Of a stretch of DNA of 64,000 nucleotides, positions 1-64,000 are shown in pieces. The DNA is from Streptomyces sp. NBC_01341 (lineage in GTDB: Bacteria > Actinomycetota > Actinomycetes > Streptomycetales > Streptomycetaceae). The stretch lies in contig NZ_CP108364.1 of the NCBI RefSeq assembly GCF_035946055.1, forward strand, positions 5,022,001-5,086,000. The letters run 5' to 3'. The position numbers and the translations under genes are program-made. How positions within the stretch are numbered: position 1 is the stretch's first letter; every line of letters begins with the position of its first letter. The notes beneath the pieces are model-generated. The model saw only the letters and a list, made by a program, of their open reading frames with translations. It was not told the origin of the DNA and ran no database searches.

Positions 1-47
1 GCCGCACGGGCACCGGCGGCGGGCAGGGGGACGGGCGGGCCCGCCCG

Positions 48-1475
48 TCACTGCTCCGGGCGCAGAAGCCTCCGGACCGGGCGCCCCACCACGCGCCGCG
101 CACGCCGGTAGGCGGACGGCCACGCGGTCGCTCCCTCGCTGCCCTGGAGCTTGATGCTGATCGGCCGGCCGGTCTTCCCCTCGAGCTGGCTGAGCAGCAG
201 GGTGTTCTGCTCGGAGAGCTCCGCCAGACGGCTCTGCATGAAGCTGAACCGGCTGCTCATCGCTTCCGCGTCGGTGTCGGTCCACGGGCGGACGGCGGCC
301 GGCAGGGCGCGCTTGGCGAGCAGCGCGTCGAACGCCTTGCCGCTGTCGCCGTGGTGGAAGGTGTTCTCCAGGCCGTTCTTCTCCATGAAGCCGGTGAACC
401 GGAGGAACCGCTCCTTGTGGCCGTTCACCAGCTCGCCGAAGTCGGCCGCCTCGTACAGCTCGGCGGGGTCGATGTTCTTCGGCGTCTCGGAGATCTTGCG
501 GTGCGGGATGCCGAAGTACCGGCAGAGCTCCAGGGTCCGCGAGTCGCTGCAGAGCACGGTGCTCGGGACTCCGGCCAGCAGCGCGGCGATGTTGCCGTGG
601 ATGCGGGAACCGAACGAGAAGTCGAACGCGCGCAGCTCCTCGATCCACGTGGCCGGGTCGATGTAGAGCCGGACCTTGCCCTCGCGGTACATCGGGTGCG
701 ACGGATGAGTCGGCATCGAGGTCTGGGCGCCGATCGGGTTCGACGTCTCCCGCCAGTGGAGCAGCTGGGCCTCGAGGAGGTTCTGCCCGACGAACCGGAG
801 ATGCGGATACCGCTGGTGAGCCTGCCGGATGATGGCGTCGAGGCCGTGTGACCGTACGGCGCTGTGGGAGCCGTTCACCGAGATGCGGGATTCCGCGGTG
901 AGCGACTCGGACTTCTTCTCGAGCGTGAACGTCTCGCCGTTCATGAACATCGAGGGGCATCCGATGACCTCGACGTCCCGGAAGCCCATGTTCTTCAGGT
1001 ACTGCTCGGTGAACTCCCCCCGCACGCCGATGGACGCACTGCGGTTGAGCACCTCGGTGACGAATTCCCTGACCGTCGGCTCCATGGGCTTCAGCCTGGC
1101 CGCGTCGTACTTGAGGTCGGCCTGCGCGCCGACACCCAGGACGACGACGGGAATGCGCAGCTTCTTGATCAGCTGTGTCATCCGCTTCAGGGGTCGCTCG
1201 AAGGTGGGACGGAACGCGTTCGCCAGAGGAACGACGAATACGTCGAACTCCTCGTTTATGCGGTCGGCCGCCGACGGATCGGTACGGATGCCGTTGGAGA
1301 AGACCTCTGCCCGTGGAGTCGTGAGGATCTTGTGCGACGCGTCGCTGAAGATCAGGTTGCCCGCGTTCGTGGCGAAAACATCTCTGTGGAGCGATTGTTC
1401 GAGCGTGTCCACATCGAAGGGGCTTTTACCTGATCGGAGAAGAATGCGTCGTTGGCGGGTGGGTTCATCAGTCAC
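48..1475 (-). CDS. Polysaccharide pyruvyl transferase family protein
   Basis: This 475-residue protein has the layout of the polysaccharide pyruvyl transferase family, whose members add pyruvate ketals to cell-surface sugars or work in related surface-polymer chemistry. Near the N terminus is TNAGNLIFSDAS. In the middle lies SIGVRGEFTEQYLKNMGF followed by VIGCPSMF. Toward the C terminus comes FSFGSRIHGNIAALLAGVPS, the GSRIHG block typical of the family. A short coiled-coil-like stretch (SRLAELSEQNTLLLSQLEG) follows near residue 430. The start codon is GTG; I see no Shine-Dalgarno in front of it, so the start is uncertain. The substrate cannot be told from sequence. It points away from proB and shares the upstream gap with it. 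Confidence 0.8.
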   Translation of the reverse strand: MTDEPTRQRRILLRSGKSPFDVDTLEQSLHRDVFATNAGNLIFSDASHKILTTPRAEVFSNGIRTDPSAADRINEEFDVFVVPLANAFRPTFERPLKRMTQLIKKLRIPVVVLGVGAQADLKYDAARLKPMEPTVREFVTEVLNRSASIGVRGEFTEQYLKNMGFRDVEVIGCPSMFMNGETFTLEKKSESLTAESRISVNGSHSAVRSHGLDAIIRQAHQRYPHLRFVGQNLLEAQLLHWRETSNPIGAQTSMPTHPSHPMYREGKVRLYIDPATWIEELRAFDFSFGSRIHGNIAALLAGVPSTVLCSDSRTLELCRYFGIPHRKISETPKNIDPAELYEAADFGELVNGHKERFLRFTGFMEKNGLENTFHHGDSGKAFDALLAKRALPAAVRPWTDTDAEAMSSRFSFMQSRLAELSEQNTLLLSQLEGKTGRPISIKLQGSEGATAWPSAYRRARRVVGRPVRRLLRPEQ

Positions 1476-1621
1476 CTAAGGAGGGTAGCCCGATGAAAGG
1501 CCTGTGGAGATTACGTAAATGACTCCATTCGTGGGCATGTCGGAACGATCGTCGGAGCGGCTCGTCCGTAGGGCCGCCTCCGTACCGCGTCAGCAGTTGA
1601 GACGGTCCGGTGCGGTGCGGG

Positions 1622-1642
1622 CCCCTCGCGTAGATTGAGGGG
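1622..1642. promoter_or_regulatory. Inverted repeat and possible -10 box upstream of proB
   Basis: CCCCTC and GAGGGG form a 6-bp inverted repeat around GCGTAGATT, and TAGATT (1631-1636) resembles a -10 box about 40 bases before the proB start. No convincing -35 box is present at the right distance. Operator or promoter function is inference only. Confidence 0.3.
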
Positions 1643-1677
1643 AACCGCGCAGGACGACGTGATGGGGACAGGCGTAC

Positions 1678-2877
1678 GTGTCAGGGGCAAGGGATTCCGA
1701 AGGCGCACTCGGCACACCCCCGGAGGGCGACGCCGGGCTCAGGCCGGACGTGACCGGTGCCCGCCGGATCGTCGTCAAAGTGGGGTCCTCCTCGCTGACC
1801 ACCGCCGCGGGAGGCCTCGACGCCGACCGGGTCGACGCGCTGGTCGACGCGCTGGCCAAGGTCAGGAGCGGCGGGGAACGCGAGATCGTCCTCGTCTCCA
1901 GCGGCGCCATCGCGGCGGGGCTCGCGCCCCTCGGACTCGTCCGCAGGCCCAAGGACCTGGCGCGCCAGCAGGCCGCCGCCAGCGTCGGCCAGGGGCTGCT
2001 CGTGGCGCGCTACACCGCTTCCTTCGCCCGTTACGGCGTCCGGGTCGGCCAGGTGTTGCTCACCTCCGACGACACCAGCCGGCGGGCGCACTACCGCAAC
2101 GCCTACAGCACGCTCGACCAACTCCTCGAGATGGGCGCCCTCCCCGTCGTCAACGAGAACGACACGGTGGCCACGGACGAGATCCGGTTCGGCGACAACG
2201 ACCGGCTCGCCGCCCTCGTCGCCCATCTCGTGCACGCCGATCTCCTCGTCCTCCTGTCCGACGTGGACGGGCTCTACGACGGCGACCCGAGCACGCCCGG
2301 CACGACGCGCATCGCCGAAGTCCACGGCCCTGCCGACCTGGAGGGCGTCGTCATCGGCAGCGCCGGCAAAGCCGGTGTCGGCACCGGTGGCATGGTCACC
2401 AAGGTCGAAGCCGCCCGGATCGCGACCGCCGCCGGAATTCCGGTGGTCCTCACATCCGCCAGCCGGGTGGCGGACGCCCTCTCGGGGCGGGACACCGGCA
2501 CACACTTCCATCGCACGGGACGCCGTTCGGCCGACCGGCTCCTCTGGCTGGCCCACGCCTCGACACCCCAGGGCGCCCTGACCCTCGACGAAGGGGCGGT
2601 GCGTGCCGTCGTCGAACGCCGTACGTCTCTGCTTCCCGCCGGGATCAGCGCGGTGGAGGGCGAATTCTCCGCCGGTGACCCGGTCGAACTGAGGGACCCC
2701 GCCGGCCGCGCGGTGGCCCGCGGACTCGTCAACTTCGACGCCAAGGAGATCCCCCAGCTCCTCGGCAGGTCCACCCGCGACCTCGCGCGCGAACTCGGGC
2801 CCGCCTACGAACGGGAGGTCGTACACAGGGACGATCTCGTCGTCCTCACACCTCATCCGGGCCCCCGAAACGGCTGA
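1678..2877 (+). CDS. proB: Glutamate 5-kinase
   Basis: Catalyses ATP-dependent phosphorylation of glutamate, the first step of proline synthesis, in the cytoplasm. The 399-residue product starts with a short variable tail. The amino-acid-kinase domain follows, with IVVKVGSSSLT as the nucleotide-binding start, VSSGAIAAG, LPVVNENDTVATDE as the substrate-contact block and FGDNDRLAALVA. A PUA domain fills the last 100 residues (GALTLDEGAVRAVVERRTSLLP onward). The GTG start is used because it is the first in frame; a shorter start nearer the kinase domain is possible because the first 30 residues look non-essential. proA lies downstream, separated by one small gene, so the two enzymes of the pathway sit together. 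Confidence 0.95.
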   Translation: MSGARDSEGALGTPPEGDAGLRPDVTGARRIVVKVGSSSLTTAAGGLDADRVDALVDALAKVRSGGEREIVLVSSGAIAAGLAPLGLVRRPKDLARQQAAASVGQGLLVARYTASFARYGVRVGQVLLTSDDTSRRAHYRNAYSTLDQLLEMGALPVVNENDTVATDEIRFGDNDRLAALVAHLVHADLLVLLSDVDGLYDGDPSTPGTTRIAEVHGPADLEGVVIGSAGKAGVGTGGMVTKVEAARIATAAGIPVVLTSASRVADALSGRDTGTHFHRTGRRSADRLLWLAHASTPQGALTLDEGAVRAVVERRTSLLPAGISAVEGEFSAGDPVELRDPAGRAVARGLVNFDAKEIPQLLGRSTRDLARELGPAYEREVVHRDDLVVLTPHPGPRNG

Positions 2878-2998
2878 AAGTCCAGCCTTCGGGCGGAGAC
2901 CTTCACGAAAACCGCCCCATACCCCGCTCCGGACTGGTCAACTTTGTCACGGGGACACAAAGGGGTCAGGACAGCTACACATTCACAGGAGGCCGCCG

Positions 2999-3484
2999 GT
3001 GAGACGAGCGCGCCCGGGGGCGCCGCCCCGCGGAACGGGCAGCCGCGCCCTGACCAGCGTCGGAGCGGGGGCCGACTTCGTCGACGCCCCCGACGGCCAG
3101 GCCCCCGAGCAGGAACCGGGGGTGACGGACGAGGAGTGGATCCGCTCCAGGCTGTGGCACATCACCCTCAGCGTCTCCGGCAGTGAGACGCCACTGAGCG
3201 AGGTCAGACGCGGGCTCGAACAGCTGGCGCACGATCACCCCTTTCTGCTGACCAGCCGGTACGCCAACGACCACGCCGAGATCCGCTACTGGGAAGAGGC
3301 CCGGGACCTGCACGACGCCGCGGCGGTGGCCCTCCGGCTGTGGGGAGAGCACCGGTCGAGCGCCCGGCTGCCTCCCTGGGAGATCGTCGGCCTCGAGGTC
3401 ATCGACAGGCAGACGTACCACCTGCGCATCGCCGAGGGCTATGGTCCGCCACCGGCGGCCCCGGTCGGGGTGCACCCGTACTGA
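2999..3484 (+). CDS. Conserved hypothetical protein between proB and proA
   Basis: A 161-residue protein of unknown function. The GTG start is well placed behind an AGGAGG ribosome binding site (about 2986-2992). The first 40 residues are basic and disordered. The rest is a compact domain with [42 protein letters not shown] and [22 protein letters not shown], which reads as alternating strands and helices. No catalytic motif, signal peptide or membrane segment is visible. Its position between the two proline genes suggests co-transcription with proB, but nothing in the protein links it to proline synthesis. Confidence 0.75.
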
Positions 3485-3544
3485 CCGGGTGTACCGGACC
3501 GGGTGCACGGGCGCCGAAACGCCCGTCTCGCATCACGGGATACG

Positions 3545-3583
3545 TGAGGGATGCCCGCAGCGGGCGCACTACCCTGCGGGCAT
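3545..3583 (+). promoter_or_regulatory. proA promoter with flanking inverted repeat; leaderless start
   Basis: TACCCT (3570-3575) lies six bases before the proA ATG, the usual layout of a leaderless streptomycete transcript. A loose -35 (TGAGGG, 3545-3550) is 19 bp upstream. ATGCCCGCA (3551-3559) and TGCGGGCAT (3575-3583) are a perfect 9-bp inverted repeat; the right arm overlaps the last base of the -10 box and the start codon. That makes it a candidate operator or mRNA hairpin. Confidence 0.45.
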
Positions 3584-4865
3584 GACCACGCTTTCGCCGT
3601 ACGACAACATGTCCCCGGTCGCCCAGGCCGCCTACCGGGCACGCGCCGCCGCCGACGACATCGCGCCACTCCCGCGCGCGGCGAAGGACGACGCCCTTCT
3701 GGCGATCGCGGACGCGCTCGAGGTGCGCACCGGCGAGATCATCGAGGCCAACGCCGAGGACATCGCGCGGGCCCGGGAAGCCGGGACGAGCGAGTCCGTC
3801 GTCGACCGGCTGACGCTCACCCCGGAGCGAATCCGCGCCATCGCCGCGGACGCCCGGGACGTGGCCGCCCTGCCCGACCCGATCGGCGAAGTGGTCCGCG
3901 GCTCCACCCTTCCGAACGGCATCGACCTGCGCCAGGTCCGGGTACCGCTCGGGGTGGTCGGCATCATCTACGAGGCCCGCCCCAACGTGACGGTCGACGC
4001 CGCCGCTCTGTGTCTCAAGTCGGGCAACGCGGTGCTGCTGCGCGGCTCCTCGTCGGCGTACGCCTCGAACACGGCTCTCGTGCGGGTTCTCCGTGACGCG
4101 GTGGGCGGCTCCGGTCTCCCGGCGGACGCGGTGCAGCTCGTGCCGGGGGAGAACCGCGACTCGGTGCGCGAACTGATGCGGGCCCGCGGCCTGGTCGACG
4201 TGCTCATCCCGCGCGGCGGCGCTTCCCTCATCCGTACGGTCGTGGAGGAGTCGACCGTCCCCGTCATCGAGACCGGCACCGGCAACTGCCACGTGTACGT
4301 GGACGCGCAGACCGATCTCGGCATGGCCGTCGAGATCCTGGTCAACTCCAAGGCGCAGCGCCCGAGCGTCTGCAACTCCGCCGAGACCCTCCTGGTCCAC
4401 AAGGACATCGCCGCCGAGTTCCTGCCCCTGGCCCTCGACGCCCTGGCCGGCGCGGGTGTGACGGTGCACGGCGACGAGCGGGTCCTGTCCTACGCCGAGG
4501 GGTCCAAGGCGACGGTGGTGGCGGCGACGCCGGAGGACTGGGAGACCGAGTACCTCTCCTACGACATCGCGGCCGCCGTCGTGGAGTCACTGGAGGGTGC
4601 CGTGGCGCACATCAGGCTCTGGTCCTCCGGCCACACGGAGGCGATCGTCACCACCTCGCAGGCCGCGGCCCGCCGGTTCACCCAGCTGGTCGATTCCACG
4701 ACGGTGGCCGTGAACGCGTCCACGCGGTTCACCGACGGCGGCCAGTTCGGCTTCGGGGCAGAGATCGGCATCTCCACCCAGAAGCTCCACGCCCGGGGCC
4801 CGATGGGGCTTCCGGAGCTGACATCGACGAAGTACATCGTCACGGGGGACGGTCACATCCGTTAG
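3582..4865 (+). CDS. proA: Gamma-glutamyl phosphate reductase
   Basis: NADPH-dependent reduction of glutamyl-5-phosphate to glutamate semialdehyde, the second step of proline synthesis. The 427-residue product is normal for the family. It belongs to the aldehyde dehydrogenase fold: [33 protein letters not shown] is the cofactor-binding region, and [18 protein letters not shown] holds the catalytic cysteine. Near the end are [28 protein letters not shown] and [14 protein letters not shown] chose ATG 3582 because a -10 box sits six bases before it. An upstream in-frame start at 3441 would overlap the preceding gene and add unrelated sequence. Confidence 0.97.
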
Positions 4866-4942
4866 CCGCGCGGCCCCCGGCGGTGCGGGCGATTCTGTGC
4901 GCTCTCTGCCCGAATCGCCCTGTCGGGGGCTACGCTGAATCC

Positions 4943-5530
4943 GTGCCGGACGACGTGGGGGGCAGGCCGTTCCAGGACGGCTGGGAGCCCGACGACGACC
5001 GCGGGGGCGCGGACGAGGACTTCGCCTCCGTGGTGTTCGACGAGGACTTCGTGCGGTCCGCCGAGATCCACGAACCCAGCGCGGTCGAGCGACTCCTCGC
5101 CGCCGCGGAGGCCCGCGCAGAAGCAGAGGCGAGCAGGGCACGCTTCCGTCGTGGTTCCCGCGATGCCGATTCCCACGACGACTACGGGCCGGACGGCGCG
5201 TACGGCCGTCACAGGGCTCGCGGTGGCTTCTGGGACCCCGACGGCGCAGGGGAGGCCGCCTCCGACCCCTACGGGCCCGACGGCGGCGCTCTGCGTCCTT
5301 ACCGCGGCACGGCACACTGGCACCGGCCGATCGCCTGGCTGCTGGCCGTGCTCATAGGCATCGGGATGGTCGCGTTGGCCTTCAGCGCGGTCTACCGCGG
5401 CGCGGCGAACAACCGGCAGGAAAAGGTGCCGCCCCCGGCCACGAGCGGCGTGGACAAGCCGGGCCCGACTCCCTCGCTCTCCGCCGGCCACTCCCGCCCG
5501 GCCGTCTCCGCGGTCCCGCGCACGCCCTGA
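4943..5530 (+). CDS. Single-pass membrane protein, paralogue of the gene at 6151
   Basis: A protein of about 195 residues with an acidic, disordered N-terminal half, one transmembrane helix (WLLAVLIGIGMVALAFSAVY) and a short Pro/Ser-rich C-terminal tail, so the N terminus is probably cytoplasmic. Near the N terminus is FASVVFDEDFVRSAEIHEPSAVER, which closely matches SLVFDESFVRAAKLQEFSARER in the gene at 6151. I start at GTG 4943 because TACGCT (4931-4936) lies six bases before it as a leaderless -10 box; an earlier start at 4883 is open but unlikely. Function is unknown. The shared motif suggests a short peptide that binds a common partner. Confidence 0.75.
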   Translation: MPDDVGGRPFQDGWEPDDDRGGADEDFASVVFDEDFVRSAEIHEPSAVERLLAAAEARAEAEASRARFRRGSRDADSHDDYGPDGAYGRHRARGGFWDPDGAGEAASDPYGPDGGALRPYRGTAHWHRPIAWLLAVLIGIGMVALAFSAVYRGAANNRQEKVPPPATSGVDKPGPTPSLSAGHSRPAVSAVPRTP

Positions 5531-6150
5531 GCCGAGTCGGCGCCGTAGGGCTGCCCTGCCGCTGGGCTGCCCTGCCCTGCCCTGCCCTGCCCTCGTAGCT
5601 GTCCCGGCCGCACGGCTGTGTGCCGCGCATGGCTGTCCCGCCGGGCGCGGTCCAGCAGGACATCTGTGGACGCCCGCTGCTGAGGACGCCGTACCGGTTC
5701 CGGGAGGGTACGGCGTCGAGGCTGGGGCCCGGCGCAAAGGCTGGGGCCCGGCGCAGCGCGGTTGGCCGCCGTCGACGTCGGGTGGGGGAACCCGGATGGA
5801 GTAATGGGCGGGGGATGCTCCGCTGCCGGAGCCCCCGGTCCCTGTGAGCGGCACCCGTACGGATGCGGGAGCACAGTCGCGCGATCGAGCCCGGCCGGCG
5901 AGACCGTGCGGGGCCGGCCCGTCGGCGAACCCTGCCGGGCTTCCGACTGCGCTCCTACCTGGGCGGCGTTTACCGTGATGACGATCGACCCAATCTGAAA
6001 GTACGACCCTGTGACCCCTCCTCCCGTCCCCGTCTCCGGGGAGAGGGCCTGATACCGAACCCGTGACGGACAGGTCCGCCGGCAGCCGCGTGGCTGGGGC
6101 GCACCCCAGCGCCCGCCCTCACCGGCGGCGCGCGGAGATCGGGAGGAGTC
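5531..6150. other. 620-bp gene-poor stretch with short repeats
   Basis: No convincing gene is seen here. It holds a run of CCTGC pentamers at about 5565-5592. A 17-bp direct repeat occurs twice (5720-5736 and 5739-5755), separated by two bases. A perfect 7-bp hairpin, GCTGGGG-CGCA-CCCCAGC, lies near 6093-6110, shortly before the next gene. Open frames across it lack ribosome sites and look like GC-rich noise. It may hold the promoter and 5' leader of the gene at 6151. Confidence 0.5.
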
Positions 6151-7272
6151 ATGGCAGGCCGCGGAGAACCGCCGGAAGGGACGCCCGAGAACCCTTCGGG
6201 CGGTGAGGACGAGTACCGCTCGCTCGTCTTCGACGAATCGTTTGTGCGCGCCGCCAAGCTGCAGGAGTTCTCCGCCAGGGAACGCATGGGCGAACCTGCC
6301 CGCGCCGTGCGGTCCCTCCCTGGCAAGGTTGCCCGCCGGCGCCGCTCCAGGGCCGGCATAGCGCTCGTCGTGCTGATCGCCCTGGCGTTCGCCACCGCCG
6401 TCTACATGGGCTTCCGGAACCCCTATCCGGCCCCCGTAGGACGGCGTGCCGAATCGCTGCACACGACCGTCGTCCCGCTCGCCCCCCAAGGGCCGGTGCC
6501 CGCGGGAACACCGGAGTCCCTCCTGGACGACGGCCCGGCCGCGGGCTTCCGCACCGGCGCCTCGGGCATCAACCTTCCGGCCGTACGGAGGACGAAGAAC
6601 TTCTCGGACAGCCAGGTGACCATGGGCCTCACCACGGTCAAGGACTACCTGGTCGCATCGGCGCTGGACCCCGACGTCCTCACCGGAGGAGTCGTCCGGC
6701 CGGTCGGGCGCCTCCTCGACCCGGACCAGACGGTGCAGTTCGACCGGAGCGTGGGCTCGCCGTCCGCCGACGGTGAGCACCTGGCGACCGGCTGGCTGGT
6801 GCGTTTCGACCCGGCCGAGGTGGAACTGGCCGACCCGGAGATCCGGGTCCAGGGCACCTTCACCTACGCGGAGGCCGGGGCGGACACCCTGGAAGTCGTG
6901 TCCGACCACACCTTCACGTACACGCTGCGCCCCGCCGTGTCCGGCCCCCACCGGGCCGACGCGGCCTCGCTGTTCACCGTGCGCCGCGTGCTGCGCTTTT
7001 TCCTCGACCGTGAGGACATCCGGCTCCACCGGCTCGAGGTCCGCAGCGCATACGTCCAGGCCGGCCCCCAGTCCTGCTCCGCCGACATGGCAGGTGTCCT
7101 CCGTCCGCTGCTCGCCGGCGAGCGAGCGGACACCCGGGGTCCCGCCGGCACCGATCCCTACGCCACGGGCGTGCCCACAGCGGCCCTCTGCGGCACCCTG
7201 GCGGTCAGCTCCCAGCCTCCGGCTCCTCCTCGGGGCCCGGACGCCGCCAAGTCCCCTCGGAGCCGCCCGTAG
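6151..7272 (+). CDS. Conserved single-pass membrane protein
   Basis: A 373-residue protein with a strong ribosome site (GGGAGGAG) before its ATG. The cytoplasmic N-terminal segment has the motif SLVFDESFVRAAKLQEFSARER shared with the gene at 4943, followed by a basic stretch (KVARRRRSRAG). One transmembrane helix follows (IALVVLIALAFATAVYMGF, about residues 70-88). The remaining 280 residues are predicted extracellular, with few cysteines (one in PQSCSADM and one near AALCGTLAV). No enzyme motif is recognised. The C terminus is Pro-rich and its last 68 bp overlap the end of the convergent protease gene. Confidence 0.8.
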   Translation: MAGRGEPPEGTPENPSGGEDEYRSLVFDESFVRAAKLQEFSARERMGEPARAVRSLPGKVARRRRSRAGIALVVLIALAFATAVYMGFRNPYPAPVGRRAESLHTTVVPLAPQGPVPAGTPESLLDDGPAAGFRTGASGINLPAVRRTKNFSDSQVTMGLTTVKDYLVASALDPDVLTGGVVRPVGRLLDPDQTVQFDRSVGSPSADGEHLATGWLVRFDPAEVELADPEIRVQGTFTYAEAGADTLEVVSDHTFTYTLRPAVSGPHRADAASLFTVRRVLRFFLDREDIRLHRLEVRSAYVQAGPQSCSADMAGVLRPLLAGERADTRGPAGTDPYATGVPTAALCGTLAVSSQPPAPPRGPDAAKSPRSRP

Positions 7273-8371
7273 CGTCGGTGCCGGTCCTGGTGTCCGAGGT
7301 GGACGCGCCGCCCTTGCCGGTGGCCCCGCCCCCTGCCGGGGTTCCACCGCTCGCCCCGGTGAATCTGTCCCGGAGCTTGCCTCCGAGGTCGCCGGCACCG
7401 CCCGCGATGTCACCGACGAGCTTCATCAGCGGGTCCCGGCTCGTGCGCACCGTGTCCGCGTAGTGGGCCGCGGACTCCCGGAAGGAGTCCGTCACCGAGG
7501 TGTCCCTGTCCTCGTCGCGCCGGGGGTAGTGGCCGTCCATGAGGCGCTGGTAGTCCCGCGACTCCGACCACTTCTTCAGCTCGGCGGCACGCACCGTGGT
7601 GAACGGATGTGTCCGGGGCAGCACGTTGAGGATCTTGAGCACGGAGTCGCGGAGATCTCCGCCCTTCTCGTACTCGTCGGCCTGGGCGAGGAAGGCGTCC
7701 ACGTTCATCTCGTGGAGGTGGTTGCCGCCCGCGATCTTCATCAGCCCGCGCATCGACGCACGCAGGTCCTGCCCCACCAGCAGCCCTGCCCGGTCGGCGG
7801 ACAGTTCCGACTTGCGGAACCACTCGCGCAGTGCCGTCACGATCGCCATGATCGCGACATTGCCCAGGGGGATCCACGCCACCTTGAGCGCGAGACCGGT
7901 GAGGAAGAGCAATATCGTCCGGTACACCGAGTGACCCGACAGGGCGTGGCCCGCCTCGTGGCCCACGACGGCCCGCATCTCCTCCTCGTCGAGCAGCTCC
8001 ACGAGCCCCGTCGTCACCACGATGATCGGCTCGTCGAGACCGATGCACATGGCGTTGGGCCGCGGATCCTGCGTGACGTACATGGACGGGACCTTCTTCA
8101 GGTCAAGGATGTAACAGGCGTCCCGCAGCATGTCGTTGAGATGCGCGAACTGCGCGTCACTCACCCGGACGGAGTCCGACAGGAAGAGGAGTCGCAGACT
8201 GCGCTCGGGAAGCAGGCCGCTCAGCGCCTTGAACACGGTGTCGAAGCCGCTCAGCTTCCGCAGGGCCACCAGCGCCGAGCGGTCCGCCGGGTGTTCGTAC
8301 GCCCGGGACGAGATGCCCGGGAATCGCTTGCGCTGCCTGCTCGGCACGCCCTCGTGGCCGGTGTCGGTCAT
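7205..8371 (-). CDS. M48 family zinc metalloprotease
   Basis: A 388-residue peptidase. Zinc ligands are visible as HEAGH (His138, Glu139, His142) with a downstream Glu189 in SELSADRAG, the standard M48 arrangement. A hydrophobic stretch right after the active site (RTILLFLTGLALKVAWIPLGNVAIMAIV, about 151-178) is probably membrane-associated, as in HtpX-like enzymes. The C-terminal 60 residues are Gly/Thr-rich and disordered. ATG 8371 is preferred because AGGGGG precedes it; upstream frame extensions overlap another small gene. It probably degrades membrane or damaged proteins. Its 3' end overlaps the convergent gene at 6151-7272 by 68 bp. Confidence 0.9.
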   Translation of the reverse strand: MTDTGHEGVPSRQRKRFPGISSRAYEHPADRSALVALRKLSGFDTVFKALSGLLPERSLRLLFLSDSVRVSDAQFAHLNDMLRDACYILDLKKVPSMYVTQDPRPNAMCIGLDEPIIVVTTGLVELLDEEEMRAVVGHEAGHALSGHSVYRTILLFLTGLALKVAWIPLGNVAIMAIVTALREWFRKSELSADRAGLLVGQDLRASMRGLMKIAGGNHLHEMNVDAFLAQADEYEKGGDLRDSVLKILNVLPRTHPFTTVRAAELKKWSESRDYQRLMDGHYPRRDEDRDTSVTDSFRESAAHYADTVRTSRDPLMKLVGDIAGGAGDLGGKLRDRFTGASGGTPAGGGATGKGGASTSDTRTGTDATGGSEGTWRRPGPEEEPEAGS

Positions 8372-8481
8372 GGATGCCCCCTGTTCGTACGAGACGTCTC
8401 TCGTCCCCCTGACAAAAGCCAGCGTATGTGCTGGCGCTACGGTGTGCGGGGGGCTGTGGATAACTTTGAGGAGCGCCCGGA

Positions 8482-8634
8482 ATGCCGCACATCGCAGTAC
8501 TGCTCGCCGCCGTGTCCGAGGACCAGGGGCCGGGCGACACGCTCCGCGTCGTACTCCTCGTCTCGCTCGTGGGAGCCGCTCTGCTCGGCTGGTTCCTGCT
8601 GCGCGGATACCGCAACGACGACAACAACGACTGA
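8482..8634 (+). CDS. Small membrane protein (50 aa)
   Basis: A 50-residue ORF starting at ATG 8482 behind GAGGAG. Its centre is one transmembrane helix (TLRVVLLVSLVGAALLGWFLL), and the tail is acidic with several Asn/Asp (YRNDDNND). It is divergent from the protease gene. No function can be given. Confidence 0.65.
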   Translation: MPHIAVLLAAVSEDQGPGDTLRVVLLVSLVGAALLGWFLLRGYRNDDNND

Positions 8635-8718
8635 GTCGGCGTGAGCGTGCCCGCGGCGCCCGCATACGATGTGCGCGACGTCTCCCTCCAGATCCCCGAT
8701 GGATAGGTCCTGCAGAAG

Positions 8719-8880
8719 ATGAGCCTCACGAGCACCGCGCACCAGCTGGTCAACCTCGCCGCCGAAGGTGAGCAGGGTGGCAACCACGAAAGCCTCAGCC
8801 CGTACCTCACCGGTGGCGGCGCGCTCTTCGTGCTGCTGCTCCTGCTCTGGGTCACCACCCGCTTCAACCGGGACCGCTGA
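8719..8880 (+). CDS. Small membrane protein upstream of nadD (53 aa)
   Basis: A 53-residue ORF beginning MSLTSTAHQLVNLAAEGE and ending in a single transmembrane helix (GALFVLLLLLWVTT) plus a short basic tail. It ends 39 bases before the nadD ATG and reads in the same direction, so co-transcription is plausible. Function unknown. Confidence 0.65.
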   Translation: MSLTSTAHQLVNLAAEGEQGGNHESLSPYLTGGGALFVLLLLLWVTTRFNRDR

Positions 8881-8919
8881 GGCGGAGGGCGAACAGCTGT
8901 GCCAGTAGGGTCTGCACGC

Positions 8920-9537
8920 ATGGGAGAGCAGAAAGTGCCTACCGGACGCGGCAAGCGCCGACTCGGCGTGATGGGCGGGACGTTCGACCCGATCCATCAC
9001 GGCCACCTCGTGGCTGCCAGCGAAGTGGCCGCCCATTTCGACCTGGACGAGGTCGTCTTCGTGCCGACGGGGCAGCCGTGGCAGAAAAGCCACAAGCAGG
9101 TGTCCCCGGCCGAGGACCGCTATCTCATGACGGTCATCGCCACCGCGTCCAACCCGCAGTTCTCGGTGAGCCGCAGCGACATCGACCGTGGCGGTCCGAC
9201 CTACACGATCGATACGCTGCGGGATCTGTGCACGGCCCACGGTGACGCGGACCTGTTCTTCATCACCGGCGCCGACGCCCTGTCCCAGATCCTCACCTGG
9301 CGGGACGCCGAGGAGCTGTTCTCGCTCTCCCACTTCATCGGTGTGACCCGGCCGGGTCACGTGCTGACCGACGACGGACTGCCCGAGGGCGGTGTCTCGC
9401 TGGTGGAGGTGCCCGCACTGGCGATCTCGTCCACGGACTGCCGGGCGAGGGTCGCGCAAGGGGAGCCGGTCTGGTACCTGGTGCCGGACGGTGTCGTCCG
9501 CTACATCGACAAGCGCCAGCTGTACCGCGGCGAATGA
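8920..9537 (+). CDS. nadD: Nicotinate-nucleotide adenylyltransferase
   Basis: Joins ATP and nicotinate mononucleotide to form deamido-NAD in NAD synthesis. The 205-residue product has the nucleotidyltransferase start [15 protein letters not shown] with the HxGH-type histidines, then [29 protein letters not shown] and the C-terminal [10 protein letters not shown] signature of the family. I start at ATG 8920, which follows TAGGGT (8905-8910), rather than at the in-frame GTG 8899. The next genes (an LCP-like protein and rsfS) follow closely in the same direction, the usual streptomycete order. Confidence 0.95.
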
Positions 9538-9556
9538 GCCACGGAGAGGGGCACCT

Positions 9557-11317
9557 GTGACCGACCGCCAGAACCCGTACGACCCGTACTACCAGCAGCA
9601 GCCGCAGATCATCGGCTACGACGAGTACGGGCAGCCGGTCTACCAGCAGCAGGGGCAGCAGCAGTACGACCCGTACACGCAACAGCAGACCCAGCAGACC
9701 CCGCAGGACGGACAGTCCTCGCAGGACGGACAGTCCCCGCAGGGCTACGGCTACGACCCGTACGCCGGAACGCAGCAGTACGACCCGTACGCGGCCCAGC
9801 ACGCGCAGCAGCAGGGACAGCAGGCCCAGCAGGGGTACGGGTACGACGAGGGCTACGCCGGTCACGGCTACGGCACCGGCACGCAGCCCGTCGTGGACGA
9901 CTCCACCCAGCAGTGGGCCGCCGCCCCCGTCCCGGCCCCCGCCGCCCCGGCGCCCGCCCCCGCCCCCGTCGCAGCTCCGCCGCCGGACGAGCGGCGCGAG
10001 CCCGAGCCGCAGGCAGGTCCCGGTGTGCCCGGGCAGCGCCGCGCCGACGGCGACTACCGCACGGAGCAGTTCTCCTTCATCGAGGAGCCGGACGAGAACT
10101 CCGAAGACGTCATCGACTGGCTGAAATTCACCGAGAGCAGGAGCGAGCGGCGCGAGGAGGCACGGCGGCGCGGGCACAACCGGATGGTCGCGCTGATAGT
10201 CGTCGTGGCACTCGTGGTCGTAGGCGGAGCCGGCTACCTCTGGTTCGCCGGAAAGATCCCGGGTGTCGCGGGCAAGGACGAGCAGAGTGCCGCGGCCGCC
10301 GGCCCGCAGAAGAGGGACGTCATAGTCGTCCACCTGCACAACACCAAGAAGGGCGGCACCTCCACGGCGCTGCTCGTCGACAACGTCACCACCAAGCAGG
10401 GCACCACCGTCCTTCTGCCCAACTCCCTCGCGGTGGCCGGGGACGACGGTTCCACCACCACCCTGGGGAAGTCCGTCGACGACGACGGCTCCAGCGGAAC
10501 CCGCGAAGCGATCGACACATTGCTCGGCACCAGCATCAGCGGCACCTGGCGGCTCGACACGCCCTACCTCGAGAACCTCGTCGAGCTCGTCGGCAACATC
10601 GAGGTCGACACCGACACAGCCGTGCCCGCCGCCGAGAAGGGCGCTTCACCGCTGGTACGCAAGGGCGAGGGCCAGACGCTGAGCGGTCAGACGGCCGTCG
10701 CGTACGCCACCTACCAGGGGCCGGGTGAGCCCGAGGCCAACCAGCTCATGCGCTTCGGGCAGGTCATGCGCGGCGTGCTCCGCAAGCTCTCGGAGGACCC
10801 CAAGGCGGCGACCGTCACCATCGAGACGCTCGCGCAGATCCTCGATCCGTCCCTGCCGGAGCAGGACCTCGGTGCCTCGCTCGCGAAGCTCGCCGGCCAC
10901 GCCAAGGTCGGTGACTACAAGACGGAACTGCTTCCGGTCCAGAACGACGGCACCCTCACCGACAGTGCCACCGAGAGCGTCGTCAAGGACGTTCTGGGCG
11001 GCAAGGTGAAGGCTCCGGACCAGGACGCGGCGGTGCGCGTGGGGATCAAGAACGCCACTGGCAGCACCCGCGGTACCGAGAGCGCCCGGGTCCAGCTGGT
11101 CAACGGCGGCTACGCCTTCGTCGACGGCGGCAGGGCGGACACGGTGGCCTCTTCCGCAGTGGTCTACGGGGCCGCGGAGGACAAGGCGAAGGCGGTCGAG
11201 GTCGCGAAGACACTCGGGCTGCCGGAAAGCGCCGCCGAGAAGGGCAAGCCCGCCGCCAACGCGGACGTGACCGTGGTCCTCGGTCAGGACTACGAGATCC
11301 CGAAGCAGACGTCGTAA
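9557..11317 (+). CDS. LCP-like protein with LytR C-terminal domain, catalytic residues degenerate
   Basis: A 586-residue protein. The first 160 residues are a low-complexity cytoplasmic tail rich in Gln, Tyr and Pro with repeated YDPY units. One transmembrane helix follows (about 210-230, VALIVVVALVVVGGAGYLWF). Outside the cell is a domain laid out like LytR-CpsA-Psr proteins, which attach glycopolymers to the cell wall, followed by a LytR_C domain (AVRVGIKNATG to the end). The arginines normally seen around the LCP active site are not evident: where a canonical protein has an Arg-rich stretch this one reads YATYQGPGEPEANQLMRFGQ. It may have lost transferase activity and act as a binding protein. 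GTG 9557 follows GGAGAGGGG. Confidence 0.8.
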   Translation: MTDRQNPYDPYYQQQPQIIGYDEYGQPVYQQQGQQQYDPYTQQQTQQTPQDGQSSQDGQSPQGYGYDPYAGTQQYDPYAAQHAQQQGQQAQQGYGYDEGYAGHGYGTGTQPVVDDSTQQWAAAPVPAPAAPAPAPAPVAAPPPDERREPEPQAGPGVPGQRRADGDYRTEQFSFIEEPDENSEDVIDWLKFTESRSERREEARRRGHNRMVALIVVVALVVVGGAGYLWFAGKIPGVAGKDEQSAAAAGPQKRDVIVVHLHNTKKGGTSTALLVDNVTTKQGTTVLLPNSLAVAGDDGSTTTLGKSVDDDGSSGTREAIDTLLGTSISGTWRLDTPYLENLVELVGNIEVDTDTAVPAAEKGASPLVRKGEGQTLSGQTAVAYATYQGPGEPEANQLMRFGQVMRGVLRKLSEDPKAATVTIETLAQILDPSLPEQDLGASLAKLAGHAKVGDYKTELLPVQNDGTLTDSATESVVKDVLGGKVKAPDQDAAVRVGIKNATGSTRGTESARVQLVNGGYAFVDGGRADTVASSAVVYGAAEDKAKAVEVAKTLGLPESAAEKGKPAANADVTVVLGQDYEIPKQTS

Positions 11318-11377
11318 GGGCTGTCGGCGGTCCGTGAGACCCTAGAGGTTGATCTGACCGCCGACGAAAGCCTGCAT

Positions 11378-11809
11378 GTGACCGCCACGGACCGCTCCAT
11401 CGAGCTCATCACCGCCGCCGCCCAGGCGGCGGCCGACCGGCTCGCGCACGACATCATCGCCTACGACGTCAGCGACGTCCTGTCGATCACCGACGCCTTC
11501 CTCGTGGCCTCGGCTCCCAACGACCGCCAGGTCAAGTCGATCGTCGACGAGATCGAGGAGCGGCTGCAGAAGGAGCTCGGCGCCAAGCCGGTGCGCCGCG
11601 AGGGCGACCGCGACGCCCGCTGGATCCTGCTCGACTACGTCGACATCGTGATCCACGTCCAGCACAGCGAGGAGCGCGTGTTCTACGCGCTCGAGCGACT
11701 GTGGAAGGACTGCCCCGAGATCGCCCTTCCGGAGGACGCGGTCAAGACCCGGGGCAAGGCCGAGGAGCACGCCCAGCTCAACGGCGGCACGGAAGGTGAG
11801 CAGAGCTGA
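11378..11809 (+). CDS. rsfS: Ribosome silencing factor RsfS
   Basis: A 143-residue member of the RsfS/Iojap family, which binds ribosomal protein uL14 and blocks subunit joining when nutrients run low. The core contains DIIAYDVSDVLSITDAFLVASAPNDRQVKSIVDEIEE and WILLDYVDIVIHVQ, the conserved DYVDIVIHVF-like block. The start is GTG. Its stop codon overlaps the CTG start of the next gene, which suggests coupled translation. Confidence 0.95.
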   Translation: MTATDRSIELITAAAQAAADRLAHDIIAYDVSDVLSITDAFLVASAPNDRQVKSIVDEIEERLQKELGAKPVRREGDRDARWILLDYVDIVIHVQHSEERVFYALERLWKDCPEIALPEDAVKTRGKAEEHAQLNGGTEGEQS

Positions 11810-12459
11810 ACGGCAGCAGCAGCGGCAGAGGCCGCAGGATCGTCCTCTGGCGCCACGGCCAGACGGCGTGGAACCTGGAGCGGCGCTTCCAGGGGTCCAC
11901 GGACATCGAGCTGACCGAGGCCGGCGTCGGGCAGGCCCGTCGGGCCGCCCGGCTGCTCGCCTCGCTGGGGCCGGACGCGATCGTGGCGTCCGACCTGAAC
12001 CGGGCAGCGGCCACGGCCGCCGAGCTCGCCTCGGTCACGGGCCTGGCCGTCGCGCATGACTCCGCCCTGCGCGAGACGTACGCGGGTGCCTGGCAAGGGC
12101 TCACGCACGAGGAGATCGTCGAGCAGTTCGGCGAGCAGTACGCCGCGTGGAAGCGCGGCGAGCCCGTGCGCCGGGGCGGTGGCGAGCTGGAGACCGAGGT
12201 GGCCGACAGGGCCGCCCCGGTCGTCCTGGAACACGCCGGCAAGCTGCCGGACGCGGGGACGCTCGTCGTCGTGAGTCACGGCGGCACGATCCGGACGACC
12301 ATCGGCCGTCTGCTCGGTCTCGAGTCCCATCACTGGGAAGGGCTCGGCGGGCTGTCGAACTGCTGCTGGTCCGTTCTGGGCGAGGGCGCCCGCGGCTGGC
12401 GCCTGCTCGAGCACAACGCCGGGACGCTTCCCGAACCGGTGCTCGGGGACGACGACTGA
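11806..12459 (+). CDS. Histidine phosphatase (phosphoglycerate mutase-like), CTG start
   Basis: A 217-residue protein of the histidine phosphatase superfamily. The phosphorylated histidine lies in LWRHGQTAWN (His17); ETYAGAWQG supplies the acidic residue and VSHGGTIR the second histidine. The start is unusual. In this frame a TGA at 11797-11799 stops any longer version, and no ATG, GTG or TTG occurs before the essential RHG motif. CTG at 11806 is therefore the only reasonable start. It overlaps the rsfS stop as CTGA and has GGAAGG (11791-11796) at a fitting distance. The substrate is unknown; true glycolytic mutases are usually longer. Confidence 0.88.
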   Translation: MNGSSSGRGRRIVLWRHGQTAWNLERRFQGSTDIELTEAGVGQARRAARLLASLGPDAIVASDLNRAAATAAELASVTGLAVAHDSALRETYAGAWQGLTHEEIVEQFGEQYAAWKRGEPVRRGGGELETEVADRAAPVVLEHAGKLPDAGTLVVVSHGGTIRTTIGRLLGLESHHWEGLGGLSNCCWSVLGEGARGWRLLEHNAGTLPEPVLGDDD

Positions 12460-12576
12460 CGGGTGCCGCGAGGCCCTTCCACCGCCGGTCGGGACCGGAT
12501 TTCGCTTTCCGGCTTGTCGCAGGCTAAAGTTCTTCTTGTTCGCAGCGCGGAAACGCAGGGAAACACAGCGGACAGC

Positions 12577-12649
12577 GGGGCTATAGCTCAGTTGGTAGAG
12601 CGCCTGCATGGCATGCAGGAGGTCAGGAGTTCAATTCTCCTTAGCTCCA
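12577..12649 (+). tRNA. tRNA-Ala (GGC)
   Basis: A 73-nt cloverleaf. The acceptor stem GGGGCTA pairs with TAGCTCC (one G-U), followed by discriminator A. The D arm reads TAGCTCAGTTGGTAGAGC. The anticodon stem CCTGC/GCAGG encloses loop ATGGCAT, giving anticodon GGC. The T arm contains GTTCAATTC. CCA is not encoded. It is identical to the copy at 13451. Confidence 0.97.
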
Positions 12650-12654
12650 CAGTC

Positions 12655-12692
12655 AAGATCCCGTCCCCAACAGGGGACGGGATCTTTTTTCG
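12655..12692 (+). terminator. Rho-independent terminator after the first tRNA-Ala
   Basis: GATCCCGTCCCC and GGGGACGGGATC form a perfect 12-bp stem with loop AACA, followed directly by a run of T residues. Confidence 0.9.
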
Positions 12693-12931
12693 CCCCCTGT
12701 TGGGGACGGGAAGGGCGACTCGCGCGGGCGCCTCCCCAACTGCCCTGCCCCGCCGGGCACAAGGGGCGACAGGGTGCCCGGGCCCCTGTCCCGGCGACGT
12801 GTCGGCCCGCGCGGTGCCGTTCCTTCAGGCCAAAGGCGGGTGACGGGGCCGTCGTCGGGCTGACCCCCTTGCGGGGCCATGGCAGAATCGGAGCGCCGGA
12901 GGGGGCGACGGACCGATCGGGAGGGAGCGCG

Positions 12932-13069
12932 ATGCCTGCGAGCCGCGTACGGGTCCCCGACCCGCCGCTTGCCCTCACCGCGACCCATGGCCCCACCGCG
13001 GACGGCGGCTACGCCGTTCCGCGAGAGAACTCCTTCGCGTGCACGGCCTGCGGCCACAGTCGGAGCTGA
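12932..13069 (+). CDS. Small hypothetical protein (45 aa)
   Basis: A 45-residue ORF with a strong ribosome site (GGGAGGGAG) before its ATG. It ends with CTACGHSRS, one CxxC pair of the kind seen in zinc-binding stubs. It stops four bases before the next ATG, which fits an operon with the zinc-ribbon-like protein that follows. Function unknown. Confidence 0.5.
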   Translation: MPASRVRVPDPPLALTATHGPTADGGYAVPRENSFACTACGHSRS

Positions 13070-13073
13070 CCGG

Positions 13074-13307
13074 ATGGGTGCACACAGGCGGAAGTGTGAC
13101 TGGTGCGGCAGCGGCACGCCCATCGTCAGGGACATGGACCCCGTCAACGCGGAGTTCCAGTACTGGTGCGAGGAGTGCGCGCGGGCGCTGATCATAAAAG
13201 GCGACGCCATCGAGACGTACCGAGAGCTCGAAGGGGAGCCGATCTACGGACGGCTCCTTGAGGAGCACTGCACTCTCAAGCGGTTCTACTCCTTCGCGAC
13301 CGCCTGA
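13074..13307 (+). CDS. Small zinc-ribbon-like protein (77 aa)
   Basis: A 77-residue protein with two CxxC pairs (KCDWCG near the N terminus and YWCEECA about 20 residues later), a likely single zinc site. The rest is helical with acidic and aromatic residues (IETYRELEGEPIYGRLLEEH). Located between the two tRNA-Ala genes. No function can be assigned. Confidence 0.6.
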   Translation: MGAHRRKCDWCGSGTPIVRDMDPVNAEFQYWCEECARALIIKGDAIETYRELEGEPIYGRLLEEHCTLKRFYSFATA

Positions 13308-13384
13308 CGGGGGCGGCCGGAGCCGTACGAACCGTACGCCGGGGGCCGGCTGCCGGTCGGGCCGAGCCCAGGTGGAAACGATTT

Positions 13385-13412
13385 TTGATGGGCCGGGGGG
13401 ACCGTGTAATGT
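13385..13412 (+). promoter_or_regulatory. Promoter of the second tRNA-Ala
   Basis: TTGATG (13385-13390) and TAATGT (13407-13412) are spaced by 16 bp, a good housekeeping promoter about 40 bases upstream of the tRNA. Confidence 0.6.
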
Positions 13413-13450
13413 TCTCGATGTCGCCAGGGAAACCGGGCGGCAAACAACAC

Positions 13451-13523
13451 GGGGCTATAGCTCAGTTGGTAGAGCGCCTGCATGGCATGCAGGAGGTCAG
13501 GAGTTCAATTCTCCTTAGCTCCA
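13451..13523 (+). tRNA. tRNA-Ala (GGC), second copy
   Basis: Base-for-base identical to the tRNA at 12577-12649, with the same anticodon GGC and no encoded CCA. It has its own promoter and terminator, so the two copies are separate transcription units. Confidence 0.97.
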
Positions 13524-13529
13524 CAGAGA

Positions 13530-13564
13530 AGAAGCGGGTCATCCACATCGGGTGACCCGCTTCT
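13530..13564 (+). terminator. Terminator after the second tRNA-Ala
   Basis: AGAAGCGGGTCA and TGACCCGCTTCT form a perfect 12-bp stem with an 11-nt loop seven bases after the tRNA. Only a weak T run follows. Confidence 0.8.
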
Positions 13565-13594
13565 CGTTGTTCGGGTCCTCTCTCGTCGGGGTGG

Positions 13595-15169
13595 TCAGCC
13601 CCGGCCGCTGCCCAGTGCCTTGCGCTGGGCGCTGGGCAGTGCGGGGCGTTCGGCGGGTGCCTGTTCCATGCGCAGAGCCAGTGCCGGGCAGCGCCGTACC
13701 GCTCGCTGGGCCCGGCCCCGCAGGTGCATCGGAACGGCGGCGTCCGCGAGTGCGGGATAGCCGTCGGGCCCCAGTCTGATCAGCTCGGGGACGATGTCCG
13801 CGCAGAGCCCGTGTCCCTGGCAGAGCGTCCAGTCCACGGCGAGCTTCTCCCCGCTCGGGATGGACTCCTCCAGGTCCTCGTATCCAGCGGCGGGCAGCGG
13901 GAGCACGCCCAGCGTCTCGCGTCCGCAGCCACCGTCCAGAACGTGTGCGGCGAGGTCGTCCGTGAAGGCGGAGAGGGTGGACGACAGGAAGCGGGCCGAG
14001 CCGTCCGGGTGCTTGCAGGCCCCGCGGCCCTTCACGGCCTGGGTCACCTCGCGCAGTGCCTCCAGCGCCGCCGGCCCGCCGCCGTTCAGCACGTCCGAGA
14101 GGCCGCCCGCCGCCGCCGGCAGTCCCAGCTTGCAGGGCCCGCACTGGCCGGCTGTTTCGGCGGCCAGCCAGTTGGCGATCCGGAGAGACTCGCCGATCGG
14201 ACAGGTGTCGGGGCCGATCGGCAGGATGGCCCCGGCGCCGAGTGCTCCGCCCGCCGCCGCCAGGGAGGCTCTGGAGACCACGGCATCGTGCGAGGCGATG
14301 GCGTCGATCCAGTTGCCGTGATAGCCGCCGGTGAGGACCCCCTGCGGCAGGGGCGGGGCTCCCGCGAGCTGCAGGACGTACCGCAGGGGTACCCCGGTGG
14401 GCACCTCGATGACCATCGGGGTCGCCACGGCCCCGGAGACGGTGAGCAGGACCGTGCCCGGTTCGTCGTGCAGGCCCGTGTGCCCGTAGCGGCGGGAACC
14501 GATACGCGCGGCAACCGCGAGCTGGGCGTACGTCTCCGCGTTCGACAGCAGTGTCGGTGCGCCGGCGACGCCCGACTCGGCCGCGCGCTCGCGGCGCCCC
14601 GGAGGCAGTGCGGGACCGCCGTTCACGGCCCGGATGACGGCGGACGCCTCCCCGGAGACCATGCGCTCGGGGGTGCGCACGACGCGGGCTCGCAGGTGCT
14701 GGCCGCGCTTGTCGGACAGACCGCGTTCGGCCAGGGCGGCCCGGACGGATATCTCCGTGGAGTTGCGGGTGACGGCCACGACCAGCGTGCGGGCACCGAG
14801 TGCCTCGGCGGCGAGCAGTGCGCCGTCCAGGATGAGGTGCGGAGCACGGTTGAGCAGCACGGTGTCCTTGCGGCAGGCGGGTTCGCCCTCGCTGCCGTTG
14901 ATCACGACGACGGGCCTCACCCCGCGCCGTATGGACGCCTTCGCCACCGCGCGGAGCTTCTTACCGAACGGGAATCCCGCGCCGCCCCGGCCGCGCAGGG
15001 AGATGGCCTCGGCCAGCTCGGCGAGTCGCTCGCCCGTCATCGGTTCGAGCGGGCCGTGCACCTTCAGGTGCATGGCGAGATCGAGGCGTTCCACCAGGTC
15101 GAAGCCGGTGGTCAGCTGGGGGAGGCCGACGACGCGGACCTCGGGTACATCGGGGAGGGGGACGTTCAA
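13595..15169 (-). CDS. NuoF-like flavo-iron-sulfur protein with C-terminal ferredoxin domain
   Basis: A 524-residue protein resembling the NADH-binding subunit of complex I. The FMN/NADH region has LRGRGGAGFPFGKKLRAV and INGSEGEPACRKD; an SLBB-like stretch follows. A reduced iron-sulfur site reads AGQCGPCKLG with a later GACKHPDG, one cysteine fewer than canonical NuoF. The last 80 residues form a ferredoxin-like domain with cysteines in LCQGHGLCADI and RRCPALAL, the spacing seen in 3Fe-4S ferredoxins. The start is TTG, overlapping the stop of the upstream membrane gene as TTGA, so the two are translationally coupled. Together they look like an electron-transfer pair feeding electrons from NAD(P)H to a membrane heme protein. 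Confidence 0.85.
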   Translation of the reverse strand: MNVPLPDVPEVRVVGLPQLTTGFDLVERLDLAMHLKVHGPLEPMTGERLAELAEAISLRGRGGAGFPFGKKLRAVAKASIRRGVRPVVVINGSEGEPACRKDTVLLNRAPHLILDGALLAAEALGARTLVVAVTRNSTEISVRAALAERGLSDKRGQHLRARVVRTPERMVSGEASAVIRAVNGGPALPPGRRERAAESGVAGAPTLLSNAETYAQLAVAARIGSRRYGHTGLHDEPGTVLLTVSGAVATPMVIEVPTGVPLRYVLQLAGAPPLPQGVLTGGYHGNWIDAIASHDAVVSRASLAAAGGALGAGAILPIGPDTCPIGESLRIANWLAAETAGQCGPCKLGLPAAAGGLSDVLNGGGPAALEALREVTQAVKGRGACKHPDGSARFLSSTLSAFTDDLAAHVLDGGCGRETLGVLPLPAAGYEDLEESIPSGEKLAVDWTLCQGHGLCADIVPELIRLGPDGYPALADAAVPMHLRGRAQRAVRRCPALALRMEQAPAERPALPSAQRKALGSGRG

Positions 15170-16473
15170 GGTCGTTCTCCTGCGGGTGCGTGCCAGGGTG
15201 CCCCGGCCGGGGGCGGGTAGAGCGGCCCGGGCAGTTGCTCGGTCTCCTGGTCGGATGCGGTGGCCGGATAAGCGGTCTGCGCGGGCGTGGGTGCCTGAGC
15301 CGGGAGAGCGGGGGAGGGGGCGGGCCAGCGGGCGTCCGTTCCCTCCTGCGAGGCGGCGGACGCCCGGGAGACCGCCCGGTACGCCGCCGAGATGCCCGGC
15401 CGCGTTCCGGTGGACGCCCCCGGTGCCGGCCCGAGCCGGTCGGAGACGCGAGGCGGGGCCTCGTACGGCGCCTCGTAGGACGGAGCCTCGTAACGCGGCT
15501 GCTCGTACGGGGGCTGCGCGTAGGGAGTCTGCTCGAACGGTGCCTGGCCGTACGCCGCGGACCCGTACCCGAACCCGGGTGCGTCGAGGGGCGGAGACGA
15601 CGGTGCCGCCAGTGTCCGGGGGCGGACCGGGGTGCCGCGTACGCCGCGGTCGTCGTCACCCCAGCCGGGAGCGTCCGGCGGCAGACCCCGGCGTGGCTGC
15701 GGCGGCGCGTGTTCCGCACCGGGGAGCGGCGAGGAGCGGACGACCGGGTCGGATGCCGACGGCGGCCCCGCCGAGCCGATCAGGTCGGTGACCAGCTCGA
15801 CGATCAGCCTCCTGGCCGGGCCGGGGAGCAGCCGCAGACAGAGCGCGGCCGCCACAGCGAGGAGGCAGAGCATGTACATCACGACGACCCAGGTCGCCGG
15901 CTGCCGACCCGCGTACAGACCGTGTACCAGGGCGGAGCACCATGCCGGGTATGCCAGTGCGTGCAGCGCGCGCCAGCGGCCGGCGATCTTGCCGGGTGTC
16001 GCGAACGCGCTGCGCATGGCGCCGGTGGCAGCGGTGACGATCATGAGCAGTCCGGCCAACGAGCCGAAGCCGATCAGACCGGCGGTGCCGCCGACACCCG
16101 TGCCGAAGGGTATGAGGGCACCCAGCAGACCGACGTGCCCGAGGGCGACCTTCACCGTGCCGTGCAGCAGGAGGAGGCCGAGCGAGCTGACGGCGGCGGC
16201 CCGGTGGATGCCCTGGCAGACGAGCCGCTGGCGGGTCGAGAGGAACAGCCGGTCGGTGGCCAGCAGGCCCCATGCGACGGCCGCGGTGAGCAACACCAGC
16301 GTCAGGACGCCGGTGGTGAAGTCGAACGCGGTGCGCATGCCGTCGCTCCCGGCGACGGCGAGCAGCGGAATGAGGACCAGCGCCGCGACGGTCATTCCGC
16401 CCTGTGTCTGGCGGCTCATACCTGGACTCGGACTCATGGAGGGGGACGAGCGGATCCTGCGATGAGGCTTCAT
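15166..16473 (-). CDS. Ferric reductase-like/cytochrome b-type membrane protein
   Basis: A 435-residue protein with about six transmembrane helices in its first 210 residues. Histidines suited to heme binding appear in CQGIHRAAAVSSLGLLLLHGTVK and WRALHALAYPAWCSALVHGLY, the pattern of ferric-reductase-like and YedZ-type domains. The C-terminal 200 residues are cytoplasmic, Pro/Tyr-rich and repetitive (YEAPSYEAPYEAPP). I chose ATG 16473, which has CGGAG at a good distance. It is coupled to the NuoF-like gene by a 4-bp overlap. The likely role is transmembrane electron transfer; the acceptor is unknown. Confidence 0.8.
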   Translation of the reverse strand: MKPHRRIRSSPSMSPSPGMSRQTQGGMTVAALVLIPLLAVAGSDGMRTAFDFTTGVLTLVLLTAAVAWGLLATDRLFLSTRQRLVCQGIHRAAAVSSLGLLLLHGTVKVALGHVGLLGALIPFGTGVGGTAGLIGFGSLAGLLMIVTAATGAMRSAFATPGKIAGRWRALHALAYPAWCSALVHGLYAGRQPATWVVVMYMLCLLAVAAALCLRLLPGPARRLIVELVTDLIGSAGPPSASDPVVRSSPLPGAEHAPPQPRRGLPPDAPGWGDDDRGVRGTPVRPRTLAAPSSPPLDAPGFGYGSAAYGQAPFEQTPYAQPPYEQPRYEAPSYEAPYEAPPRVSDRLGPAPGASTGTRPGISAAYRAVSRASAASQEGTDARWPAPSPALPAQAPTPAQTAYPATASDQETEQLPGPLYPPPAGAPWHAPAGERP

Positions 16474-16714
16474 GGGGGCGACTCCGAATGGTTCGGCAAA
16501 GCGGTCCCGTTGCCGCATGCTAGGTCGCCGCATACTGGCCGGTACGAGGTTTGAAGTGTTGCCCCGATAGGGGGCAGTACGCGGAGTAACCCCCGGACTG
16601 TGTAGGTCCTGCGGAGGGTTCGTGCCCATCATGTGCCCAGGGTTCGCGGTCGGGGCGGGTCCTGAGTGAGGCGTTCGCCGGGTAACTGCCGGGCCGGGCT
16701 CCGGGCCCGTGCGG

Positions 16715-16720
16715 TACCCT
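16715..16720 (+). promoter_or_regulatory. -10 box of the leuS leader transcript
   Basis: TACCCT lies six bases before the ATG of the leader peptide, so the transcript probably starts on or next to that ATG. Confidence 0.5.
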
Positions 16721-16726
16721 GACGCC

Positions 16727-16765
16727 ATGCGTGCCGTATGCCTTCTGCTCAGCGAGCCGCGCTGA
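16727..16765 (+). CDS. Leucine-codon leader peptide of leuS (12 aa)
   Basis: A 12-codon ORF reading MRAVCLLLSEPR with three consecutive leucine codons (CTT CTG CTC), located about 140 bases before leuS and followed by a terminator-like hairpin. This is the classic layout of ribosome-mediated attenuation: stalling at leucine codons when charged tRNA-Leu is scarce would alter folding of the downstream RNA. GCCGCGC (16756-16762, inside the leader) can pair with GCGCGGC (16802-16808), just ahead of the terminator, as one possible competing fold. Function is inferred from layout. Confidence 0.75.
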   Translation: MRAVCLLLSEPR

Positions 16766-16809
16766 CCACTCCCGACCGGTGAGAACGCCTGGTCGGACTC
16801 GGCGCGGCG

Positions 16810-16834
16810 TCCCCTCCTGTGCGAGGGGATTTTT
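16810..16834 (+). terminator. Attenuator hairpin upstream of leuS
   Basis: TCCCCTC (16810-16816) and GAGGGGA (16823-16829) form a 7-bp stem with a 6-nt loop followed by TTTT. It lies between the leader peptide and leuS and is the probable regulated terminator. Confidence 0.75.
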
Positions 16835-16903
16835 CGTTTCCGTAGACGTGTGTCCGTAGACGGTGGGCGCCGGCAGATGACGATCGATGGAGCTTTGAGG
16901 ATC

Positions 16904-19777
16904 ATGAGCGAGACGAATTCCGCGGCCGAGGCGGCCGCGCCGCACCGCTACACGGCAGCGATGGCCGCCGACATCGAGGCACGCTGGCAGGACTTCTGGG
17001 ACGCCGAGGGGACGTACGAGGCGCCCAACCCGACCGGTGACCTGTCGGACGGCTCCGGGCTGGCGGCGAAGCCGAAGCGCTTCATCATGGACATGTTCCC
17101 GTACCCCTCGGGCGCCGGTCTGCACGTCGGCCACCCGCTGGGGTACATCGCCACCGACGTCTACGCCCGCCACCAGCGGATGACCGGGCACAACGTCCTG
17201 CACACCCTGGGCTTCGACGCGTTCGGTCTGCCGGCCGAGCAGTACGCCGTACAGACGGGCACGCACCCGCGGGCCTCCACCGAGGCCAACATGGAGAACA
17301 TGAAGGTCCAGCTGCGACGGCTGGGCCTGGGCCACGACAAGCGCCGCTCCTTCGCGACGATCGACGCCGAGTACTACAAGTGGACCCAGTGGATCTTCCT
17401 GCAGATCTTCAACTCCTGGTACGACACCGAGGCCGACCGTGCCCGCCCGATCGCCGACCTGGTCGCCCAGTTCGAGAACGGTGAGCGCCCGCTGCCGGAC
17501 GGCCGCGCATGGGGTGCGCTGACCGCCGCCGAGCGTGCCGACGTCCTGGGGCAGTACCGCCTGGCCTACGCCTCGGACGCTCCCGTCAACTGGTCGCCGG
17601 GTCTGGGCACCGTGCTGGCCAACGAAGAGGTGACGGCCGACGGCCGGTCCGAGCGGGGCAACTTCCCGGTGTTCAAGGCGAAGCTGCGCCAGTGGAACAT
17701 GCGGATCACCGCGTACGCGGACCGGCTGCTGGACGACCTGGACGGCCTGGACTGGCCCGAGGCCATCAAGCTGCAGCAGCGCAACTGGATCGGCCGGTCC
17801 GAGGGGGCGCGCGTCGACTTCCCCGTCGACGGTGCCGGCGACATCACCGTCTTCACCACCCGGCAGGACACGCTGTTCGGTGCCACCTACATGGTGCTGG
17901 CGCCGGAGCACGAGCTGGTCGAGCGGATCATCCCCGCCGCCTGGCCCGAGGGAACGCACCCGGTGTGGACCGGCGGCCACGCGAACCCGGCCGAGGCGGT
18001 CACCGCGTACCGCAAGCAGGCCGCGGCCAAGTCCGATGTGGAGCGCCAGGCGGAGGCCAAGGACAAGACCGGTGTCTTCACCGGGACGTACGCGACCAAC
18101 CCCGTCAGCGGCGACAAGGTGCCGGTCTTCATCGCCGACTACGTCCTGATGGGCTACGGCACCGGCGCGATCATGGCGGTACCGGCGCACGACGCGCGCG
18201 ACTTCGCCTTCGCGCGCGCCTTCGAGCTGCCGATGCGCTGCGTCGTCGAGCCGTCGGACGACCGCGGACTGGACCCCTCCACGTGGGAGGACGCGTTCTC
18301 CTCGTACGAGGCGAAGCTGGTCAACTCCGCGAACGGCGAGATCTCGCTCGACGGCCTGGGTGTCGTCGAGGCCAAGGCGAAGATCACCGAGTGGCTGCGG
18401 ACACACGGGGTCGGCGAGGGCACGGTCAACTTCAGGCTGCGCGACTGGCTGTTCAGCCGTCAGCGTTACTGGGGTGAGCCCTTCCCGATCGTCTACGACG
18501 AGGAGGGCATCGCCCACCCGCTGCCCGAGTCGATGCTGCCGCTGGAACTGCCCGAGGTCGAGGACTACTCGCCGCGCACCTTCGACCCGGAGGACGCCGA
18601 CACCCAGCCCGAGACCCCGCTGTCCCGCAACGCCGACTGGGTCAACGTCACGCTGGACCTGGGCGACGGCGCCGGCCCGCGACGTTACCGCCGCGAGACC
18701 AACACCATGCCCAACTGGGCCGGTTCCTGCTGGTACGAGCTGCGCTACCTGGACCCGAACAACGACCAGCGACTGGTCGACCCGGCGATCGAGCAGTATT
18801 GGATGGGGCCGCGCGACGGCCTGCCGACCGGCGGTGTCGACCTGTACGTCGGTGGCGCCGAGCATGCCGTTCTGCACCTGCTGTACGCCCGGTTCTGGTC
18901 CAAGGTCCTGCACGACCTGGGGCACATCTCGTCCGCCGAGCCGTTCCACAAGCTGTACAACCAGGGCATGATCCAGGCTTTCGTCTACCGGGACAGCCGC
19001 GGTATCGCGGTCCCGGCCGCCGAGGTCGAGGAGCGGGACGGGGCGTACTTCCACGGCGACGAGAAGGTCAGCCGCGTCCTGGGCAAGATGGGCAAGTCGC
19101 TGAAGAACGCGGTGACGCCCGACGAGATCTGCGGAGAGTACGGCGCGGACACCCTGCGCCTGTACGAGATGGCCATGGGGCCCCTGGACGTCTCGCGCCC
19201 GTGGGACACCCGGGCGGTCGTCGGCCAGTACAGGCTGCTGCAGCGTCTGTGGCGCAACATCGTCGACGAGGAGACCGGTGAGGTCACCGTCGTCGACGCG
19301 GAACCCGGCGAGGACACGCTGCGGGCACTGCACAAGGCCATCGACGGTGTCGGTCACGACATGGCGGGGATGCGCTTCAACACCGCGATCGCCAAGGTCA
19401 CCGAGCTGAACAACCACCTGACGAAGACGGGCGCTCCGCTGTCGCGGTCGGTCGCCGAGCGACTGGTGCTGCTGGTGGCACCGCTGGCGCCGCACGTGGC
19501 GGAAGAGCTGTGGCGCCGGCTGGGCCACACCGAGTCCGTCGTGCACCAGGACTTCCCGGTCGCCGACCCCGCCTACGTCGTCGACGAGACCGTCACCTGC
19601 GTGGTACAGGTCAAGGGCAAGGTCAGGGCGCGCCTGGAGATCTCCCCGTCGATCACGGACGAGGAACTGGAGGCGCTGGCCCTGGCCGACGAGAACGTGG
19701 TCGCCGCCCTGGGCGGGGCCGGGATCCGCAAGGTGATCGTCCGGGCGCCGAAGCTGGTCAACATCGTCCCCGCATAG
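16904..19777 (+). CDS. leuS: Leucyl-tRNA synthetase
   Basis: Charges tRNA-Leu in the cytoplasm. The 957-residue class I synthetase has the HIGH signature as HVGH in [15 protein letters not shown] (about residues 68-82). A large editing domain lies in the middle ([61 protein letters not shown]). The KMSKS signature appears as KMGKS in [12 protein letters not shown], followed by the anticodon-binding domain. ATG 16904 is preferred because GAGG precedes it closely and the protein N terminus fits; GTG 16850 is an alternative. Expression is probably set by the leucine leader peptide and attenuator just upstream. Confidence 0.97.
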
Positions 19778-20039
19778 GGGCGTCCTGCGGACCGCCCCGT
19801 CTCCTGTGGGGCGCTCCGTGTCCTGTGGGGCGAGCCGCAGAAGTGACCCGGGAAGTCCGTCGGGGCACGCCCGGGCTTTCCGTACGGCCAGGGGTGCCCC
19901 GGCCTGTACTTTCCCCGCGGCCAGGGCTTTCCCCTACGGGCAGGTTGGGGGTTCCTCCGGAACCCTCGGCCTGCCCGTTCCGTTTACGGTGGAGGGGCGG
20001 GCCGCAACCGGCAGCCGAACCGACAACCGAGGGGCGTCC

Positions 20040-20735
20040 ATGGAAGCCGCGATCCTGATCCTGACGTTGCTGTTCGTCGCGTTCGTGGCGCTCGGTGTGT
20101 ACGCCGGTGTGAAGGCGGTGCGGGCCGCCAAGCGGGGCGTGGACCGGACGATCACGCAGGCGCGCCGCTCCGTCGAGGACACCGCACTGCGGGCGAAGAG
20201 CTACGGGCAGCCGGGGGTACCGGGAGAGCTCGCACAGCTGAGGCTCGCTCTGCGGACGTCGATGAGGGCCACGCAGGAGGCGCTGAACGCCGGAGCGGCG
20301 GAGGACGCCTCCCTCTCGGAGTCGCTGAACCTGTTCCACCGGCTGAGTGCCCATGGGCGCGAGCTCGATCACGACCTCAAGCGGCTGGAGCGCGAGCCCG
20401 ACCGGGCGACCGTGGCCTCCCTGCTCCCGGGCCTCAAGGAGCGCACCGAGCGCATCACGCACTCGGCGGAATCGCTGCGCTGGGCGGCGCGTGACCGGGC
20501 CAGGCAGTTCGCCGACGACGACCTGGCCGCGCTGAACGCACAGATCGACGTGGAGGCCGGCGCCCTGCGGCACTGGACGACCGAGGAACCGCAGACACAG
20601 GGCGGTGACGTTGCCGGGCACCACTGGACCGCTCCGGCGGACGAGCCGTCACCGCAGGCGATCACCTCTCCGGATCCTCGCTCGGATACCGGCTACCCGT
20701 GGCAGAAGTCGGCCAAGCCGGAGACGACGAACTGA
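20040..20735 (+). CDS. Membrane-anchored coiled-coil protein
   Basis: A 231-residue protein whose first 22 residues are a transmembrane helix (AAILILTLLFVAFVALGVYAG), followed by a long helical, charged region with coiled-coil character (about 30-175) and a disordered acidic tail. The ATG follows GAGGGG. No catalytic motif is seen. It resembles bacterial proteins anchored by one N-terminal helix with a cytoplasmic coiled coil, but I do not recognise a named family. Confidence 0.7.
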   Translation: MEAAILILTLLFVAFVALGVYAGVKAVRAAKRGVDRTITQARRSVEDTALRAKSYGQPGVPGELAQLRLALRTSMRATQEALNAGAAEDASLSESLNLFHRLSAHGRELDHDLKRLEREPDRATVASLLPGLKERTERITHSAESLRWAARDRARQFADDDLAALNAQIDVEAGALRHWTTEEPQTQGGDVAGHHWTAPADEPSPQAITSPDPRSDTGYPWQKSAKPETTN

Positions 20736-20951
20736 ACCGGCGGAAAGCCGGGTGACCGGTCGCGCGGTCGCGCCCCGCTGAGGGCCCGTGAGGAACCTGC
20801 ATGTACATGGGCGGCGACGTTGACCGTGTGTGTCCGGGCTGGTCGACGCGTGTCCGAGTTCGACGGATGAATGTTTGCAGGGCGAGCGGAAATGATCAGT
20901 AGATCGGTCCCGGGCTGCCGCGCCCCCGCCCTGGAAGGTAATCTCCGGCTC

Positions 20952-21797
20952 ATGTCCCGCCATGTCGCTATCGTCACCGATTCAACGGCCTACTTGCCAC
21001 GCCGGACGATGGAACGGCACGGCATCATCGCGGTGCCGCTCACCGTGGTCCTGGGTGATCAAGCACTGGAGGAGGGCACGGAGATCTCGGCCCGGTCGCT
21101 GGCTCTGGCCCTGCAGAAACGCCACTCCGTGACCACGTCGCGGCCCAGTCCCGAGGTCTTCGCCGCGACCTACCGCGCCGTGGCGGACGCCGGCGCCACC
21201 GACGTGATCTCCCTCCACCTGTCGGCCGAGCTCTCCGGGACGTACGACGCCGCGCTGCTGGCGGCGAAGGACGCACCCGTGCCCGTGCGTGTCGTCGATA
21301 CGGGCATGGTGGCCATGGCCCTGGGGTTCTGCGCGCTCGCTGCCGCCGAGGCCGCGGAAGCGGGGGGCGGTCCGGAAGAGGCGGTCGCCGCAGCCGAGAA
21401 GCGGGCTGCGGACACGTCCGCCTACTTCTACGTCGACACGCTGGACTACCTGCGCCGGGGCGGTCGTATAGGCGCCGCTCAAGCGCTGTTGGGATCCGCG
21501 CTCGCGGTCAAGCCGCTCCTCCGGCTGGACGGCGGCCGTATCGAACTGCTCGAGAAGGTGCGGACCGCTTCCAGGGCGATCGCCCGGCTCGAGGAGATCG
21601 TCGCGCAGCAGGCCGGTTCGGGCGCGGTGGACATCGCCGTGCATCATCTGGCCGCGCCGGAAGGAGCCGAACGGCTCGCGGAGCGACTGCGGGGCCGGGT
21701 GCCCGGACTGGTCGAGTTGTACGTCAGCGAAGTCGGCGCGGTCATCGGAGCGCACACCGGGCCCGGACTGCTGGGCGCTGTCGTCTCTCCGCGCTGA
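20952..21797 (+). CDS. DegV family fatty-acid-binding protein
   Basis: A 281-residue DegV protein. Typical marks are VAIVTDSTAYLP at the start, VTTSRPSPEVFAATYR, ISLHLSAELSGTYDAALLAA, VDTLDYLRRGGRIGAAQALLGSALAVKPLL, and EVGAVIGAHTGPGLLG at the end. Family members bind a fatty acid and in some bacteria work with fatty-acid kinases to pass acyl groups to phospholipid synthesis. ATG 20952 is used because the family begins right there; the longer reading frame from 20871 adds unrelated residues. Confidence 0.9.
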   Translation: MSRHVAIVTDSTAYLPRRTMERHGIIAVPLTVVLGDQALEEGTEISARSLALALQKRHSVTTSRPSPEVFAATYRAVADAGATDVISLHLSAELSGTYDAALLAAKDAPVPVRVVDTGMVAMALGFCALAAAEAAEAGGGPEEAVAAAEKRAADTSAYFYVDTLDYLRRGGRIGAAQALLGSALAVKPLLRLDGGRIELLEKVRTASRAIARLEEIVAQQAGSGAVDIAVHHLAAPEGAERLAERLRGRVPGLVELYVSEVGAVIGAHTGPGLLGAVVSPR

Positions 21798-21900
21798 ATT
21801 CCATCCCTGCGGGTGGCGAAGATATGCACAACCGGTGAGTTATCCACCGGATATCGGGCGCGTCGGCGCATTCCGGCAGAAGTGTCTAGCGTCGTGCGGC

Positions 21901-23379
21901 ATGAGCTACCGATCACTCCCGACGCCCGGCCTTCCGGCCGTCCCGCAGCGGCAATCCAGCGACGCGCCGCGCATCGCTCACGACCGGACCGGACAGGTAC
22001 ACGCGCATCCCTCCCAGCGTGCCGGCGCGAACACGCACCGCGCTGATCGGCGTCCGGTGCGCGGGACCGGCCCCACCGGGCGTGCCCGGCACAGATCCGG
22101 TGTCCGCCCGGGCGGCGCGGCCGGCACCTCGCCGGGAACCGCTTACGGAGCCCGGCACGGGCGGAGGCGCCTCGCGCGCGGATTCGACGCCGAGGCCGCG
22201 GCGGCCTCGCGGCTACGGGCGGACGCGCTGATGGCGGGCGAGCGCCCCCTGCCGACGAATGCGGGAGCGAGCGTGGATGTCGCGCCCCCTGTCGCGCCCG
22301 GGCGGGCTCGCGCGGCACCGTCCTGGGCTGCTGACCAGGACGAGCCGGCCGCTTCCACCGGGGGCCCGCCGACGCCCGCCGTGCCGGCGGCGCGACCGGG
22401 GCCCGGCAGCACAGCGACGGCTTCGACTGCGGCTTCGGCTTCGGCTGCCCGGTGGTGTGCGACGCCCGGCGCAAGCCCTCGCATGGTCCCGGAGGCGCGT
22501 CCGGTGCGCGGTGCGACGACTGCGCCGCCCGTGGCCGGGCGGCTGCTCCGCCCGCCGGGCCGTGGAACTTGCCCGGAGCCCGCTGGGCTGTCCGCTCCGG
22601 CCGTTGCGGGCCCGCTCCGACCACCTGACCAGGAAGTGCCCCGTGCCTCCGCAGCGCGGGCACGGTGGTGGCGGGAGGCCGGACCCGCACTGCGGGACCG
22701 CCTCCCTCTGTGGTTGCAGCTCCGATGCGGTCTTGAACCGCGTGCGCTCGCAGCGGTGGCGGTCGTCCTCGCCGGCGCCCTGATCCTTGCGGCGACCCAT
22801 TTCTGGTCCGCTCGGCCCGAGACCGTTCGTGCTCCCGAACGGGTGGCCGAGGCCGCAGCCGTCCAGGCGGGCACGCCTGGCGCTCCCGGGCCCGGCTATC
22901 CCTCGCCCCTGACCGCCGGGTCGTCGGCCGGCCCGACTCCCGGAGGACGCATCGTCGTCGACGTGAGCGGGAAGGTGCGCCATCCCGGGATCCAGTACCT
23001 GCCGGTCGGTTCCCGTGTCGCGGACGCGCTGCGGGCCGCGGGAGGCGTCCGTGAAGGAGCGGATGTCACGGGACTCAACCGAGCGCGCGTTCTGACGGAC
23101 GGCGAGCAGGTCGCGGTGGGGCTGCCTGCCGCACAGCCTGCACCGGACGGAGGCACGGGGGCAGGGCCCGGGCGCACCGGACCGGTGACGCCGCTGAGTC
23201 TCGGCGCGGCCACCGTCGAGCAGCTCGAGACCCTGCCGGGGGTGGGTCCCGTTCTCGCCCAGCACATCATCGACTACCGGACCGCGCACGGCGGCTACCG
23301 CTCCGTCGACGAGCTCCGTGAGGTGAACGGGATCGGCGATCGCCGGTTCGCGGATCTACGGGCACTGGTCACGCCGTGA
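21901..23379 (+). CDS. comEA: ComEA-family DNA-binding protein with long disordered N terminus
   Basis: A 492-residue protein; most ComEA proteins are much shorter. The first 270 residues are low complexity, rich in Ala, Arg, Pro and Gly. One transmembrane helix follows (LAAVAVVLAGALILAATHFW), then an SLBB domain (IVVDVSGKVRHPGIQYLPVG to about residue 413). The last 62 residues are two helix-hairpin-helix motifs (VEQLETLPGVGPVLAQHIIDY and VDELREVNGIGDRRFADLR) that bind double-stranded DNA outside the membrane in competence systems. TAGCGT lies eight bases before ATG 21901, suggesting a near-leaderless transcript. The stop overlaps the comEC start as GTGA. Confidence 0.9.
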   Translation: MSYRSLPTPGLPAVPQRQSSDAPRIAHDRTGQVHAHPSQRAGANTHRADRRPVRGTGPTGRARHRSGVRPGGAAGTSPGTAYGARHGRRRLARGFDAEAAAASRLRADALMAGERPLPTNAGASVDVAPPVAPGRARAAPSWAADQDEPAASTGGPPTPAVPAARPGPGSTATASTAASASAARWCATPGASPRMVPEARPVRGATTAPPVAGRLLRPPGRGTCPEPAGLSAPAVAGPLRPPDQEVPRASAARARWWREAGPALRDRLPLWLQLRCGLEPRALAAVAVVLAGALILAATHFWSARPETVRAPERVAEAAAVQAGTPGAPGPGYPSPLTAGSSAGPTPGGRIVVDVSGKVRHPGIQYLPVGSRVADALRAAGGVREGADVTGLNRARVLTDGEQVAVGLPAAQPAPDGGTGAGPGRTGPVTPLSLGAATVEQLETLPGVGPVLAQHIIDYRTAHGGYRSVDELREVNGIGDRRFADLRALVTP

Positions 23380-25415
23380 ACAGCACCGATGTGCACGGGG
23401 AATCGGGATCTCGGCTGGGAGCCGCCCACCCGCAGCAGGAAGCTCCGGCCGATCTCCGGCTGGTGCCTCCCGCGCTGGCGGCGTGGGGAGCGGCAGCGGT
23501 GGCTCTCGGCGCGCCCGGCCGTTGGGCGGCGGTGGGAGCCGTTCTCTGCGCCTGCGCGGGCGTGTGCCTCCTCGCCCGGTCCCGAACCGCCCGGTCCCGA
23601 ACCGCGGGAGGGCCCGCCGACGGGTGGCCCCTGCGGGCGAGTTCGCGGTGGACGGCGCACTCCGAGGGGGCGCCTCCGCGGGTAATCCCGCGGCGGGCCG
23701 CGCACTCCGACACACCCCGGCAGCCGACGGGCCCCGCGGGGTGGGTGCGGCGCGCCACGCCGCGTGCCACCGCCGCTGCCGGGATGCTCCTGTGCGCCGC
23801 CGCCGGCACGGCTGCGGGAGGGCTGCACGGAGCGGATTCCCGCAGCGGGCCCGTCCCGGGGCTGGCGCAGGTGTATGCGAGCGTCGAGGCCGACGTGACC
23901 CTGACGTCCGACCCGCGACAGACCCGCCCCCGTGTCCAGGGTGATCACAGCACGCCCGTATCCCTTCTCATCGACGCCGAGGTCACCCGGCTGACGGCTC
24001 CCGACGGGCGGGTCACCGCACTCCGTACCCCGGTTCTCGTCATGGTCGCTCCCGGTCGGGCGGTCGCGAACTGGCGGCAATTGCTGCCCTCGACCCGGCT
24101 CCGCGTCAGCGGGCGCCTCGCACCACCGCGTCACGAGGGTGAACGCATCGCAGCCGTTCTCGGTATCGACGCGGACGAGCCACCGAGGACGAGTGCCGGA
24201 CCGACTTTCCTCCAACGTGGTGCGGGGCGACTGCGCTCCGGCCTCCGGGAGGCCACCGACGGGCTCGGCCCCGACGCCCGTGCTCTGCTGCCCGGGCTGG
24301 TGGTCGGAGACACCTCCCGTGTCCCGCCCGACCTGCACGACGCCTTCAAGGCCACCGACCTCACCCACCTGCTCGCGGTTTCCGGTGCCAACCTGTCCGT
24401 GTTGCTTTTCCTCCTCATCGGGCCACCGGGCACGGCCCTGCGCAGCGAACGTCGCGGACTGGCACCCAGGCTGGGGATCTCGCTGCGCATGACTGCCGTC
24501 CTCGGCGGGACCATCGCGCTTGCCTTCGTGATCGTCTGCCGCCCCGAACCGAGTGTCCTGCGCGCGGCGGCGTGCGGTCTGATCACCCTGCTCGCGATCG
24601 GAACGGGACGGCGCAGATCGCTGATTCCCGCACTCGCCGCGGCCGTTCTGCTCCTGGTGCTGTACGACCCGTGGCTGTCCCGCAGTTACGGATTCCTGCT
24701 CTCCGTGCTCGCCACCGGGGCGCTGCTCACGCTGGCCCCGCGGTGGAGCGGTGCGCTGCAACGACGCGGGGTCCCGGCCCGGCCGGCCGAGATGCTGGCG
24801 GCCGCCGGAGCCGCCCAAGCGGTCTGTGCGCCCGTGGTCGTGGTCCTCGCCTCACGGGTCAGCCTGGTGGCGATCCCCTGCAATCTGCTGGCCGAGTTCG
24901 CGGTGGCGCCTGCGACGGTCCTCGGTTTCGCCTCACTCGCCGCGGCCCCCCTGTGGATGCCGGCGGCCGTGGGACTGGCCACGGTTGCGGGCTGGCCCGT
25001 CAGCTGGGTCGCGTACGTGGCCCGTACCGGGGCGGCCCTTCCTGGGGCGGAGGCGGACTGGCCCGGTGGCTGGCGCGGTGCCGCCCTGCTGGCCGTCCTC
25101 ACCGTCGTGCTGCTGCTCTCCGCCCACCGTCTGGCCCGTCACCCGTGGCTCTGCTCGACTGCCGCGCTTCTGCTCGTCCTGGCGGTATGGAGACCGGTGC
25201 CACTCACCCGGCTCATGACGGGCTGGCCGCCTCCCGGCTGGGCTTTCGCCCTGTGCGACGTCGGACAGGGCGACGCCATGGTGCTCGCCACGGGGGAGGG
25301 TTCGGGGGTGGTCGTCGACGCCGGCCCCGAACCACGCCTTGTCGACGGGTGCCTGCGCGACCTGGACATCACCCGTGTTCCCCTCCTGCTTCTCACCCAC
25401 TTCTTCTCCCGATAG
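23376..25415 (+). pseudogene. comEC: comEC 5' part, interrupted by a mobile element
   Basis: Encodes 679 residues of a ComEC/Rec2 protein, the DNA-uptake channel. It keeps the N-terminal domain, the multi-helix competence domain (LLPGLVVGDTSRVPPDLHDAFKATDLTHLLAVSGAN is the hallmark) and the start of the C-terminal metallo-beta-lactamase domain (CDVGQGDAMVLATGEGSGVVVDAGP). It then reaches LLLLTHF and runs into foreign sequence giving FSR and a stop. The break falls inside the metal-binding motif that should read HxHADH. The remainder of the domain is found 21.7 kb away at 47123-47728. The channel part could still be made, but without its nuclease-like domain. It is coupled to comEA by a GTGA overlap. 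Confidence 0.92.
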
Positions 25416-25500
25416 TTTCAGACGCTCTCATTGAGGGCGGCCCTGCAGGGGCCGCCCAACACTGTGTGCGAGCTTCCTCGTTACCTCTGACGGTGTTGGG
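25398..25500. other. Left junction and terminal sequences of the comEC element
   Basis: Host codons CAC TTC (25398-25403) meet TTCTCC (25404-25409), which matches the inverted GGAGAA at the right end. An imperfect palindrome follows, CGCTCTCA-T-TGAGGGCG (25423-25439), then a perfect 9-bp hairpin GGGCGGCCC/GGGCCGCCC (25435-25457). An enclosing 8-bp inverted repeat, CCCAACAC/GTGTTGGG, lies at 25455-25462 and 25493-25500. These are candidate recombinase arm sites or an insulating hairpin before the recombinase operon. Confidence 0.65.
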
Positions 25501-25521
25501 TTCTCTCAGTCGGAGGGGTAA

Positions 25522-26988
25522 GTGGATCTGTTCTTCGTCAGCCGGGCCCGTGTACAGGAACGGCCAGAGTTGTACAGCGGGGTGGGCGCGGAGGCTGTAC
25601 GACGGCTGGACTTCCGGGCTCTGCCGGATCGTCTGCCCGTGATCGTGGACGGGCAGATGCGGCCGGTGGAGCCGGCCTGTTCCTGGTTTCGGTACCTGGC
25701 CTACCTGGGGCGTGATCCGGAGAACACGCTGCGGCACTACGCGTACATCGTGCTGCGGCTGATGGAGTTTCTGGCCGAGCGAGGCCGCGAGCTGGGGACT
25801 GCGGCCGAGTCCGATCTGGTGGCCTACCGGCGGTCGCGGATCGAGTTGCAGGATGTGCCGGTGGGCGGAACGGCCTGGGACCGAGAAGCGTCGGTGATCA
25901 ACACACTGCTGGACTGGATGGTCGGCCGGGGGCTGCGGCGCACGTCACCGCTGCGGGCGGTCGGCTCCTCGAACCCGCTGTCCAGCGGGTTGAGCCGGGA
26001 CATGGACATCCGGCACCTGTCGCTAGGGCAGTATGTGTTTTTCCGGGACATCGGGTTGGGCGGGCAGACGCTGGGTGGCGAGGTCGATCGGTCCTTTCGC
26101 GGCTGGGCGCCGAACCGCAGCCGAGCAGCTGCGGACCTGGGGCTGATGACCGGGATGCGACCACAGGAGTGGTCGACGGTGCTGCTGCCGGAGCTCGCGG
26201 TCGGGATGCGGCGGGCCGGAGAGGTCGTGCAATTCGACCTCCAAGCATGCGCGAAATACAAGAAGCACCGCACCGTCTTTGTCCCGCGCGACGCGCTGAC
26301 CTCGGTGGACCGGTTCTTGCTGATCGAGCGGCCGGAGATGGCCGAGGGCCTGGTCCGCACGCTTGAAAGGCGCCATCGCGAGCTGCTCGTGGTCAGCGAG
26401 ATCGACTACGCGCGCGGCCGACTGAGGGGGTGCTGGCAGGGCAGGGAACGGCAATTTACCTGGTCGGCGATGTCGCCGAGGCTGCGGCGGGTCACAGTCC
26501 ACGAGGGACCGGCCGGGCTTGAGCCTCTGGCGGTGTTCATCGGACACGGCAGCCTGATGCTCACCTCATCGTCGTGGGACCGAATCCGCTGCCAGGCATG
26601 GGACCGGATGACGACTGTCCGGGACGACGTTCTGGCCCCTCAAATCCCCCTGAAACGCTATCGATTCCACGATCTGAGGCACACGTTTGCCCTGCGGCTT
26701 TTGGACTTCTTGATGCGGCGGGCGGCCGAGCGCGAGCGGTCGGTAGTCCGGGCGGGCATGGCGACGCTCGCCGAGCATATTGCCTTCAATCCGCTACTGA
26801 TTGTCAGCCGCAGACTCGGTCATGCGAGCCCAGCCACGACCTACGAGTACTTGCGCTACCTGGAAGACCCGATGGCCTACGTTGACGCCGTGTTCGCCCA
26901 GTGGGCGGCGAGCGATGGGGACACTTACGCGGACATCGCCCTGCGGACCATGGATGTTGAGGAAGCCGGTCATGCCACGCCGCGGTGA
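25522..26988 (+). CDS. Tyrosine recombinase, first of trio (TnpA-like)
   Basis: A 488-residue integrase with a complete catalytic set: Arg213 in LMTGMRPQEWS, a lysine near 248 (KYKKHRTVFVP), His383-x-x-Arg386 in FHDLRHTFALR, His434 in RRLGHASPATT and a tyrosine nine residues later (Tyr443). The N-terminal 180 residues form the SAM-like core-binding part. GTG 25522 has a strong ribosome site (CGGAGGGG). It is the first gene inside the element and reads inward from the left end. Its last 17 bp overlap the next recombinase gene. Among the three it is the best candidate for strand cleavage. Confidence 0.92.
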   Translation: MDLFFVSRARVQERPELYSGVGAEAVRRLDFRALPDRLPVIVDGQMRPVEPACSWFRYLAYLGRDPENTLRHYAYIVLRLMEFLAERGRELGTAAESDLVAYRRSRIELQDVPVGGTAWDREASVINTLLDWMVGRGLRRTSPLRAVGSSNPLSSGLSRDMDIRHLSLGQYVFFRDIGLGGQTLGGEVDRSFRGWAPNRSRAAADLGLMTGMRPQEWSTVLLPELAVGMRRAGEVVQFDLQACAKYKKHRTVFVPRDALTSVDRFLLIERPEMAEGLVRTLERRHRELLVVSEIDYARGRLRGCWQGRERQFTWSAMSPRLRRVTVHEGPAGLEPLAVFIGHGSLMLTSSSWDRIRCQAWDRMTTVRDDVLAPQIPLKRYRFHDLRHTFALRLLDFLMRRAAERERSVVRAGMATLAEHIAFNPLLIVSRRLGHASPATTYEYLRYLEDPMAYVDAVFAQWAASDGDTYADIALRTMDVEEAGHATPR

Positions 26989-28891
26989 GCGAAGCCGGGA
27001 CTTCCGGCACGACGACCCTGCCCTTGGTCCGGCGCGGATCGGGGTGCGGCAGGTGGTCACGCTGGAAGCCAATGGGAAGAAGAGCGTTCTGCGGTTCGAC
27101 CCGTCGCGCTTCGCCTGCCAACTGCTGGCGCAGGAGCTGGCGGACGAGTGGGCGGAATATGTCGAGGTGGCTGCTCGCCGGACGGGCACGGCCATCTTCC
27201 ACCGCCAGAGCATCACCCTCTTTTGCGAGTTCGTTGACGCGCATCTGCCAGGGCGGGCTCCGACGGCGTCTTTGGGCGGAGCGGACCCGGATCTGGCTGA
27301 GGTGCTGCTGGCCTGGGAATACTCGCTGCCGGCCCGGTGGCCTCAGGGGTCGACGCGTCCAGCGTCGCTTGCGGCGAATCTCCGCATTCTGATCAGCCGG
27401 CGTCAGCGGCATTCGGACCGGGAGGTCGCTGAGAGGCTGGGACGGGTGGCCGCAGACCAGCACGGGCTGTCCTGGGGCGCCTCGAACGAGCTGGACGAGT
27501 ACTCCCGCAAGGACAAGGCCGCGCTGGTCAGGGCCGCATGGGAAGACGTCAGCCGGCTCAGTAAGCGGCTGGAAGCCGGTTGGGCGATGGTCGCTGCCGG
27601 GGGCCATCCTGCGGAACGCGGCTGGTCCCGTATGCCTGACCTTCTCTGGGCCCTATCTCATCAGGCTGTCTCACCCCGGGAGATGGCCGCGAAAGTTGTG
27701 TTCCCCTTGTCGCCGGAGCTGCGGGCGCTCATCCCGGAGTACGTCAAGGTCACTGGATCGAGCAGTGGAATGCGCTGCTACTTCCTGGTCCGCGGCCTGC
27801 TGCATCAGCTCTATCCCAACGGTCGAGACCTGCATGCCTTCCGGGTGCTCTTGGTGGCCGCGACAGGCCATGCCCCGGAGGAGGTAACAGGTCTGTCTGA
27901 TGAGTCGGTGGAGTTCACCGCAGGCGGCGTCCGGCTGACCATGACGAAGAACCGGGCCCGCAGGATTCACCGCAGGGCCTTCAGCCGGGTCGACAGGGCG
28001 ACTGAGGTTGAGCACGTTCACGAGTACGCGGACCGGCCTCGCCTGGAAGTGTCGGAGATCGTCCGGCGGCTGATGGACGTGACCGCGCCGCTGCGTGATC
28101 TGTATGGAAAGCGTCCCGCGCCGCTGTTCTTGCAGGGGACGCTGCCGACGAGCACGTGGGAGTTCACCGTCAGCCAGGGGCGACTGCGGCTGTTTCAGGA
28201 CTGGGTGAAGGCGGTGGGGCTCGAACTGGAGGGCCCGGCCGACATCCGCCGGCTGAGGAAGTCGACGAAGGTGGAGAAGGCCGTCGCCTTCGGTGGCCGC
28301 ATCGCGGACATCGCAGACGACCACCACGAGGAGACGTTCCGCGGCCACTATGCGCAGGGCACCACACTGCGGGTGATCTCCGGACAGGTGATCACGGCCG
28401 CTCAACAATCGTGGTTTGAAAAAGCCATCGCGGGCCCGGTCGTCGTGGACACCACGGCCGAGGCGGCTCTCCACCAGGCGGATTCACCAGCGTTTGGTGA
28501 ACTCGGACTGAGTGCTGGGCAGGTCGAGGACTTGCGAAGCGGGGCTCTGGAGATGGGGGTGACTAGCTGCCGTGATCCGTTCGACTCGCCCTTCTCCCGC
28601 TCCGGTGATCTCTGCTCGGTCGCACCGTTGCGCTGCCTGGAATGCCGCAATGCCTGGATTCTCCCCTCCCACCTGCCCCAGCTGCTGCTGTTCGCCGACC
28701 ACCTGGACCGGTTGCGCACCCGACTGAGCCCGATCCACTTCCACACCCTCTGGGAGCAGACCGCCGCCAACCTGGCGGCGGTCCTCGCTGACCGGACGGA
28801 GGCCGACATCGCAGCGGCCCGTCGGCACATCGCTGACGGCACCGCCACCTTGCACCTTCCCCTTGCTGCACGAGCGGAGTTTGATGCATGA
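26972..28891 (+). CDS. Recombinase-like protein, second of trio (TnpB-like), box I arginine missing
   Basis: A 639-residue protein with the fold cues of a phage-type integrase in its second half. The block aligned with box I reads AATGHAPEEVTGL, with alanine (about residue 301) where the first catalytic arginine should be. DIRRLRKSTKVEK (about 425-437) occupies the HxLR region, and FRGHYAQGTT contains a candidate tyrosine (about 460). Near the C terminus is a cysteine cluster (CRDPF, DLCSV, LRCLECRNAW) that probably binds zinc. ATG 26972 follows GAGG and overlaps the first gene; the stop overlaps the third as ATGA. It may be a structural partner in the synaptic complex rather than an active enzyme. 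Confidence 0.85.
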   Translation: MPRRGERSRDFRHDDPALGPARIGVRQVVTLEANGKKSVLRFDPSRFACQLLAQELADEWAEYVEVAARRTGTAIFHRQSITLFCEFVDAHLPGRAPTASLGGADPDLAEVLLAWEYSLPARWPQGSTRPASLAANLRILISRRQRHSDREVAERLGRVAADQHGLSWGASNELDEYSRKDKAALVRAAWEDVSRLSKRLEAGWAMVAAGGHPAERGWSRMPDLLWALSHQAVSPREMAAKVVFPLSPELRALIPEYVKVTGSSSGMRCYFLVRGLLHQLYPNGRDLHAFRVLLVAATGHAPEEVTGLSDESVEFTAGGVRLTMTKNRARRIHRRAFSRVDRATEVEHVHEYADRPRLEVSEIVRRLMDVTAPLRDLYGKRPAPLFLQGTLPTSTWEFTVSQGRLRLFQDWVKAVGLELEGPADIRRLRKSTKVEKAVAFGGRIADIADDHHEETFRGHYAQGTTLRVISGQVITAAQQSWFEKAIAGPVVVDTTAEAALHQADSPAFGELGLSAGQVEDLRSGALEMGVTSCRDPFDSPFSRSGDLCSVAPLRCLECRNAWILPSHLPQLLLFADHLDRLRTRLSPIHFHTLWEQTAANLAAVLADRTEADIAAARRHIADGTATLHLPLAARAEFDA

Positions 28892-30957
28892 ACCGCACCG
28901 TCCCCAGCTCACTGGTCACAACGGCCTTTGGCATCGACGAGCCCGTTCTGGGCTCGCACCCTCTCCTGCCGGGCGCGATCAGTCCCGTCTTTGGACAGCA
29001 CGACGAGTGGAATCTCAACGGGGCGCTGCGGCGCCCGGCCAACTTGCACCCGGCTGATTGGAAGATGAAGTTCAACGGCTTTAGTGGCCTCTGGAATCTC
29101 CGGGCGCGCGAGCTGGCCATGATCGCGTTGAATCCGCGGCATCCCAGGATGATGGCTGCGGGCATCCCCGCACCCCGGCGGCCGGTCAAGGCGCGGACGG
29201 CCATCAAGATGCTCAGCGCTTTGCGGGGTCTGGAGGCATGGGCGACGGAGCGGAGACTGCCGCACGACTTGGGGGCCTGGCCGGAGCACCAGTTGCACGT
29301 TCGTGTGGCCGAGCTGCGGGAGGAGCTGAGCCTCAGCACCGTGGTGAGTCACGTCAAGTTAATCCGTGAGCTTGAGCGTTGCGGCCCGCTGCTGACCGAC
29401 GGCGGACTGACCTGCGATCCCTGGCCGGGAATGTCCGCGCGGGCGGTCGCGGGTTCCACATCGGACGGTCGCGGAAGGTTGTCGACCCCGGTCATTCCGC
29501 CGCAGGTGTGGTTCCCGCTAATCCGAGCCGCCTGGACCTACATCAACAAGTTCGCCCCGGACATCCTGCGAGCCGAGGAGCGCTACCGACAACTTCAGAC
29601 AGAAGCGGTGAACTCGTCGGTGGGGGCGGAGAAGCGACTGCGAGCCTGGCTGGCCACGCCGGGGAGCTCCGTCCCGATGCACCACGAGTCGAAGCCGTCC
29701 CGGATCACGGATGCAGGCACGGTCTACTGGAATCTGCTGTCCCTGCTGATCGGCATCGACGCGCGGGCGCACGTCTTCAGCAACATCCGGGCCCTCCGCC
29801 CGATTGTCCAGGAGGCGGTGGACCGCGGGCAGTGTGCGACGGCGAGCCTGCTGAGTGAGTACACCCAGGTCGAACGCGCTGATGGCACCTTGGGCGGCTG
29901 GAGCTGGGGGATCGATCTCCGCGGCCTGGCGCGGGAGATCCAGATGCTCCGGGTCGCCTGCTACATCTTCGTCACCGCGTTGAGCATGATGCGCGACTCG
30001 GAAGTCCAGGAGGTTCTCAAGGGCTCGGTGGTCAAGCACTTCGGGGCGCCGGCCGTGGTCTCGGCAGAGGTCAAGGACGAGGAGGACTTTCCGCGCAAGC
30101 ACTGGTGGATCATCGAGCCGGTCGCCCGAGCGCTGGCTCTGGCCGAGGCGATCACCCCGCACTCCGAGCGACTGTTCACTGGACTCAACGGCCAGATCAG
30201 GAACGCGGAAAGGTTCACTGCCGCCGCGGGGATCAAGGCGTTCGTCGAGCACGTGAACGCCAGAACCGCAGTCAACGGGCTGGAGCCCATCCCACCCGAG
30301 CGGGTCGCCCCACACATGTTCCGCAGGACCATGAGTATGCTGACCGACCAGTTCCCTGGGTCCGAGATCGCCCTGGGCATCCAGCTGAAACACGTTGCCT
30401 CACGGGCCTTGGCCAACCGCACTACCCAGGGCTATGCAGCCTCTGCGGCATCCTGGGCCAAACACCTCGAAGGGGCGATCGAAGCCGCCCGCTTCCGGGG
30501 CCTGCGGGATCTTTTCGACGTCCACAAGGAGAACGAACCGATCGGCTTCGGCCCCGGCGCTGAGCAGCTGACCCGGACCTTCGACAAGATCCGCGAGTCC
30601 GTCGCGGCCCAGGACGGTGACGCGACGGTCGAGCACGCGCTGCTGCGGCAGGCCCGCGTCTCCATCCGCTTCGGCACCTTGAACAACTGTTTGTTCGACG
30701 CCGCCAACCCGGCTGGCGCCGTTTGTCTGGAGAACGCCGTGATCCCGCCCGGACACACCGGACCCCTGCCGGACCGCTGTCGCCCAGACCGGTGCGGCAA
30801 CAGCATGATCGGCCCCCAACACGTCGAGATCTGGGACAGCGAAGAACGGTCTCTCACCAAGCTCCTGGACACCCGTCGCCTGGCCTCCGGCCACCGCGCG
30901 GCCCTCGAACAACAGCGGGACGAGGCACGGGCCGTTTTGCGGAAGGCCGGACGATGA
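28888..30957 (+). CDS. Tyrosine recombinase-like protein, third of trio
   Basis: A 689-residue protein. The catalytic-domain signature is present: Arg369 in LSMMRDSEVQ, His476-x-x-Arg479 in VAPHMFRRTMSML, His502 in LKHVASRALAN and a tyrosine at about 516 (TTQGYAAS). The spacing from the last histidine to tyrosine is longer than usual. Cysteines near the C terminus (NNCLFDAANPAGAVC, DRCRPDRCGN) suggest a zinc site. The start overlaps the previous stop as ATGA, and its own stop overlaps the next start in the same way. All four genes are thus one translational unit, as expected for proteins needed in fixed ratio. Confidence 0.88.
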   Translation: MNRTVPSSLVTTAFGIDEPVLGSHPLLPGAISPVFGQHDEWNLNGALRRPANLHPADWKMKFNGFSGLWNLRARELAMIALNPRHPRMMAAGIPAPRRPVKARTAIKMLSALRGLEAWATERRLPHDLGAWPEHQLHVRVAELREELSLSTVVSHVKLIRELERCGPLLTDGGLTCDPWPGMSARAVAGSTSDGRGRLSTPVIPPQVWFPLIRAAWTYINKFAPDILRAEERYRQLQTEAVNSSVGAEKRLRAWLATPGSSVPMHHESKPSRITDAGTVYWNLLSLLIGIDARAHVFSNIRALRPIVQEAVDRGQCATASLLSEYTQVERADGTLGGWSWGIDLRGLAREIQMLRVACYIFVTALSMMRDSEVQEVLKGSVVKHFGAPAVVSAEVKDEEDFPRKHWWIIEPVARALALAEAITPHSERLFTGLNGQIRNAERFTAAAGIKAFVEHVNARTAVNGLEPIPPERVAPHMFRRTMSMLTDQFPGSEIALGIQLKHVASRALANRTTQGYAASAASWAKHLEGAIEAARFRGLRDLFDVHKENEPIGFGPGAEQLTRTFDKIRESVAAQDGDATVEHALLRQARVSIRFGTLNNCLFDAANPAGAVCLENAVIPPGHTGPLPDRCRPDRCGNSMIGPQHVEIWDSEERSLTKLLDTRRLASGHRAALEQQRDEARAVLRKAGR

Positions 30958-31367
30958 GCGACGCGAGAGTCTCGGCCAAGGCCGAGCACAAGCTCCGCGC
31001 GGCCATGGACCGGCTCGTGTCGGGCAAGCCGCAGCACAGCGACGGCCGGCTCACGAAGAACAACCTCGCCCTGGAAGCGGGCGTCAGCCCAGCCACGATG
31101 TTCCGCGCGAAGGCGGTGCTGGCCGACTGGGACACTCATATAGACACCCACGGCAGCCTCACTCCTGGCGAGGCCCGCCGAGACGCCGACAGCAACGACC
31201 TCCGCCGTCAGCTCGCTGCGGCCAAGAAGGAGATCACCGAGCTCAACCGGCAACTGACCGCCGCGATTACGGTCGTCGCCTCGCTCTACCACGACAATCA
31301 GCTGCTTCGGACCGAGCACCAAGCGGAGGGCAACATCTTCGAACTGCCGCCTCGACCGAAGAGCTGA
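30954..31367 (+). CDS. Small HTH and coiled-coil accessory protein of the recombinase operon (TnpC-like)
   Basis: A 137-residue protein coupled to the third recombinase by ATGA. The N-terminal half has a helix-turn-helix look (LTKNNLALEAGVSPATMFRAKAVL). The second half is a charged helix with heptad leucines (DLRRQLAAAKKEITELNRQLTAAITVVASL), likely a coiled coil. Small proteins of this design close the recombinase operons of Tn554-type elements, where TnpC influences the efficiency or orientation of transposition. That role here is by analogy. Confidence 0.75.
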   Translation: MSDARVSAKAEHKLRAAMDRLVSGKPQHSDGRLTKNNLALEAGVSPATMFRAKAVLADWDTHIDTHGSLTPGEARRDADSNDLRRQLAAAKKEITELNRQLTAAITVVASLYHDNQLLRTEHQAEGNIFELPPRPKS

Positions 31368-31696
31368 GCGCGTTCACGCGTATCGGCGAGCGGATCGTCG
31401 AAGGTGCTCACCACCCACTCGGGTGCCAGCATGACGGGGCGGGTGCGAGTGAAGTCGCCTTCTTGTTGGAACCGCATGACCAGGCCGAGGCCGAGAAGGC
31501 CAGCCTCTCCATTGAGACCGAAACGCAGCCTTCCTTCGTGGGATGCTGCCGGAGGCGCGACCAAGCTGGCGAAAACTGACCGGTTGTGGCTGGCTATTGG
31601 GCGTGGCGGTGGAAATTGGAGGGGTACGCGCGTACTTCGCCGCTTAGTCTCTCTAGTTCGCCCATCTTGCGGCGACCCCTACACGAGGAGGCGCCG
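31368..31696. other. 329-bp stretch without a confident gene
   Basis: A minus-strand frame (31298-31564) gives RLRFGLNGEAGLLGLGLVMRFQQEGDFTRTRPVMLAPEWVV when read through, which sounds protein-like. It has no clear ribosome site and overlaps the previous gene, so it may be a gene remnant. The last 20 bases hold the GAGGAGG ribosome site of the next gene. Confidence 0.35.
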
Positions 31697-32839
31697 ATGG
31701 CCACCGATGGCCCGGTGACATGGGACGAGCTGCTGGCCGAACCATTCAACATCCACTCGGTCACGACCCACAACAACGTCGTCCTCGATGCGATGCGGGA
31801 CATGTTTGACCTGACCGACGGGGCGTTGAACCGCATCATGCGTGCCGATCACCTCAAGCTCACCCAAACCCTGGACGAGTTTGGCATCGCCTACAGCAGC
31901 CTCGCTAAGGCGCTGGTGCCGGATCACCGCCGCAAAGAGATCGCTCTCCTCTTCGACTCCGCTGTGGCCTCCTTGAGCTCCAACGGCTTCTACGGCATTG
32001 ACGTGGCGGAGGCGTGGATAGCGGGTTTGCCGCGACCGCGAAAAGGAGTCCCCGTCAACTCCATCCTGCGCGGCGACATCCTCTACGGCACCCGCGATGA
32101 AGTGCAGGCGGTCATGGACAGGGACGTCGTCTACCACCAGCCGTTCACGGTCATCCACCCATCTCAGGTGTACTGCGTGTACGTCACGAACCTGTCCAAG
32201 GAGCAGGCCAGCACGCTCATCTCCAGCGCCGCAGAGCACCCCGCCTACGTCGGGCACGCCGACTGCACTGACCGCAGCGTCCTCAAGGAGATCCTGGGCC
32301 GATCCCTGGCGAATTCTGGCCTTCGCGTGGGCGACATGATGCTGGAAGGCGTGGCCGAACCCGGCGAGACGCCCAACGGCGCAGGGCTGCCGTTTGAGGC
32401 GCTCGGCTTTACGCCTAGGCCCGTGCTCCACGAGCTGTTCCTGCCGTTCCTTGGCTATCGCATAAACAGCCAACTCACCGGCCGGAACCGTGAAGACAAC
32501 CGTTCAGCGCTCACCGCACTCAGCCCTGATGCCGCACACCTGGAAGCCCCCGACATCTGGATGACGCCGGCTCGCTATGGGTACCTCCAGGACGGCAAGC
32601 ACCGTGACTCTTTGGAGCAGGCCGGCCTGCTCACCTTGAGCCAGCCCGCATTGGAGGCCGCAGTCAGCAGACTGGTAGCACAGGGTTACCTGTATAACCT
32701 GCGCCTCAACGAGTACGGGAACCTGCTTTACACAGCACTGGTTGATGTCAAGGTGGAGGACGGTCGGTACCGGACCTTCACGATCGGACTCAAGTTCAAT
32801 TCGCAGGACAAGCGCGTCGAGCTGACGACGTTCTTCTGA
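31697..32839 (+). CDS. Unknown cargo protein (380 aa)
   Basis: A soluble-looking 380-residue protein starting at ATG 31697 behind a perfect GAGGAGG site. I do not recognise a family. It has a helical N-terminal part (LDAMRDMFDLTDGALNRIMRADHLKLTQTLDEFGIAYSSLAKAL) and a strand-rich centre (RDVVYHQPFTVIHPSQVYCVYVTNLS). No clear nuclease, kinase or membrane motif is present. It stands alone between the recombinase operon and a decayed IS, so it may be a single-gene function or the surviving part of a longer module. Confidence 0.75.
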   Translation: MATDGPVTWDELLAEPFNIHSVTTHNNVVLDAMRDMFDLTDGALNRIMRADHLKLTQTLDEFGIAYSSLAKALVPDHRRKEIALLFDSAVASLSSNGFYGIDVAEAWIAGLPRPRKGVPVNSILRGDILYGTRDEVQAVMDRDVVYHQPFTVIHPSQVYCVYVTNLSKEQASTLISSAAEHPAYVGHADCTDRSVLKEILGRSLANSGLRVGDMMLEGVAEPGETPNGAGLPFEALGFTPRPVLHELFLPFLGYRINSQLTGRNREDNRSALTALSPDAAHLEAPDIWMTPARYGYLQDGKHRDSLEQAGLLTLSQPALEAAVSRLVAQGYLYNLRLNEYGNLLYTALVDVKVEDGRYRTFTIGLKFNSQDKRVELTTFF

Positions 32840-32894
32840 CCCTCCCGCTATTGCTCGTTTTCGGGTTTCCGCGCCTAGATGCAATACCGGTGCT

Positions 32895-33345
32895 TTAGGG
32901 CTTCGTCCGTGGGGTTGGGGATGTTTTGGTGGGCTTAGCAAGGACGACGACTGGGGTGTCCGGGCGAGGCGGATTGTTGTGTTCGGTGCGTTTGAGCGCC
33001 CAGTTGGACATTTTGCGTTTGATCACTCGCGGGTTGGACCGTAACCGTCGTGGTTCCAGGAGACGTTCGGTGATTTCATGCAGGGTCTGCGTGAGCGCCC
33101 GGGTGAGCCGGGTGGGGGGAAAGTCCCACCTGGCTGGAGGTCTGCCGGCGGACGACGCGCAAGGTGCGGGTGAAGGACATCCGGTCCGGGTCCTCTCTCT
33201 CGTGCTGGGCGGCCTGGTGCATGAGGTCGCGCAGGGCGTGGTGCACGAGGAGGAACGCGAAGATCTCCTGCTCGGCCCCGACCGGATGCTGGGAGCGCAG
33301 GACGAAGCGGGGACCGCCCAGGTGGGTTTTGATCTCGTCGATGGT
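32895..33345 (-). pseudogene. Remnant of an IS4-family transposase (3' part, frameshifted)
   Basis: Read on the minus strand, two frames join to give the C-terminal part of an IS4-type transposase: TTIDEIKTHLGGPRFVLRSQ with FAFLLVHHALRDLMHQAAQ and SFTRTLRVVRRQTSS in one frame, then a shift near 33100-33147 into SNPRVIKRKMSNWALKR in another. The N-terminal two thirds, with the first catalytic acids, are gone. It cannot be active. Confidence 0.7.
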
Positions 33346-33484
33346 CGTCTTGCAGGTCTCGCCGCGACGAGCCGGTGCGGTACTTCCACGCGATGGCCTC
33401 CAAGGTTCGACGGTGGTCGGCGCATCGTCGACCGCAGACCGGATCGGTCGGGTATCGCCAGCTCGATCCGGTCTCATATCGCAT
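33346..33484 (-). pseudogene. Fragment of an IS5-family transposase N terminus
   Basis: The minus-strand peptide RTLEAIAWKYRTGSSRRDL (33353-33409) matches the familiar IS5-type EAIAWKYRTGSPWRDLP block. It abuts the IS4 remnant directly, so two unrelated insertion sequences have been joined by deletion or recombination. Confidence 0.6.
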
Positions 33485-33656
33485 CAGTGATCACTAATCG
33501 GACGGACATATCCGATCGATCGACGAGGAGGTCAAGGAGGCATCCTCTAGCCATCACCCCGCCCTTCGAGGCGCTGGGCTCGACTCGCACCGCTGGTCTG
33601 TGAGTGAACCAGCGTGCGCAAGTCACCAAAGTGGGCAATGGATGCACAGAAATTAA

Positions 33657-33697
33657 GCTAGCGTGCTATGTTGATCTACCTTCGATAAGTGGCTAGC
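33657..33697 (+). promoter_or_regulatory. Paired GCTAGC sites upstream of the XRE/ImmA gene pair
   Basis: GCTAGC occurs at 33657-33662 and 33692-33697, 35 bp apart, in an unusually AT-rich region just before the ribosome site of the next gene. The pair could be an operator for the XRE protein encoded downstream, by analogy with self-regulated toxin-antitoxin operons. Confidence 0.3.
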
Positions 33698-33710
33698 CCT
33701 TGGAGGGGTC

Positions 33711-34517
33711 ATGGCTGATGGGGTCACGCCGTCGCAGTGGGCCGTCGAGCGATTCGGTGAGCAGGCCGCAGAGGTGACGAAGCGCGTCGTCACCGGGCTG
33801 GCGCGCGGTCAGCGGTCAGCCCGCTTGGTCCAAGTGGCAGCTAAGAACGCGGGAGCCAAGGATAAGCGGCCCTACGGCAGCATGTGGGCTACGCGCTATA
33901 GCCAGGTCATCGAACAGTTCGACTTGGCGGACATGCCTGGGTACGAGGCGCGTAAACCCAAGGGGGCGTCGTACAGCCTGGCCGTAATCAACGGGTGCGT
34001 ATTGATCCCATTTCGACACGCCACGTCGCTGAAGGAGCCGATCTCCAGTGCAAAACTAAGCACGAAGATTCCCAAACAGGTGTCCCGGGATAACGGCGTG
34101 GAGCCGGCGCAGACGCTGTTCGACGTCCTCGGCTCCTCCGAGGTGGTGACGGATCCGTCGGTAGCCGATGCGGCCTCGGCGGCCAGGGCCGAGAAGTTGA
34201 CGGTGGTGTACATCGCGTACGTCGCTAACTCTGACAGCGACGAAGTTCTGGGCGCCTGGTGGGGCACTCCGAACTCACTGGAAGACGACGGCACGATGTC
34301 GTGGTCACCCGAGCGGCTCGACATGAGCATCGCAGTCGCGCAGTCCTCCAGTGACGCTCGTGGCAGCCTTCACGGCGCGGGCACTGACATCCCCACGCGC
34401 GGTTTCGCCGAGGGTGCCATTCCTTCGTTGGTCGTCACTCCACGCTCCGAGGTCGCCCACCGTCCGTCCGCTGAACGAGAACCAGCCATTCCTGAGGCAG
34501 AAGACAGTAATGAATGA
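33711..34517 (+). CDS. Unknown partner of the XRE/ImmA-IrrE protein (268 aa)
   Basis: A 268-residue protein with a good ribosome site (TTGGAGGGG). The N-terminal part is helical and basic (VTPSQWAVERFGEQAAEVTKRVVTGLARGQRSARLVQVAAKN). A strand-rich middle part contains INGCVLIPFRHATSL and VYIAYVANSDSDEVLGAWWGTPNS. The last 50 residues are disordered. I do not recognise the family. Its stop overlaps the start of the XRE/ImmA gene by 8 bp, a tight coupling typical of two-component toxin-antitoxin or defence modules, in which this would be the candidate effector. Composition is lower in GC than the backbone. Confidence 0.75.
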   Translation: MADGVTPSQWAVERFGEQAAEVTKRVVTGLARGQRSARLVQVAAKNAGAKDKRPYGSMWATRYSQVIEQFDLADMPGYEARKPKGASYSLAVINGCVLIPFRHATSLKEPISSAKLSTKIPKQVSRDNGVEPAQTLFDVLGSSEVVTDPSVADAASAARAEKLTVVYIAYVANSDSDEVLGAWWGTPNSLEDDGTMSWSPERLDMSIAVAQSSSDARGSLHGAGTDIPTRGFAEGAIPSLVVTPRSEVAHRPSAEREPAIPEAEDSNE

Positions 34518-35736
34518 GGATAACCAGCCGACACTGTTCACCACGTCTGGACGCGGATTGCGTAAAGGCCGCGTCAGCCTGGGGCAGCCCTCACCCGCGG
34601 CGGTTCACGAGGTATTCGATCCCGCCCGGCTAACTCAGGCGCGCAACCTTGTTGGGATGACTAAGAGGCGGCTGGCCGACGAACTCGGGGTGACGCCGGC
34701 CGCAGTAAGCCAGTACGAGATGGGCACCAACCGACCTCGCCCAGATTTGTTGCCGCGGCTGGCTGAAACTTTGAATGTGCCGTTGACATTCTTCTTGTCA
34801 GGGCGTCCTCACGCACGGCTGGACCCCTCGGCTGCGCACTTTCGCAGTCTTCGCAGCACCCGAGCCTATCAGCGTGCCAAGGCTGTCGCGTTTACTGAGC
34901 AGGTCTGGGAGTTGACCTATGCGCTGGAGAAGCGTGTCCAGCTGCCGATGGTGGACCTGCCCGGCTTTACCGGTGGCGAGGTCCACCCGGGTACTGAACT
35001 ACCCAGTGATCCAGCCTCAGCCGCCCGAGCCTTGCGAGTTGCATGGGGGCTAGGCACCGGACCAATTACTCACCTAGTTCGGCGACTGGAAGCACACGGA
35101 ATAGTGGTGATCACTCCCCAGCGCGACGAGGATCTGCGTTCCGTCGACGCCTTTTCCACATCACACCTTCCGCGCCCGATGATCGTGCTGACACCGAACA
35201 GGACGGATGATGTCTACAGGCATCGGTTCAGCGCAGCCCATGAGTTGGGCCACTTGACCCTGCACGGCGAAGCTACTCCAGGTGACATCACTCAGGAGCG
35301 GGAGGCTGATGCTTTTGCAGCAGAATTCCTCACGCCCCGCGAGTCGATCCTGCCTGAGCTGCCTAGTCGGGCAGATTTGCACAAGCTGTCACAACTGCGA
35401 AATGCGTGGGGGGTTTCGGTACACTCTCTGCTCTACCGCTGCCGAGAACTCGGCCTCCTGTCAGACTCCTCGGCCAGTCGCGCCTACCAGCGCTTGAATG
35501 AGCTAAAGGGGCAGCCCGGATTCGCTCCGGAACCCCTGGCTGGTTTCCCTAGCGAGCAGCCCGCGCTGTTGTCTCAAGCATTCAGCCTCGCTTGCGATCA
35601 CGGTCTGTCGGTCACGGAACTTGCACGTGAGCTGGCCTGGACAGTTCCTCAAGTTCGGCAGATTCTCGGCATAGAGGGAGATCGTCCGATCCTTCGACTG
35701 GTCAGTAGCGCGCCCCAAGCATCTGAAGCCGTGTGA
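34510..35736 (+). CDS. XRE helix-turn-helix protein with ImmA/IrrE metallopeptidase domain
   Basis: A 408-residue protein. An XRE-type HTH lies at about residues 42-96 (LTQARNLVGMTKRRLADELGVTPAAVSQYEMG). The C-terminal half is an ImmA/IrrE (COG2856, M78) zinc peptidase with HELGH in SAAHELGHLTLHG and a following EREADAFAAEFLTP. A short extra helical segment closes the protein (LSVTELARELAWTVPQVRQILG), probably a second HTH. Proteins of this build cleave or sense partner regulators in mobile elements and serve as antitoxins in Xre-COG2856 modules. It is co-translated with the unknown gene upstream. Confidence 0.85.
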   Translation: MNEDNQPTLFTTSGRGLRKGRVSLGQPSPAAVHEVFDPARLTQARNLVGMTKRRLADELGVTPAAVSQYEMGTNRPRPDLLPRLAETLNVPLTFFLSGRPHARLDPSAAHFRSLRSTRAYQRAKAVAFTEQVWELTYALEKRVQLPMVDLPGFTGGEVHPGTELPSDPASAARALRVAWGLGTGPITHLVRRLEAHGIVVITPQRDEDLRSVDAFSTSHLPRPMIVLTPNRTDDVYRHRFSAAHELGHLTLHGEATPGDITQEREADAFAAEFLTPRESILPELPSRADLHKLSQLRNAWGVSVHSLLYRCRELGLLSDSSASRAYQRLNELKGQPGFAPEPLAGFPSEQPALLSQAFSLACDHGLSVTELARELAWTVPQVRQILGIEGDRPILRLVSSAPQASEAV

Positions 35737-36023
35737 CTCCGGGCTGAAGTGCTTTGAAAGGAAGCTTCAGCCCTGGCATCCGATTCTCATTGTGGCGCTG
35801 CTAGTCGTCGAGAGGATCGCCCGCATGCTGGTCGTGTTGGGCCGCACCCAGGGATCTGCAACCTGTGCCCTTCTCCGCCTGCCCCGAGTCTTGGAAGCTC
35901 TGAGCCTCTTCCTTCCGGTCTGAACTCGCCGATCCATAGTCGCGGTGTTGAAAATCGACCTCGGCGGACGCCTCGATGGCGCGATGATGGGGCGAGTAGA
36001 TCAGATCGAAGGGGGCGCTCAAC

Positions 36024-38549
36024 GTGCCGTTGGACTGGAGCAAGGTTGACTCTGGTGAAACCGAACCGCTGCTGCGACCACGGGACATCTATGTAGCAGG
36101 CCCCCGGCCGTGGGCCTATCTGCGTCATGAGCAGGGCGAGGTGCTGGACCGCTGGTTCGAGCGTCGCACCGACAGAGATGTAGTGATCAAGCAGAACACG
36201 GGCGGTGGCAAGACTGCTGCGGGCCTGTTGATCGCCCAAAGCACATTGAATGAAGGTGTTGGGAAGGCCGTCTATCTCGCAGGAGACACTCACTACGCAA
36301 CCGGTCAGGTTCGGGAGGAAGCCGCGAGGCTCGGGCTCGCGACGGTCGTGGATCCACGAGATCCCGCCTTTCAGGCGGAGCGATCCATCCTCGTGACCAA
36401 CTTCAAGAAGTTGTTCAATGGCATGTCCGTATTCGGAGTAGCTGGTAGCAACCGCCCGACCATGCCGCTCGGCGTCGTCGTCATCGATGACGCTCACGCA
36501 GCCTTGACGACCGTCACTGGCCAGTTCCAGCTCTTCATCCCCCGCGAACACAAGGTCCACGACACGCTCGTGGCCATGTTCGCAGGCGAACTGAAGGATC
36601 AGGCCCCCAAGCATTGGCGTGATGTCCAGGCCGGCGACTACTCCGCACTCGTGCGCATCCCCTTCTGGGCCTGGTCCGATCGGCACCAAGAGGTCATGGA
36701 TCTACTCCACCCACACGGAGATGATGAAACCTTCAAGTATACCTGGCCGCTCGTTGCGGACGTGCTGCCTTTGTGTGCCGCGTCCGTGACAAGCCGCGGC
36801 GTGGAGATCCGGCCTCCGTGCCCTCCCGTCAGCGCGATCCCGGCCTTCACCAATGCTCAGCGCCGCGTCTACCTGACAGCAACCCTGGCGGACGACAGCG
36901 CTTTGGCCACTGTCCTGGATGCTGCTCCGCCACTTCTGTCGCGTCCGGTCACCCCGGGCAGTGCCGCAGACCTGGGCGACCGACTGATCCTCGCGCCGCT
37001 TGCCCTTAATCCGGCACTGGATGAAGAAGCAGTGCGCCGCATGGCTCAGCAGTTTGCACACGGTGACCGAAACGGTGACGGCGTGCCTGACAGCAAGCCG
37101 GTCAACGTGGTCGTCATCGTGCCCAGCGCGAATCGGGCTACTGCCTGGAAGCCGTACGCCGACCGGACTCACGCGGCGAACACCTTGGAGGCCGGGGTCA
37201 AGGAGCTGCGCGAGGCTGAGCACGTCGGACTCGTCGTACTGGTGAACAAGTACGACGGCATCGACTTGCCCAACGACGCCTGCCGACTACTCATCCTCGA
37301 TGGGGTGCCCCTGCCCTTGGACGCTGCCGAACGTCGGGAGGCATCTCTTCTTCCCGACAGCCGCTTCCGGGTGGCCCAGGGTATCCAGCGGATCGAGCAA
37401 GGCATGGGCCGTGGGGTGCGGGACCGAGAAGACTACTGTGCAGTTCTTCTCATGGGTGCCGAGCTCGGTCTCGCCATTCGTGATCCCCGTCGTCTTGATC
37501 TCTTCTCCCCCGCGACCCGTGCGCAACTGCGAGTAAGCCAGCGTGTCGCTGACATGATCGCCGGCGAGGGACTGCCGCAGGTGAGGGAAGCCATCGATGC
37601 CTGTTTGGAACGCCAACAACACTGGCTGACCCCGAGTCGGCGGGCCCTGGCCGATGTCCAGTACGAGCAAGTGAGTAACGTTCGTGCTGAGGCCACAGCT
37701 GGCCGAGAGGCGTTCGACCTGGCCTGTGTTGGACAGTACCGGGCCTCGGCGGATCGCCTTCAGGTCGCCATCAACAGCCTGGAGGACAAGGCACTACGCG
37801 GCTGGCTGATGGAACAGAAGGCGACTTACCTTCATCACGTAGACCCCCTTGCCGCACAGAACGTACTGGCAACCGCAGTCATGGAGAACCCAAGGGTTCA
37901 GCGGCCGGTCGACGATGTGACTCCGCGCCGGATCAGGGCTACGGCTGTCCAGGCCCGTGCCGCTTCCAAATTCCTCGGGCGGACCTACTCAGACGGCGTC
38001 CAATTGGTGCTCGGCGTCCGTCAGATTTTCGACCGCATCGTGTGGGGCGATGAGGAGAGGGCGGATGACGCTGAGGCTGCATGGGAACTGTTGGGATGCC
38101 ATCTCGGGTTCCGTAGCGATCGGCCTGACAAGACGTTCAAGATCGGCCCGGACAGTCGGTGGGCCATGACGAGCGATCACCACGGCATCATCGAGCTCAA
38201 GACAGGCTGCACCACTAACTCGATCTCCAAGGACGATATTGATCAGCTCGGCGGGAGCGTTCGGTGGCATGAATCGATCGATCCCAGCGTCCGGGCTACT
38301 CCGGTCATGCTTCACCCAAGCAGCATGCTCCATGAGCAGAGTCCGCCTCTGCCCGGCCTGCGGGTGGTTACGCCGTCGAAGCTCGACGATCTGAGGGAGG
38401 CCGTGGCAAGCGTTGCCACGGCCTTGGCCGCCGGCCAAGGCAGATGGGCCGATGAGCAGGCCGTCGCTGCCGAGTTCGCCCGGGCCAAGCTCACTGCGGG
38501 AGCGCTCCTCGCTACCTTCGCGGAGACGGCGCGACCGGCGCCGGCGTGA
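36024..38549 (+). CDS. DExH-box helicase fused to a PD-(D/E)XK nuclease domain
   Basis: An 841-residue protein. Superfamily 2 helicase motifs are clear: Walker A QNTGGGKT (57-64), DDAH box VVVIDDAHAAL (151-161), YLTATLADDS (283-292), a motif V-like LVNKYDGIDLPND (406-418) and motif VI QGIQRIEQGMGRGVRDRED (452-470). The last motif and the GGGKT loop resemble the XPD/DinG branch. The C-terminal part reads LGFRSDRP, IGPDSRWAM and HGIIELKTG, giving a plausible nuclease triad Asp710, Glu724 and Lys726, with a later IDQLGGSVRW. It starts with GTG behind AAGGGGG. Such a fusion fits unwinding plus cutting of invading DNA. It may act alone or with the Shedu-like nuclease 600 bp downstream. Confidence 0.82.
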   Translation: MPLDWSKVDSGETEPLLRPRDIYVAGPRPWAYLRHEQGEVLDRWFERRTDRDVVIKQNTGGGKTAAGLLIAQSTLNEGVGKAVYLAGDTHYATGQVREEAARLGLATVVDPRDPAFQAERSILVTNFKKLFNGMSVFGVAGSNRPTMPLGVVVIDDAHAALTTVTGQFQLFIPREHKVHDTLVAMFAGELKDQAPKHWRDVQAGDYSALVRIPFWAWSDRHQEVMDLLHPHGDDETFKYTWPLVADVLPLCAASVTSRGVEIRPPCPPVSAIPAFTNAQRRVYLTATLADDSALATVLDAAPPLLSRPVTPGSAADLGDRLILAPLALNPALDEEAVRRMAQQFAHGDRNGDGVPDSKPVNVVVIVPSANRATAWKPYADRTHAANTLEAGVKELREAEHVGLVVLVNKYDGIDLPNDACRLLILDGVPLPLDAAERREASLLPDSRFRVAQGIQRIEQGMGRGVRDREDYCAVLLMGAELGLAIRDPRRLDLFSPATRAQLRVSQRVADMIAGEGLPQVREAIDACLERQQHWLTPSRRALADVQYEQVSNVRAEATAGREAFDLACVGQYRASADRLQVAINSLEDKALRGWLMEQKATYLHHVDPLAAQNVLATAVMENPRVQRPVDDVTPRRIRATAVQARAASKFLGRTYSDGVQLVLGVRQIFDRIVWGDEERADDAEAAWELLGCHLGFRSDRPDKTFKIGPDSRWAMTSDHHGIIELKTGCTTNSISKDDIDQLGGSVRWHESIDPSVRATPVMLHPSSMLHEQSPPLPGLRVVTPSKLDDLREAVASVATALAAGQGRWADEQAVAAEFARAKLTAGALLATFAETARPAPA

Positions 38550-38650
38550 CCTTGTCTGGGCGTGCGGTATAGGCGTGGGCGGTGCCACCGGGATCCCGAA
38601 GCCGACGGCTATCTGGGGCAGGGTGTCGTGCTTGCGCAGGTACACCAGAG
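38550..38650 (-). pseudogene. Frameshifted remnant of an IS transposase N terminus
   Basis: On the minus strand YLRKHDTLPQIAVGFGIPV (38586-38645) continues, after a frameshift at about 38586, with GTAHAYTARPDK. Together this matches the HTH region of an IS5-type streptomycete transposase. Only about 35 residues survive. It starts right at the end of the helicase gene. Confidence 0.6.
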
Positions 38651-38727
38651 CGACGAGCGCGCGCGTTGGTGCGGCGGGAGCTTGCAGCGGTGGTCACCCT
38701 CGCGGGTGACGATGAGCAAGGTTACCC

Positions 38728-38837
38728 GCTCGACCTGCGCGTGAGGCAGGTCGAGCGCGACAGGATAGGCAACCAATGAGGCACCTGCGCTGGTGAGTTG
38801 AGACCTCGAATGTCTCCCTCAACGGCACAGGTGCCTC
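38728..38837. repeat. Two strong inverted repeats between the helicase and Shedu genes
   Basis: GCTCGACCTG (38728-38737) and CAGGTCGAGC (38747-38756) form a 10-bp hairpin with a 9-nt loop. GAGGCACCTG (38778-38787) and CAGGTGCCTC (38828-38837) are a second perfect 10-bp pair, enclosing an inner GTTGAG/CTCAAC pair. They follow the IS fragment and may be IS ends, a terminator for the helicase gene or a structured RNA. Confidence 0.45.
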
Positions 38838-38899
38838 GTGCGTTGCGCCCTCGACGCCGTCACTCCATCGGTGACCACTCTGAAAACGCTCACGAGAGG

Positions 38900-39034
38900 A
38901 TGCGCCGCGAGAATGCCGAGAAGCGCAAGCAGGAAGCCCAGTGGTCGCGGGCGGAGTGGTTCGACACGCGGGAGCGGAAGATGGAGGACTTCGCCCGTCT
39001 GTGGGACGGGACCGGGGCCGGGAACGAACAGTGA
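38900..39034 (+). CDS. Possible small helical protein (44 aa)
   Basis: ORF beginning MRRENAEKRKQEAQWSRAEWFDTRERKMEDFARLW, rich in charged helical residues, with a GAGAGG lying very close to the ATG. It is the only protein-like sequence between the IS remnant and the Shedu gene. It may be a gene tail rather than a complete gene. Confidence 0.3.
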   Translation: MRRENAEKRKQEAQWSRAEWFDTRERKMEDFARLWDGTGAGNEQ

Positions 39035-39127
39035 ACCGCCTGCCCGCGCATCTCTCACCTGACGACGGCAGGCAGGCCCGATCGTTCGGGAGATGGAAAG
39101 TCCCGATAGGCCGACGCGTGACTGCTC

Positions 39128-39133
39128 TACCCT
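39128..39133 (+). promoter_or_regulatory. -10 box of the Shedu gene
   Basis: TACCCT 13 bases before ATG 39147 predicts a transcript with a 5' leader of only a few bases. No ribosome site is visible between them, so near-leaderless translation is likely. Confidence 0.4.
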
Positions 39134-39146
39134 CCATCCTGGACAC

Positions 39147-41216
39147 ATGACGTCCAGCAACCCCGCCCCGACACATGCGCAGCCATCGATCACAATGGTG
39201 ACGCGGCACGACATCTTCAACTACCTGCGCGGGATATCGAGCCCCTGGTGGGGGAAGCTGGACGAGGTTGCGTTCCTGGAGGTCCTATACGACCTGGACC
39301 GACCTACGGCCGCGGACAGCCGACTCCCGACTGTCCGCGCCGACATACAGCAGCACCGGTTTAACAACTGTGACCTGCCTGACGACTGGATCTTCGAGGA
39401 CTCCCGGCTGGAGCTCTCCGACGGACCGGACGAGGTGCTGCTCGCCTTCCTCGCACGAACCGTTCATCCCGAGGTCGCGGCCGACGTCGAGGCGGCCACG
39501 AAACAGGTCGAGGAGCTGAACCGGCTGCTGGCTCCGGACGGATGGCGCCTGCGTGCCTACGAGTTCCTCTCTGGCCGCCCTATCTACACGCCGGTCCGAC
39601 TACCGCCCACGGGCCTGTTGGTCCCGCTGCCGCTGAACGACGACGACACCAGCAAGCTCGACTTGGTCCTCGGGCAGACCTACAGCCTCTTGGACTGCGC
39701 CGGCGAGGAGACCGCACGCGACCTGCTACGCACCGCTGTCCTGACCCTGCGCCGCGATGGTGGCTTCATCCACCCCATGCCTGGTGACAGTTGGACAGCG
39801 GACACCTACGAGGCGGTCCTGACTGTGGAGCGCGAGCTCCAGCCCGCCTGTACCCCGGAGATGAAGGAGGTGATTTGGCGGACCCTGGAGCACCTGCTCA
39901 GCCAGCTCGGACGTACCGACGTCCTGGACCTCGTGGTTGAAGGTGATACCCGGCCTCTGCCCAACATCTCGCCGGACTGGCGGACTCAGGCTGCGGCACC
40001 CGCTACCCCCATCGTTCGCGGTCTCCGCCTCCCCTTCTCCACTACCGAGTTCGACGTCACCTGCGGGGACTTCGCCGATCTGGAGATCCGCGGCTCGCAG
40101 GACAGCAGCGGGTTCCACTACCTCTACGACACCCGCGCACGCCGGATGATCACCGACTTCGTCCTCGACGACCGGCCCCGGGTGGCCACACTGTGCAACG
40201 TCACCATCATCAAGAAGGGCGACACCTTCACGCCGAGGATCAAGCTGTGGAAGAGGGATAAGAGGAAGGCAGGGGAGGTCTCCGCCACGCAAACGATGCC
40301 CGATAACGGGGCCACCCGGGCTGTCAAAGCGCTCGTCGACACCGGGGACGTCCACGAGAACTTCTGGAAGGTCATCAACTTCCTCCAGGGTTGCACGGGG
40401 CTGAGCACGCCCGGCGGCTCCCTCCATCTCGTGGCCAGGGACGAGGTCCACCTGACCCAGCTGCTGACCGGCCAGGACCGGACGATGGTTCTCGGTGCGG
40501 TCAGGACCGCAATCGGCGGTGGGCTCACCGAGGAGGACATCCGGCTGATCAGCAACCGCAGAGAGCAGCTCCAGAGGTTCGAGCAGCTACTGACAGATCC
40601 GGACTATTTCCAACAGGAGGAGGGTCTGGCAACGACGCGCGGGCCGGAAGCGGTCTGGCAGGCTTTCTTCGAGGCGAACCAGTGGATCTTCGGCTACGGA
40701 CTCAACCTCATCGCCTGCGAATCCATCGACGACGGCAAGCTGGAGCGCATCACCACCGGTGCGGACATATTCGGCGGAGCCGGGAAACGTATCGACGCCA
40801 TCATGCGTTCCAAGGGCCTGATCAGCAGCATGCTCTTCTGCGAAATCAAGACCCACGACACGGAGCTACTCGCCAAGACCCCGTACCGCGCAGGCGTCTA
40901 CCAGGCCTCCAAAGAACTGGGCGGCGGCGTGGCGCAGGTGCAGAAGACCGCCAGCAAGGCCCAGCAGCACATCTCCCGCGAATTCCTTACCCGCATCTAC
41001 GACGACGACGGCACCCCGACCGGCATCGAACTGTCCACTACCCGGCCCCGGCAGATCGTGGTGATCGGGAGTCTGCTCGAGTTCACTCACCATGGCGCCG
41101 TGAACCCGGAGAAGATCAACTCCTTCGAGCTGTACCGGACATCGATCCAGGACGTCGAGATCATCACGTTCGACGAGCTCTACCAGCGAGCGTGCTTCAT
41201 CGTCGAAGATCGCTAA
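39147..41216 (+). CDS. sduA: Shedu-type defence nuclease with AbiJ-like N-terminal domain
   Basis: A 689-residue protein. The C-terminal 200 residues match the Shedu (DUF4263) nuclease domain: VWQAFFEANQWIFGYG, GKRIDAIMRS (Asp550), FCEIKTHDTELL (Glu566, Lys568) and YRAGVYQASKELGGGVAQVQK. Shedu proteins are single-gene anti-phage systems whose domain is a PD-(D/E)XK nuclease. The N-terminal 130 residues (HDIFNYLRGISSPWWGKLDEVAFL, FLARTVHPEV, GWRLRAYEFLSGRPIY) resemble the AbiJ N-terminal domain type 3 seen in abortive-infection proteins, probably a sensor. A large middle region (about 155-500) is not recognised. It carries its own promoter-like box, so it can work as an independent unit. Confidence 0.88.
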   Translation: MTSSNPAPTHAQPSITMVTRHDIFNYLRGISSPWWGKLDEVAFLEVLYDLDRPTAADSRLPTVRADIQQHRFNNCDLPDDWIFEDSRLELSDGPDEVLLAFLARTVHPEVAADVEAATKQVEELNRLLAPDGWRLRAYEFLSGRPIYTPVRLPPTGLLVPLPLNDDDTSKLDLVLGQTYSLLDCAGEETARDLLRTAVLTLRRDGGFIHPMPGDSWTADTYEAVLTVERELQPACTPEMKEVIWRTLEHLLSQLGRTDVLDLVVEGDTRPLPNISPDWRTQAAAPATPIVRGLRLPFSTTEFDVTCGDFADLEIRGSQDSSGFHYLYDTRARRMITDFVLDDRPRVATLCNVTIIKKGDTFTPRIKLWKRDKRKAGEVSATQTMPDNGATRAVKALVDTGDVHENFWKVINFLQGCTGLSTPGGSLHLVARDEVHLTQLLTGQDRTMVLGAVRTAIGGGLTEEDIRLISNRREQLQRFEQLLTDPDYFQQEEGLATTRGPEAVWQAFFEANQWIFGYGLNLIACESIDDGKLERITTGADIFGGAGKRIDAIMRSKGLISSMLFCEIKTHDTELLAKTPYRAGVYQASKELGGGVAQVQKTASKAQQHISREFLTRIYDDDGTPTGIELSTTRPRQIVVIGSLLEFTHHGAVNPEKINSFELYRTSIQDVEIITFDELYQRACFIVEDR

Positions 41217-41731
41217 GCAGAGGTCACGTACTGTGCTCGCCCACGACCCCATTGTCTCCCGGCCGGCGGGCGGTACCAGGGTGTGGCGTGGCTGCTTGCC
41301 GCACGATCTTGACCACCGAATCAGGTGACCTCCGCCGACCGCGTGCCCGACCTTCGGGGGGCGAAGCAGTTGGAGACTTGCCGGTCTGGCCGCGTGTCTT
41401 CGCTCCGGTCTCCGAACTGGCCGGGCTTCACGGGGGCAGGGCGAGGTGCTGCAGGAGCTAACTGAGGGGTGAGAGACTGTTCGACGCTATGGAGGTAGCC
41501 GGCGACGGGGGCGCCGCTGCGGAGATGGCTGTGATCTTGGCTGGCTGCTTGGTGGAGGGCCGACAGGCCGAAGCCGGCGCCGACTGCGGCGCCGAGGAGA
41601 GGCTTTCCGGCCAGTGCGCCACCGCTGACGGCGGCGATTCATGCCGGCAGATCGAACCATCCCGGGCATCTTCCTCTGATCTGCCAGATGATCCAAACGA
41701 AACGGCCCGGGTCCATGTCGGTCTCATGCGG
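41217..41731. other. 515-bp stretch without a confident gene
   Basis: Several overlapping GC-rich frames exist but none has a ribosome site. A minus-strand frame gives IAAVSGGALAGKPLLGAAVGAGFGLSALHQAA, a glycine-rich membrane-like string, but a stop lies directly before it and no ATG, GTG or TTG start is available. It may be a decayed gene downstream of the minus-strand membrane protein. Confidence 0.4.
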
Positions 41732-43267
41732 TCACTTGCGGCTCTGGCCACGCATCACATCGAGCACATCGCCCGGGGCCAGCCGATCACGGTACAAAAG
41801 CGCCCAAGTGACGGCGCCGACCACGGCAATGATCTGAGTCGATCCGGCAGCCGAGAGCTTCGACAAGCCTGCTGCGATGGCGGCACCGGTCATCACCACA
41901 CCAAGGATGACCAGCCGCACCCATTCGCGATTGACGGCGGGATCTACGTCTTTCAAGTCCTTGGGATCGAGCAGGGCGAGTATGCGGCCTTGCGCGTACC
42001 GTTCAGTAATTGTTACCAGCATGCGCGTCATCTCCTCGAACACCTGGCCTGTGTCGGCGTCGATGTCCTGCCGTGTTTCTAGCCGCCGGACCGCGCCTAC
42101 TACGTCGGCCGCATGCTTCCGGTACTCGCGCCGGCGCGGTCCGGGCACCTGACGATGCCGGACCTTCCACGCCGACCACACCACTTGCTCAACCTTGGAG
42201 AGGTCCACGCGCGGAACGTAGACAGCGCTATGGGGCTGCATGACGGTCTGGTAGTAGTGACGCCGGGCCGCCCCCGCGCGGCCGACACAATCGATCAGAA
42301 CCGCGACAGGCCGGGTACGCCTGGCCGCTCCCGGGTGCAGACTCAGCAGCGACCGCAGCCACCACCCGCGAGGAGGAGGGGCGGCGAAGCCTGGACCGCG
42401 CCTGCTGTCTGCCCGGGTCGGCCCGTGCTGGCCGAGTAGTCCCAGCACGGCTCGTAGCGCAAGGAGAAGCGCGGCAGCCAGAACGAACCCGAACACCGCA
42501 GTAGCCGCCTCGGCGGGGCGGCCTTCCGGGGCACCCAGTGCTGGAAGATATTGGGCTGCTTTCCTCCAGATCGACTCACCGAAGGCCCGGAAGATCGTCA
42601 CTACCGTCACATCGATGTCTGGTTGCTCGCCGGTCCAATCGACCTGCCGGGCCGGACCCCACAAGCCGCCGCCGGGCGCCCACCACACAACGGGAGCTTT
42701 TTCGCTCTCCGCCCACACATGGGACGACCACCTGATGACGAAATTGACGATGCCCCCCAGGTTGAGCAGGATCTGCAACAGGAAGAACGCCTTGACGAGG
42801 TAGGCGACCGCAGCCAGCGGCGCGATTTGATGCCACGAGCGCAACGCAGCGCGCACGTGCCGGCCAACAGGAAACAGCCTGTAGGCATCCGGGCCAAAAG
42901 GCCGCCTCACCCACGCCAGATGCTCCGCAACCCTGCGCCTGCTCCACCGGACGTAGGAGGTCACTACACGGCCCAGAGTGTGTGAGTACACCCACTCGCC
43001 CGTGGCGAGCAGAGCCCGTCCGACGAGTTCGGCCAGGGAAAGCAGCCGTTGCAGGAACCACCGGATCCGCAACACGTCACGCGGGTCGACCGTCTCCGAT
43101 ATCCCCCATACGACTATGCCCGGCAGTGCAAGCACTAGGAACAAGCTGACCAGGAACAAGACCACTTCAAGGACCATGCCCAGAGCAGCCCACGCAATTT
43201 CGATCACCCCGACAGTCTGGCCGAGCACACGCGGTGGCGAGCTCTGTTGGCCTGATATCTCGCGCAC
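41732..43267 (-). CDS. Multi-pass membrane protein of unknown function (511 aa)
   Basis: A 511-residue protein with hydrophobic segments near the N terminus (AALGMVLEVVLFLVSLFLVLALPGIVVWGI), at about 150-180 (IAPLAAVAYLVKAFFLLQILLNLGGIV), about 255-275 and two at the C terminus (LVILGVVMTGAAIAAGLSKL and IIAVVGAVTWALLYRD). Between them is a large cytoplasmic part with many Arg residues. No family is recognised. The GTG at 43267 has no good ribosome site; a start about 20 codons later at VIEIAW is possible. It reads in the same direction as the gene at 43590-44624 and may form a module with it, with the membrane protein as a possible effector. Confidence 0.65.
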   Translation of the reverse strand: MREISGQQSSPPRVLGQTVGVIEIAWAALGMVLEVVLFLVSLFLVLALPGIVVWGISETVDPRDVLRIRWFLQRLLSLAELVGRALLATGEWVYSHTLGRVVTSYVRWSRRRVAEHLAWVRRPFGPDAYRLFPVGRHVRAALRSWHQIAPLAAVAYLVKAFFLLQILLNLGGIVNFVIRWSSHVWAESEKAPVVWWAPGGGLWGPARQVDWTGEQPDIDVTVVTIFRAFGESIWRKAAQYLPALGAPEGRPAEAATAVFGFVLAAALLLALRAVLGLLGQHGPTRADSRRGPGFAAPPPRGWWLRSLLSLHPGAARRTRPVAVLIDCVGRAGAARRHYYQTVMQPHSAVYVPRVDLSKVEQVVWSAWKVRHRQVPGPRRREYRKHAADVVGAVRRLETRQDIDADTGQVFEEMTRMLVTITERYAQGRILALLDPKDLKDVDPAVNREWVRLVILGVVMTGAAIAAGLSKLSAAGSTQIIAVVGAVTWALLYRDRLAPGDVLDVMRGQSRK

Positions 43268-43589
43268 GAGAACGGCTACCGACGCCTAGTCAGCCGCCCA
43301 CCTGGCCAACGTCGGCGCCGCGCACGATCTGACATAGATGCTCCTCAAGCCCCTGTCCCGCGTGCGGGCACGGATACGAGGGCTGGACGTTCGACCTTCC
43401 CGTGCCCCGGGTTCAGGGTCCTTCGTCGGGAGGCTGTCCGCAGCGCGCAGAGGTGGCGACGCCGACGTCGAGAACGTCCAACTCGTCCAGTCGACGATGT
43501 CGGCGAGGCGCGCGGAGGCAGGGCTAGGAGCAGCAGTAACAGGGCCGCCGCCTCCAAGGATTACGGGGCTGGTGGCGCGGGCCTCGGCG
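43268..43589. other. Gap between two minus-strand cargo genes
   Basis: A minus-strand frame (43286-43618) overlaps the end of the upstream gene and stops 18 bases before the membrane protein start, so it could be a small linking gene. The predicted 110 residues are low complexity (Ala, Arg, Pro, Ser) and convincing evidence is lacking. Confidence 0.3.
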
Positions 43590-44624
43590 TCAGCATTCGC
43601 CCTCCTCCCGCGCGCCACGGGCTACTTCGGCGAGGAAATGCGTGGCAAAGGACAGCAGCGGGCCGGCTTCCCCGTGGGAGGCTCTCCACCACAGGTAGGT
43701 GGCTGGGTCGAGGATCTGGCACGTCATGAGCGCGTCCCAATCGGCGGCGGCCCGGCACCTCTGCATGTGGTGGTCCTCTTGCGGGAAGTCTCCCGTACGC
43801 CGTGCCTGGCCCACATGCAGAACCGCTCCCCGTACGGCATCGTTGCCGCTTTCATCCAGCAGACGCAGCGCGCGGTCGGTGTCGGTGAGGTTGGCCGTGC
43901 TGACCATGTCGATCAGGCTGACCATGCCGCCGCTTGGCCTGGCTCCAGACTTGTGGCCCTGTTCTTCAATGAGCTCGCGGAGGCGTCTCGCTGGAGGGTT
44001 GGAGGAGAGGAAGGCATCGTCCAGGGCCTTTTGGCTCAGCTCGGTGAGAGGCTCCCCGATCTCGGCGCACATGATCCGGAAGGCATTGCGCAGGCCGGTG
44101 CTCGGCGATCGCTTGTCGGGTCTCTCTCCGGTGGATTCCTGCACGTCTTTGACGAAGGTATCGATCTGCGCCTGGCTGAGCCCGCGGGATCGGGCGAGGT
44201 GGGCGACCATCTCCAGCACTGGCTTAGGGGAGACGGGAAGTAACGCCTCGATGGCCTTCCCCGATTGGGCGTTGATCTTGGGGATCGGCGGTCCGTCCTC
44301 GTATCTCTTCAGGTTCTCAACGCCTTTGCGGATTGCAGTCCGGATCTCCCGGGTGGCGAGGGGATCCGGGTTCATCGCCAGCATCCTCCACCCCAGCACC
44401 GGGCACAGGTGGCCGCCAGAACGTGCCATAGCGCAGATTTTCGCGGCCGTGACTGCGTTGTCGAACTCTTCGGCCGTGGCGTTTACGGGCAGGCGCGGGA
44501 TGAAGCGCGCCCTGTAGTCCCGAAGAAGTGTCCGGTCGCTGTAGACGTCCAGGCCGTAGCCGGCGGCATTGAGGGCCTGCCGGACGGGACCGAACGCGGT
44601 GGGCGGCTCGTTGGTACGGCTCAT
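43590..44624 (-). CDS. Unknown cargo protein (344 aa)
   Basis: A 344-residue soluble protein that I do not recognise. It looks mainly helical, with segments such as ATAEEFDNAVTAAKICAMAR, GKAIEALLPVSPKPVLEMVAHLARSRGLS and LRELIEEQGHKSG, and a C-terminal region with QRCRAAADWDALMTCQILD. There are no membrane helices. It is divergent from the 44-aa peptide gene to its right and upstream of the membrane protein to its left. The arrangement suggests a sensor or regulator plus membrane effector, but this is inference. Confidence 0.65.
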   Translation of the reverse strand: MSRTNEPPTAFGPVRQALNAAGYGLDVYSDRTLLRDYRARFIPRLPVNATAEEFDNAVTAAKICAMARSGGHLCPVLGWRMLAMNPDPLATREIRTAIRKGVENLKRYEDGPPIPKINAQSGKAIEALLPVSPKPVLEMVAHLARSRGLSQAQIDTFVKDVQESTGERPDKRSPSTGLRNAFRIMCAEIGEPLTELSQKALDDAFLSSNPPARRLRELIEEQGHKSGARPSGGMVSLIDMVSTANLTDTDRALRLLDESGNDAVRGAVLHVGQARRTGDFPQEDHHMQRCRAAADWDALMTCQILDPATYLWWRASHGEAGPLLSFATHFLAEVARGAREEGEC

Positions 44625-44731
44625 GACCCGACGCTACGCGCAGACGCTGGCGCGGGGTCCAGTTTTCTGCCGACTTTCATTCCAACATCTGCGGTCCGAT
44701 GGGCTCTCGACAACGCAGAAGGGACACCAGA

Positions 44732-44866
44732 ATGTCGGAGTACGAGCAGGGGCAGGAGCGCGCGCTGGAGAGGAGCCTCAGCTGGGCCGCGTGGCGGAAG
44801 GTCGCGCTGCGGCTGGGATTGCGGCTGGTGCTGGAGCTGGTGTTCTGGCACCTGCGGAACATGTGA
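44732..44866 (+). CDS. 44-aa amphipathic peptide
   Basis: ORF MSEYEQGQERALERSLSWAA continuing with WRKVALRLGLRLVLELVFWHLRNM, with AAGGGA before the ATG. The second half would form a long amphipathic or membrane-inserting helix with Arg/Lys at both ends and Leu/Val/Trp in the core. It is divergent from the 344-aa gene, sharing about 105 bp of promoter region. It could be a small membrane toxin or a membrane-targeting subunit. Confidence 0.5.
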   Translation: MSEYEQGQERALERSLSWAAWRKVALRLGLRLVLELVFWHLRNM

Positions 44867-45151
44867 GCCGTCCGCGTGCCGTTGCTGAGATCTGACTGCA
44901 AGCTCAGCAACGGCGCCCGCGTCTAAACGAGTCCGCAGTGGTGGTCAAGTCGACTGCGCGACGTGTTCGGAAACGATCTTCAAGCAGGGGAAGTCGGCGC
45001 ACATCTACCTCGTCGTCAACTATGAGACTGGGGCGCCAATTCGGAACACCATGCGGTCAGCCGGCCCATGAATTGTTGGGCGAGATCTTGCTTAGCGAAT
45101 TCGCCTAATTGCTCTAGTCCTTGAATGTGAAGATGCCTATCGGGGAAGCAG
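44867..45151. other. AT-rich stretch with a gene fragment
   Basis: A plus-strand frame around 44925-45072 reads DCATCSETIFKQGKSAHIYLVVNYETGAP and ends with a stop, but it has no start codon after the preceding stop. It is probably the broken end of a lost gene. Base composition falls sharply here, marking a join between cargo pieces. Confidence 0.4.
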
Positions 45152-45472
45152 TCAGGTATGATTTATTGCATTTAGGTCAGAGGCGAACATCGTTGCCGCC
45201 GCCTTTAGCACGGTGTTCTTGCGTCGTAGTTCCATGATCTCTTTTTGTAGAAGACGGATGAGCTCCGCGTCGGTGATTTGAGATGCAGTGCCACCCCGGC
45301 CTTCTGTCTGAGCCTTTCTCACCCAATGCCGCAAAGCTTCGGGATGAATGCCTAGGAGCTCTCCCACCTCCTGTACCACTCCTGAACGGTCTGGTGATCT
45401 TTCCCTCATCTCAAGAACCAGTTGCACCCCGCGTTCGATGACTTCCTGTGGATACTTGCGGTGAGCGGGCAT
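45152..45472 (-). CDS. IS3-family transposase OrfA, orphan
   Basis: A 106-residue IS3 OrfA: RKYPQEVIERGVQLVLEMRE at the start, the HTH LLGIHPEALRHWVRKAQ, then the leucine-zipper-like ELIRLLQKEIMELRRKNTVLKAAATMFAS. The product ends shortly after that block. No OrfB catalytic subunit follows on the minus strand, so the element cannot transpose by itself. Composition is clearly lower in GC than the backbone. Confidence 0.8.
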   Translation of the reverse strand: MPAHRKYPQEVIERGVQLVLEMRERSPDRSGVVQEVGELLGIHPEALRHWVRKAQTEGRGGTASQITDAELIRLLQKEIMELRRKNTVLKAAATMFASDLNAINHT

Positions 45473-45613
45473 ACGTTAATCACTCCGCAGCTGATAGTAG
45501 GACTGCATCCGACTCGGTCGCTAACAAGTGCTAGCCACTCAGGCCAGAAGCAACACTGATTATGCACAGCTGTTCATGGCGGTCAAGCGGGTGCCGCTGT
45601 TCGAGTCAGTGGT

Positions 45614-45859
45614 GTGCCAGTACCGGATCACCCAAGCCCTGCCCTCCATAGCTTTGGTATGCATTTGCGTAAGTTGCGTGAGGAGCAAGGGCTCACGCTG
45701 GAAGAGCTAGCGGATAGGAGCGCAATGAGCTTCCGGGGTGTGGTCTACATCGAGCATGGGCGCCGCAATCCGAGCTTGACTACAATCCTCAGCTTGTCGA
45801 GGGGGCTCCAGATTTCCCCGTCGTCGCTCCTAAGCGTCTTCGATGAGCCGAGCGAGTGA
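45614..45859 (+). CDS. Small XRE-family regulator (81 aa)
   Basis: An 81-residue protein with a single XRE helix-turn-helix (LRKLREEQGLTLEELADRSAMSFRGVVYIEHGRRNPSLTTILSLSRGL). The start may be GTG 45614 or an ATG about 15 codons later (MHLRKLREEQG). No partner gene is obvious. It may be a leftover regulator of a restriction-modification or toxin-antitoxin system. Confidence 0.65.
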   Translation: MPVPDHPSPALHSFGMHLRKLREEQGLTLEELADRSAMSFRGVVYIEHGRRNPSLTTILSLSRGLQISPSSLLSVFDEPSE

Positions 45860-46010
45860 CAATGCCTAGGTTTGGTCCCATCGATAAAATGGGGCCGACC
45901 AGCAGCTGACCGCCCGCCGCTGAGGTCGCCGCCCGGCTCACCGCGACAATCAGATGCTGCGGGCTGAGTGCCAAAAGGCTAAATCATTGCGTCCCGGCGT
46001 CGCGTGGAGT

Positions 46011-46928
46011 TTAGCCAGGGAGTTCCCAGTCGAATGTCCGAGGATCTCCATGGATTGAACTCAGTCCGAGGGGCGAAATCAGCCATGCTTTGGTTAGAAC
46101 GCCGGGCCAGTCTTGGGTGATTTCAAAAAGCAATTGTCTGAGGATTAGCGGCGGAAGGTCAAACACCGGCTCCGGTTTTCCCTTCTTCCCGCGCATCGGT
46201 CGGCTATCGAGCAGGAGTCCGATGGGTTTATCCGGTGCGACCGCGCGCACGCGGGCAAGCTGTCTTTTGAGCTTGCTTTCCATCGCGCGCCCCACGCTGC
46301 TACGCATTTCTCCCACGTTGCAAGACCAGCCTTGACCATCGCGCGACACGTGTCCAGACCAGCCTGCTGTTAGATCATCGAAGGCGATGGTGACCCGGTG
46401 GTCGGCATCAGGGGCTTCGCAGAAGTCGATGGTGGGCAGGGGGAACGGCCCCTGCGGAGGTCTTCTGAGGTCGACAAAGGGCTTGCCTCGCTCGACCGCT
46501 TTGCTGGCCATTTCCACCACGCGACGATAAAGGCGATCACGCTCCTTCTTGCTCGCACCCATCCATGGCCCAGCACTGATCGATACCCAAAGGCCGCCGC
46601 CCGGTGCTTCCGCTGCCAGATCTTTAAGAAGATCGATCAGCTCGTGGGCGACGGTATCCTGCGTCGCAATGCGAAGAGGGTTCTCCTGCGGTGATGGCAC
46701 CACGGTGTGATCGACGAATCCGGCGACGCCGTTGATCTTGATTTCCGCGTCGACGGGAATCGCTGGAGAATACCTATATGTGCATTCCTGTCGCTCGGGG
46801 CTTCCTATCAGCTCAGCCAACAACCCCTGAAACCGCAGACCAGCGATCAGGGAAGCGAAGGCCGTCAGCTCCCGCGGCTTGTCAATCATCAGCCGCAGAA
46901 CGGACTCTGTTGCGTCGTCCGTGTTCAT
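46011..46928 (-). CDS. Unknown cargo protein near the right end (305 aa)
   Basis: A 305-residue protein starting at ATG 46928 behind AGGAG; the longer frame upstream has no support. It contains IPVDAEIKINGVAGFVDHTVVPSPQ, DTVAHELIDLLKDLAAEAPGGGLWVSISAGPWMG and KERDRLYRRVVEMASKAVERGKPFVDLRRP. The mixture of strands and helices hints at an enzyme-like fold, but I cannot name a family and see no sure catalytic residues. It is the last gene before the right end and reads inward. Confidence 0.7.
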   Translation of the reverse strand: MNTDDATESVLRLMIDKPRELTAFASLIAGLRFQGLLAELIGSPERQECTYRYSPAIPVDAEIKINGVAGFVDHTVVPSPQENPLRIATQDTVAHELIDLLKDLAAEAPGGGLWVSISAGPWMGASKKERDRLYRRVVEMASKAVERGKPFVDLRRPPQGPFPLPTIDFCEAPDADHRVTIAFDDLTAGWSGHVSRDGQGWSCNVGEMRSSVGRAMESKLKRQLARVRAVAPDKPIGLLLDSRPMRGKKGKPEPVFDLPPLILRQLLFEITQDWPGVLTKAWLISPLGLSSIHGDPRTFDWELPG

Positions 46929-47084
46929 CGCCACTCCTACCTGCTGGACACCATTCCAGCGGCCTGTTGCGCAACGCCGAAGTCTCACTCTTCCGCGTGG
47001 ATCTCGGGCAGGAAGCCTAACTCTCACCGCCGTGAGACCGAGCGGCAAGAAGCCCCATTGCCAGCCTGGTTGAGTCAACGAGTG

Positions 47085-47125
47085 GCACTCTCATGAGAGT
47101 GCACGACGGTGGAGAACACGTGCAC
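47085..47125. other. Right junction of the comEC element with 18-bp palindrome
   Basis: GCACTCTCATGAGAGTGC (47085-47102) is a perfect 18-bp palindrome sharing CTCTCAT and GAG with the imperfect palindrome at the left end. GGAGAA (47111-47116) mirrors TTCTCC at 25404. CACGTG (47117-47122) follows as the flanking hexamer, then host comEC resumes at CACGCC (47123). The palindromes stand about 20 bp from each host junction. Confidence 0.65.
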
Positions 47126-47728
47126 GCCGACCACGTACGCGGTCTCCCGGGCGTGCTGCGGGGCCGCGAGGTCGGCGCGATCCAGACGACGGTGCTCGAC
47201 GAACCACCCGAGCAGGCCGCCTTCGTGAAGCGGACGGCCGCGGCGGCCCACATCCCGCTGGTCCGGGCCGCTCCGGGTGAGCGGCGCAGGGCAGGCCCGG
47301 TCGACTGGCAGGTGCTGTGGCCCGCCGCGGCCGGGCGGGGCGCGCTGCCGGCTCCGGTGACCGAGGAGCCGAACGACTCCAGTGTCACGCTCCTGGTCCG
47401 GTCGGGAGGGCTGACCCTGCTGCTGCTCGGTGACCTCGAACCCCCTTCCCAGCAGGGGGTGTTGCGTGCCTTTCCGGCGCTACCACGGGTGGACGTTCTC
47501 AAGGTCGCGCACCACGGCTCCGCACATCAGGACTCCGCCCTGCTGCGCAGCGCCCGCCCTCGGCTCGCCCTCATCAGCTGCGGCGTGGACAACCCGTACG
47601 GGCATCCCGCCGCCCGCACGCTCGAAGCGCTCGAAGCGACGGGGGCGGAGATCCTGCGGACCGACAGGGACGGTCCGATCGCGGTCACGGGAAGCGGTAG
47701 GGGGCTTGCTGCGGCGGCTCGGTCATGA
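47093..47728 (+). pseudogene. comEC: comEC 3' part with element-derived start
   Basis: Encodes the rest of the ComEC metallo-beta-lactamase domain (HADHVRGLPGVLRGR, SVTLLVRSGGLTLLLLGDLEPP, VDVLKVAHHGSAHQD, LALISCGVDNPYGHP). The native C terminus of the gene is intact. The element supplies ATG 47093, and the reading frame MRVHDGGEHVHADHV restores the complete metal motif H-V-H-A-D-H. A separate domain protein of 211 residues could therefore be made if transcribed; the ribosome site is weak. Otherwise it is a dead fragment. Confidence 0.85.
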
Positions 47729-47839
47729 ACGGGAAAAAAGGGCACGGGTTCCGGTGCGTGGGCCGGTGACCGGCAAGACGAAAGCCTCCAGGTCCACCGG
47801 CTCATGGCGCCACCCCGCGCACGAGGGCAGACTTCCGTC

Positions 47840-48685
47840 ATGGACGAATCCCCCGGGACCACCCAAGGACCGCCCGGGGCGGCCCCCGCCCTCGCCGGAG
47901 CGCGTGTGGACGCCTACCTGGAGCGCATCGGAGTCGCACGCCCCTCCCGGGCCGACGCGCCCGCTCTGCGGGAACTGCAGCGCCGCCATCTCATGACCGT
48001 GCCCTTCGAGAACCTGTCCATCCATGTGGGCCAGGACATCGCCCTGGAGGAGGAGAGGCTCGTCGACAAGATCGTCACGCACCGCCGGGGCGGCTTCTGT
48101 TACGAACTCAACGGCGCTTTCGCCGCACTGCTGCGCGGCCTGGGCTTCCGGGTCACGCTGCTCCAGGCCCGGGTCTTCGGCGACGGAGGGCGCCTCGGTA
48201 TTCCGTACGACCACGTCGCGCTGCGGGTGGAGACGGAGGACGGTACGGGCCCGTGGCTCGCCGATGTGGGGTTCGGCGACCATGCCGTGAAACCGCTGGC
48301 CCTCGACTCCCGCGCGGAGCAGGAGGACACGAGCGGAAGATTTCGCTTCAGGGAGGCACCGCGAGGAGACCTCGACCTGTTGCGGGACGGTTCCCGGCAG
48401 TTCCGTCTCGATCTGCGACCGCGTGCACTCTCGGATTTCCGGGCTGGTTCCTGGTACCACCGCACCTCGCCCGAGTCCCACTTCACCCGGTCCGTCGTCT
48501 GCTCGCGGCTGACCGAGGACGGACGGGTGACACTTCGCGGCCGTACCCTCATCTCCACCGTGCGCGGGAAACGTCGTACGGAGGAGCTGGCGACCGACGA
48601 GGACGTACTCCTGGCCTATCTCGATCAGTTCGGAATGGTGCTGGATCAGGTGCCGGAAGCGCGTGCGGCGGCCCTGAGGGAGTGA
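47840..48685 (+). CDS. Arylamine N-acetyltransferase
   Basis: Transfers acetyl groups from acetyl-CoA to arylamines or related substrates. The 281-residue product has the catalytic triad: Cys87 in RRGGFCYELN, His125 in YDHVALRV and Asp142 in ADVGFGD. The N-terminal PFENLSIHVG is also typical. ATG 47840 is favoured because the family starts near there; an in-frame start at 47804 would add a basic tail. In some actinomycetes related enzymes close amide rings in ansamycin synthesis, but no such cluster is nearby, so a general role is more likely. Confidence 0.92.
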   Translation: MDESPGTTQGPPGAAPALAGARVDAYLERIGVARPSRADAPALRELQRRHLMTVPFENLSIHVGQDIALEEERLVDKIVTHRRGGFCYELNGAFAALLRGLGFRVTLLQARVFGDGGRLGIPYDHVALRVETEDGTGPWLADVGFGDHAVKPLALDSRAEQEDTSGRFRFREAPRGDLDLLRDGSRQFRLDLRPRALSDFRAGSWYHRTSPESHFTRSVVCSRLTEDGRVTLRGRTLISTVRGKRRTEELATDEDVLLAYLDQFGMVLDQVPEARAAALRE

Positions 48686-48713
48686 CATACGCGGCATCTG
48701 CCGATACTCCGGG

Positions 48714-48959
48714 CTACGGAGTCTCCAGCCAGCCCTCGTACTCCGCGGCGAAGGTATCGAGTGCCGCGGAGTCCAGCCGTCCTGCCGGGTCCTCGACGAC
48801 CACCAGCCACTGGGCGTCCTCGGCGTCGTCCTCCCCGGCCAGTGCGTCCCGGACGAGCTGGGGCTCCTCGGTGACCGGGAACCGGTCGGGCAGCTCCTCG
48901 GCGACCGCCTCGGCCGAATCCCGGTCGGGCAGTACCAGTACGTGTCTCACATCGCTCAC
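48714..48959 (-). CDS. Small conserved hypothetical protein (81 aa)
   Basis: An 81-residue acidic protein starting at GTG 48959 with GGAG upstream: VRHVLVLPDRDSAEAVAEELPDRF, then DAQWLVVVEDPA. It reads like a small alpha/beta fold of the kind used for binding. Divergent from holA. Function unknown. Confidence 0.65.
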   Translation of the reverse strand: MSDVRHVLVLPDRDSAEAVAEELPDRFPVTEEPQLVRDALAGEDDAEDAQWLVVVEDPAGRLDSAALDTFAAEYEGWLETP

Positions 48960-49061
48960 CCGGCCATTCTCCGGTACGCACCGGACTGCCCTGAGCGCCT
49001 GCAGCCGCCGGAAGCCGCTTACACGTATCGATGTCGGTGGCGCGTGGGATGCTGGAGCGCG

Positions 49062-50051
49062 ATGGCCACCAGACGCAGTTCCACCGACGACCCGCTCGCT
49101 CCCGTCACGCTCGCCGTGGGCCAGGAGGACCTGCTCCTGGACCGCGCCGTGCAGCACGTGGTGGCGGCGGCCCGCGCCTCCGACGCCGACACGGACGTCC
49201 GCGATCTCAGCCCGGACCAGCTGCAGCCCGGCACTCTCGCCGAACTGACCAGTCCTTCGCTCTTCGCCGAGCGCAAGGTCGTGATCGTGCGCGACTCCCA
49301 GGACCTCTCCGCCGACACCGTGAAGGACGTCAAGGCGTACATGGGGGCTCCTGCCGAGGAGATCACCCTCGTGCTCCTGCACGCGGGCGGAGCCAAGGGC
49401 AAGGGGCTGCTGGACGCGGCGCGGAAGGCCGGGGCGCGCGAGGTGGCGTGCCCCAAGACCACCAAGCCGGCCGAGCGGCTGTCCTTCGTCCGTTCGGAGT
49501 TCCGTGCGCTCGGTCGCTCCGCGACGCCCGAAGCATGCCAGGCGCTGGTGGATTCCATCGGCAGCGACCTGCGGGAGCTCGCGAGCGCCGCCTCGCAGCT
49601 CGTCGCGGATGTCGAGGGGACCATCGACGAGGCCGTCGTCGGGCGCTACTACACGGGCCGTGCCGAGGCATCGTCCTTCACCGTCGCCGACCGGGCGGTC
49701 GAGGGCCGCGCCGCGGAGGCACTGGAGGCGCTGCGCTGGTCGCTGTCGACCGGTGTCGCCCCCGTCCTGATCACGAGTGCTCTCGCTCAGGGGGTCCGGG
49801 CGATCGGCAAGCTCTCCTCCGCCCGCGGCGGGCGGCCCGCGGATCTCGCCCGTGAGCTCGGTATGCCGCCGTGGAAGATCGACCGGGTACGTCAGCAGAT
49901 GCGGGGATGGACTCCGGACGGTGTCGCCGCGGCACTGATCGCGGTCGCGGCGGCCGACGCGGGGGTCAAAGGTGGTGGCGACGACCCTGAGTACGCCTTG
50001 GAGAAAGCCGTGGTCGCCATCGCCCGCGCGGCCCGCTCCGGCGGCCGCTGA
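49062..50051 (+). CDS. holA: DNA polymerase III subunit delta
   Basis: The clamp-loader subunit that opens the sliding clamp. The 329-residue product has the family layout: APVTLAVGQEDLLLDRAVQHVV, TSPSLFAERKVVIVRDSQDL, VLLHAGGAKGKGLLDAARK in the first domain, then SIGSDLRELASAASQLVADVEG and YYTGRAEASSFTVADRAVEGRAAEALEALRW, and the C-terminal MPPWKIDRVRQQMRGW. The start at ATG 49062 fits the family N terminus and has GGAG close by. It is convergent with rpsT, with a strong hairpin between them. Confidence 0.93.
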   Translation: MATRRSSTDDPLAPVTLAVGQEDLLLDRAVQHVVAAARASDADTDVRDLSPDQLQPGTLAELTSPSLFAERKVVIVRDSQDLSADTVKDVKAYMGAPAEEITLVLLHAGGAKGKGLLDAARKAGAREVACPKTTKPAERLSFVRSEFRALGRSATPEACQALVDSIGSDLRELASAASQLVADVEGTIDEAVVGRYYTGRAEASSFTVADRAVEGRAAEALEALRWSLSTGVAPVLITSALAQGVRAIGKLSSARGGRPADLARELGMPPWKIDRVRQQMRGWTPDGVAAALIAVAAADAGVKGGGDDPEYALEKAVVAIARAARSGGR

Positions 50052-50379
50052 GCGGCCCCGTACCCAGCCGCCCCCGTACCCAGCGCCCTCGTCGAGCCGA
50101 GCCGCCCAGCAGCACTCTCGCCGAGTCCAGCGCCCCCGCCGAGCCCAGAGGGCCCCCCAACGCCGGCGCCAAAGCGCCGCGCAGCGCCCAGGGCTCCCGC
50201 CCCACGCACGCGCGAAGGCCCCGGCCGTCGTCCTGGGGAGGACTTCGGCCGGGGCCTTCGGTCAAAGCACGGTGCGCCGCACCCGCGTGGCGAACGCAGG
50301 TTCGGTGTGCGGCGCGGGGTGCCGGTCAGGAGCGGGAGAGAGGGCCCGCTGATTCCGTTCCGGCGATCACATCAGTAGC
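50052..50379. other. holA-rpsT intergenic region with bidirectional terminator
   Basis: The first 150 bp are low-complexity CCG-rich sequence with no gene. AAGGCCCCGGCCG (50215-50227) and CGGCCGGGGCCTT (50246-50258) form a perfect 13-bp stem with an inner hairpin. It can end both convergent transcripts. Nothing else is seen up to the rpsT stop. Confidence 0.7.
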
Positions 50380-50646
50380 TCAGCCCTGGAGGGCGGCAAC
50401 CTTGAGAGCCAGCGCCGACTTCTTGTTGGCGGCGGCGTTCTTGTGGATGACACCCTTCGAGACAGCCTTGTCGAGCTGGCGCGACGCGTCACGGACGGCC
50501 ACAGTGGCCTTCTCGACGTCACCGGCAGCGGCAGCCTCACGGGCCTTGCGGATCGAGGTCTTGAGCGAGGACTTGACGGCCTTGTTGCGCAGGCGCGCCT
50601 TCTCGTTCGTCTTGTTCCGCTTGATCTGGGACTTGATGTTCGCCAC
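50380..50646 (-). CDS. rpsT: 30S ribosomal protein S20
   Basis: An 88-residue basic protein: [20 protein letters not shown] at the start, then [13 protein letters not shown] and [20 protein letters not shown], all typical of bS20, which binds 16S rRNA in the small subunit. The start is GTG. It is divergent from lepA, with 215 bp between the two starts. Confidence 0.97.
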
Positions 50647-50861
50647 GAAAGAGCCTTTTCAGGTTCGTTGGATCTTCTATGTGCGCCACGCCGCTTCTGA
50701 GGGCCACGAGGCACAGCTGCCCACGGTAGCAGTCACCCTCGGACCGGCCCAAACCGGTTCCGGTCCCGCAGGCGTGGGAGCATGGAGGCTACGTATCGAT
50801 CCGTCCGACCCGACATCGACCCGAGACACGGCGTTCGGCGTCTCAAGAATCAGGACCCTGC

Positions 50862-52736
50862 GTGCCCGCGACTCCTACCAACGTGCCCGAGCCGAGCCGT
50901 ACCGACCCGGCGCTGATCCGCAACTTCTGCATCATCGCGCACATCGACCACGGCAAGTCGACGCTTGCCGACCGGATGCTCCAGCTGACCGGAGTGGTCG
51001 ATCAGCGGCAGATGCGCGCTCAGTATCTCGACCGGATGGACATCGAGCGCGAGCGCGGCATCACCATCAAGTCCCAGGCGGTCCGTCTCCCGTGGGCGCC
51101 CACCGAGGGCGAGGGCAAGGGCTCGACCCACATCCTCAACATGATCGACACCCCGGGCCACGTGGACTTCACCTACGAGGTATCCCGCTCCCTGGCCGCC
51201 TGCGAGGGCACGGTGCTGCTGGTCGACGCCGCCCAGGGCATCGAGGCGCAGACGCTCGCCAACCTCTACCTGGCGATGGAGAACGACCTCACCATCGTCC
51301 CGGTGCTCAACAAGATCGACCTGCCGGCCGCCCAGCCGGAGAAGTTCTCCGAGGAGCTGGCCAACCTCATCGGCTGCCAGCCCGAGGACGTGCTCAAGGT
51401 CTCCGCGAAGACCGGTGTCGGAGTGGACGCCCTGCTCGACCGCGTGGTCAGGGACGTCCCCGCCCCCGTCGGCCTGGCGGACGAGGCGGCCCGCGCGATG
51501 ATCTTCGACTCGGTCTACGACCCCTACCGCGGAGTCGTCACCTACGTCAGGGTCGTCGACGGCCAGCTCAACAAGCGCGAGCGCATCAAGATGATGTCGA
51601 CCGGCGCCACCCACGAGCTGCTGGAGATCGGTGTCTCCTCCCCGGAGATGACCCCGTCCGACGGCATCGGCGTCGGTGAGGTCGGCTACATCATCACCGG
51701 CGTGAAGGACGTCCGGCAGTCCAAGGTCGGTGACACCATCACCTCCCTGAACAAGGGGGCGACCGAGGCGCTGGGCGGCTACAAGGACCCCAAGCCGATG
51801 GTGTTCTCCGGCCTGTACCCGCTGGACGGCTCGGACTACCCGGACCTGCGCGAGGCCCTGGACAAGCTCCAGCTCAACGACGCCGCCCTCGTGTACGAGC
51901 CGGAGACCTCGGCCGCGCTCGGCTTCGGCTTCCGCGTCGGGTTCCTCGGCCTGCTCCACCTCGACGTGGTCCGCGAGCGCCTCGAGCGCGAGTTCGGCCT
52001 GGAGCTCATCGCCACCGCCCCGAACGTGGTGTACCGCGTGGAGATGGAGGACGGCTCGGAGCACGTCGTCACCAACCCGAGCGAGTTCCCCGAGGGCAAG
52101 ATCGACAAGGTGCACGAGCCGGTCGTGAGGGCCACGGTCCTCGCGCCCAGCGAGTTCATCGGCGCGATCATGGAGCTCTGCCAGAACAGGCGCGGCACCC
52201 TGCTCGGCATGGACTACCTCTCCGAGGACCGGGTCGAGATCCGCTACACCCTGCCGCTCGCCGAGATCGTCTTCGACTTCTTCGACCAGCTGAAGTCCAA
52301 GACCCGCGGTTACGCCTCCCTGGACTACGAGCCCACCGGCGAGCAGTCCGCCCAGCTGGTCAAGGTCGACATCCTGCTGCACGGCGACAAGGTCGACGCG
52401 TTCTCCGCGGTCACGCACAAGGACAAGGCCTACGCCTACGGGGTCCGCCTCGTGGCCAAGCTGCAGAAGCTCATCCCCCGGCAGAACTTCGAGGTGCCGA
52501 TCCAGGCGGCCATCGGCTCCCGGGTCATCGCCCGTGAGACCGTCCGCGCGATCCGCAAGGACGTCCTCGCCAAGTGCTACGGCGGTGACATCTCCCGTAA
52601 GCGGAAGCTGCTGGAGAAGCAGAAGGAAGGCAAGAAGCGGATGAAGATGGTCGGCAACGTGGAGGTGCCGCAGGACGCGTTCATCTCCGTGCTGTCGACC
52701 GACGAGTCCGCGGGCGAGGGCAAGGCGAAGAAGTAA
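50862..52736 (+). CDS. lepA: Elongation factor 4 (LepA GTPase)
   Basis: A 624-residue translational GTPase acting on stalled or mis-translocated ribosomes. G motifs are clear: [56 protein letters not shown]. The LepA-specific C-terminal domain is present ([30 protein letters not shown]). The start is GTG. Normal length for the family. Confidence 0.98.
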
Positions 52737-53050
52737 CCCCTGTCACACCCGGCCCTGGCGTCACCAGGAGCGCGCCCCGGTGGTCACCGGGAGCGCGACG
52801 ACCTGGAAGTACCCGGGAGTAGCCCAACTGGCCCCTGTGCCGCGGACGTCCGCGGCACAGGGGCCAGGTTCGTTATGAAGCGGCGGCCTGTTGCCCCTTA
52901 CGCCAGGGTCCCGCGCGCTCTACTCTGATCACCACCCGTTAGTTACTCGCCAGTTAAACAAGCAGGCCGAGCGGGAACGAGAAGCAGGAATACAAGCAGC
53001 AGCAGCCCCAAGAAACCGGTCGTAGCAATGCCGCAGGCCCGGAGGACGTC
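52737..53050. other. lepA-acyl-CoA ligase intergenic region
   Basis: No gene is seen. It has a repeated GGAGCGCG unit near 52769-52797 and a very strong palindrome (listed separately). An AT-richer 100 bp before the next gene includes GTTAGTTACTCGCCAGTTA and probably holds the promoter of the acyl-CoA ligase gene. Confidence 0.5.
52829..52866. terminator. 38-bp perfect palindrome after lepA
   Basis: TGGCCCCTGTGCCGCGGAC is followed immediately by its exact reverse complement, giving a 19-bp stem with no separate loop. Position after lepA suggests a terminator; there is no T run. Confidence 0.7.
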
Positions 53051-54940
<1,890 letters not shown>

Positions 54941-54959
54941 GCCGGGTTCGGTGAGCCGG

Positions 54960-54999
54960 ACAGGGCCCGGTGGACGCGGAGGCGTCCACCGGCCCCTGT
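54960..54999 (+). terminator. Terminator hairpin after the acyl-CoA ligase
   Basis: ACAGGGCCCGGTGGACGC pairs with GCGTCCACCGGCCCCTGT with one mismatch over 18 bp and loop GGAG. Confidence 0.75.
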
Positions 55000-55113
55000 C
55001 CCGTTGCCGCCCGACTCGGGCGACTTCCGTCACTCGGCGCTTATGGGCACGGCCGGTCTGTCACTCTGTCGTAGAACGTCAGCGGCGTTCGCGAGACTGT
55101 CAGGAGCCGCACC

Positions 55114-57015
55114 GTGGGGCCCATTCCCTTGCAGCGGGACATCGTGCACCGTCCCGCAACCGTCGTCGCCGGTCAGGGCGACGACCCGCGTCCGGTCGCG
55201 CACACGAGCCTGCCGGGTATCCCGCAGGCCTCGTCCGCGGCCCGCAGGTTCGTCCGCGCCGCGCTCGCCGACTGGAGCGGGCTCGGTCTGCCGAACACCG
55301 GCGAGTTCGGCGAGCGGCTCACCGACGACGCGCTGACCGTGGCCAGCGAACTGGTCACCAACGCCGTCGTGCACGCCGGTACGACGGTCGAGCTGCTCAT
55401 CCGGCTGGAGGACTCGGCCGGACCCGAGCCGCTCGCGCTCGTGCTGGAGATCACCGACCACCACCCGGCACGTTCGGTGCGCGACGGCCGAACCGAGCGG
55501 CCCGATCCGGCCGAATACGGCCGTGGGCTGCAGCTGGTCGCCACCCTCGCCGAGTCCTGGGGCATCACCTACCGCACCGGCCTCAAGACCGTCTGGGCCC
55601 GCCTGCCCGGTGACGACCGGTTCGGGCTGCCCGACGCCCCGCCCGCCGGAGAGGCGGCCTCCCGGCCGCGCCCGCGTCCGGCCGGGAGCCTCGCCCCCGC
55701 GGGCGGGAGGCCGGAGCGCGACGACGCCGGCTGGGCGGGCCGCGGAGGGCCCTCGTTCCTCGCCGAGGCGTCCGGCATGCTCGCGGGCCAGCTCGACGAG
55801 AACCTGGTCGCCGCGACCGCGGGCCCGCTCCTGGTGCCCCGGCTCGCGGACTGGTGCGCCATATGGCTGGAGAGCGAGAGCGGCGGCCCGGGTGCCGTGC
55901 CCCGGCTCGCCGGGGTCTGGCACAGCGACGAGGCCCGCACGGCGCTGCTGCGCCCCGCGCTGGAGAAGGAACCGCTCCGGCTGCCCGGCAGCGTCGGCAC
56001 CGGCCCCGTGCCCATGCCCTGGCCCGGCAGCGCCACGGCGGAGCGTGAGAGCGTCACCGGAGCCGCCCTGGCGCACCGCATCGTCTCGGGCGGGCGGACG
56101 CTCGGCGCGGTCCTCGTGGGACGCGAGGGCGTCGACCACATCCCCGACGAGGTCGTCGCCCTCCTCGCGGACTTCGTACGCCGTGTCGGCCTCGCCGTGG
56201 GCGCCGCCCGCGCCTACACCCGCCAGGCCACCATCAGCCGCATCCTGCAGCGCGGCCTGCTGCCCAGCAAGGTCGCCGAGATACCCGGCGTCACCAGTGC
56301 CCTGGTGTACGAGCCGGGGGACGACGGTGTCGTCGGCGGGGACTTCTACGACCTCTTCCCGTGTCCCGGCGGCCGCTGGTGCTTCGTCCTCGGTGACGTC
56401 CAGGGCAGCGGCCCCGAGGCCGCCGTCGTCACCGGGCTCGCCCGTCCCTGGCTCCGCCTGCTCTCCCGGGAGGGCTTCCGCGTCGGCGAGGTCCTCGACC
56501 GGCTCAACCGGCTCCTCCTCGACGACGCGATGGAGGCGGCCGAAGCCGCCGCCCTCATGGTCGCGGCGGCGGGCGGCCAGCAGATCCAGGACGGCCCCCA
56601 GTCCCGTTTCCTCTCCCTGCTGTACGGCGACCTGGTGCCGCTCCCGGACGGCAGCGTGCGCTGCACCGTGGCCAGCGCCGGTCATCCGCTGCCGCTGCTG
56701 CTGCGCCCCGACGGATCCGTACGCCCGGCGGCGGAGCCGCAGGTGCTGCTCGGGGTCGTCGAGGACGTGGCGTACGACAGCCAGACCTTCGACCTGGCGC
56801 CGGGCGAGAGTCTGCTCTGCGTCACGGACGGGGTCACGGAGCGGCGTTCGGGGCGGTTGATGTTCGACGACGGCGACGGTCTCGCACGGGTGCTGGCGGA
56901 CTGCGCGGGGCTCTCCGCCGCCGGGATAGCCGACCGGATCAAGCGGGCCGTCCACACCTTCGCCGAGCGCCCGCCGGACGACGACCTCGCCCTGATGGTG
57001 ATCCAGGTGGACTGA
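55114..57015 (+). CDS. Regulatory phosphatase: RsbW-like ATPase, GAF-like and SpoIIE/PP2C domains
   Basis: A 633-residue protein joining three parts. The first 165 residues are a HATPase domain of the anti-sigma kinase type (LTVASELVTNAVVHAG, EYGRGLQLVATLAESWG). The middle (about 210-370) looks like a GAF sensor. The C-terminal 240 residues are a PP2C/SpoIIE phosphatase, with metal-site blocks VVGGDFYDLFPCPG and VLGDVQGSGPEAA and a final RPPDDDLALMVIQ. Such proteins dephosphorylate anti-sigma-factor antagonists and tune stress or development sigma factors. The GTG start lies right after a short AT-rich leader. Confidence 0.87.
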   Translation: MGPIPLQRDIVHRPATVVAGQGDDPRPVAHTSLPGIPQASSAARRFVRAALADWSGLGLPNTGEFGERLTDDALTVASELVTNAVVHAGTTVELLIRLEDSAGPEPLALVLEITDHHPARSVRDGRTERPDPAEYGRGLQLVATLAESWGITYRTGLKTVWARLPGDDRFGLPDAPPAGEAASRPRPRPAGSLAPAGGRPERDDAGWAGRGGPSFLAEASGMLAGQLDENLVAATAGPLLVPRLADWCAIWLESESGGPGAVPRLAGVWHSDEARTALLRPALEKEPLRLPGSVGTGPVPMPWPGSATAERESVTGAALAHRIVSGGRTLGAVLVGREGVDHIPDEVVALLADFVRRVGLAVGAARAYTRQATISRILQRGLLPSKVAEIPGVTSALVYEPGDDGVVGGDFYDLFPCPGGRWCFVLGDVQGSGPEAAVVTGLARPWLRLLSREGFRVGEVLDRLNRLLLDDAMEAAEAAALMVAAAGGQQIQDGPQSRFLSLLYGDLVPLPDGSVRCTVASAGHPLPLLLRPDGSVRPAAEPQVLLGVVEDVAYDSQTFDLAPGESLLCVTDGVTERRSGRLMFDDGDGLARVLADCAGLSAAGIADRIKRAVHTFAERPPDDDLALMVIQVD

Positions 57016-57073
57016 GACCGGGCCCACAGTCAGGCGTGCCGGGGAGCTCCGGCGGCGAGTGACAATGGACGGT

Positions 57074-58306
57074 ATGCCTTCCGTACTGCCCGATGGTGAG
57101 CCCGTGCCCGACGACGGGGCGCTGCCCCGCCACGCCCTGGAAGGCGCAGCCGACCGGCCGCTCGGCTTCTACCTGCACGTGCCCTACTGCGCCACCCGCT
57201 GCGGCTACTGCGACTTCAACACGTACACCGCGACCGAGCTGCGGGGCTCCGGCGGTGCCCTCGCCTCCCGGGACAACTACGCGGCCCATCTCGTCGAGGA
57301 GGTCCGCCAGGCGCGCAAGGTGCTCGGCGACGACCCCCGCCCCGTCCGCACGGTCTTCGTCGGCGGCGGAACCCCGACGCTGCTGCCCGCCGCCGACCTC
57401 GTCAGGATGCTCGCCGCGATCCGTGAGGAGTTCGGCCTCGCCGAGGACGCCGAGATCACCACGGAGGCCAACCCGGAGTCCGTGGACCCGGCGTATCTGA
57501 CGGCCCTGCGCGAGGGCGGCTTCAACCGTGTGTCCTTCGGCATGCAGAGCGCCCGGCAGCACGTCCTGAAGATCCTGGACCGCACGCACACGCCGGGCAG
57601 GCCGGAGGCCTGCGTCGCCGAGGCGCGGGAAGCCGGTTTCGAGCACGTCAACCTCGACCTGATCTACGGCACCCCCGGCGAGTCCGACGACGACTGGCGG
57701 GCCTCTCTCGACGCGGCGATCGGTGCCGGGCCCGACCATGTGTCGGCGTACGCGCTGATCGTGGAGGAGGGCACCCAGCTGGCGCGCCGCATCCGCCGGG
57801 GCGAGGTCCCGATGACGGACGACGACGTCCACGCCGACCGCTACCTGATCGCGGACGAGGCGATGGCGGCGGCGGGTTTCTCCTGGTACGAGGTGTCGAA
57901 CTGGGCCCGGACCCCCGAGGGCCGCTGCCTGCACAACGAGCTGTACTGGCGCGGCGCGGACTGGTGGGGCGCAGGGCCCGGGGCGCACAGCCACGTCGGC
58001 GGAGTGCGCTGGTGGAACGTCAAGCACCCCGGAGCGTACGCGCAGGCCCTGGCGGAGGGCCGTTCGCCCGGCGCGGGCCGCGAGGTCCTGGGCGACGAGG
58101 ACCGGCGGGTCGAACGCATCCTGCTGGAACTGCGGCTCGTCGAGGGCTGCCCGCTGTCGCTGCTGGCCCCCGCGGGCCTCGCGGCGGCCGGCCGCGCCGT
58201 CGCGGACGGGCTGCTGGAGCCAGGACCGTACGCCGAGGGGCGCGCGGTCCTGACGCTGCGGGGCCGCCTGCTGGCCGACGCCGTGGTGCGGGACCTGGTG
58301 GACTGA
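57074..58306 (+). CDS. hemW: Radical SAM heme chaperone HemW
   Basis: A 410-residue radical SAM protein (often misnamed coproporphyrinogen III oxidase). The cluster motif is PYCATRCGYCDFNTY, with a downstream FVGGGTPTLLP and ITTEANPESVDP. Then come GFNRVSFGMQSARQHVLKIL, NLDLIYGTPGES, and YEVSNWARTPEGRCLHNELYWRG, all standard for HemW, which delivers heme to target enzymes. The start is uncertain between ATG 57065 and ATG 57074; neither has a strong ribosome site. Confidence 0.92.
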   Translation: MPSVLPDGEPVPDDGALPRHALEGAADRPLGFYLHVPYCATRCGYCDFNTYTATELRGSGGALASRDNYAAHLVEEVRQARKVLGDDPRPVRTVFVGGGTPTLLPAADLVRMLAAIREEFGLAEDAEITTEANPESVDPAYLTALREGGFNRVSFGMQSARQHVLKILDRTHTPGRPEACVAEAREAGFEHVNLDLIYGTPGESDDDWRASLDAAIGAGPDHVSAYALIVEEGTQLARRIRRGEVPMTDDDVHADRYLIADEAMAAAGFSWYEVSNWARTPEGRCLHNELYWRGADWWGAGPGAHSHVGGVRWWNVKHPGAYAQALAEGRSPGAGREVLGDEDRRVERILLELRLVEGCPLSLLAPAGLAAAGRAVADGLLEPGPYAEGRAVLTLRGRLLADAVVRDLVD

Positions 58307-58352
58307 GAGCGGGGCCCGGCCGCTTCCCGCGGCCGGTCCCCGCCGGGACGGG

Positions 58353-59171
58353 TCAGCCGGGCAGGGTGACGAAGTCGATCAGCTCCTCGACCCGGCCCAG
58401 CAACTGCGGCTCCAGGTCCTTGTAGGAGGCGACCCTGGACAGGATGTGCTGCCAGGCCGCGCCGGTGTTCGCGGGCCAGCCCAGCGCACGGCACACGCCC
58501 GTCTTCCAGTCCTGGCCCCGCGGAACGACGGGCCACCCGGGGATGCCCACGGACGAGGGCTTCACGGCCTCCCAGACGTCGATGTACGGGTGTCCCACCA
58601 CGAGCACGTTCGCGTCCGTGACCTGTGCGGCGATCCGGGACTCCTTGGAGCCCGGCACGAGATGGTCGACCAGCACACCCAGCCGTGCGTCGGGGCCGGG
58701 TGCGAACTCGCGCACGATCGCGGGGAGGTCGTCGATCCCCTCCAGGTACTCCACCACCACGCCCTCGATGCGCAGGTCGTCGCCCCAGACGCGCTCGACG
58801 AGCTCCGCGTCGTGCCGCCCCTCGACGTAGATGCGCCCCGCCCGCGCCACCCGTGCCCGGGCGCCCGGCACCGCAACCGAACCCGACGCCGTCCGGGAAG
58901 GACCTGCCGGACCGCCCGCCGACGGGCGTACGAGGGTGACCACCCTGCCCTCCAGCAGGAAGCCGCGCTGCACCATCGGGAACACCCGGTGCTTGCCGAA
59001 GCGGTCCTCCAGCGTCACCGTCGGCCCCTCGGCGGTCTTCTCGCACCGGATCACCGCCCCGCAGAAACCGGTCACGGCCTCCTCGACGACCAGATCGGGT
59101 TCGGCGGGGACCTCGGGGGCGGGGGAGGACCTCTTCCACGGCGGGGTCAGGTCCGGCTGGTAGCTGCGCAT
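58353..59171 (-). CDS. DUF3097 family protein
   Basis: A 272-residue actinobacterial protein of the DUF3097 family. Its centre has a TOPRIM-like look: GRIYVEGRHDAELVERVWGDDLRIEGVVVEYLEG and RLGVLVDHLVPGSKES, then VLVVGHPYIDVWEAVKP. This could mean metal-dependent nucleic acid chemistry, but the function is unknown. TATCGT lies six bases before ATG 59171 (on the minus strand), so the mRNA is probably leaderless. Confidence 0.8.
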   Translation of the reverse strand: MRSYQPDLTPPWKRSSPAPEVPAEPDLVVEEAVTGFCGAVIRCEKTAEGPTVTLEDRFGKHRVFPMVQRGFLLEGRVVTLVRPSAGGPAGPSRTASGSVAVPGARARVARAGRIYVEGRHDAELVERVWGDDLRIEGVVVEYLEGIDDLPAIVREFAPGPDARLGVLVDHLVPGSKESRIAAQVTDANVLVVGHPYIDVWEAVKPSSVGIPGWPVVPRGQDWKTGVCRALGWPANTGAAWQHILSRVASYKDLEPQLLGRVEELIDFVTLPG

Positions 59172-59196
59172 GGCACGACGATAAGCGGGGGCCCTT

Positions 59197-59919
59197 TCAC
59201 GACACGCAGAACCGGGCGGCTAGCCGGTCGCGCTGGGCGCGCACGAACGCCGCGTCCACCACCGCCCCGTGCCCCGGAACGTACAGCGCGTCCTCGCCGC
59301 CCAGCTCCAGCAGCCGGTCGAGCGCCGCCGGCCAGTGCGAGGGAACCGCGTCGCGGCCCGCCTGCGGTTCGCCGGACTCCTCGACCAGATCCCCGCAGAG
59401 CACCACGACCGGCGAGCCCGGCACCAGCACCGCGAGATCGTGCCCGGTGTGGCCGGGTCCCACGTTGGCCAGCAGCACCTGGAGTCCGCCGCCGAGGTCC
59501 AGCGTCCACTCACCGCTGACCTGATGCCGCGGAGCCACCAGCGCGTCCGCGGCCGCCGTCGCGTCCCGCTCGCTCATCCCGTGCTGCACCGCGTCCGCGC
59601 GCAGCGCGTCCGCGCCACGCCCCAGCAGCTCCGCCGTGCCGACGGCGCCGTAGACCTCCGCACCGGCGAAGGCGGCGGTCCCCAGGACATGGTCGAAGTG
59701 GGGATGGCTCAGTGCGATATGCGTCACCCTCCGGCCCAGCAGGGCCTCTGCCTGCGCCCGTACCTCCGCCCCTTCGCGGAGCGTCGAACCGGTGTCGTGG
59801 AGCAGCACGGAGTCCGCCCCCGCCACCAGGGTGACGGTCGCGTCCCAGACGGGGAGGCGCCGGCGCCCGATACCGTTGCCCAACCGCTCCCAGCCGAACT
59901 CTTCCCAAGAGGCGTCCAT
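59197..59919 (-). CDS. MBL-fold metallohydrolase
   Basis: A 240-residue metallo-beta-lactamase-fold enzyme with the metal motif ALSHPHFDHVLG (HxHxDH), GPGHTGHDLAVLVPG as the next histidine, LCGDLVEESG with the bridging aspartate, and YVPGHGAVVD with the last histidine. TAGCGT sits six bases before the ATG, again the leaderless layout. The substrate is unknown. It reads divergently from hrcA. Confidence 0.88.
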   Translation of the reverse strand: MDASWEEFGWERLGNGIGRRRLPVWDATVTLVAGADSVLLHDTGSTLREGAEVRAQAEALLGRRVTHIALSHPHFDHVLGTAAFAGAEVYGAVGTAELLGRGADALRADAVQHGMSERDATAAADALVAPRHQVSGEWTLDLGGGLQVLLANVGPGHTGHDLAVLVPGSPVVVLCGDLVEESGEPQAGRDAVPSHWPAALDRLLELGGEDALYVPGHGAVVDAAFVRAQRDRLAARFCVS

Positions 59920-60001
59920 AGGACGACGCTATCGGCATCGACCTGCGCGGTCCCAGGACGGACCGGCCGGTCGGCCTTGCCCCGGGCCCGCCCCACCCCC
60001 G

Positions 60002-60047
60002 TACACTGACCGGGGGATAGCTGGCACTCGAACGCGCAGAGTGCCAG
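60002..60047 (+). promoter_or_regulatory. hrcA promoter and CIRCE operator
   Basis: TACACT (60002-60007) is a -10 box, with TTGCCC as a possible -35. CTGGCACTC (60021-60029) and GAGTGCCAG (60039-60047) are spaced by nine bases: a CIRCE element, the binding site of the HrcA repressor. The site lies downstream of the -10, so bound HrcA would block its own operon. Confidence 0.85.
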
Positions 60048-60083
60048 GCAGACACCGGAGAACAACAGCTGGAGGTGTGCGCG

Positions 60084-61100
60084 GTGCTCAGCGAACGCAG
60101 ACTCGAAGTGCTGCGCGCCATCGTCCAGGACTATGTCGGCACCGAGGAGCCGGTCGGTTCCAAGGCGCTCACGGAACGGCACAGCCTGGGGGTCTCCCCG
60201 GCCACCGTCCGTAACGACATGGCGGTGCTGGAGGACGAGGGCTTCATCGCCCAGCCGCACACCAGTGCGGGGCGTATTCCGACGGACAAGGGCTACCGCC
60301 TCTTCGTCGACCGACTCGCGGGCGTCAAGCCCCTGTCGTCGCCGGAGCGCAGGGCCATCCAGAACTTCCTCGACGGCGCCGTCGACCTCGACGACGTCGT
60401 GGGCCGCACGGTGCGGCTGCTCGCACAGCTGACCAGACAGGTCGCCGTCGTGCAGTACCCCTCACTGACCCGTTCGACGGTGCGGCACGTGGAACTGCTG
60501 TCCCTGGCCCCCGCCAGGCTGATGCTCGTGCTGATCACGGACACGGGCCGGGTCGAACAGCGTATGATCGACTGCCCTGCTCCGTTCGGTGACACGTCAC
60601 TGGCCGATCTGCGGGCCCGGCTCAACAGCCGGGTCGTGGGGCGGCGGTTCGCGGACGTCCCGCAGCTGGTGCAGGATCTGCCGGAGTCGTTCGAGAGCGA
60701 GGACCGGGGAACCGTGTCGACGGTGCTCTCCGTCCTCCTCGAGACTCTGGTCGAGGAAACGGAGGAGCGGCTGATCATCGGCGGCACCTCCAACCTCACC
60801 CGCTTCGGACACGACTTCCCTGTGATGATCCGGCCGGTGCTGGAGGCATTGGAGGAGCAGGTCGTGCTGCTGAAGCTGCTCGGTGAGGCAACGGATTCGG
60901 GCATGACCGTACGGATCGGGCACGAGAACGCCCACGAGGGCCTCAACGCCACGTCCGTCGTCGCGGTCGGCTACGGTTCGGGCGACGAGGCAGTCGCCAA
61001 ACTCGGCGTGGTCGGACCGACCCGCATGGACTACCCCGGAACGATGGGAGCGGTACGCGCAGTGGCACGTTACGTCGGACAGATCCTGGCGGAGTCGTAA
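60084..61100 (+). CDS. hrcA: Heat-inducible transcription repressor HrcA
   Basis: A 338-residue repressor of heat-shock genes. The N-terminal winged helix contains [24 protein letters not shown] and [35 protein letters not shown]. The dimerisation and inserted domains follow ([60 protein letters not shown]). I choose GTG 60084 because GGAGG lies eight bases upstream; GTG 60075 overlaps that site. A CIRCE operator precedes it and dnaJ follows directly. Confidence 0.96.
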
Positions 61101-62240
61101 GTGGCCACGGACTACTACGCCGTACTCGGCGTGCGCCGCGACGCATCTCAGGACGAGATCAAGAAGGCATTCCGTCGGCTCGCCCGCGAGCTGCACCCGG
61201 ATGTCAACCCGGATCCGAAGACCCAGGAGCGGTTCAAGGAGATCAACGCCGCTTACGAGGTGCTGTCGGACCCGCAGAAGAAGCAGGTCTACGACCTCGG
61301 CGGCGATCCGCTGTCCTCCTCGGGCGGCGGTGGCGGCGCGGGAGGCTTCGGGGCCGGCGGCTTCGGCAACTTCAGCGACATCATGGACGCGTTCTTCGGC
61401 ACGGCGTCGCAGCGCGGACCCCGTTCGCGCACCCGCCGCGGCCAGGACGCGATGATCCGGCTGGAGATCGACCTCTCCGAGGCGGCCTTCGGCACGACCA
61501 AGGACCTCCAGGTCGACACCGCGGTCGTCTGCACGACCTGCAGTGGCGAAGGAGCCGCACCCGGCACCTCCGCGCAGACCTGTGACATGTGCCGCGGCCG
61601 CGGTGAGGTCTCCCAGGTCACCAGGTCCTTCCTCGGCCAGGTCATGACCTCGCGTCCCTGCCCGCAGTGTCAGGGCTTCGGCACGGTCGTACCGACCCCT
61701 TGCCCCGAGTGCGCGGGGGACGGCCGTATCCGATCCCGCCGCACGCTCACGGTGAAGATCCCGGCGGGTGTCGACAACGGCACCCGGATCCAGCTCGCGG
61801 GCGAGGGGGAGGTCGGCCCCGGCGGCGGCCCGGCCGGCGACCTGTACGTCGAGATCCACGAGCTGGCGCACCCGGTGTTCCAGCGGCGCGGTGACGACCT
61901 GCACTGCACGGTCACCATCCCGATGACGGCGGCGGCGCTCGGCACTCAGGTGCCGCTGGAGACGCTGGACGGCCTGGAGGAGATCGACATCAGGCCGGGC
62001 ACCCAGTCCGGCCAGTCGGTCCCGCTGCACGGGCGCGGCATCACGCACCTGCGCGGCAACGGCCGCGGCGACCTCATCGTGCACGTCGAGGTCATGACCC
62101 CGACGAAGATGGACCCCGAGCAGGAGCGCCTCCTGCGGGAGCTGTCCAAGCTGCGCGGCGAGGAGAGGCCCACCGGCCAGTTCCAGCCAGGACAGCAGGG
62201 GCTCTTCTCCCGTCTGAAGGATGCCTTCAACGGCCGCTGA
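61101..62240 (+). CDS. dnaJ: Chaperone DnaJ
   Basis: Hsp40 co-chaperone that delivers clients to DnaK. The 379-residue product has the J domain (TDYYAVLGVRRDASQDEIKKAFRRLARELHPDVN, HPD present), a Gly/Phe-rich region, four CxxCxGxG-type zinc repeats (CTTCSGEG, CDMCRGRG, CPQCQGFG, CPECAGDG) and the client-binding C-terminal domain. The GTG start follows the hrcA stop with no gap, so both are under CIRCE control. Confidence 0.97.
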   Translation: MATDYYAVLGVRRDASQDEIKKAFRRLARELHPDVNPDPKTQERFKEINAAYEVLSDPQKKQVYDLGGDPLSSSGGGGGAGGFGAGGFGNFSDIMDAFFGTASQRGPRSRTRRGQDAMIRLEIDLSEAAFGTTKDLQVDTAVVCTTCSGEGAAPGTSAQTCDMCRGRGEVSQVTRSFLGQVMTSRPCPQCQGFGTVVPTPCPECAGDGRIRSRRTLTVKIPAGVDNGTRIQLAGEGEVGPGGGPAGDLYVEIHELAHPVFQRRGDDLHCTVTIPMTAAALGTQVPLETLDGLEEIDIRPGTQSGQSVPLHGRGITHLRGNGRGDLIVHVEVMTPTKMDPEQERLLRELSKLRGEERPTGQFQPGQQGLFSRLKDAFNGR

Positions 62241-62247
62241 CCCCTTT

Positions 62248-62290
62248 CACCGCACCGCCCGCCGGTTCCTCACCGGCGGGCGGTGCGGTG
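62248..62290 (+). terminator. Terminator after dnaJ
   Basis: CACCGCACCGCCCGCCGG and CCGGCGGGCGGTGCGGTG form a perfect 18-bp stem with loop TTCCTCA, followed by TTT. Confidence 0.88.
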
Positions 62291-62363
62291 TTTCCACGAC
62301 AGCCCGCGCGCACCGCGGAACGACTGATTCGGCACGGTTCACCGGACGTGGCACGATGCGGTC

Positions 62364-63437
62364 ATGTCCTTGGCCCTGACCGATCTCTGCCGGTACCCGA
62401 TCGTGCAGGCCCCCATGGCGGGCGGCGCGTCCCGCCCCGGACTGGTGGCCGCCGTGGCGGAGGCCGGGGGGCTCGGTTTCCTCGCCGCCGGCTACAAGAC
62501 CGCGGACGGGATGTACGAGGAGATCCGGGAGATGCGGAGGGCGAGCGCCCGGCCCTTCGGCGTGAACCTCTTCATACCGCAGCCCTCGGTCGCCGACCCG
62601 AGCACCGTCGAGGTCTACCGTCATCAGCTCGCGGGCGAGGCCGCCTGGTACGAGACCCCGCTCGGTGACCCGGACGCCTGCGGCGACGACGGCTACGAGG
62701 CCAAGGTGGCGATCCTCCTCGAGGACCCGGTGCCCGTCGTCTCCTTCACCTTCGGCTGCCCGGCGCGCGAGGTCCTCGAAGCCTTCGCCGCCGTCGGCAC
62801 GCTCACCGTCGTCACCGTCACCTCGGCCCAGGAGGCACGGAACGCCCGGTGGGCGGGGGCAGATGCCCTCTGCGTCCAGGGCGTCGAGGCGGGCGGCCAC
62901 CAGTCCACGCACCACGACGACCCGCAGGGCGGTCTCGCCGGCACCGGCCTGCTCTCCCTGATCGCCCAGGTCCGAGAATCCGTGGCGTTGCCCCTCGTCG
63001 CGACCGGCGGACTGATGCGCGGCTCCCAGATCACGGCGGTCCTCGCGGCGGGCGCGGACGCGGCACAGCTCGGCACGGCGTTCCTGCCCTGCCCGGAGTC
63101 CGGCGCGCACCCGCTGCACAAACAGGCCCTGACCGACCCGCTGTTCGTGACCACGGCCCTGACCCGCGCGTTCTCCGGACGGCCCGCGCGCGGACTGGTC
63201 AACCGCTTCGTGCGGGAGCACGGGCGTTACGCCCCCGCCGCCTACCCGCAGGTCCACCAGGTGACCAGCCCGCTGCGCGGTGCGGCCGCCAGGACGGGCG
63301 ACGCCCAGGGCATGGCCCTGTGGGCGGGGCAGGGGCACCGGATGGCCCGAGAGATGCCCGCGGGAGAGCTCGTCGGGCTGCTCGCCGCAGAAATGGAAGC
63401 CGCGCGTGCGGCAGTGAACGTGAGGAGTGCCCCGTGA
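62364..63437 (+). CDS. Nitronate monooxygenase-like flavoprotein
   Basis: A 357-residue FMN-dependent TIM-barrel protein of the nitronate monooxygenase family. Marks are PIVQAPMAGGASRPGLVAAVAEAGGLGFLAAGY, GVNLFIPQPS, VVSFTFGCP, CVQGVEAGGHQSTH with the catalytic histidine, and ATGGLMRGSQITAVLAAGADAAQLGTAFL. It oxidises nitroalkanes that poison cells. ATG 62364 is the natural start. The stop overlaps the rsmE start as GTGA. Confidence 0.92.
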   Translation: MSLALTDLCRYPIVQAPMAGGASRPGLVAAVAEAGGLGFLAAGYKTADGMYEEIREMRRASARPFGVNLFIPQPSVADPSTVEVYRHQLAGEAAWYETPLGDPDACGDDGYEAKVAILLEDPVPVVSFTFGCPAREVLEAFAAVGTLTVVTVTSAQEARNARWAGADALCVQGVEAGGHQSTHHDDPQGGLAGTGLLSLIAQVRESVALPLVATGGLMRGSQITAVLAAGADAAQLGTAFLPCPESGAHPLHKQALTDPLFVTTALTRAFSGRPARGLVNRFVREHGRYAPAAYPQVHQVTSPLRGAAARTGDAQGMALWAGQGHRMAREMPAGELVGLLAAEMEAARAAVNVRSAP

Positions 63438-64000
63438 CGGCACCGGTCTTCGTCGTCGAACACCTCCCCAGTGGGTCGGAGTTCGTCCTGGACGGCCCCG
63501 AGGGACGGCACGCCGTCTCCGTGAAACGGCTGAATCCCGGGGAGGACGTCGTCCTCACCGACGGCCGCGGTCACTGGGCCGAGGGCGTCGTGCGCGCGGC
63601 CGAGGGCAAGGACCGGCTCGTCGTCTCCGGCCTCGCGCGCGTCCACGAGGAGCCGGAGCCCACGCCCCGCATCACCGTCGTCCAGGCGCTCCCCAAGGGC
63701 GACCGCGGGGAGCTCGCGGTGGAGACGATGACCGAGACCGGCGTCGACGTGATCGTGCCCTGGCAGGCGGCCCGGTGCATCACGCAGTGGAAGGGCGACC
63801 GGGGGCTCAAATCCCTGACGAAGTGGCGCGCCACGGCGCGGGAGGCCGGCAAGCAGTCCCGCCGGGTGCGCTTCCCGGAGGTCACCGACCTCATGACGAC
63901 CAGGCAGGTCGCCGCTTTCCTCGCCGGGGCCGACTTCGCCGGGGTTCTGCACGAGGACCGGGACTCCGGCAGTGAGCCGCTCGCGACCGCCGTACTTCCC
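63434..64000 (+). CDS. rsmE: 16S rRNA m3U1498 methyltransferase, cut off by the window end
   Basis: The first 189 residues of RsmE, which methylates U1498 of 16S rRNA. Visible family marks are VFVVEHLPSGSEFVLDGPEGRHAVSVKRL at the start, VVLTDGRGHWAEG, then ITVVQALPKGDRGELAVETMTETGVDVIVPWQAARC and AREAGKQSRRVRFPEV. The SAM-binding knot at the C terminus lies beyond the window. It is coupled to the gene upstream by GTGA. Confidence 0.93.
   Translation, partial: MTAPVFVVEHLPSGSEFVLDGPEGRHAVSVKRLNPGEDVVLTDGRGHWAEGVVRAAEGKDRLVVSGLARVHEEPEPTPRITVVQALPKGDRGELAVETMTETGVDVIVPWQAARCITQWKGDRGLKSLTKWRATAREAGKQSRRVRFPEVTDLMTTRQVAAFLAGADFAGVLHEDRDSGSEPLATAVLP

Follow-up and report, generated by a model that had tools for sequence, protein, structure and literature searches.

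The founding paper on Hna is reportedly that of Sather et al., 2023. In S. meliloti, where hna (SMa2245) is carried on pSymA, the protein is a Mg2+/Mn2+-dependent 3'-5' single-stranded DNA (ssDNA) exonuclease that does not unwind DNA; it is inhibited by the binding of ATP through a dimer, and it is activated by the SSB of phage 5A, with abortive infection as the outcome (PMC13381803, PMC12445080). Re-introduction of hna alone restored phage resistance in S. meliloti (PMC12445080). Structures of the monomer (10UJ) and of the dimer (9YKJ) were reported in 2026, and the T30/D31/P34 loop that forms the autoinhibitory dimer was there termed 'highly conserved' (PMC13381803). Among the published mutants, the K729A and PDE variants have lost their nuclease activity or retain it at a strongly reduced level, and the RQ variant has lost ATPase and gained nuclease activity. 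A literature search on Hna in Streptomyces returned only a review; none of the papers searched tested the function of an Hna from Streptomyces.

We have analysed a stretch of 64,000 nucleotides from Streptomyces sp. NBC_01341 (hereafter the window, whose own numbering is used throughout), and the gene at 36024..38549 on the forward strand is a member of the published Hna family of helicase-nuclease abortive infection proteins; the helicase-nuclease fusion recognized in it by the original prediction is thus one already known. The gene begins with GTG, has a ribosome-binding-like run (AAGGGGG) about 11 bases upstream and encodes 841 amino acids; close homologues use the same start codon (M-P/A-L-D/N-W). 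A phmmer search aligned residues 33-770 to residues 35-775 of S. meliloti Hna (PDB 10uj/9yhn/9ykj; E=8.3e-98), and the two proteins are 27% identical. The best profile match is PADLOC PDC-S28 (PDLC04986), which covers the full length (E=3.6e-277). S. meliloti Hna is also best matched by PDC-S28 (E=0), and PDC-S28 and Hna are therefore one family. PHROG 16128, annotated as 'unknown function', matches over the full length as well (6e-168); like PDC-S28, it is a profile name without a described function. A family profile, which itself includes rows of the S. meliloti clade, aligns residues 1-821 to its positions 1-838 (E=1.3e-296).

The helicase half has an XPD/DinG-like SF2 core with intact motifs, all encoded on the forward strand: Walker A TGGGKT (residues 59-64; 36198..36215; K63 and T64 invariant in 27/27 sequences), motif II DDAH (residues 155-158; 36486..36497; D155, D156 and H158 invariant in 27/27), motif III TATL (residues 285-288; 36876..36887; T287 invariant in the same 27-row alignment) and motif VI QGMGRGVR (residues 459-466; 37398..37421; Q459, R463 and R466 likewise invariant), accompanied by the pair R34/Q37. 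Pfam PF13307 (Helicase_C_2) matches residues 405-477 (E=3.7e-9). A helical linker leads to the C-terminal PD-(D/E)XK nuclease, in which GPD occupies residues 708-710 and IIELKTG residues 722-728. We aligned the window protein with S. meliloti Hna and 40 further homologues (42 rows), and a second alignment of 27 rows took in homologues from virus contigs. Pro709-Asp710 (38148..38153) and Glu724-x-Lys726 (38193..38201) fall on P712/D713 and E727/K729 of S. meliloti, and R34/Q37 on R36/Q39. Asp710, Glu724, Lys726 and Gln37 are invariant in 42/42 rows of the first alignment and in 27/27 of the second, and Pro709 is kept in 40/42. The open reading frame, the motifs and the numbering of the Asp710/Glu724/Lys726 triad in the original prediction were exact, the Glu-x-Lys pair is indeed conserved among homologues, and the matches to PF13307, PDC-S28 and the solved Hna structures lie far beyond chance.

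The predicted fold leads to the same assignment. An AlphaFold2 model built from 27 sequences has a mean pLDDT of 89.5 and a pTM of 0.85 (a four-row input had given a pLDDT of 39 and was discarded). In this model the predicted nuclease core (residues 677-763; 38052..38312, forward strand) consists of a helix (677-693), three strands (697-699, 711-716 and 719-725), a second helix (736-752) and a last strand (757-763), so that the nuclease fold first proposed from motifs alone also appears in the model. Foldseek ranked the Hna monomer 9yhn first (TM 0.89/0.92, E 1.7e-62), and VIA-align superposed the model (residues 17-839) on the Hna monomer with a Z of 47.6 over 802 residues (rmsd 2.4 A); the next other family was CasDinG, whose match (Z 18.7) is limited to the helicase part. 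The window protein and S. meliloti Hna have in common the whole-length fold, the helicase motifs, the catalytic P-D and E-x-K, the ATP-site R/Q, the lack of an iron-sulphur cluster, the single-gene organization and a mobile location. They differ in sequence (the identity given above), in the absence of T30/D31/P34 from the window protein and in its high-GC Gram-positive host.

As the catalytic and ATP-site residues equal those of S. meliloti Hna, we infer the same nuclease chemistry for the window protein, and it is very probable that the gene encodes an actinobacterial Hna acting as a stand-alone effector of abortive infection. By analogy with the characterized relative, such an effector would work as follows. 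Cellular ATP bound by the motor domain would hold the nuclease off, until a phage factor, probably an ssDNA-binding protein made during replication, relieves the ATP hold; the released nuclease would then degrade DNA from single-stranded 3' ends, so that phage replication would fail and the cell would die or stop growing. A role in phage defence would likewise follow from the S. meliloti system. The single-gene defence system originally proposed thus agrees with the published one, but the term 'DNA-targeting' needs qualifying, since S. meliloti Hna acts on single-stranded 3' ends in abortive infection and is not a sequence-specific restriction enzyme.

The setting of the gene is mobile, as had been proposed: hna lies on a recombinase-bearing island of about 21.7 kb (25402..47117, with approximate ends) that splits comEC within its THFHADH metallo-beta-lactamase motif. 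The N-terminal portion of comEC occupies 23376-25415, with ComEC sequence running to about 25402; the C-terminal portion, resuming at about 47117, occupies 47117-47728. In other genomes of the genus this stretch of comEC is contiguous, and ComEC function has thus presumably been lost here. The left end (25522-31367) is occupied by three large recombinase-like genes and a small one, which seem to make up the island's integration module. Pfam gives a weak integrase match for the first of them only; the others were called by eye from sequence motifs. No obvious direct repeat was found at the two island ends. At 45152-45472 there is a lone ORF with a transposase helix-turn-helix (HTH_Tnp_1), probably a remnant of an insertion sequence.

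The island also carries other defence-type genes, and Hna could in principle be one part of a multi-gene unit, either with the genes upstream or with the Shedu gene downstream. Directly 5' of hna, orf33711 overlaps an HTH-ImmA gene (33711-35736), and 3' of hna a Shedu protein (39093-41216) has an AbiJ_NTD3 domain ahead of its SduA_C nuclease domain; all four genes lie side by side on one strand. Elsewhere, a diverged Hna-like helicase-nuclease (about 20% overall identity) adjoins an HTH-ImmA gene in opposite orientation at two loci (L018 and L019), and in a viral contig the gene directly 5' of that for Hna (L081:2380-3846) encodes an AbiJ_NTD3-like protein whose C-terminal part is nuclease-like, an arrangement that echoes the proximity of AbiJ_NTD3 and Hna in the window. 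Even so, we consider a multi-gene unit very unlikely. The ImmA protein matches PADLOC RmrA (9.5e-100), and orf33711, for which profile searches (Pfam, PADLOC, NCBIfam, PHROG) gave no family match, occurs with the ImmA gene within about 1.5 kb, and without Hna, in six other genomes. This recurrence points to a separate RosmerTA-like pair with orf33711 as candidate toxin; the RosmerTA system has been described in PMC10440598. The ImmA gene and hna are further parted by a gap of 288 bases with a stable, GC-rich, terminator-like hairpin that has no T run (35741..35773, forward strand; -22 kcal/mol for 35730-35790, z -2.5) and was not flagged by the consensus scan. No consensus sigma-70 promoter was found in 33500-39300, a result of little weight in Streptomyces. 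Shedu and Hna are both PD-(D/E)XK defence nucleases, but Shedu has no helicase and is a separate gene and family. No neighbour of hna is constant across the homologue loci, the annotated ones having differing neighbours, and neither orf33711, the ImmA gene nor the Shedu gene was found beside those near relatives for which several kilobases of flank are available. Together with the finding that hna of S. meliloti works alone (PMC12445080), this argues that Hna acts as a single gene.

A DinG- or ExoDinG-type repair helicase with an exonuclease, in a housekeeping role on a mobile island, would account for the fold of the helicase half, which resembles DinG, CasDinG and XPD (Z 15-19) with weak similarity in sequence. 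We regard this reading as highly improbable. The NCBIfam DinG/rad3 models score 9.5-12.3 bits against cut-offs of 247-680, and the segment of the window protein from residue 63 to residue 158 (Walker A to motif II) is free of cysteine and thus offers no site for an iron-sulphur cluster; on these grounds a DinG/XPD repair helicase was rejected. DinG, CasDinG and XPD share with Hna the SF2 core fold and Helicase_C_2 but not the C-terminal PD-(D/E)XK domain, in which the nuclease of Hna resides; DinG and XPD carry an iron-sulphur cluster and CasDinG is CRISPR-associated. A type IV CRISPR CasDinG was rejected as well: its model matched weakly (5.9e-10) and over residues 398-477 only, and the nine further main genes that were scanned gave no cas-type match.

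The distribution of the family is also unlike that of a housekeeping gene. Matches at E<=1e-190 are patchy within the genus, being present in 14 of 393 genomes; a more distant group, at about 20% identity, also keeps D/E/K. Several copies lie near contig ends or on plasmids, of which some are linear. Homologues from various phyla turned up in 224 plasmid records and about 30 virus-like contigs, a spread that a mobile defence gene would be expected to show. In two genomes, G068 and G384, the homologues are 0.9-8.5 kb from contig ends; in G068, two copies with equal scores lie near opposite ends of the chromosome contig, which would fit a position within terminal inverted repeats. In the phylogenetic tree the window protein pairs with that of Streptomyces alkaliphilus (78%) and next with those of Gordonia and further Streptomyces (57-63%), groupings that have full support; the S. 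meliloti clade forms a separate supported branch. Some relatives have an in-frame stop (G138, G304) and the gene sits on a genomic island, but the idea of a decayed or inactive passenger without current function is close to untenable for a full-length open frame that keeps every motif and all catalytic residues.

A genuine difference from S. meliloti Hna lies in the dimer loop. The segment equivalent to that of S. meliloti (residues 24-37; 36093..36134, forward strand) retains R34 and Q37 but not T30/D31/P34: at these three positions of the HEL1 loop, the 42-row alignment has two gaps and Tyr32 in the window protein, and the clade of the window protein has a conserved loop of its own, P29-W30-x-Y32-L33-R34. 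D31 occurs together with P34 in only 4 of the 42 rows (S. meliloti, Rhizobium, Pseudomonas and Lactococcus pMRC01). Thus the window protein, like most of the family, does not have the T30/D31/P34 trait of the S. meliloti-type autoinhibited dimer, and because these residues are not conserved we do not carry the S. meliloti type of control over to it. Since different residues in this loop may yet support a dimer, the difference is no refutation. It is possible, if rather doubtful, that most Hna proteins, including that of the window, do not use the T30/D31/P34 loop, and that this branch holds its nuclease off and senses phage through a different interface or trigger.

The window gene is a good but ordinary member of its family and, apart from this regulatory loop, of low novelty. 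Its identification joins three labels, Hna, PDC-S28 and PHROG 16128, and places on a Streptomyces island a published defence system whose study had been limited to an alphaproteobacterium. All members share the catalytic residues, whereas only the S. meliloti clade has the published dimer loop, and this contrast makes it testable whether Hna proteins in general are held off by ATP through autoinhibition and which contacts bring this about.

Follow-up and report, generated by a model that had tools for sequence, protein, structure and literature searches.

The right edge of a mobile element in a Streptomyces comEC gene probably represents a recombination joint carrying a start codon of the element and a hexamer from its previous site

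The window, i.e. the entire stretch of 64,000 nucleotides that was analyzed, derives from a 7.4-Mb single-contig Streptomyces genome and contains a comEC gene (encoding the DNA-uptake channel) that is cut in two by an insert of 21,713 bp. The two parts of the gene, the ends of the insert and its left-end genes are located as follows, all on the + strand:

23376..25415, +: 5' part of comEC, an ORF of 679 aa ending with ...THFFSR and a stop codon located inside the element
25398..25403, +: hexamer CACTTC (His-Phe) at the left flank, codons native to comEC of the host
25404..47116, +: mobile element in full length (21,713 bp), with the termini TTCTCC...GGAGAA; similar junctions are found in relatives
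25424..25435, +: imperfect terminal motif GCTCTCATTGAG of the left end; the perfect form CTCATGAG occurs in several relatives
25522..26988, +: intA, tyrosine recombinase of 488 aa
26801..28891, +: tfp-like gene for a large protein; homology to relatives starts at about 26981
28888..30957, +: intB, large recombinase of 689 aa with near-invariant residues R369, H476xxR479, H502 and Y516
30954..31367, +: gene for a srap/tnpC-like small protein of 137 aa, labeled from gene order (PMC10214605)
47086..47101, +: palindrome CACTCTCATGAGAGTG of the right terminus, containing the ATG at 47093; a putative recombinase-site motif
47093..47728, +: ORF of 211 aa composed of element end, hexamer and comEC 3' part; truncated MBL domain
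47117..47122, +: hexamer CACGTG (His-Val) flanking the element on the right, a probable donor-site footprint

The labels intA, tfp, intB and srap were assigned from gene order and catalytic residues. The four genes occupy the left end in the window; all four are also present in 13 of the 15 relatives examined, in 12 of which they are closely spaced. Judged from its residues, the tfp-like protein may be recombinase-like, but without the full catalytic set.

At the right edge, CACGTG lies between the element end GGAGAA and the comEC sequence CACGCCGAC. An earlier note on this DNA had drawn attention to the ATG at 47093, and indeed this codon lies within the terminal palindrome, for which CACTCTCATGAGAGTG is the sole match in the window when up to 3 mismatches are allowed. 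It shares the frame of the comEC 3' part, opening an ORF that extends to 47728 and reads MRVHDGGEHVHADHV. Likewise, CACGTG encodes His-Val and recreates the sequence H-V-H-A-D-H, as had been noted. Among intact comEC genes the codons at this position specify His-Phe in 45 of 47 cases and His-Tyr and His-Leu in one case each; His-Val does not occur (0 cases).

Pfam profile matches show what the insertion leaves of the protein. The 5' part retains the whole Competence domain (PF03772, positions 1–264 of 270), confirming that a nearly complete channel protein remains. The further claim that the 3' fragment encodes an intact free-standing MBL domain is incorrect. The 3' ORF matches Lactamase_B at profile positions 51–193 of 196 only, while the first ~50 positions reside in the 5' part, in which positions 2–52 alone are matched, and weakly (E 0.077). 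For reference, the intact comEC of genome G354 matches positions 2–187. The MBL domain is thus split at about position 51 of 196 and the 3' ORF lacks a complete Lactamase_B domain. At the other edge, the left-end palindrome provides an in-frame TGA for the comEC 5' part in several relatives; in the window a TAG comes earlier.

Using IntA as query, relatives were detected in 27 of 392 genomes of the same genus, and in seven of the resulting loci the same comEC codon is occupied. A pattern scan of a genome collection yielded at least 120 matches; among the 120 listed, 8 were judged to be real comEC junctions and 112 unrelated; four of the 8 were new and the other four repeat genomes of the genus set. 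Hence, at least 11 comEC insertions (the seven loci plus the 4 new ones) could be compared. The right end TCTCATGAGA is invariant in all 11 comEC insertions examined, with the ATG at a distance of 24 nt from the terminus and in the comEC frame. The right hexamers vary, encoding HV, HF, HS, HA, HF, HD and HV in seven insertions and TV, QV, QN and RG in the remaining four. The first His of the motif is accordingly kept in 7 of 11 cases and replaced by Thr, Gln, Gln and Arg in the rest. The question raised earlier, whether other insertions keep both frame and motif, can therefore be answered in the affirmative for the frame within comEC (11/11), but not for the motif. On the left side, ten insertions have CACTTC, CATTTT or CATTTC, and the one in genome G092 has CACGAC. 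The pattern CA[CT]TT[CT] accordingly describes the left hexamer in 10/11 cases, but the right one in only 2/11, and the two hexamers flanking an insertion are unlike each other in 10 of the 11.

The same type of end is not confined to comEC. A survey of the 392 genomes with the right-end pattern returned 50 matches in 38 genomes, and none for the pattern read backward as control. Thirty of the 50 matches were given loci, and 26 right ends were read, of which 23 belong to these loci and 3 to others. The palindrome with its ATG is also present at right ends outside comEC, while half or all of the palindrome is found at left ends. With respect to the distance between ATG and terminus, two classes exist, 24 nt and 25 nt. 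Within the 24-nt class, six targets other than comEC were readable: SPO11-like, sigma-factor-like, the gene hit in G085, MFS-like, HATPase-like and EF-G-like. The names MFS-like, SPO11-like, sigma factor, HATPase and EF-G reflect our own reading of the sequences; Pfam gave no match for either of the MFS-like fragments or for those from the G085 and SPO11-like targets. Three of the six targets (SPO11-like, sigma-factor-like and G085) are hit in sense orientation and in frame. One, the MFS-like transporter gene, is hit in sense orientation but out of frame, as concluded from the joined flanks in G265 and from frame reading in G273, and two are hit antisense (G253 and G279). Together with comEC, sense in-frame insertion would hold for four of seven targets, which exceeds one in six and possibly indicates some bias. 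For the 25-nt class, 17 right ends were read; in 13, all of them ligase-type, the ATG does not share the frame of the target. Out-of-frame insertions of related elements, the result named in the earlier note as refuting its interpretation, are therefore present in both classes. This sister class (L236–L262) is placed in a gene for an ATP-dependent DNA ligase in 13 of the 17 ends read, with the DG[FYH]R motif one base into the hexamer; the ligase was confirmed by Pfam for 2 of the 3 fragments submitted. For G209, G320, G128 and G274 no right end was detected in the stretches examined, and the reading of targets left out G119, G081, G316, G175C5, G130, G165, G043, G149 and G369. Of note, G149 has five right-end pattern matches in one genome, which is unusually many.

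The origin of the right hexamers becomes apparent when the targets are compared with each other. Intact copies of the second target, the SPO11/topoisomerase VI-like gene, mostly carry CAGGTC or CAGGTG at the site, others CAGGCG, CAGGCC or CAGCTG. In G310, where the element resides in comEC, the right hexamer is CAGGTC as in the SPO11-like target. Conversely, G109, which has the same right-end type in the SPO11-like gene, carries the CACTTC of comEC. A further element in the SPO11-like gene (G181) carries CAGGTC, and the one in the sigma-factor-like gene of G035 is flanked by GTCTTC on the left and CACTTC on the right. The comEC insertions fit a rule according to which the hexamer of the target would stay on the left and that of the donor would appear on the right, the reciprocal pair being the clearest case. 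As the left hexamer is native, the right hexamer variable and the footprints reciprocal, CACGTG in the window is most readily explained as a footprint left from an earlier site. No donor of CACGTG was identified: searching 394 genomes of the class for this hexamer adjoining the HADH codons returned 2 matches. One (G720, L234) was rejected as it belongs to an unrelated MBL hydrolase (HVHADHVGW), and the other (L235) since its sequence is unlike comEC. Equal hexamers on both sides, and hence no information, were encountered in G253, G279, G085 and G175C26. In G092 (L012, L049) the sides are swapped relative to the other ten comEC insertions, with CACGAC on the left and the comEC-like CACTTC on the right; either the side rule would not be absolute, or the native site of this host differs.

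Comparison of the loci thus provides the boundaries, the constant ATG, the variable right hexamers, the reciprocal footprints and the loss of frame elsewhere. In our view, the right edge is very probably the attR site of a tyrosine-recombinase element of the SE/GInt/Tn554 type, in which the ATG belongs to the element end and CACGTG is the donor footprint. The ATG would be a fixed component of the terminal palindrome TCTCATGAGA, 24 nt away from the terminus, and the palindrome itself presumably serves as binding site for a recombinase. Crossover would span six bases, which are CACTTC in comEC. Strand exchange is predicted to proceed in the direction known from SEs and Tn554, i.e. the hexamer of the target would remain on the left, while the six bases left of the element at the donor site would be transferred to the right. 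CACGTG would then mark the previous home of the element rather than a repair of comEC. The frequent restoration of His-x could be attributed to the tendency of the right overlaps to start with CA (9/11). Maintenance of the frame in comEC would follow from a site that starts on a codon boundary and from a spacing of 24 nt, a multiple of three. At some other targets the frame is lost: the end supplies the ATG, but the target sets the frame.

It could be argued that the right end is adapted to provide a start codon, as the left palindrome provides a stop, keeping the 3' part of the target translatable and making insertion cheaper. The in-frame ATG in 11/11 comEC insertions and at the SPO11-like, sigma-factor-like and G085 targets agrees with this idea, as do the absence of in-frame stops from all 11 comEC right ends and the 8 of 11 3' ORFs that are open through the usual C-terminal region. 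However, the ATG is out of frame in the MFS-like gene (G265, G273) and in 13/17 ends of the 25-nt class, and two targets are hit antisense. Moreover, a Shine-Dalgarno-like match precedes the ATG in only 1 of the 11 comEC insertions, which is not that of the window, as compared to 4 of 7 control starts in the window, and no match to a sigma-70-type promoter was detected in 46700–47300. The loss of the first His in 4/11 insertions, the three broken 3' ORFs and the incomplete MBL domain likewise speak against such an adaptation, which we regard as improbable. The suggestion that the arrangement lowers the cost of insertion gains no support here. The ATG belongs to the conserved palindrome at every target read, even where the frame is lost.

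About as improbable is the possibility that expression of the 3' ORF is driven from elsewhere and that it functions alone or jointly with the 5' part. The dN/dS values of the 3' part of the window (G000) against two intact orthologues are 0.175 and 0.208, compared to 0.213 between those two, so that no relaxed constraint is visible. Yet the nearest relatives differ strongly at synonymous sites, so that most of this divergence is probably older than the insertion, and dN/dS cannot distinguish a recent insertion from function. The truncated domain and the 3/11 broken fragments also argue against function, and the 3' ORF probably gives rise to no functional product. Finally, a chance ATG and a chance hexamer could have met at a single insertion. 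From one insertion alone this could not be excluded, but the combination of ATG, spacing and site is repeated in 11 comEC insertions, and the hexamers match native sites of other targets, which makes pure coincidence the least plausible explanation and one we hardly believe. The remark that the arrangement might be due to chance nevertheless came close for the frame. Still, ATG spacing and frame recur in 11/11 cases in comEC, which is more than chance. Read from the sequences, this recurrence is the common anatomy of one element type at one common target site and does not amount to 11 independent coincidences.

Returning to the attR reading, the element can be compared with three known types. 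SEs are strand-biased circularizing integrative elements reported from Gammaproteobacteria only (PMC10214605). For SEs as well as Tn554, the hexamer of the target is described as remaining on the left, while six bases from the left of the donor end up on the right (PMC10214605). The element in comEC shares with SEs the order intA-tfp-intB-srap at the left end, the large second recombinase, the small number of target genes and the 6-bp overlap rule, but its host, Streptomyces, falls outside Gammaproteobacteria. GInts have a four-gene operon, ginABCD, and produce staggered cuts of 6–7 nt and a heteroduplex at the joint; the hosts named in that paper are Bacteroidetes, Firmicutes, Verrucomicrobia and Proteobacteria, but not Actinobacteria (PMC5385486). 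Common features are the four-gene recombination operon at one end, site-specific insertion within genes and presumably the short staggered cuts with a heteroduplex. The catalytically incomplete protein is third in GInts (GinC), but, by our reading of residues, second here. Tn554 is described as carrying tnpA, tnpB and tnpC, and its reported hosts are Staphylococcus and Enterococcus (PMC10214605). It resembles the present element in the 6-bp footprint without target duplication, the TnpC-like small protein and the imperfect inverted terminal repeats, but it has three genes and no tfp counterpart, whereas here an extra large protein is encoded between the two recombinases. Likened by gene order, residues and footprint, the element likely works as an SE does and may be considered an actinobacterial variant, which we refrain from filing as an SE. 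In the open-licence literature on Tn554 and comEC, on integrative elements in Streptomyces comEC and on GInt-type elements of actinobacteria, we recognized no description of such an element. Interruption of comEC by transposable elements as such is already reported for Piscirickettsia (PMC12955456).

What is new is that four-gene elements resembling SEs are present in Streptomyces and repeatedly occupy comEC. If the footprint rule holds, the previous location of each copy can be read from its right hexamer, and hexamers collected across genomes would allow movements between comEC and other targets to be mapped, no experiments being required. Caution is also advised, as 'rebuilt' protein motifs at such joints can be by-products of recombination. 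Motifs of DNA-processing genes are hit in comEC (HxHADH) and in the ATP-dependent DNA ligase (DG[FYH]R), and a SPO11-like gene is hit as well. It is conceivable, albeit unlikely, that a group of multi-recombinase elements in actinobacteria has specialized in conserved active-site motifs of DNA-processing genes, maybe favored as loss of the element is prevented when DNA uptake or end joining is disabled, and that in part of this family the palindromic ends provide the split gene with a stop codon (left end) and a start codon (right end).

The cargo at 34351–41216 resembles a defence island encoding an XRE/ImmA protein (RmrA-like), a PDC-S28 helicase and the Shedu protein SduA, the latter bearing an AbiJ N-terminal domain 3. 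A small HTH_Tnp_1 transposase ORF at 45152–45472 in the right part of the element is perhaps the remnant of an insertion sequence.
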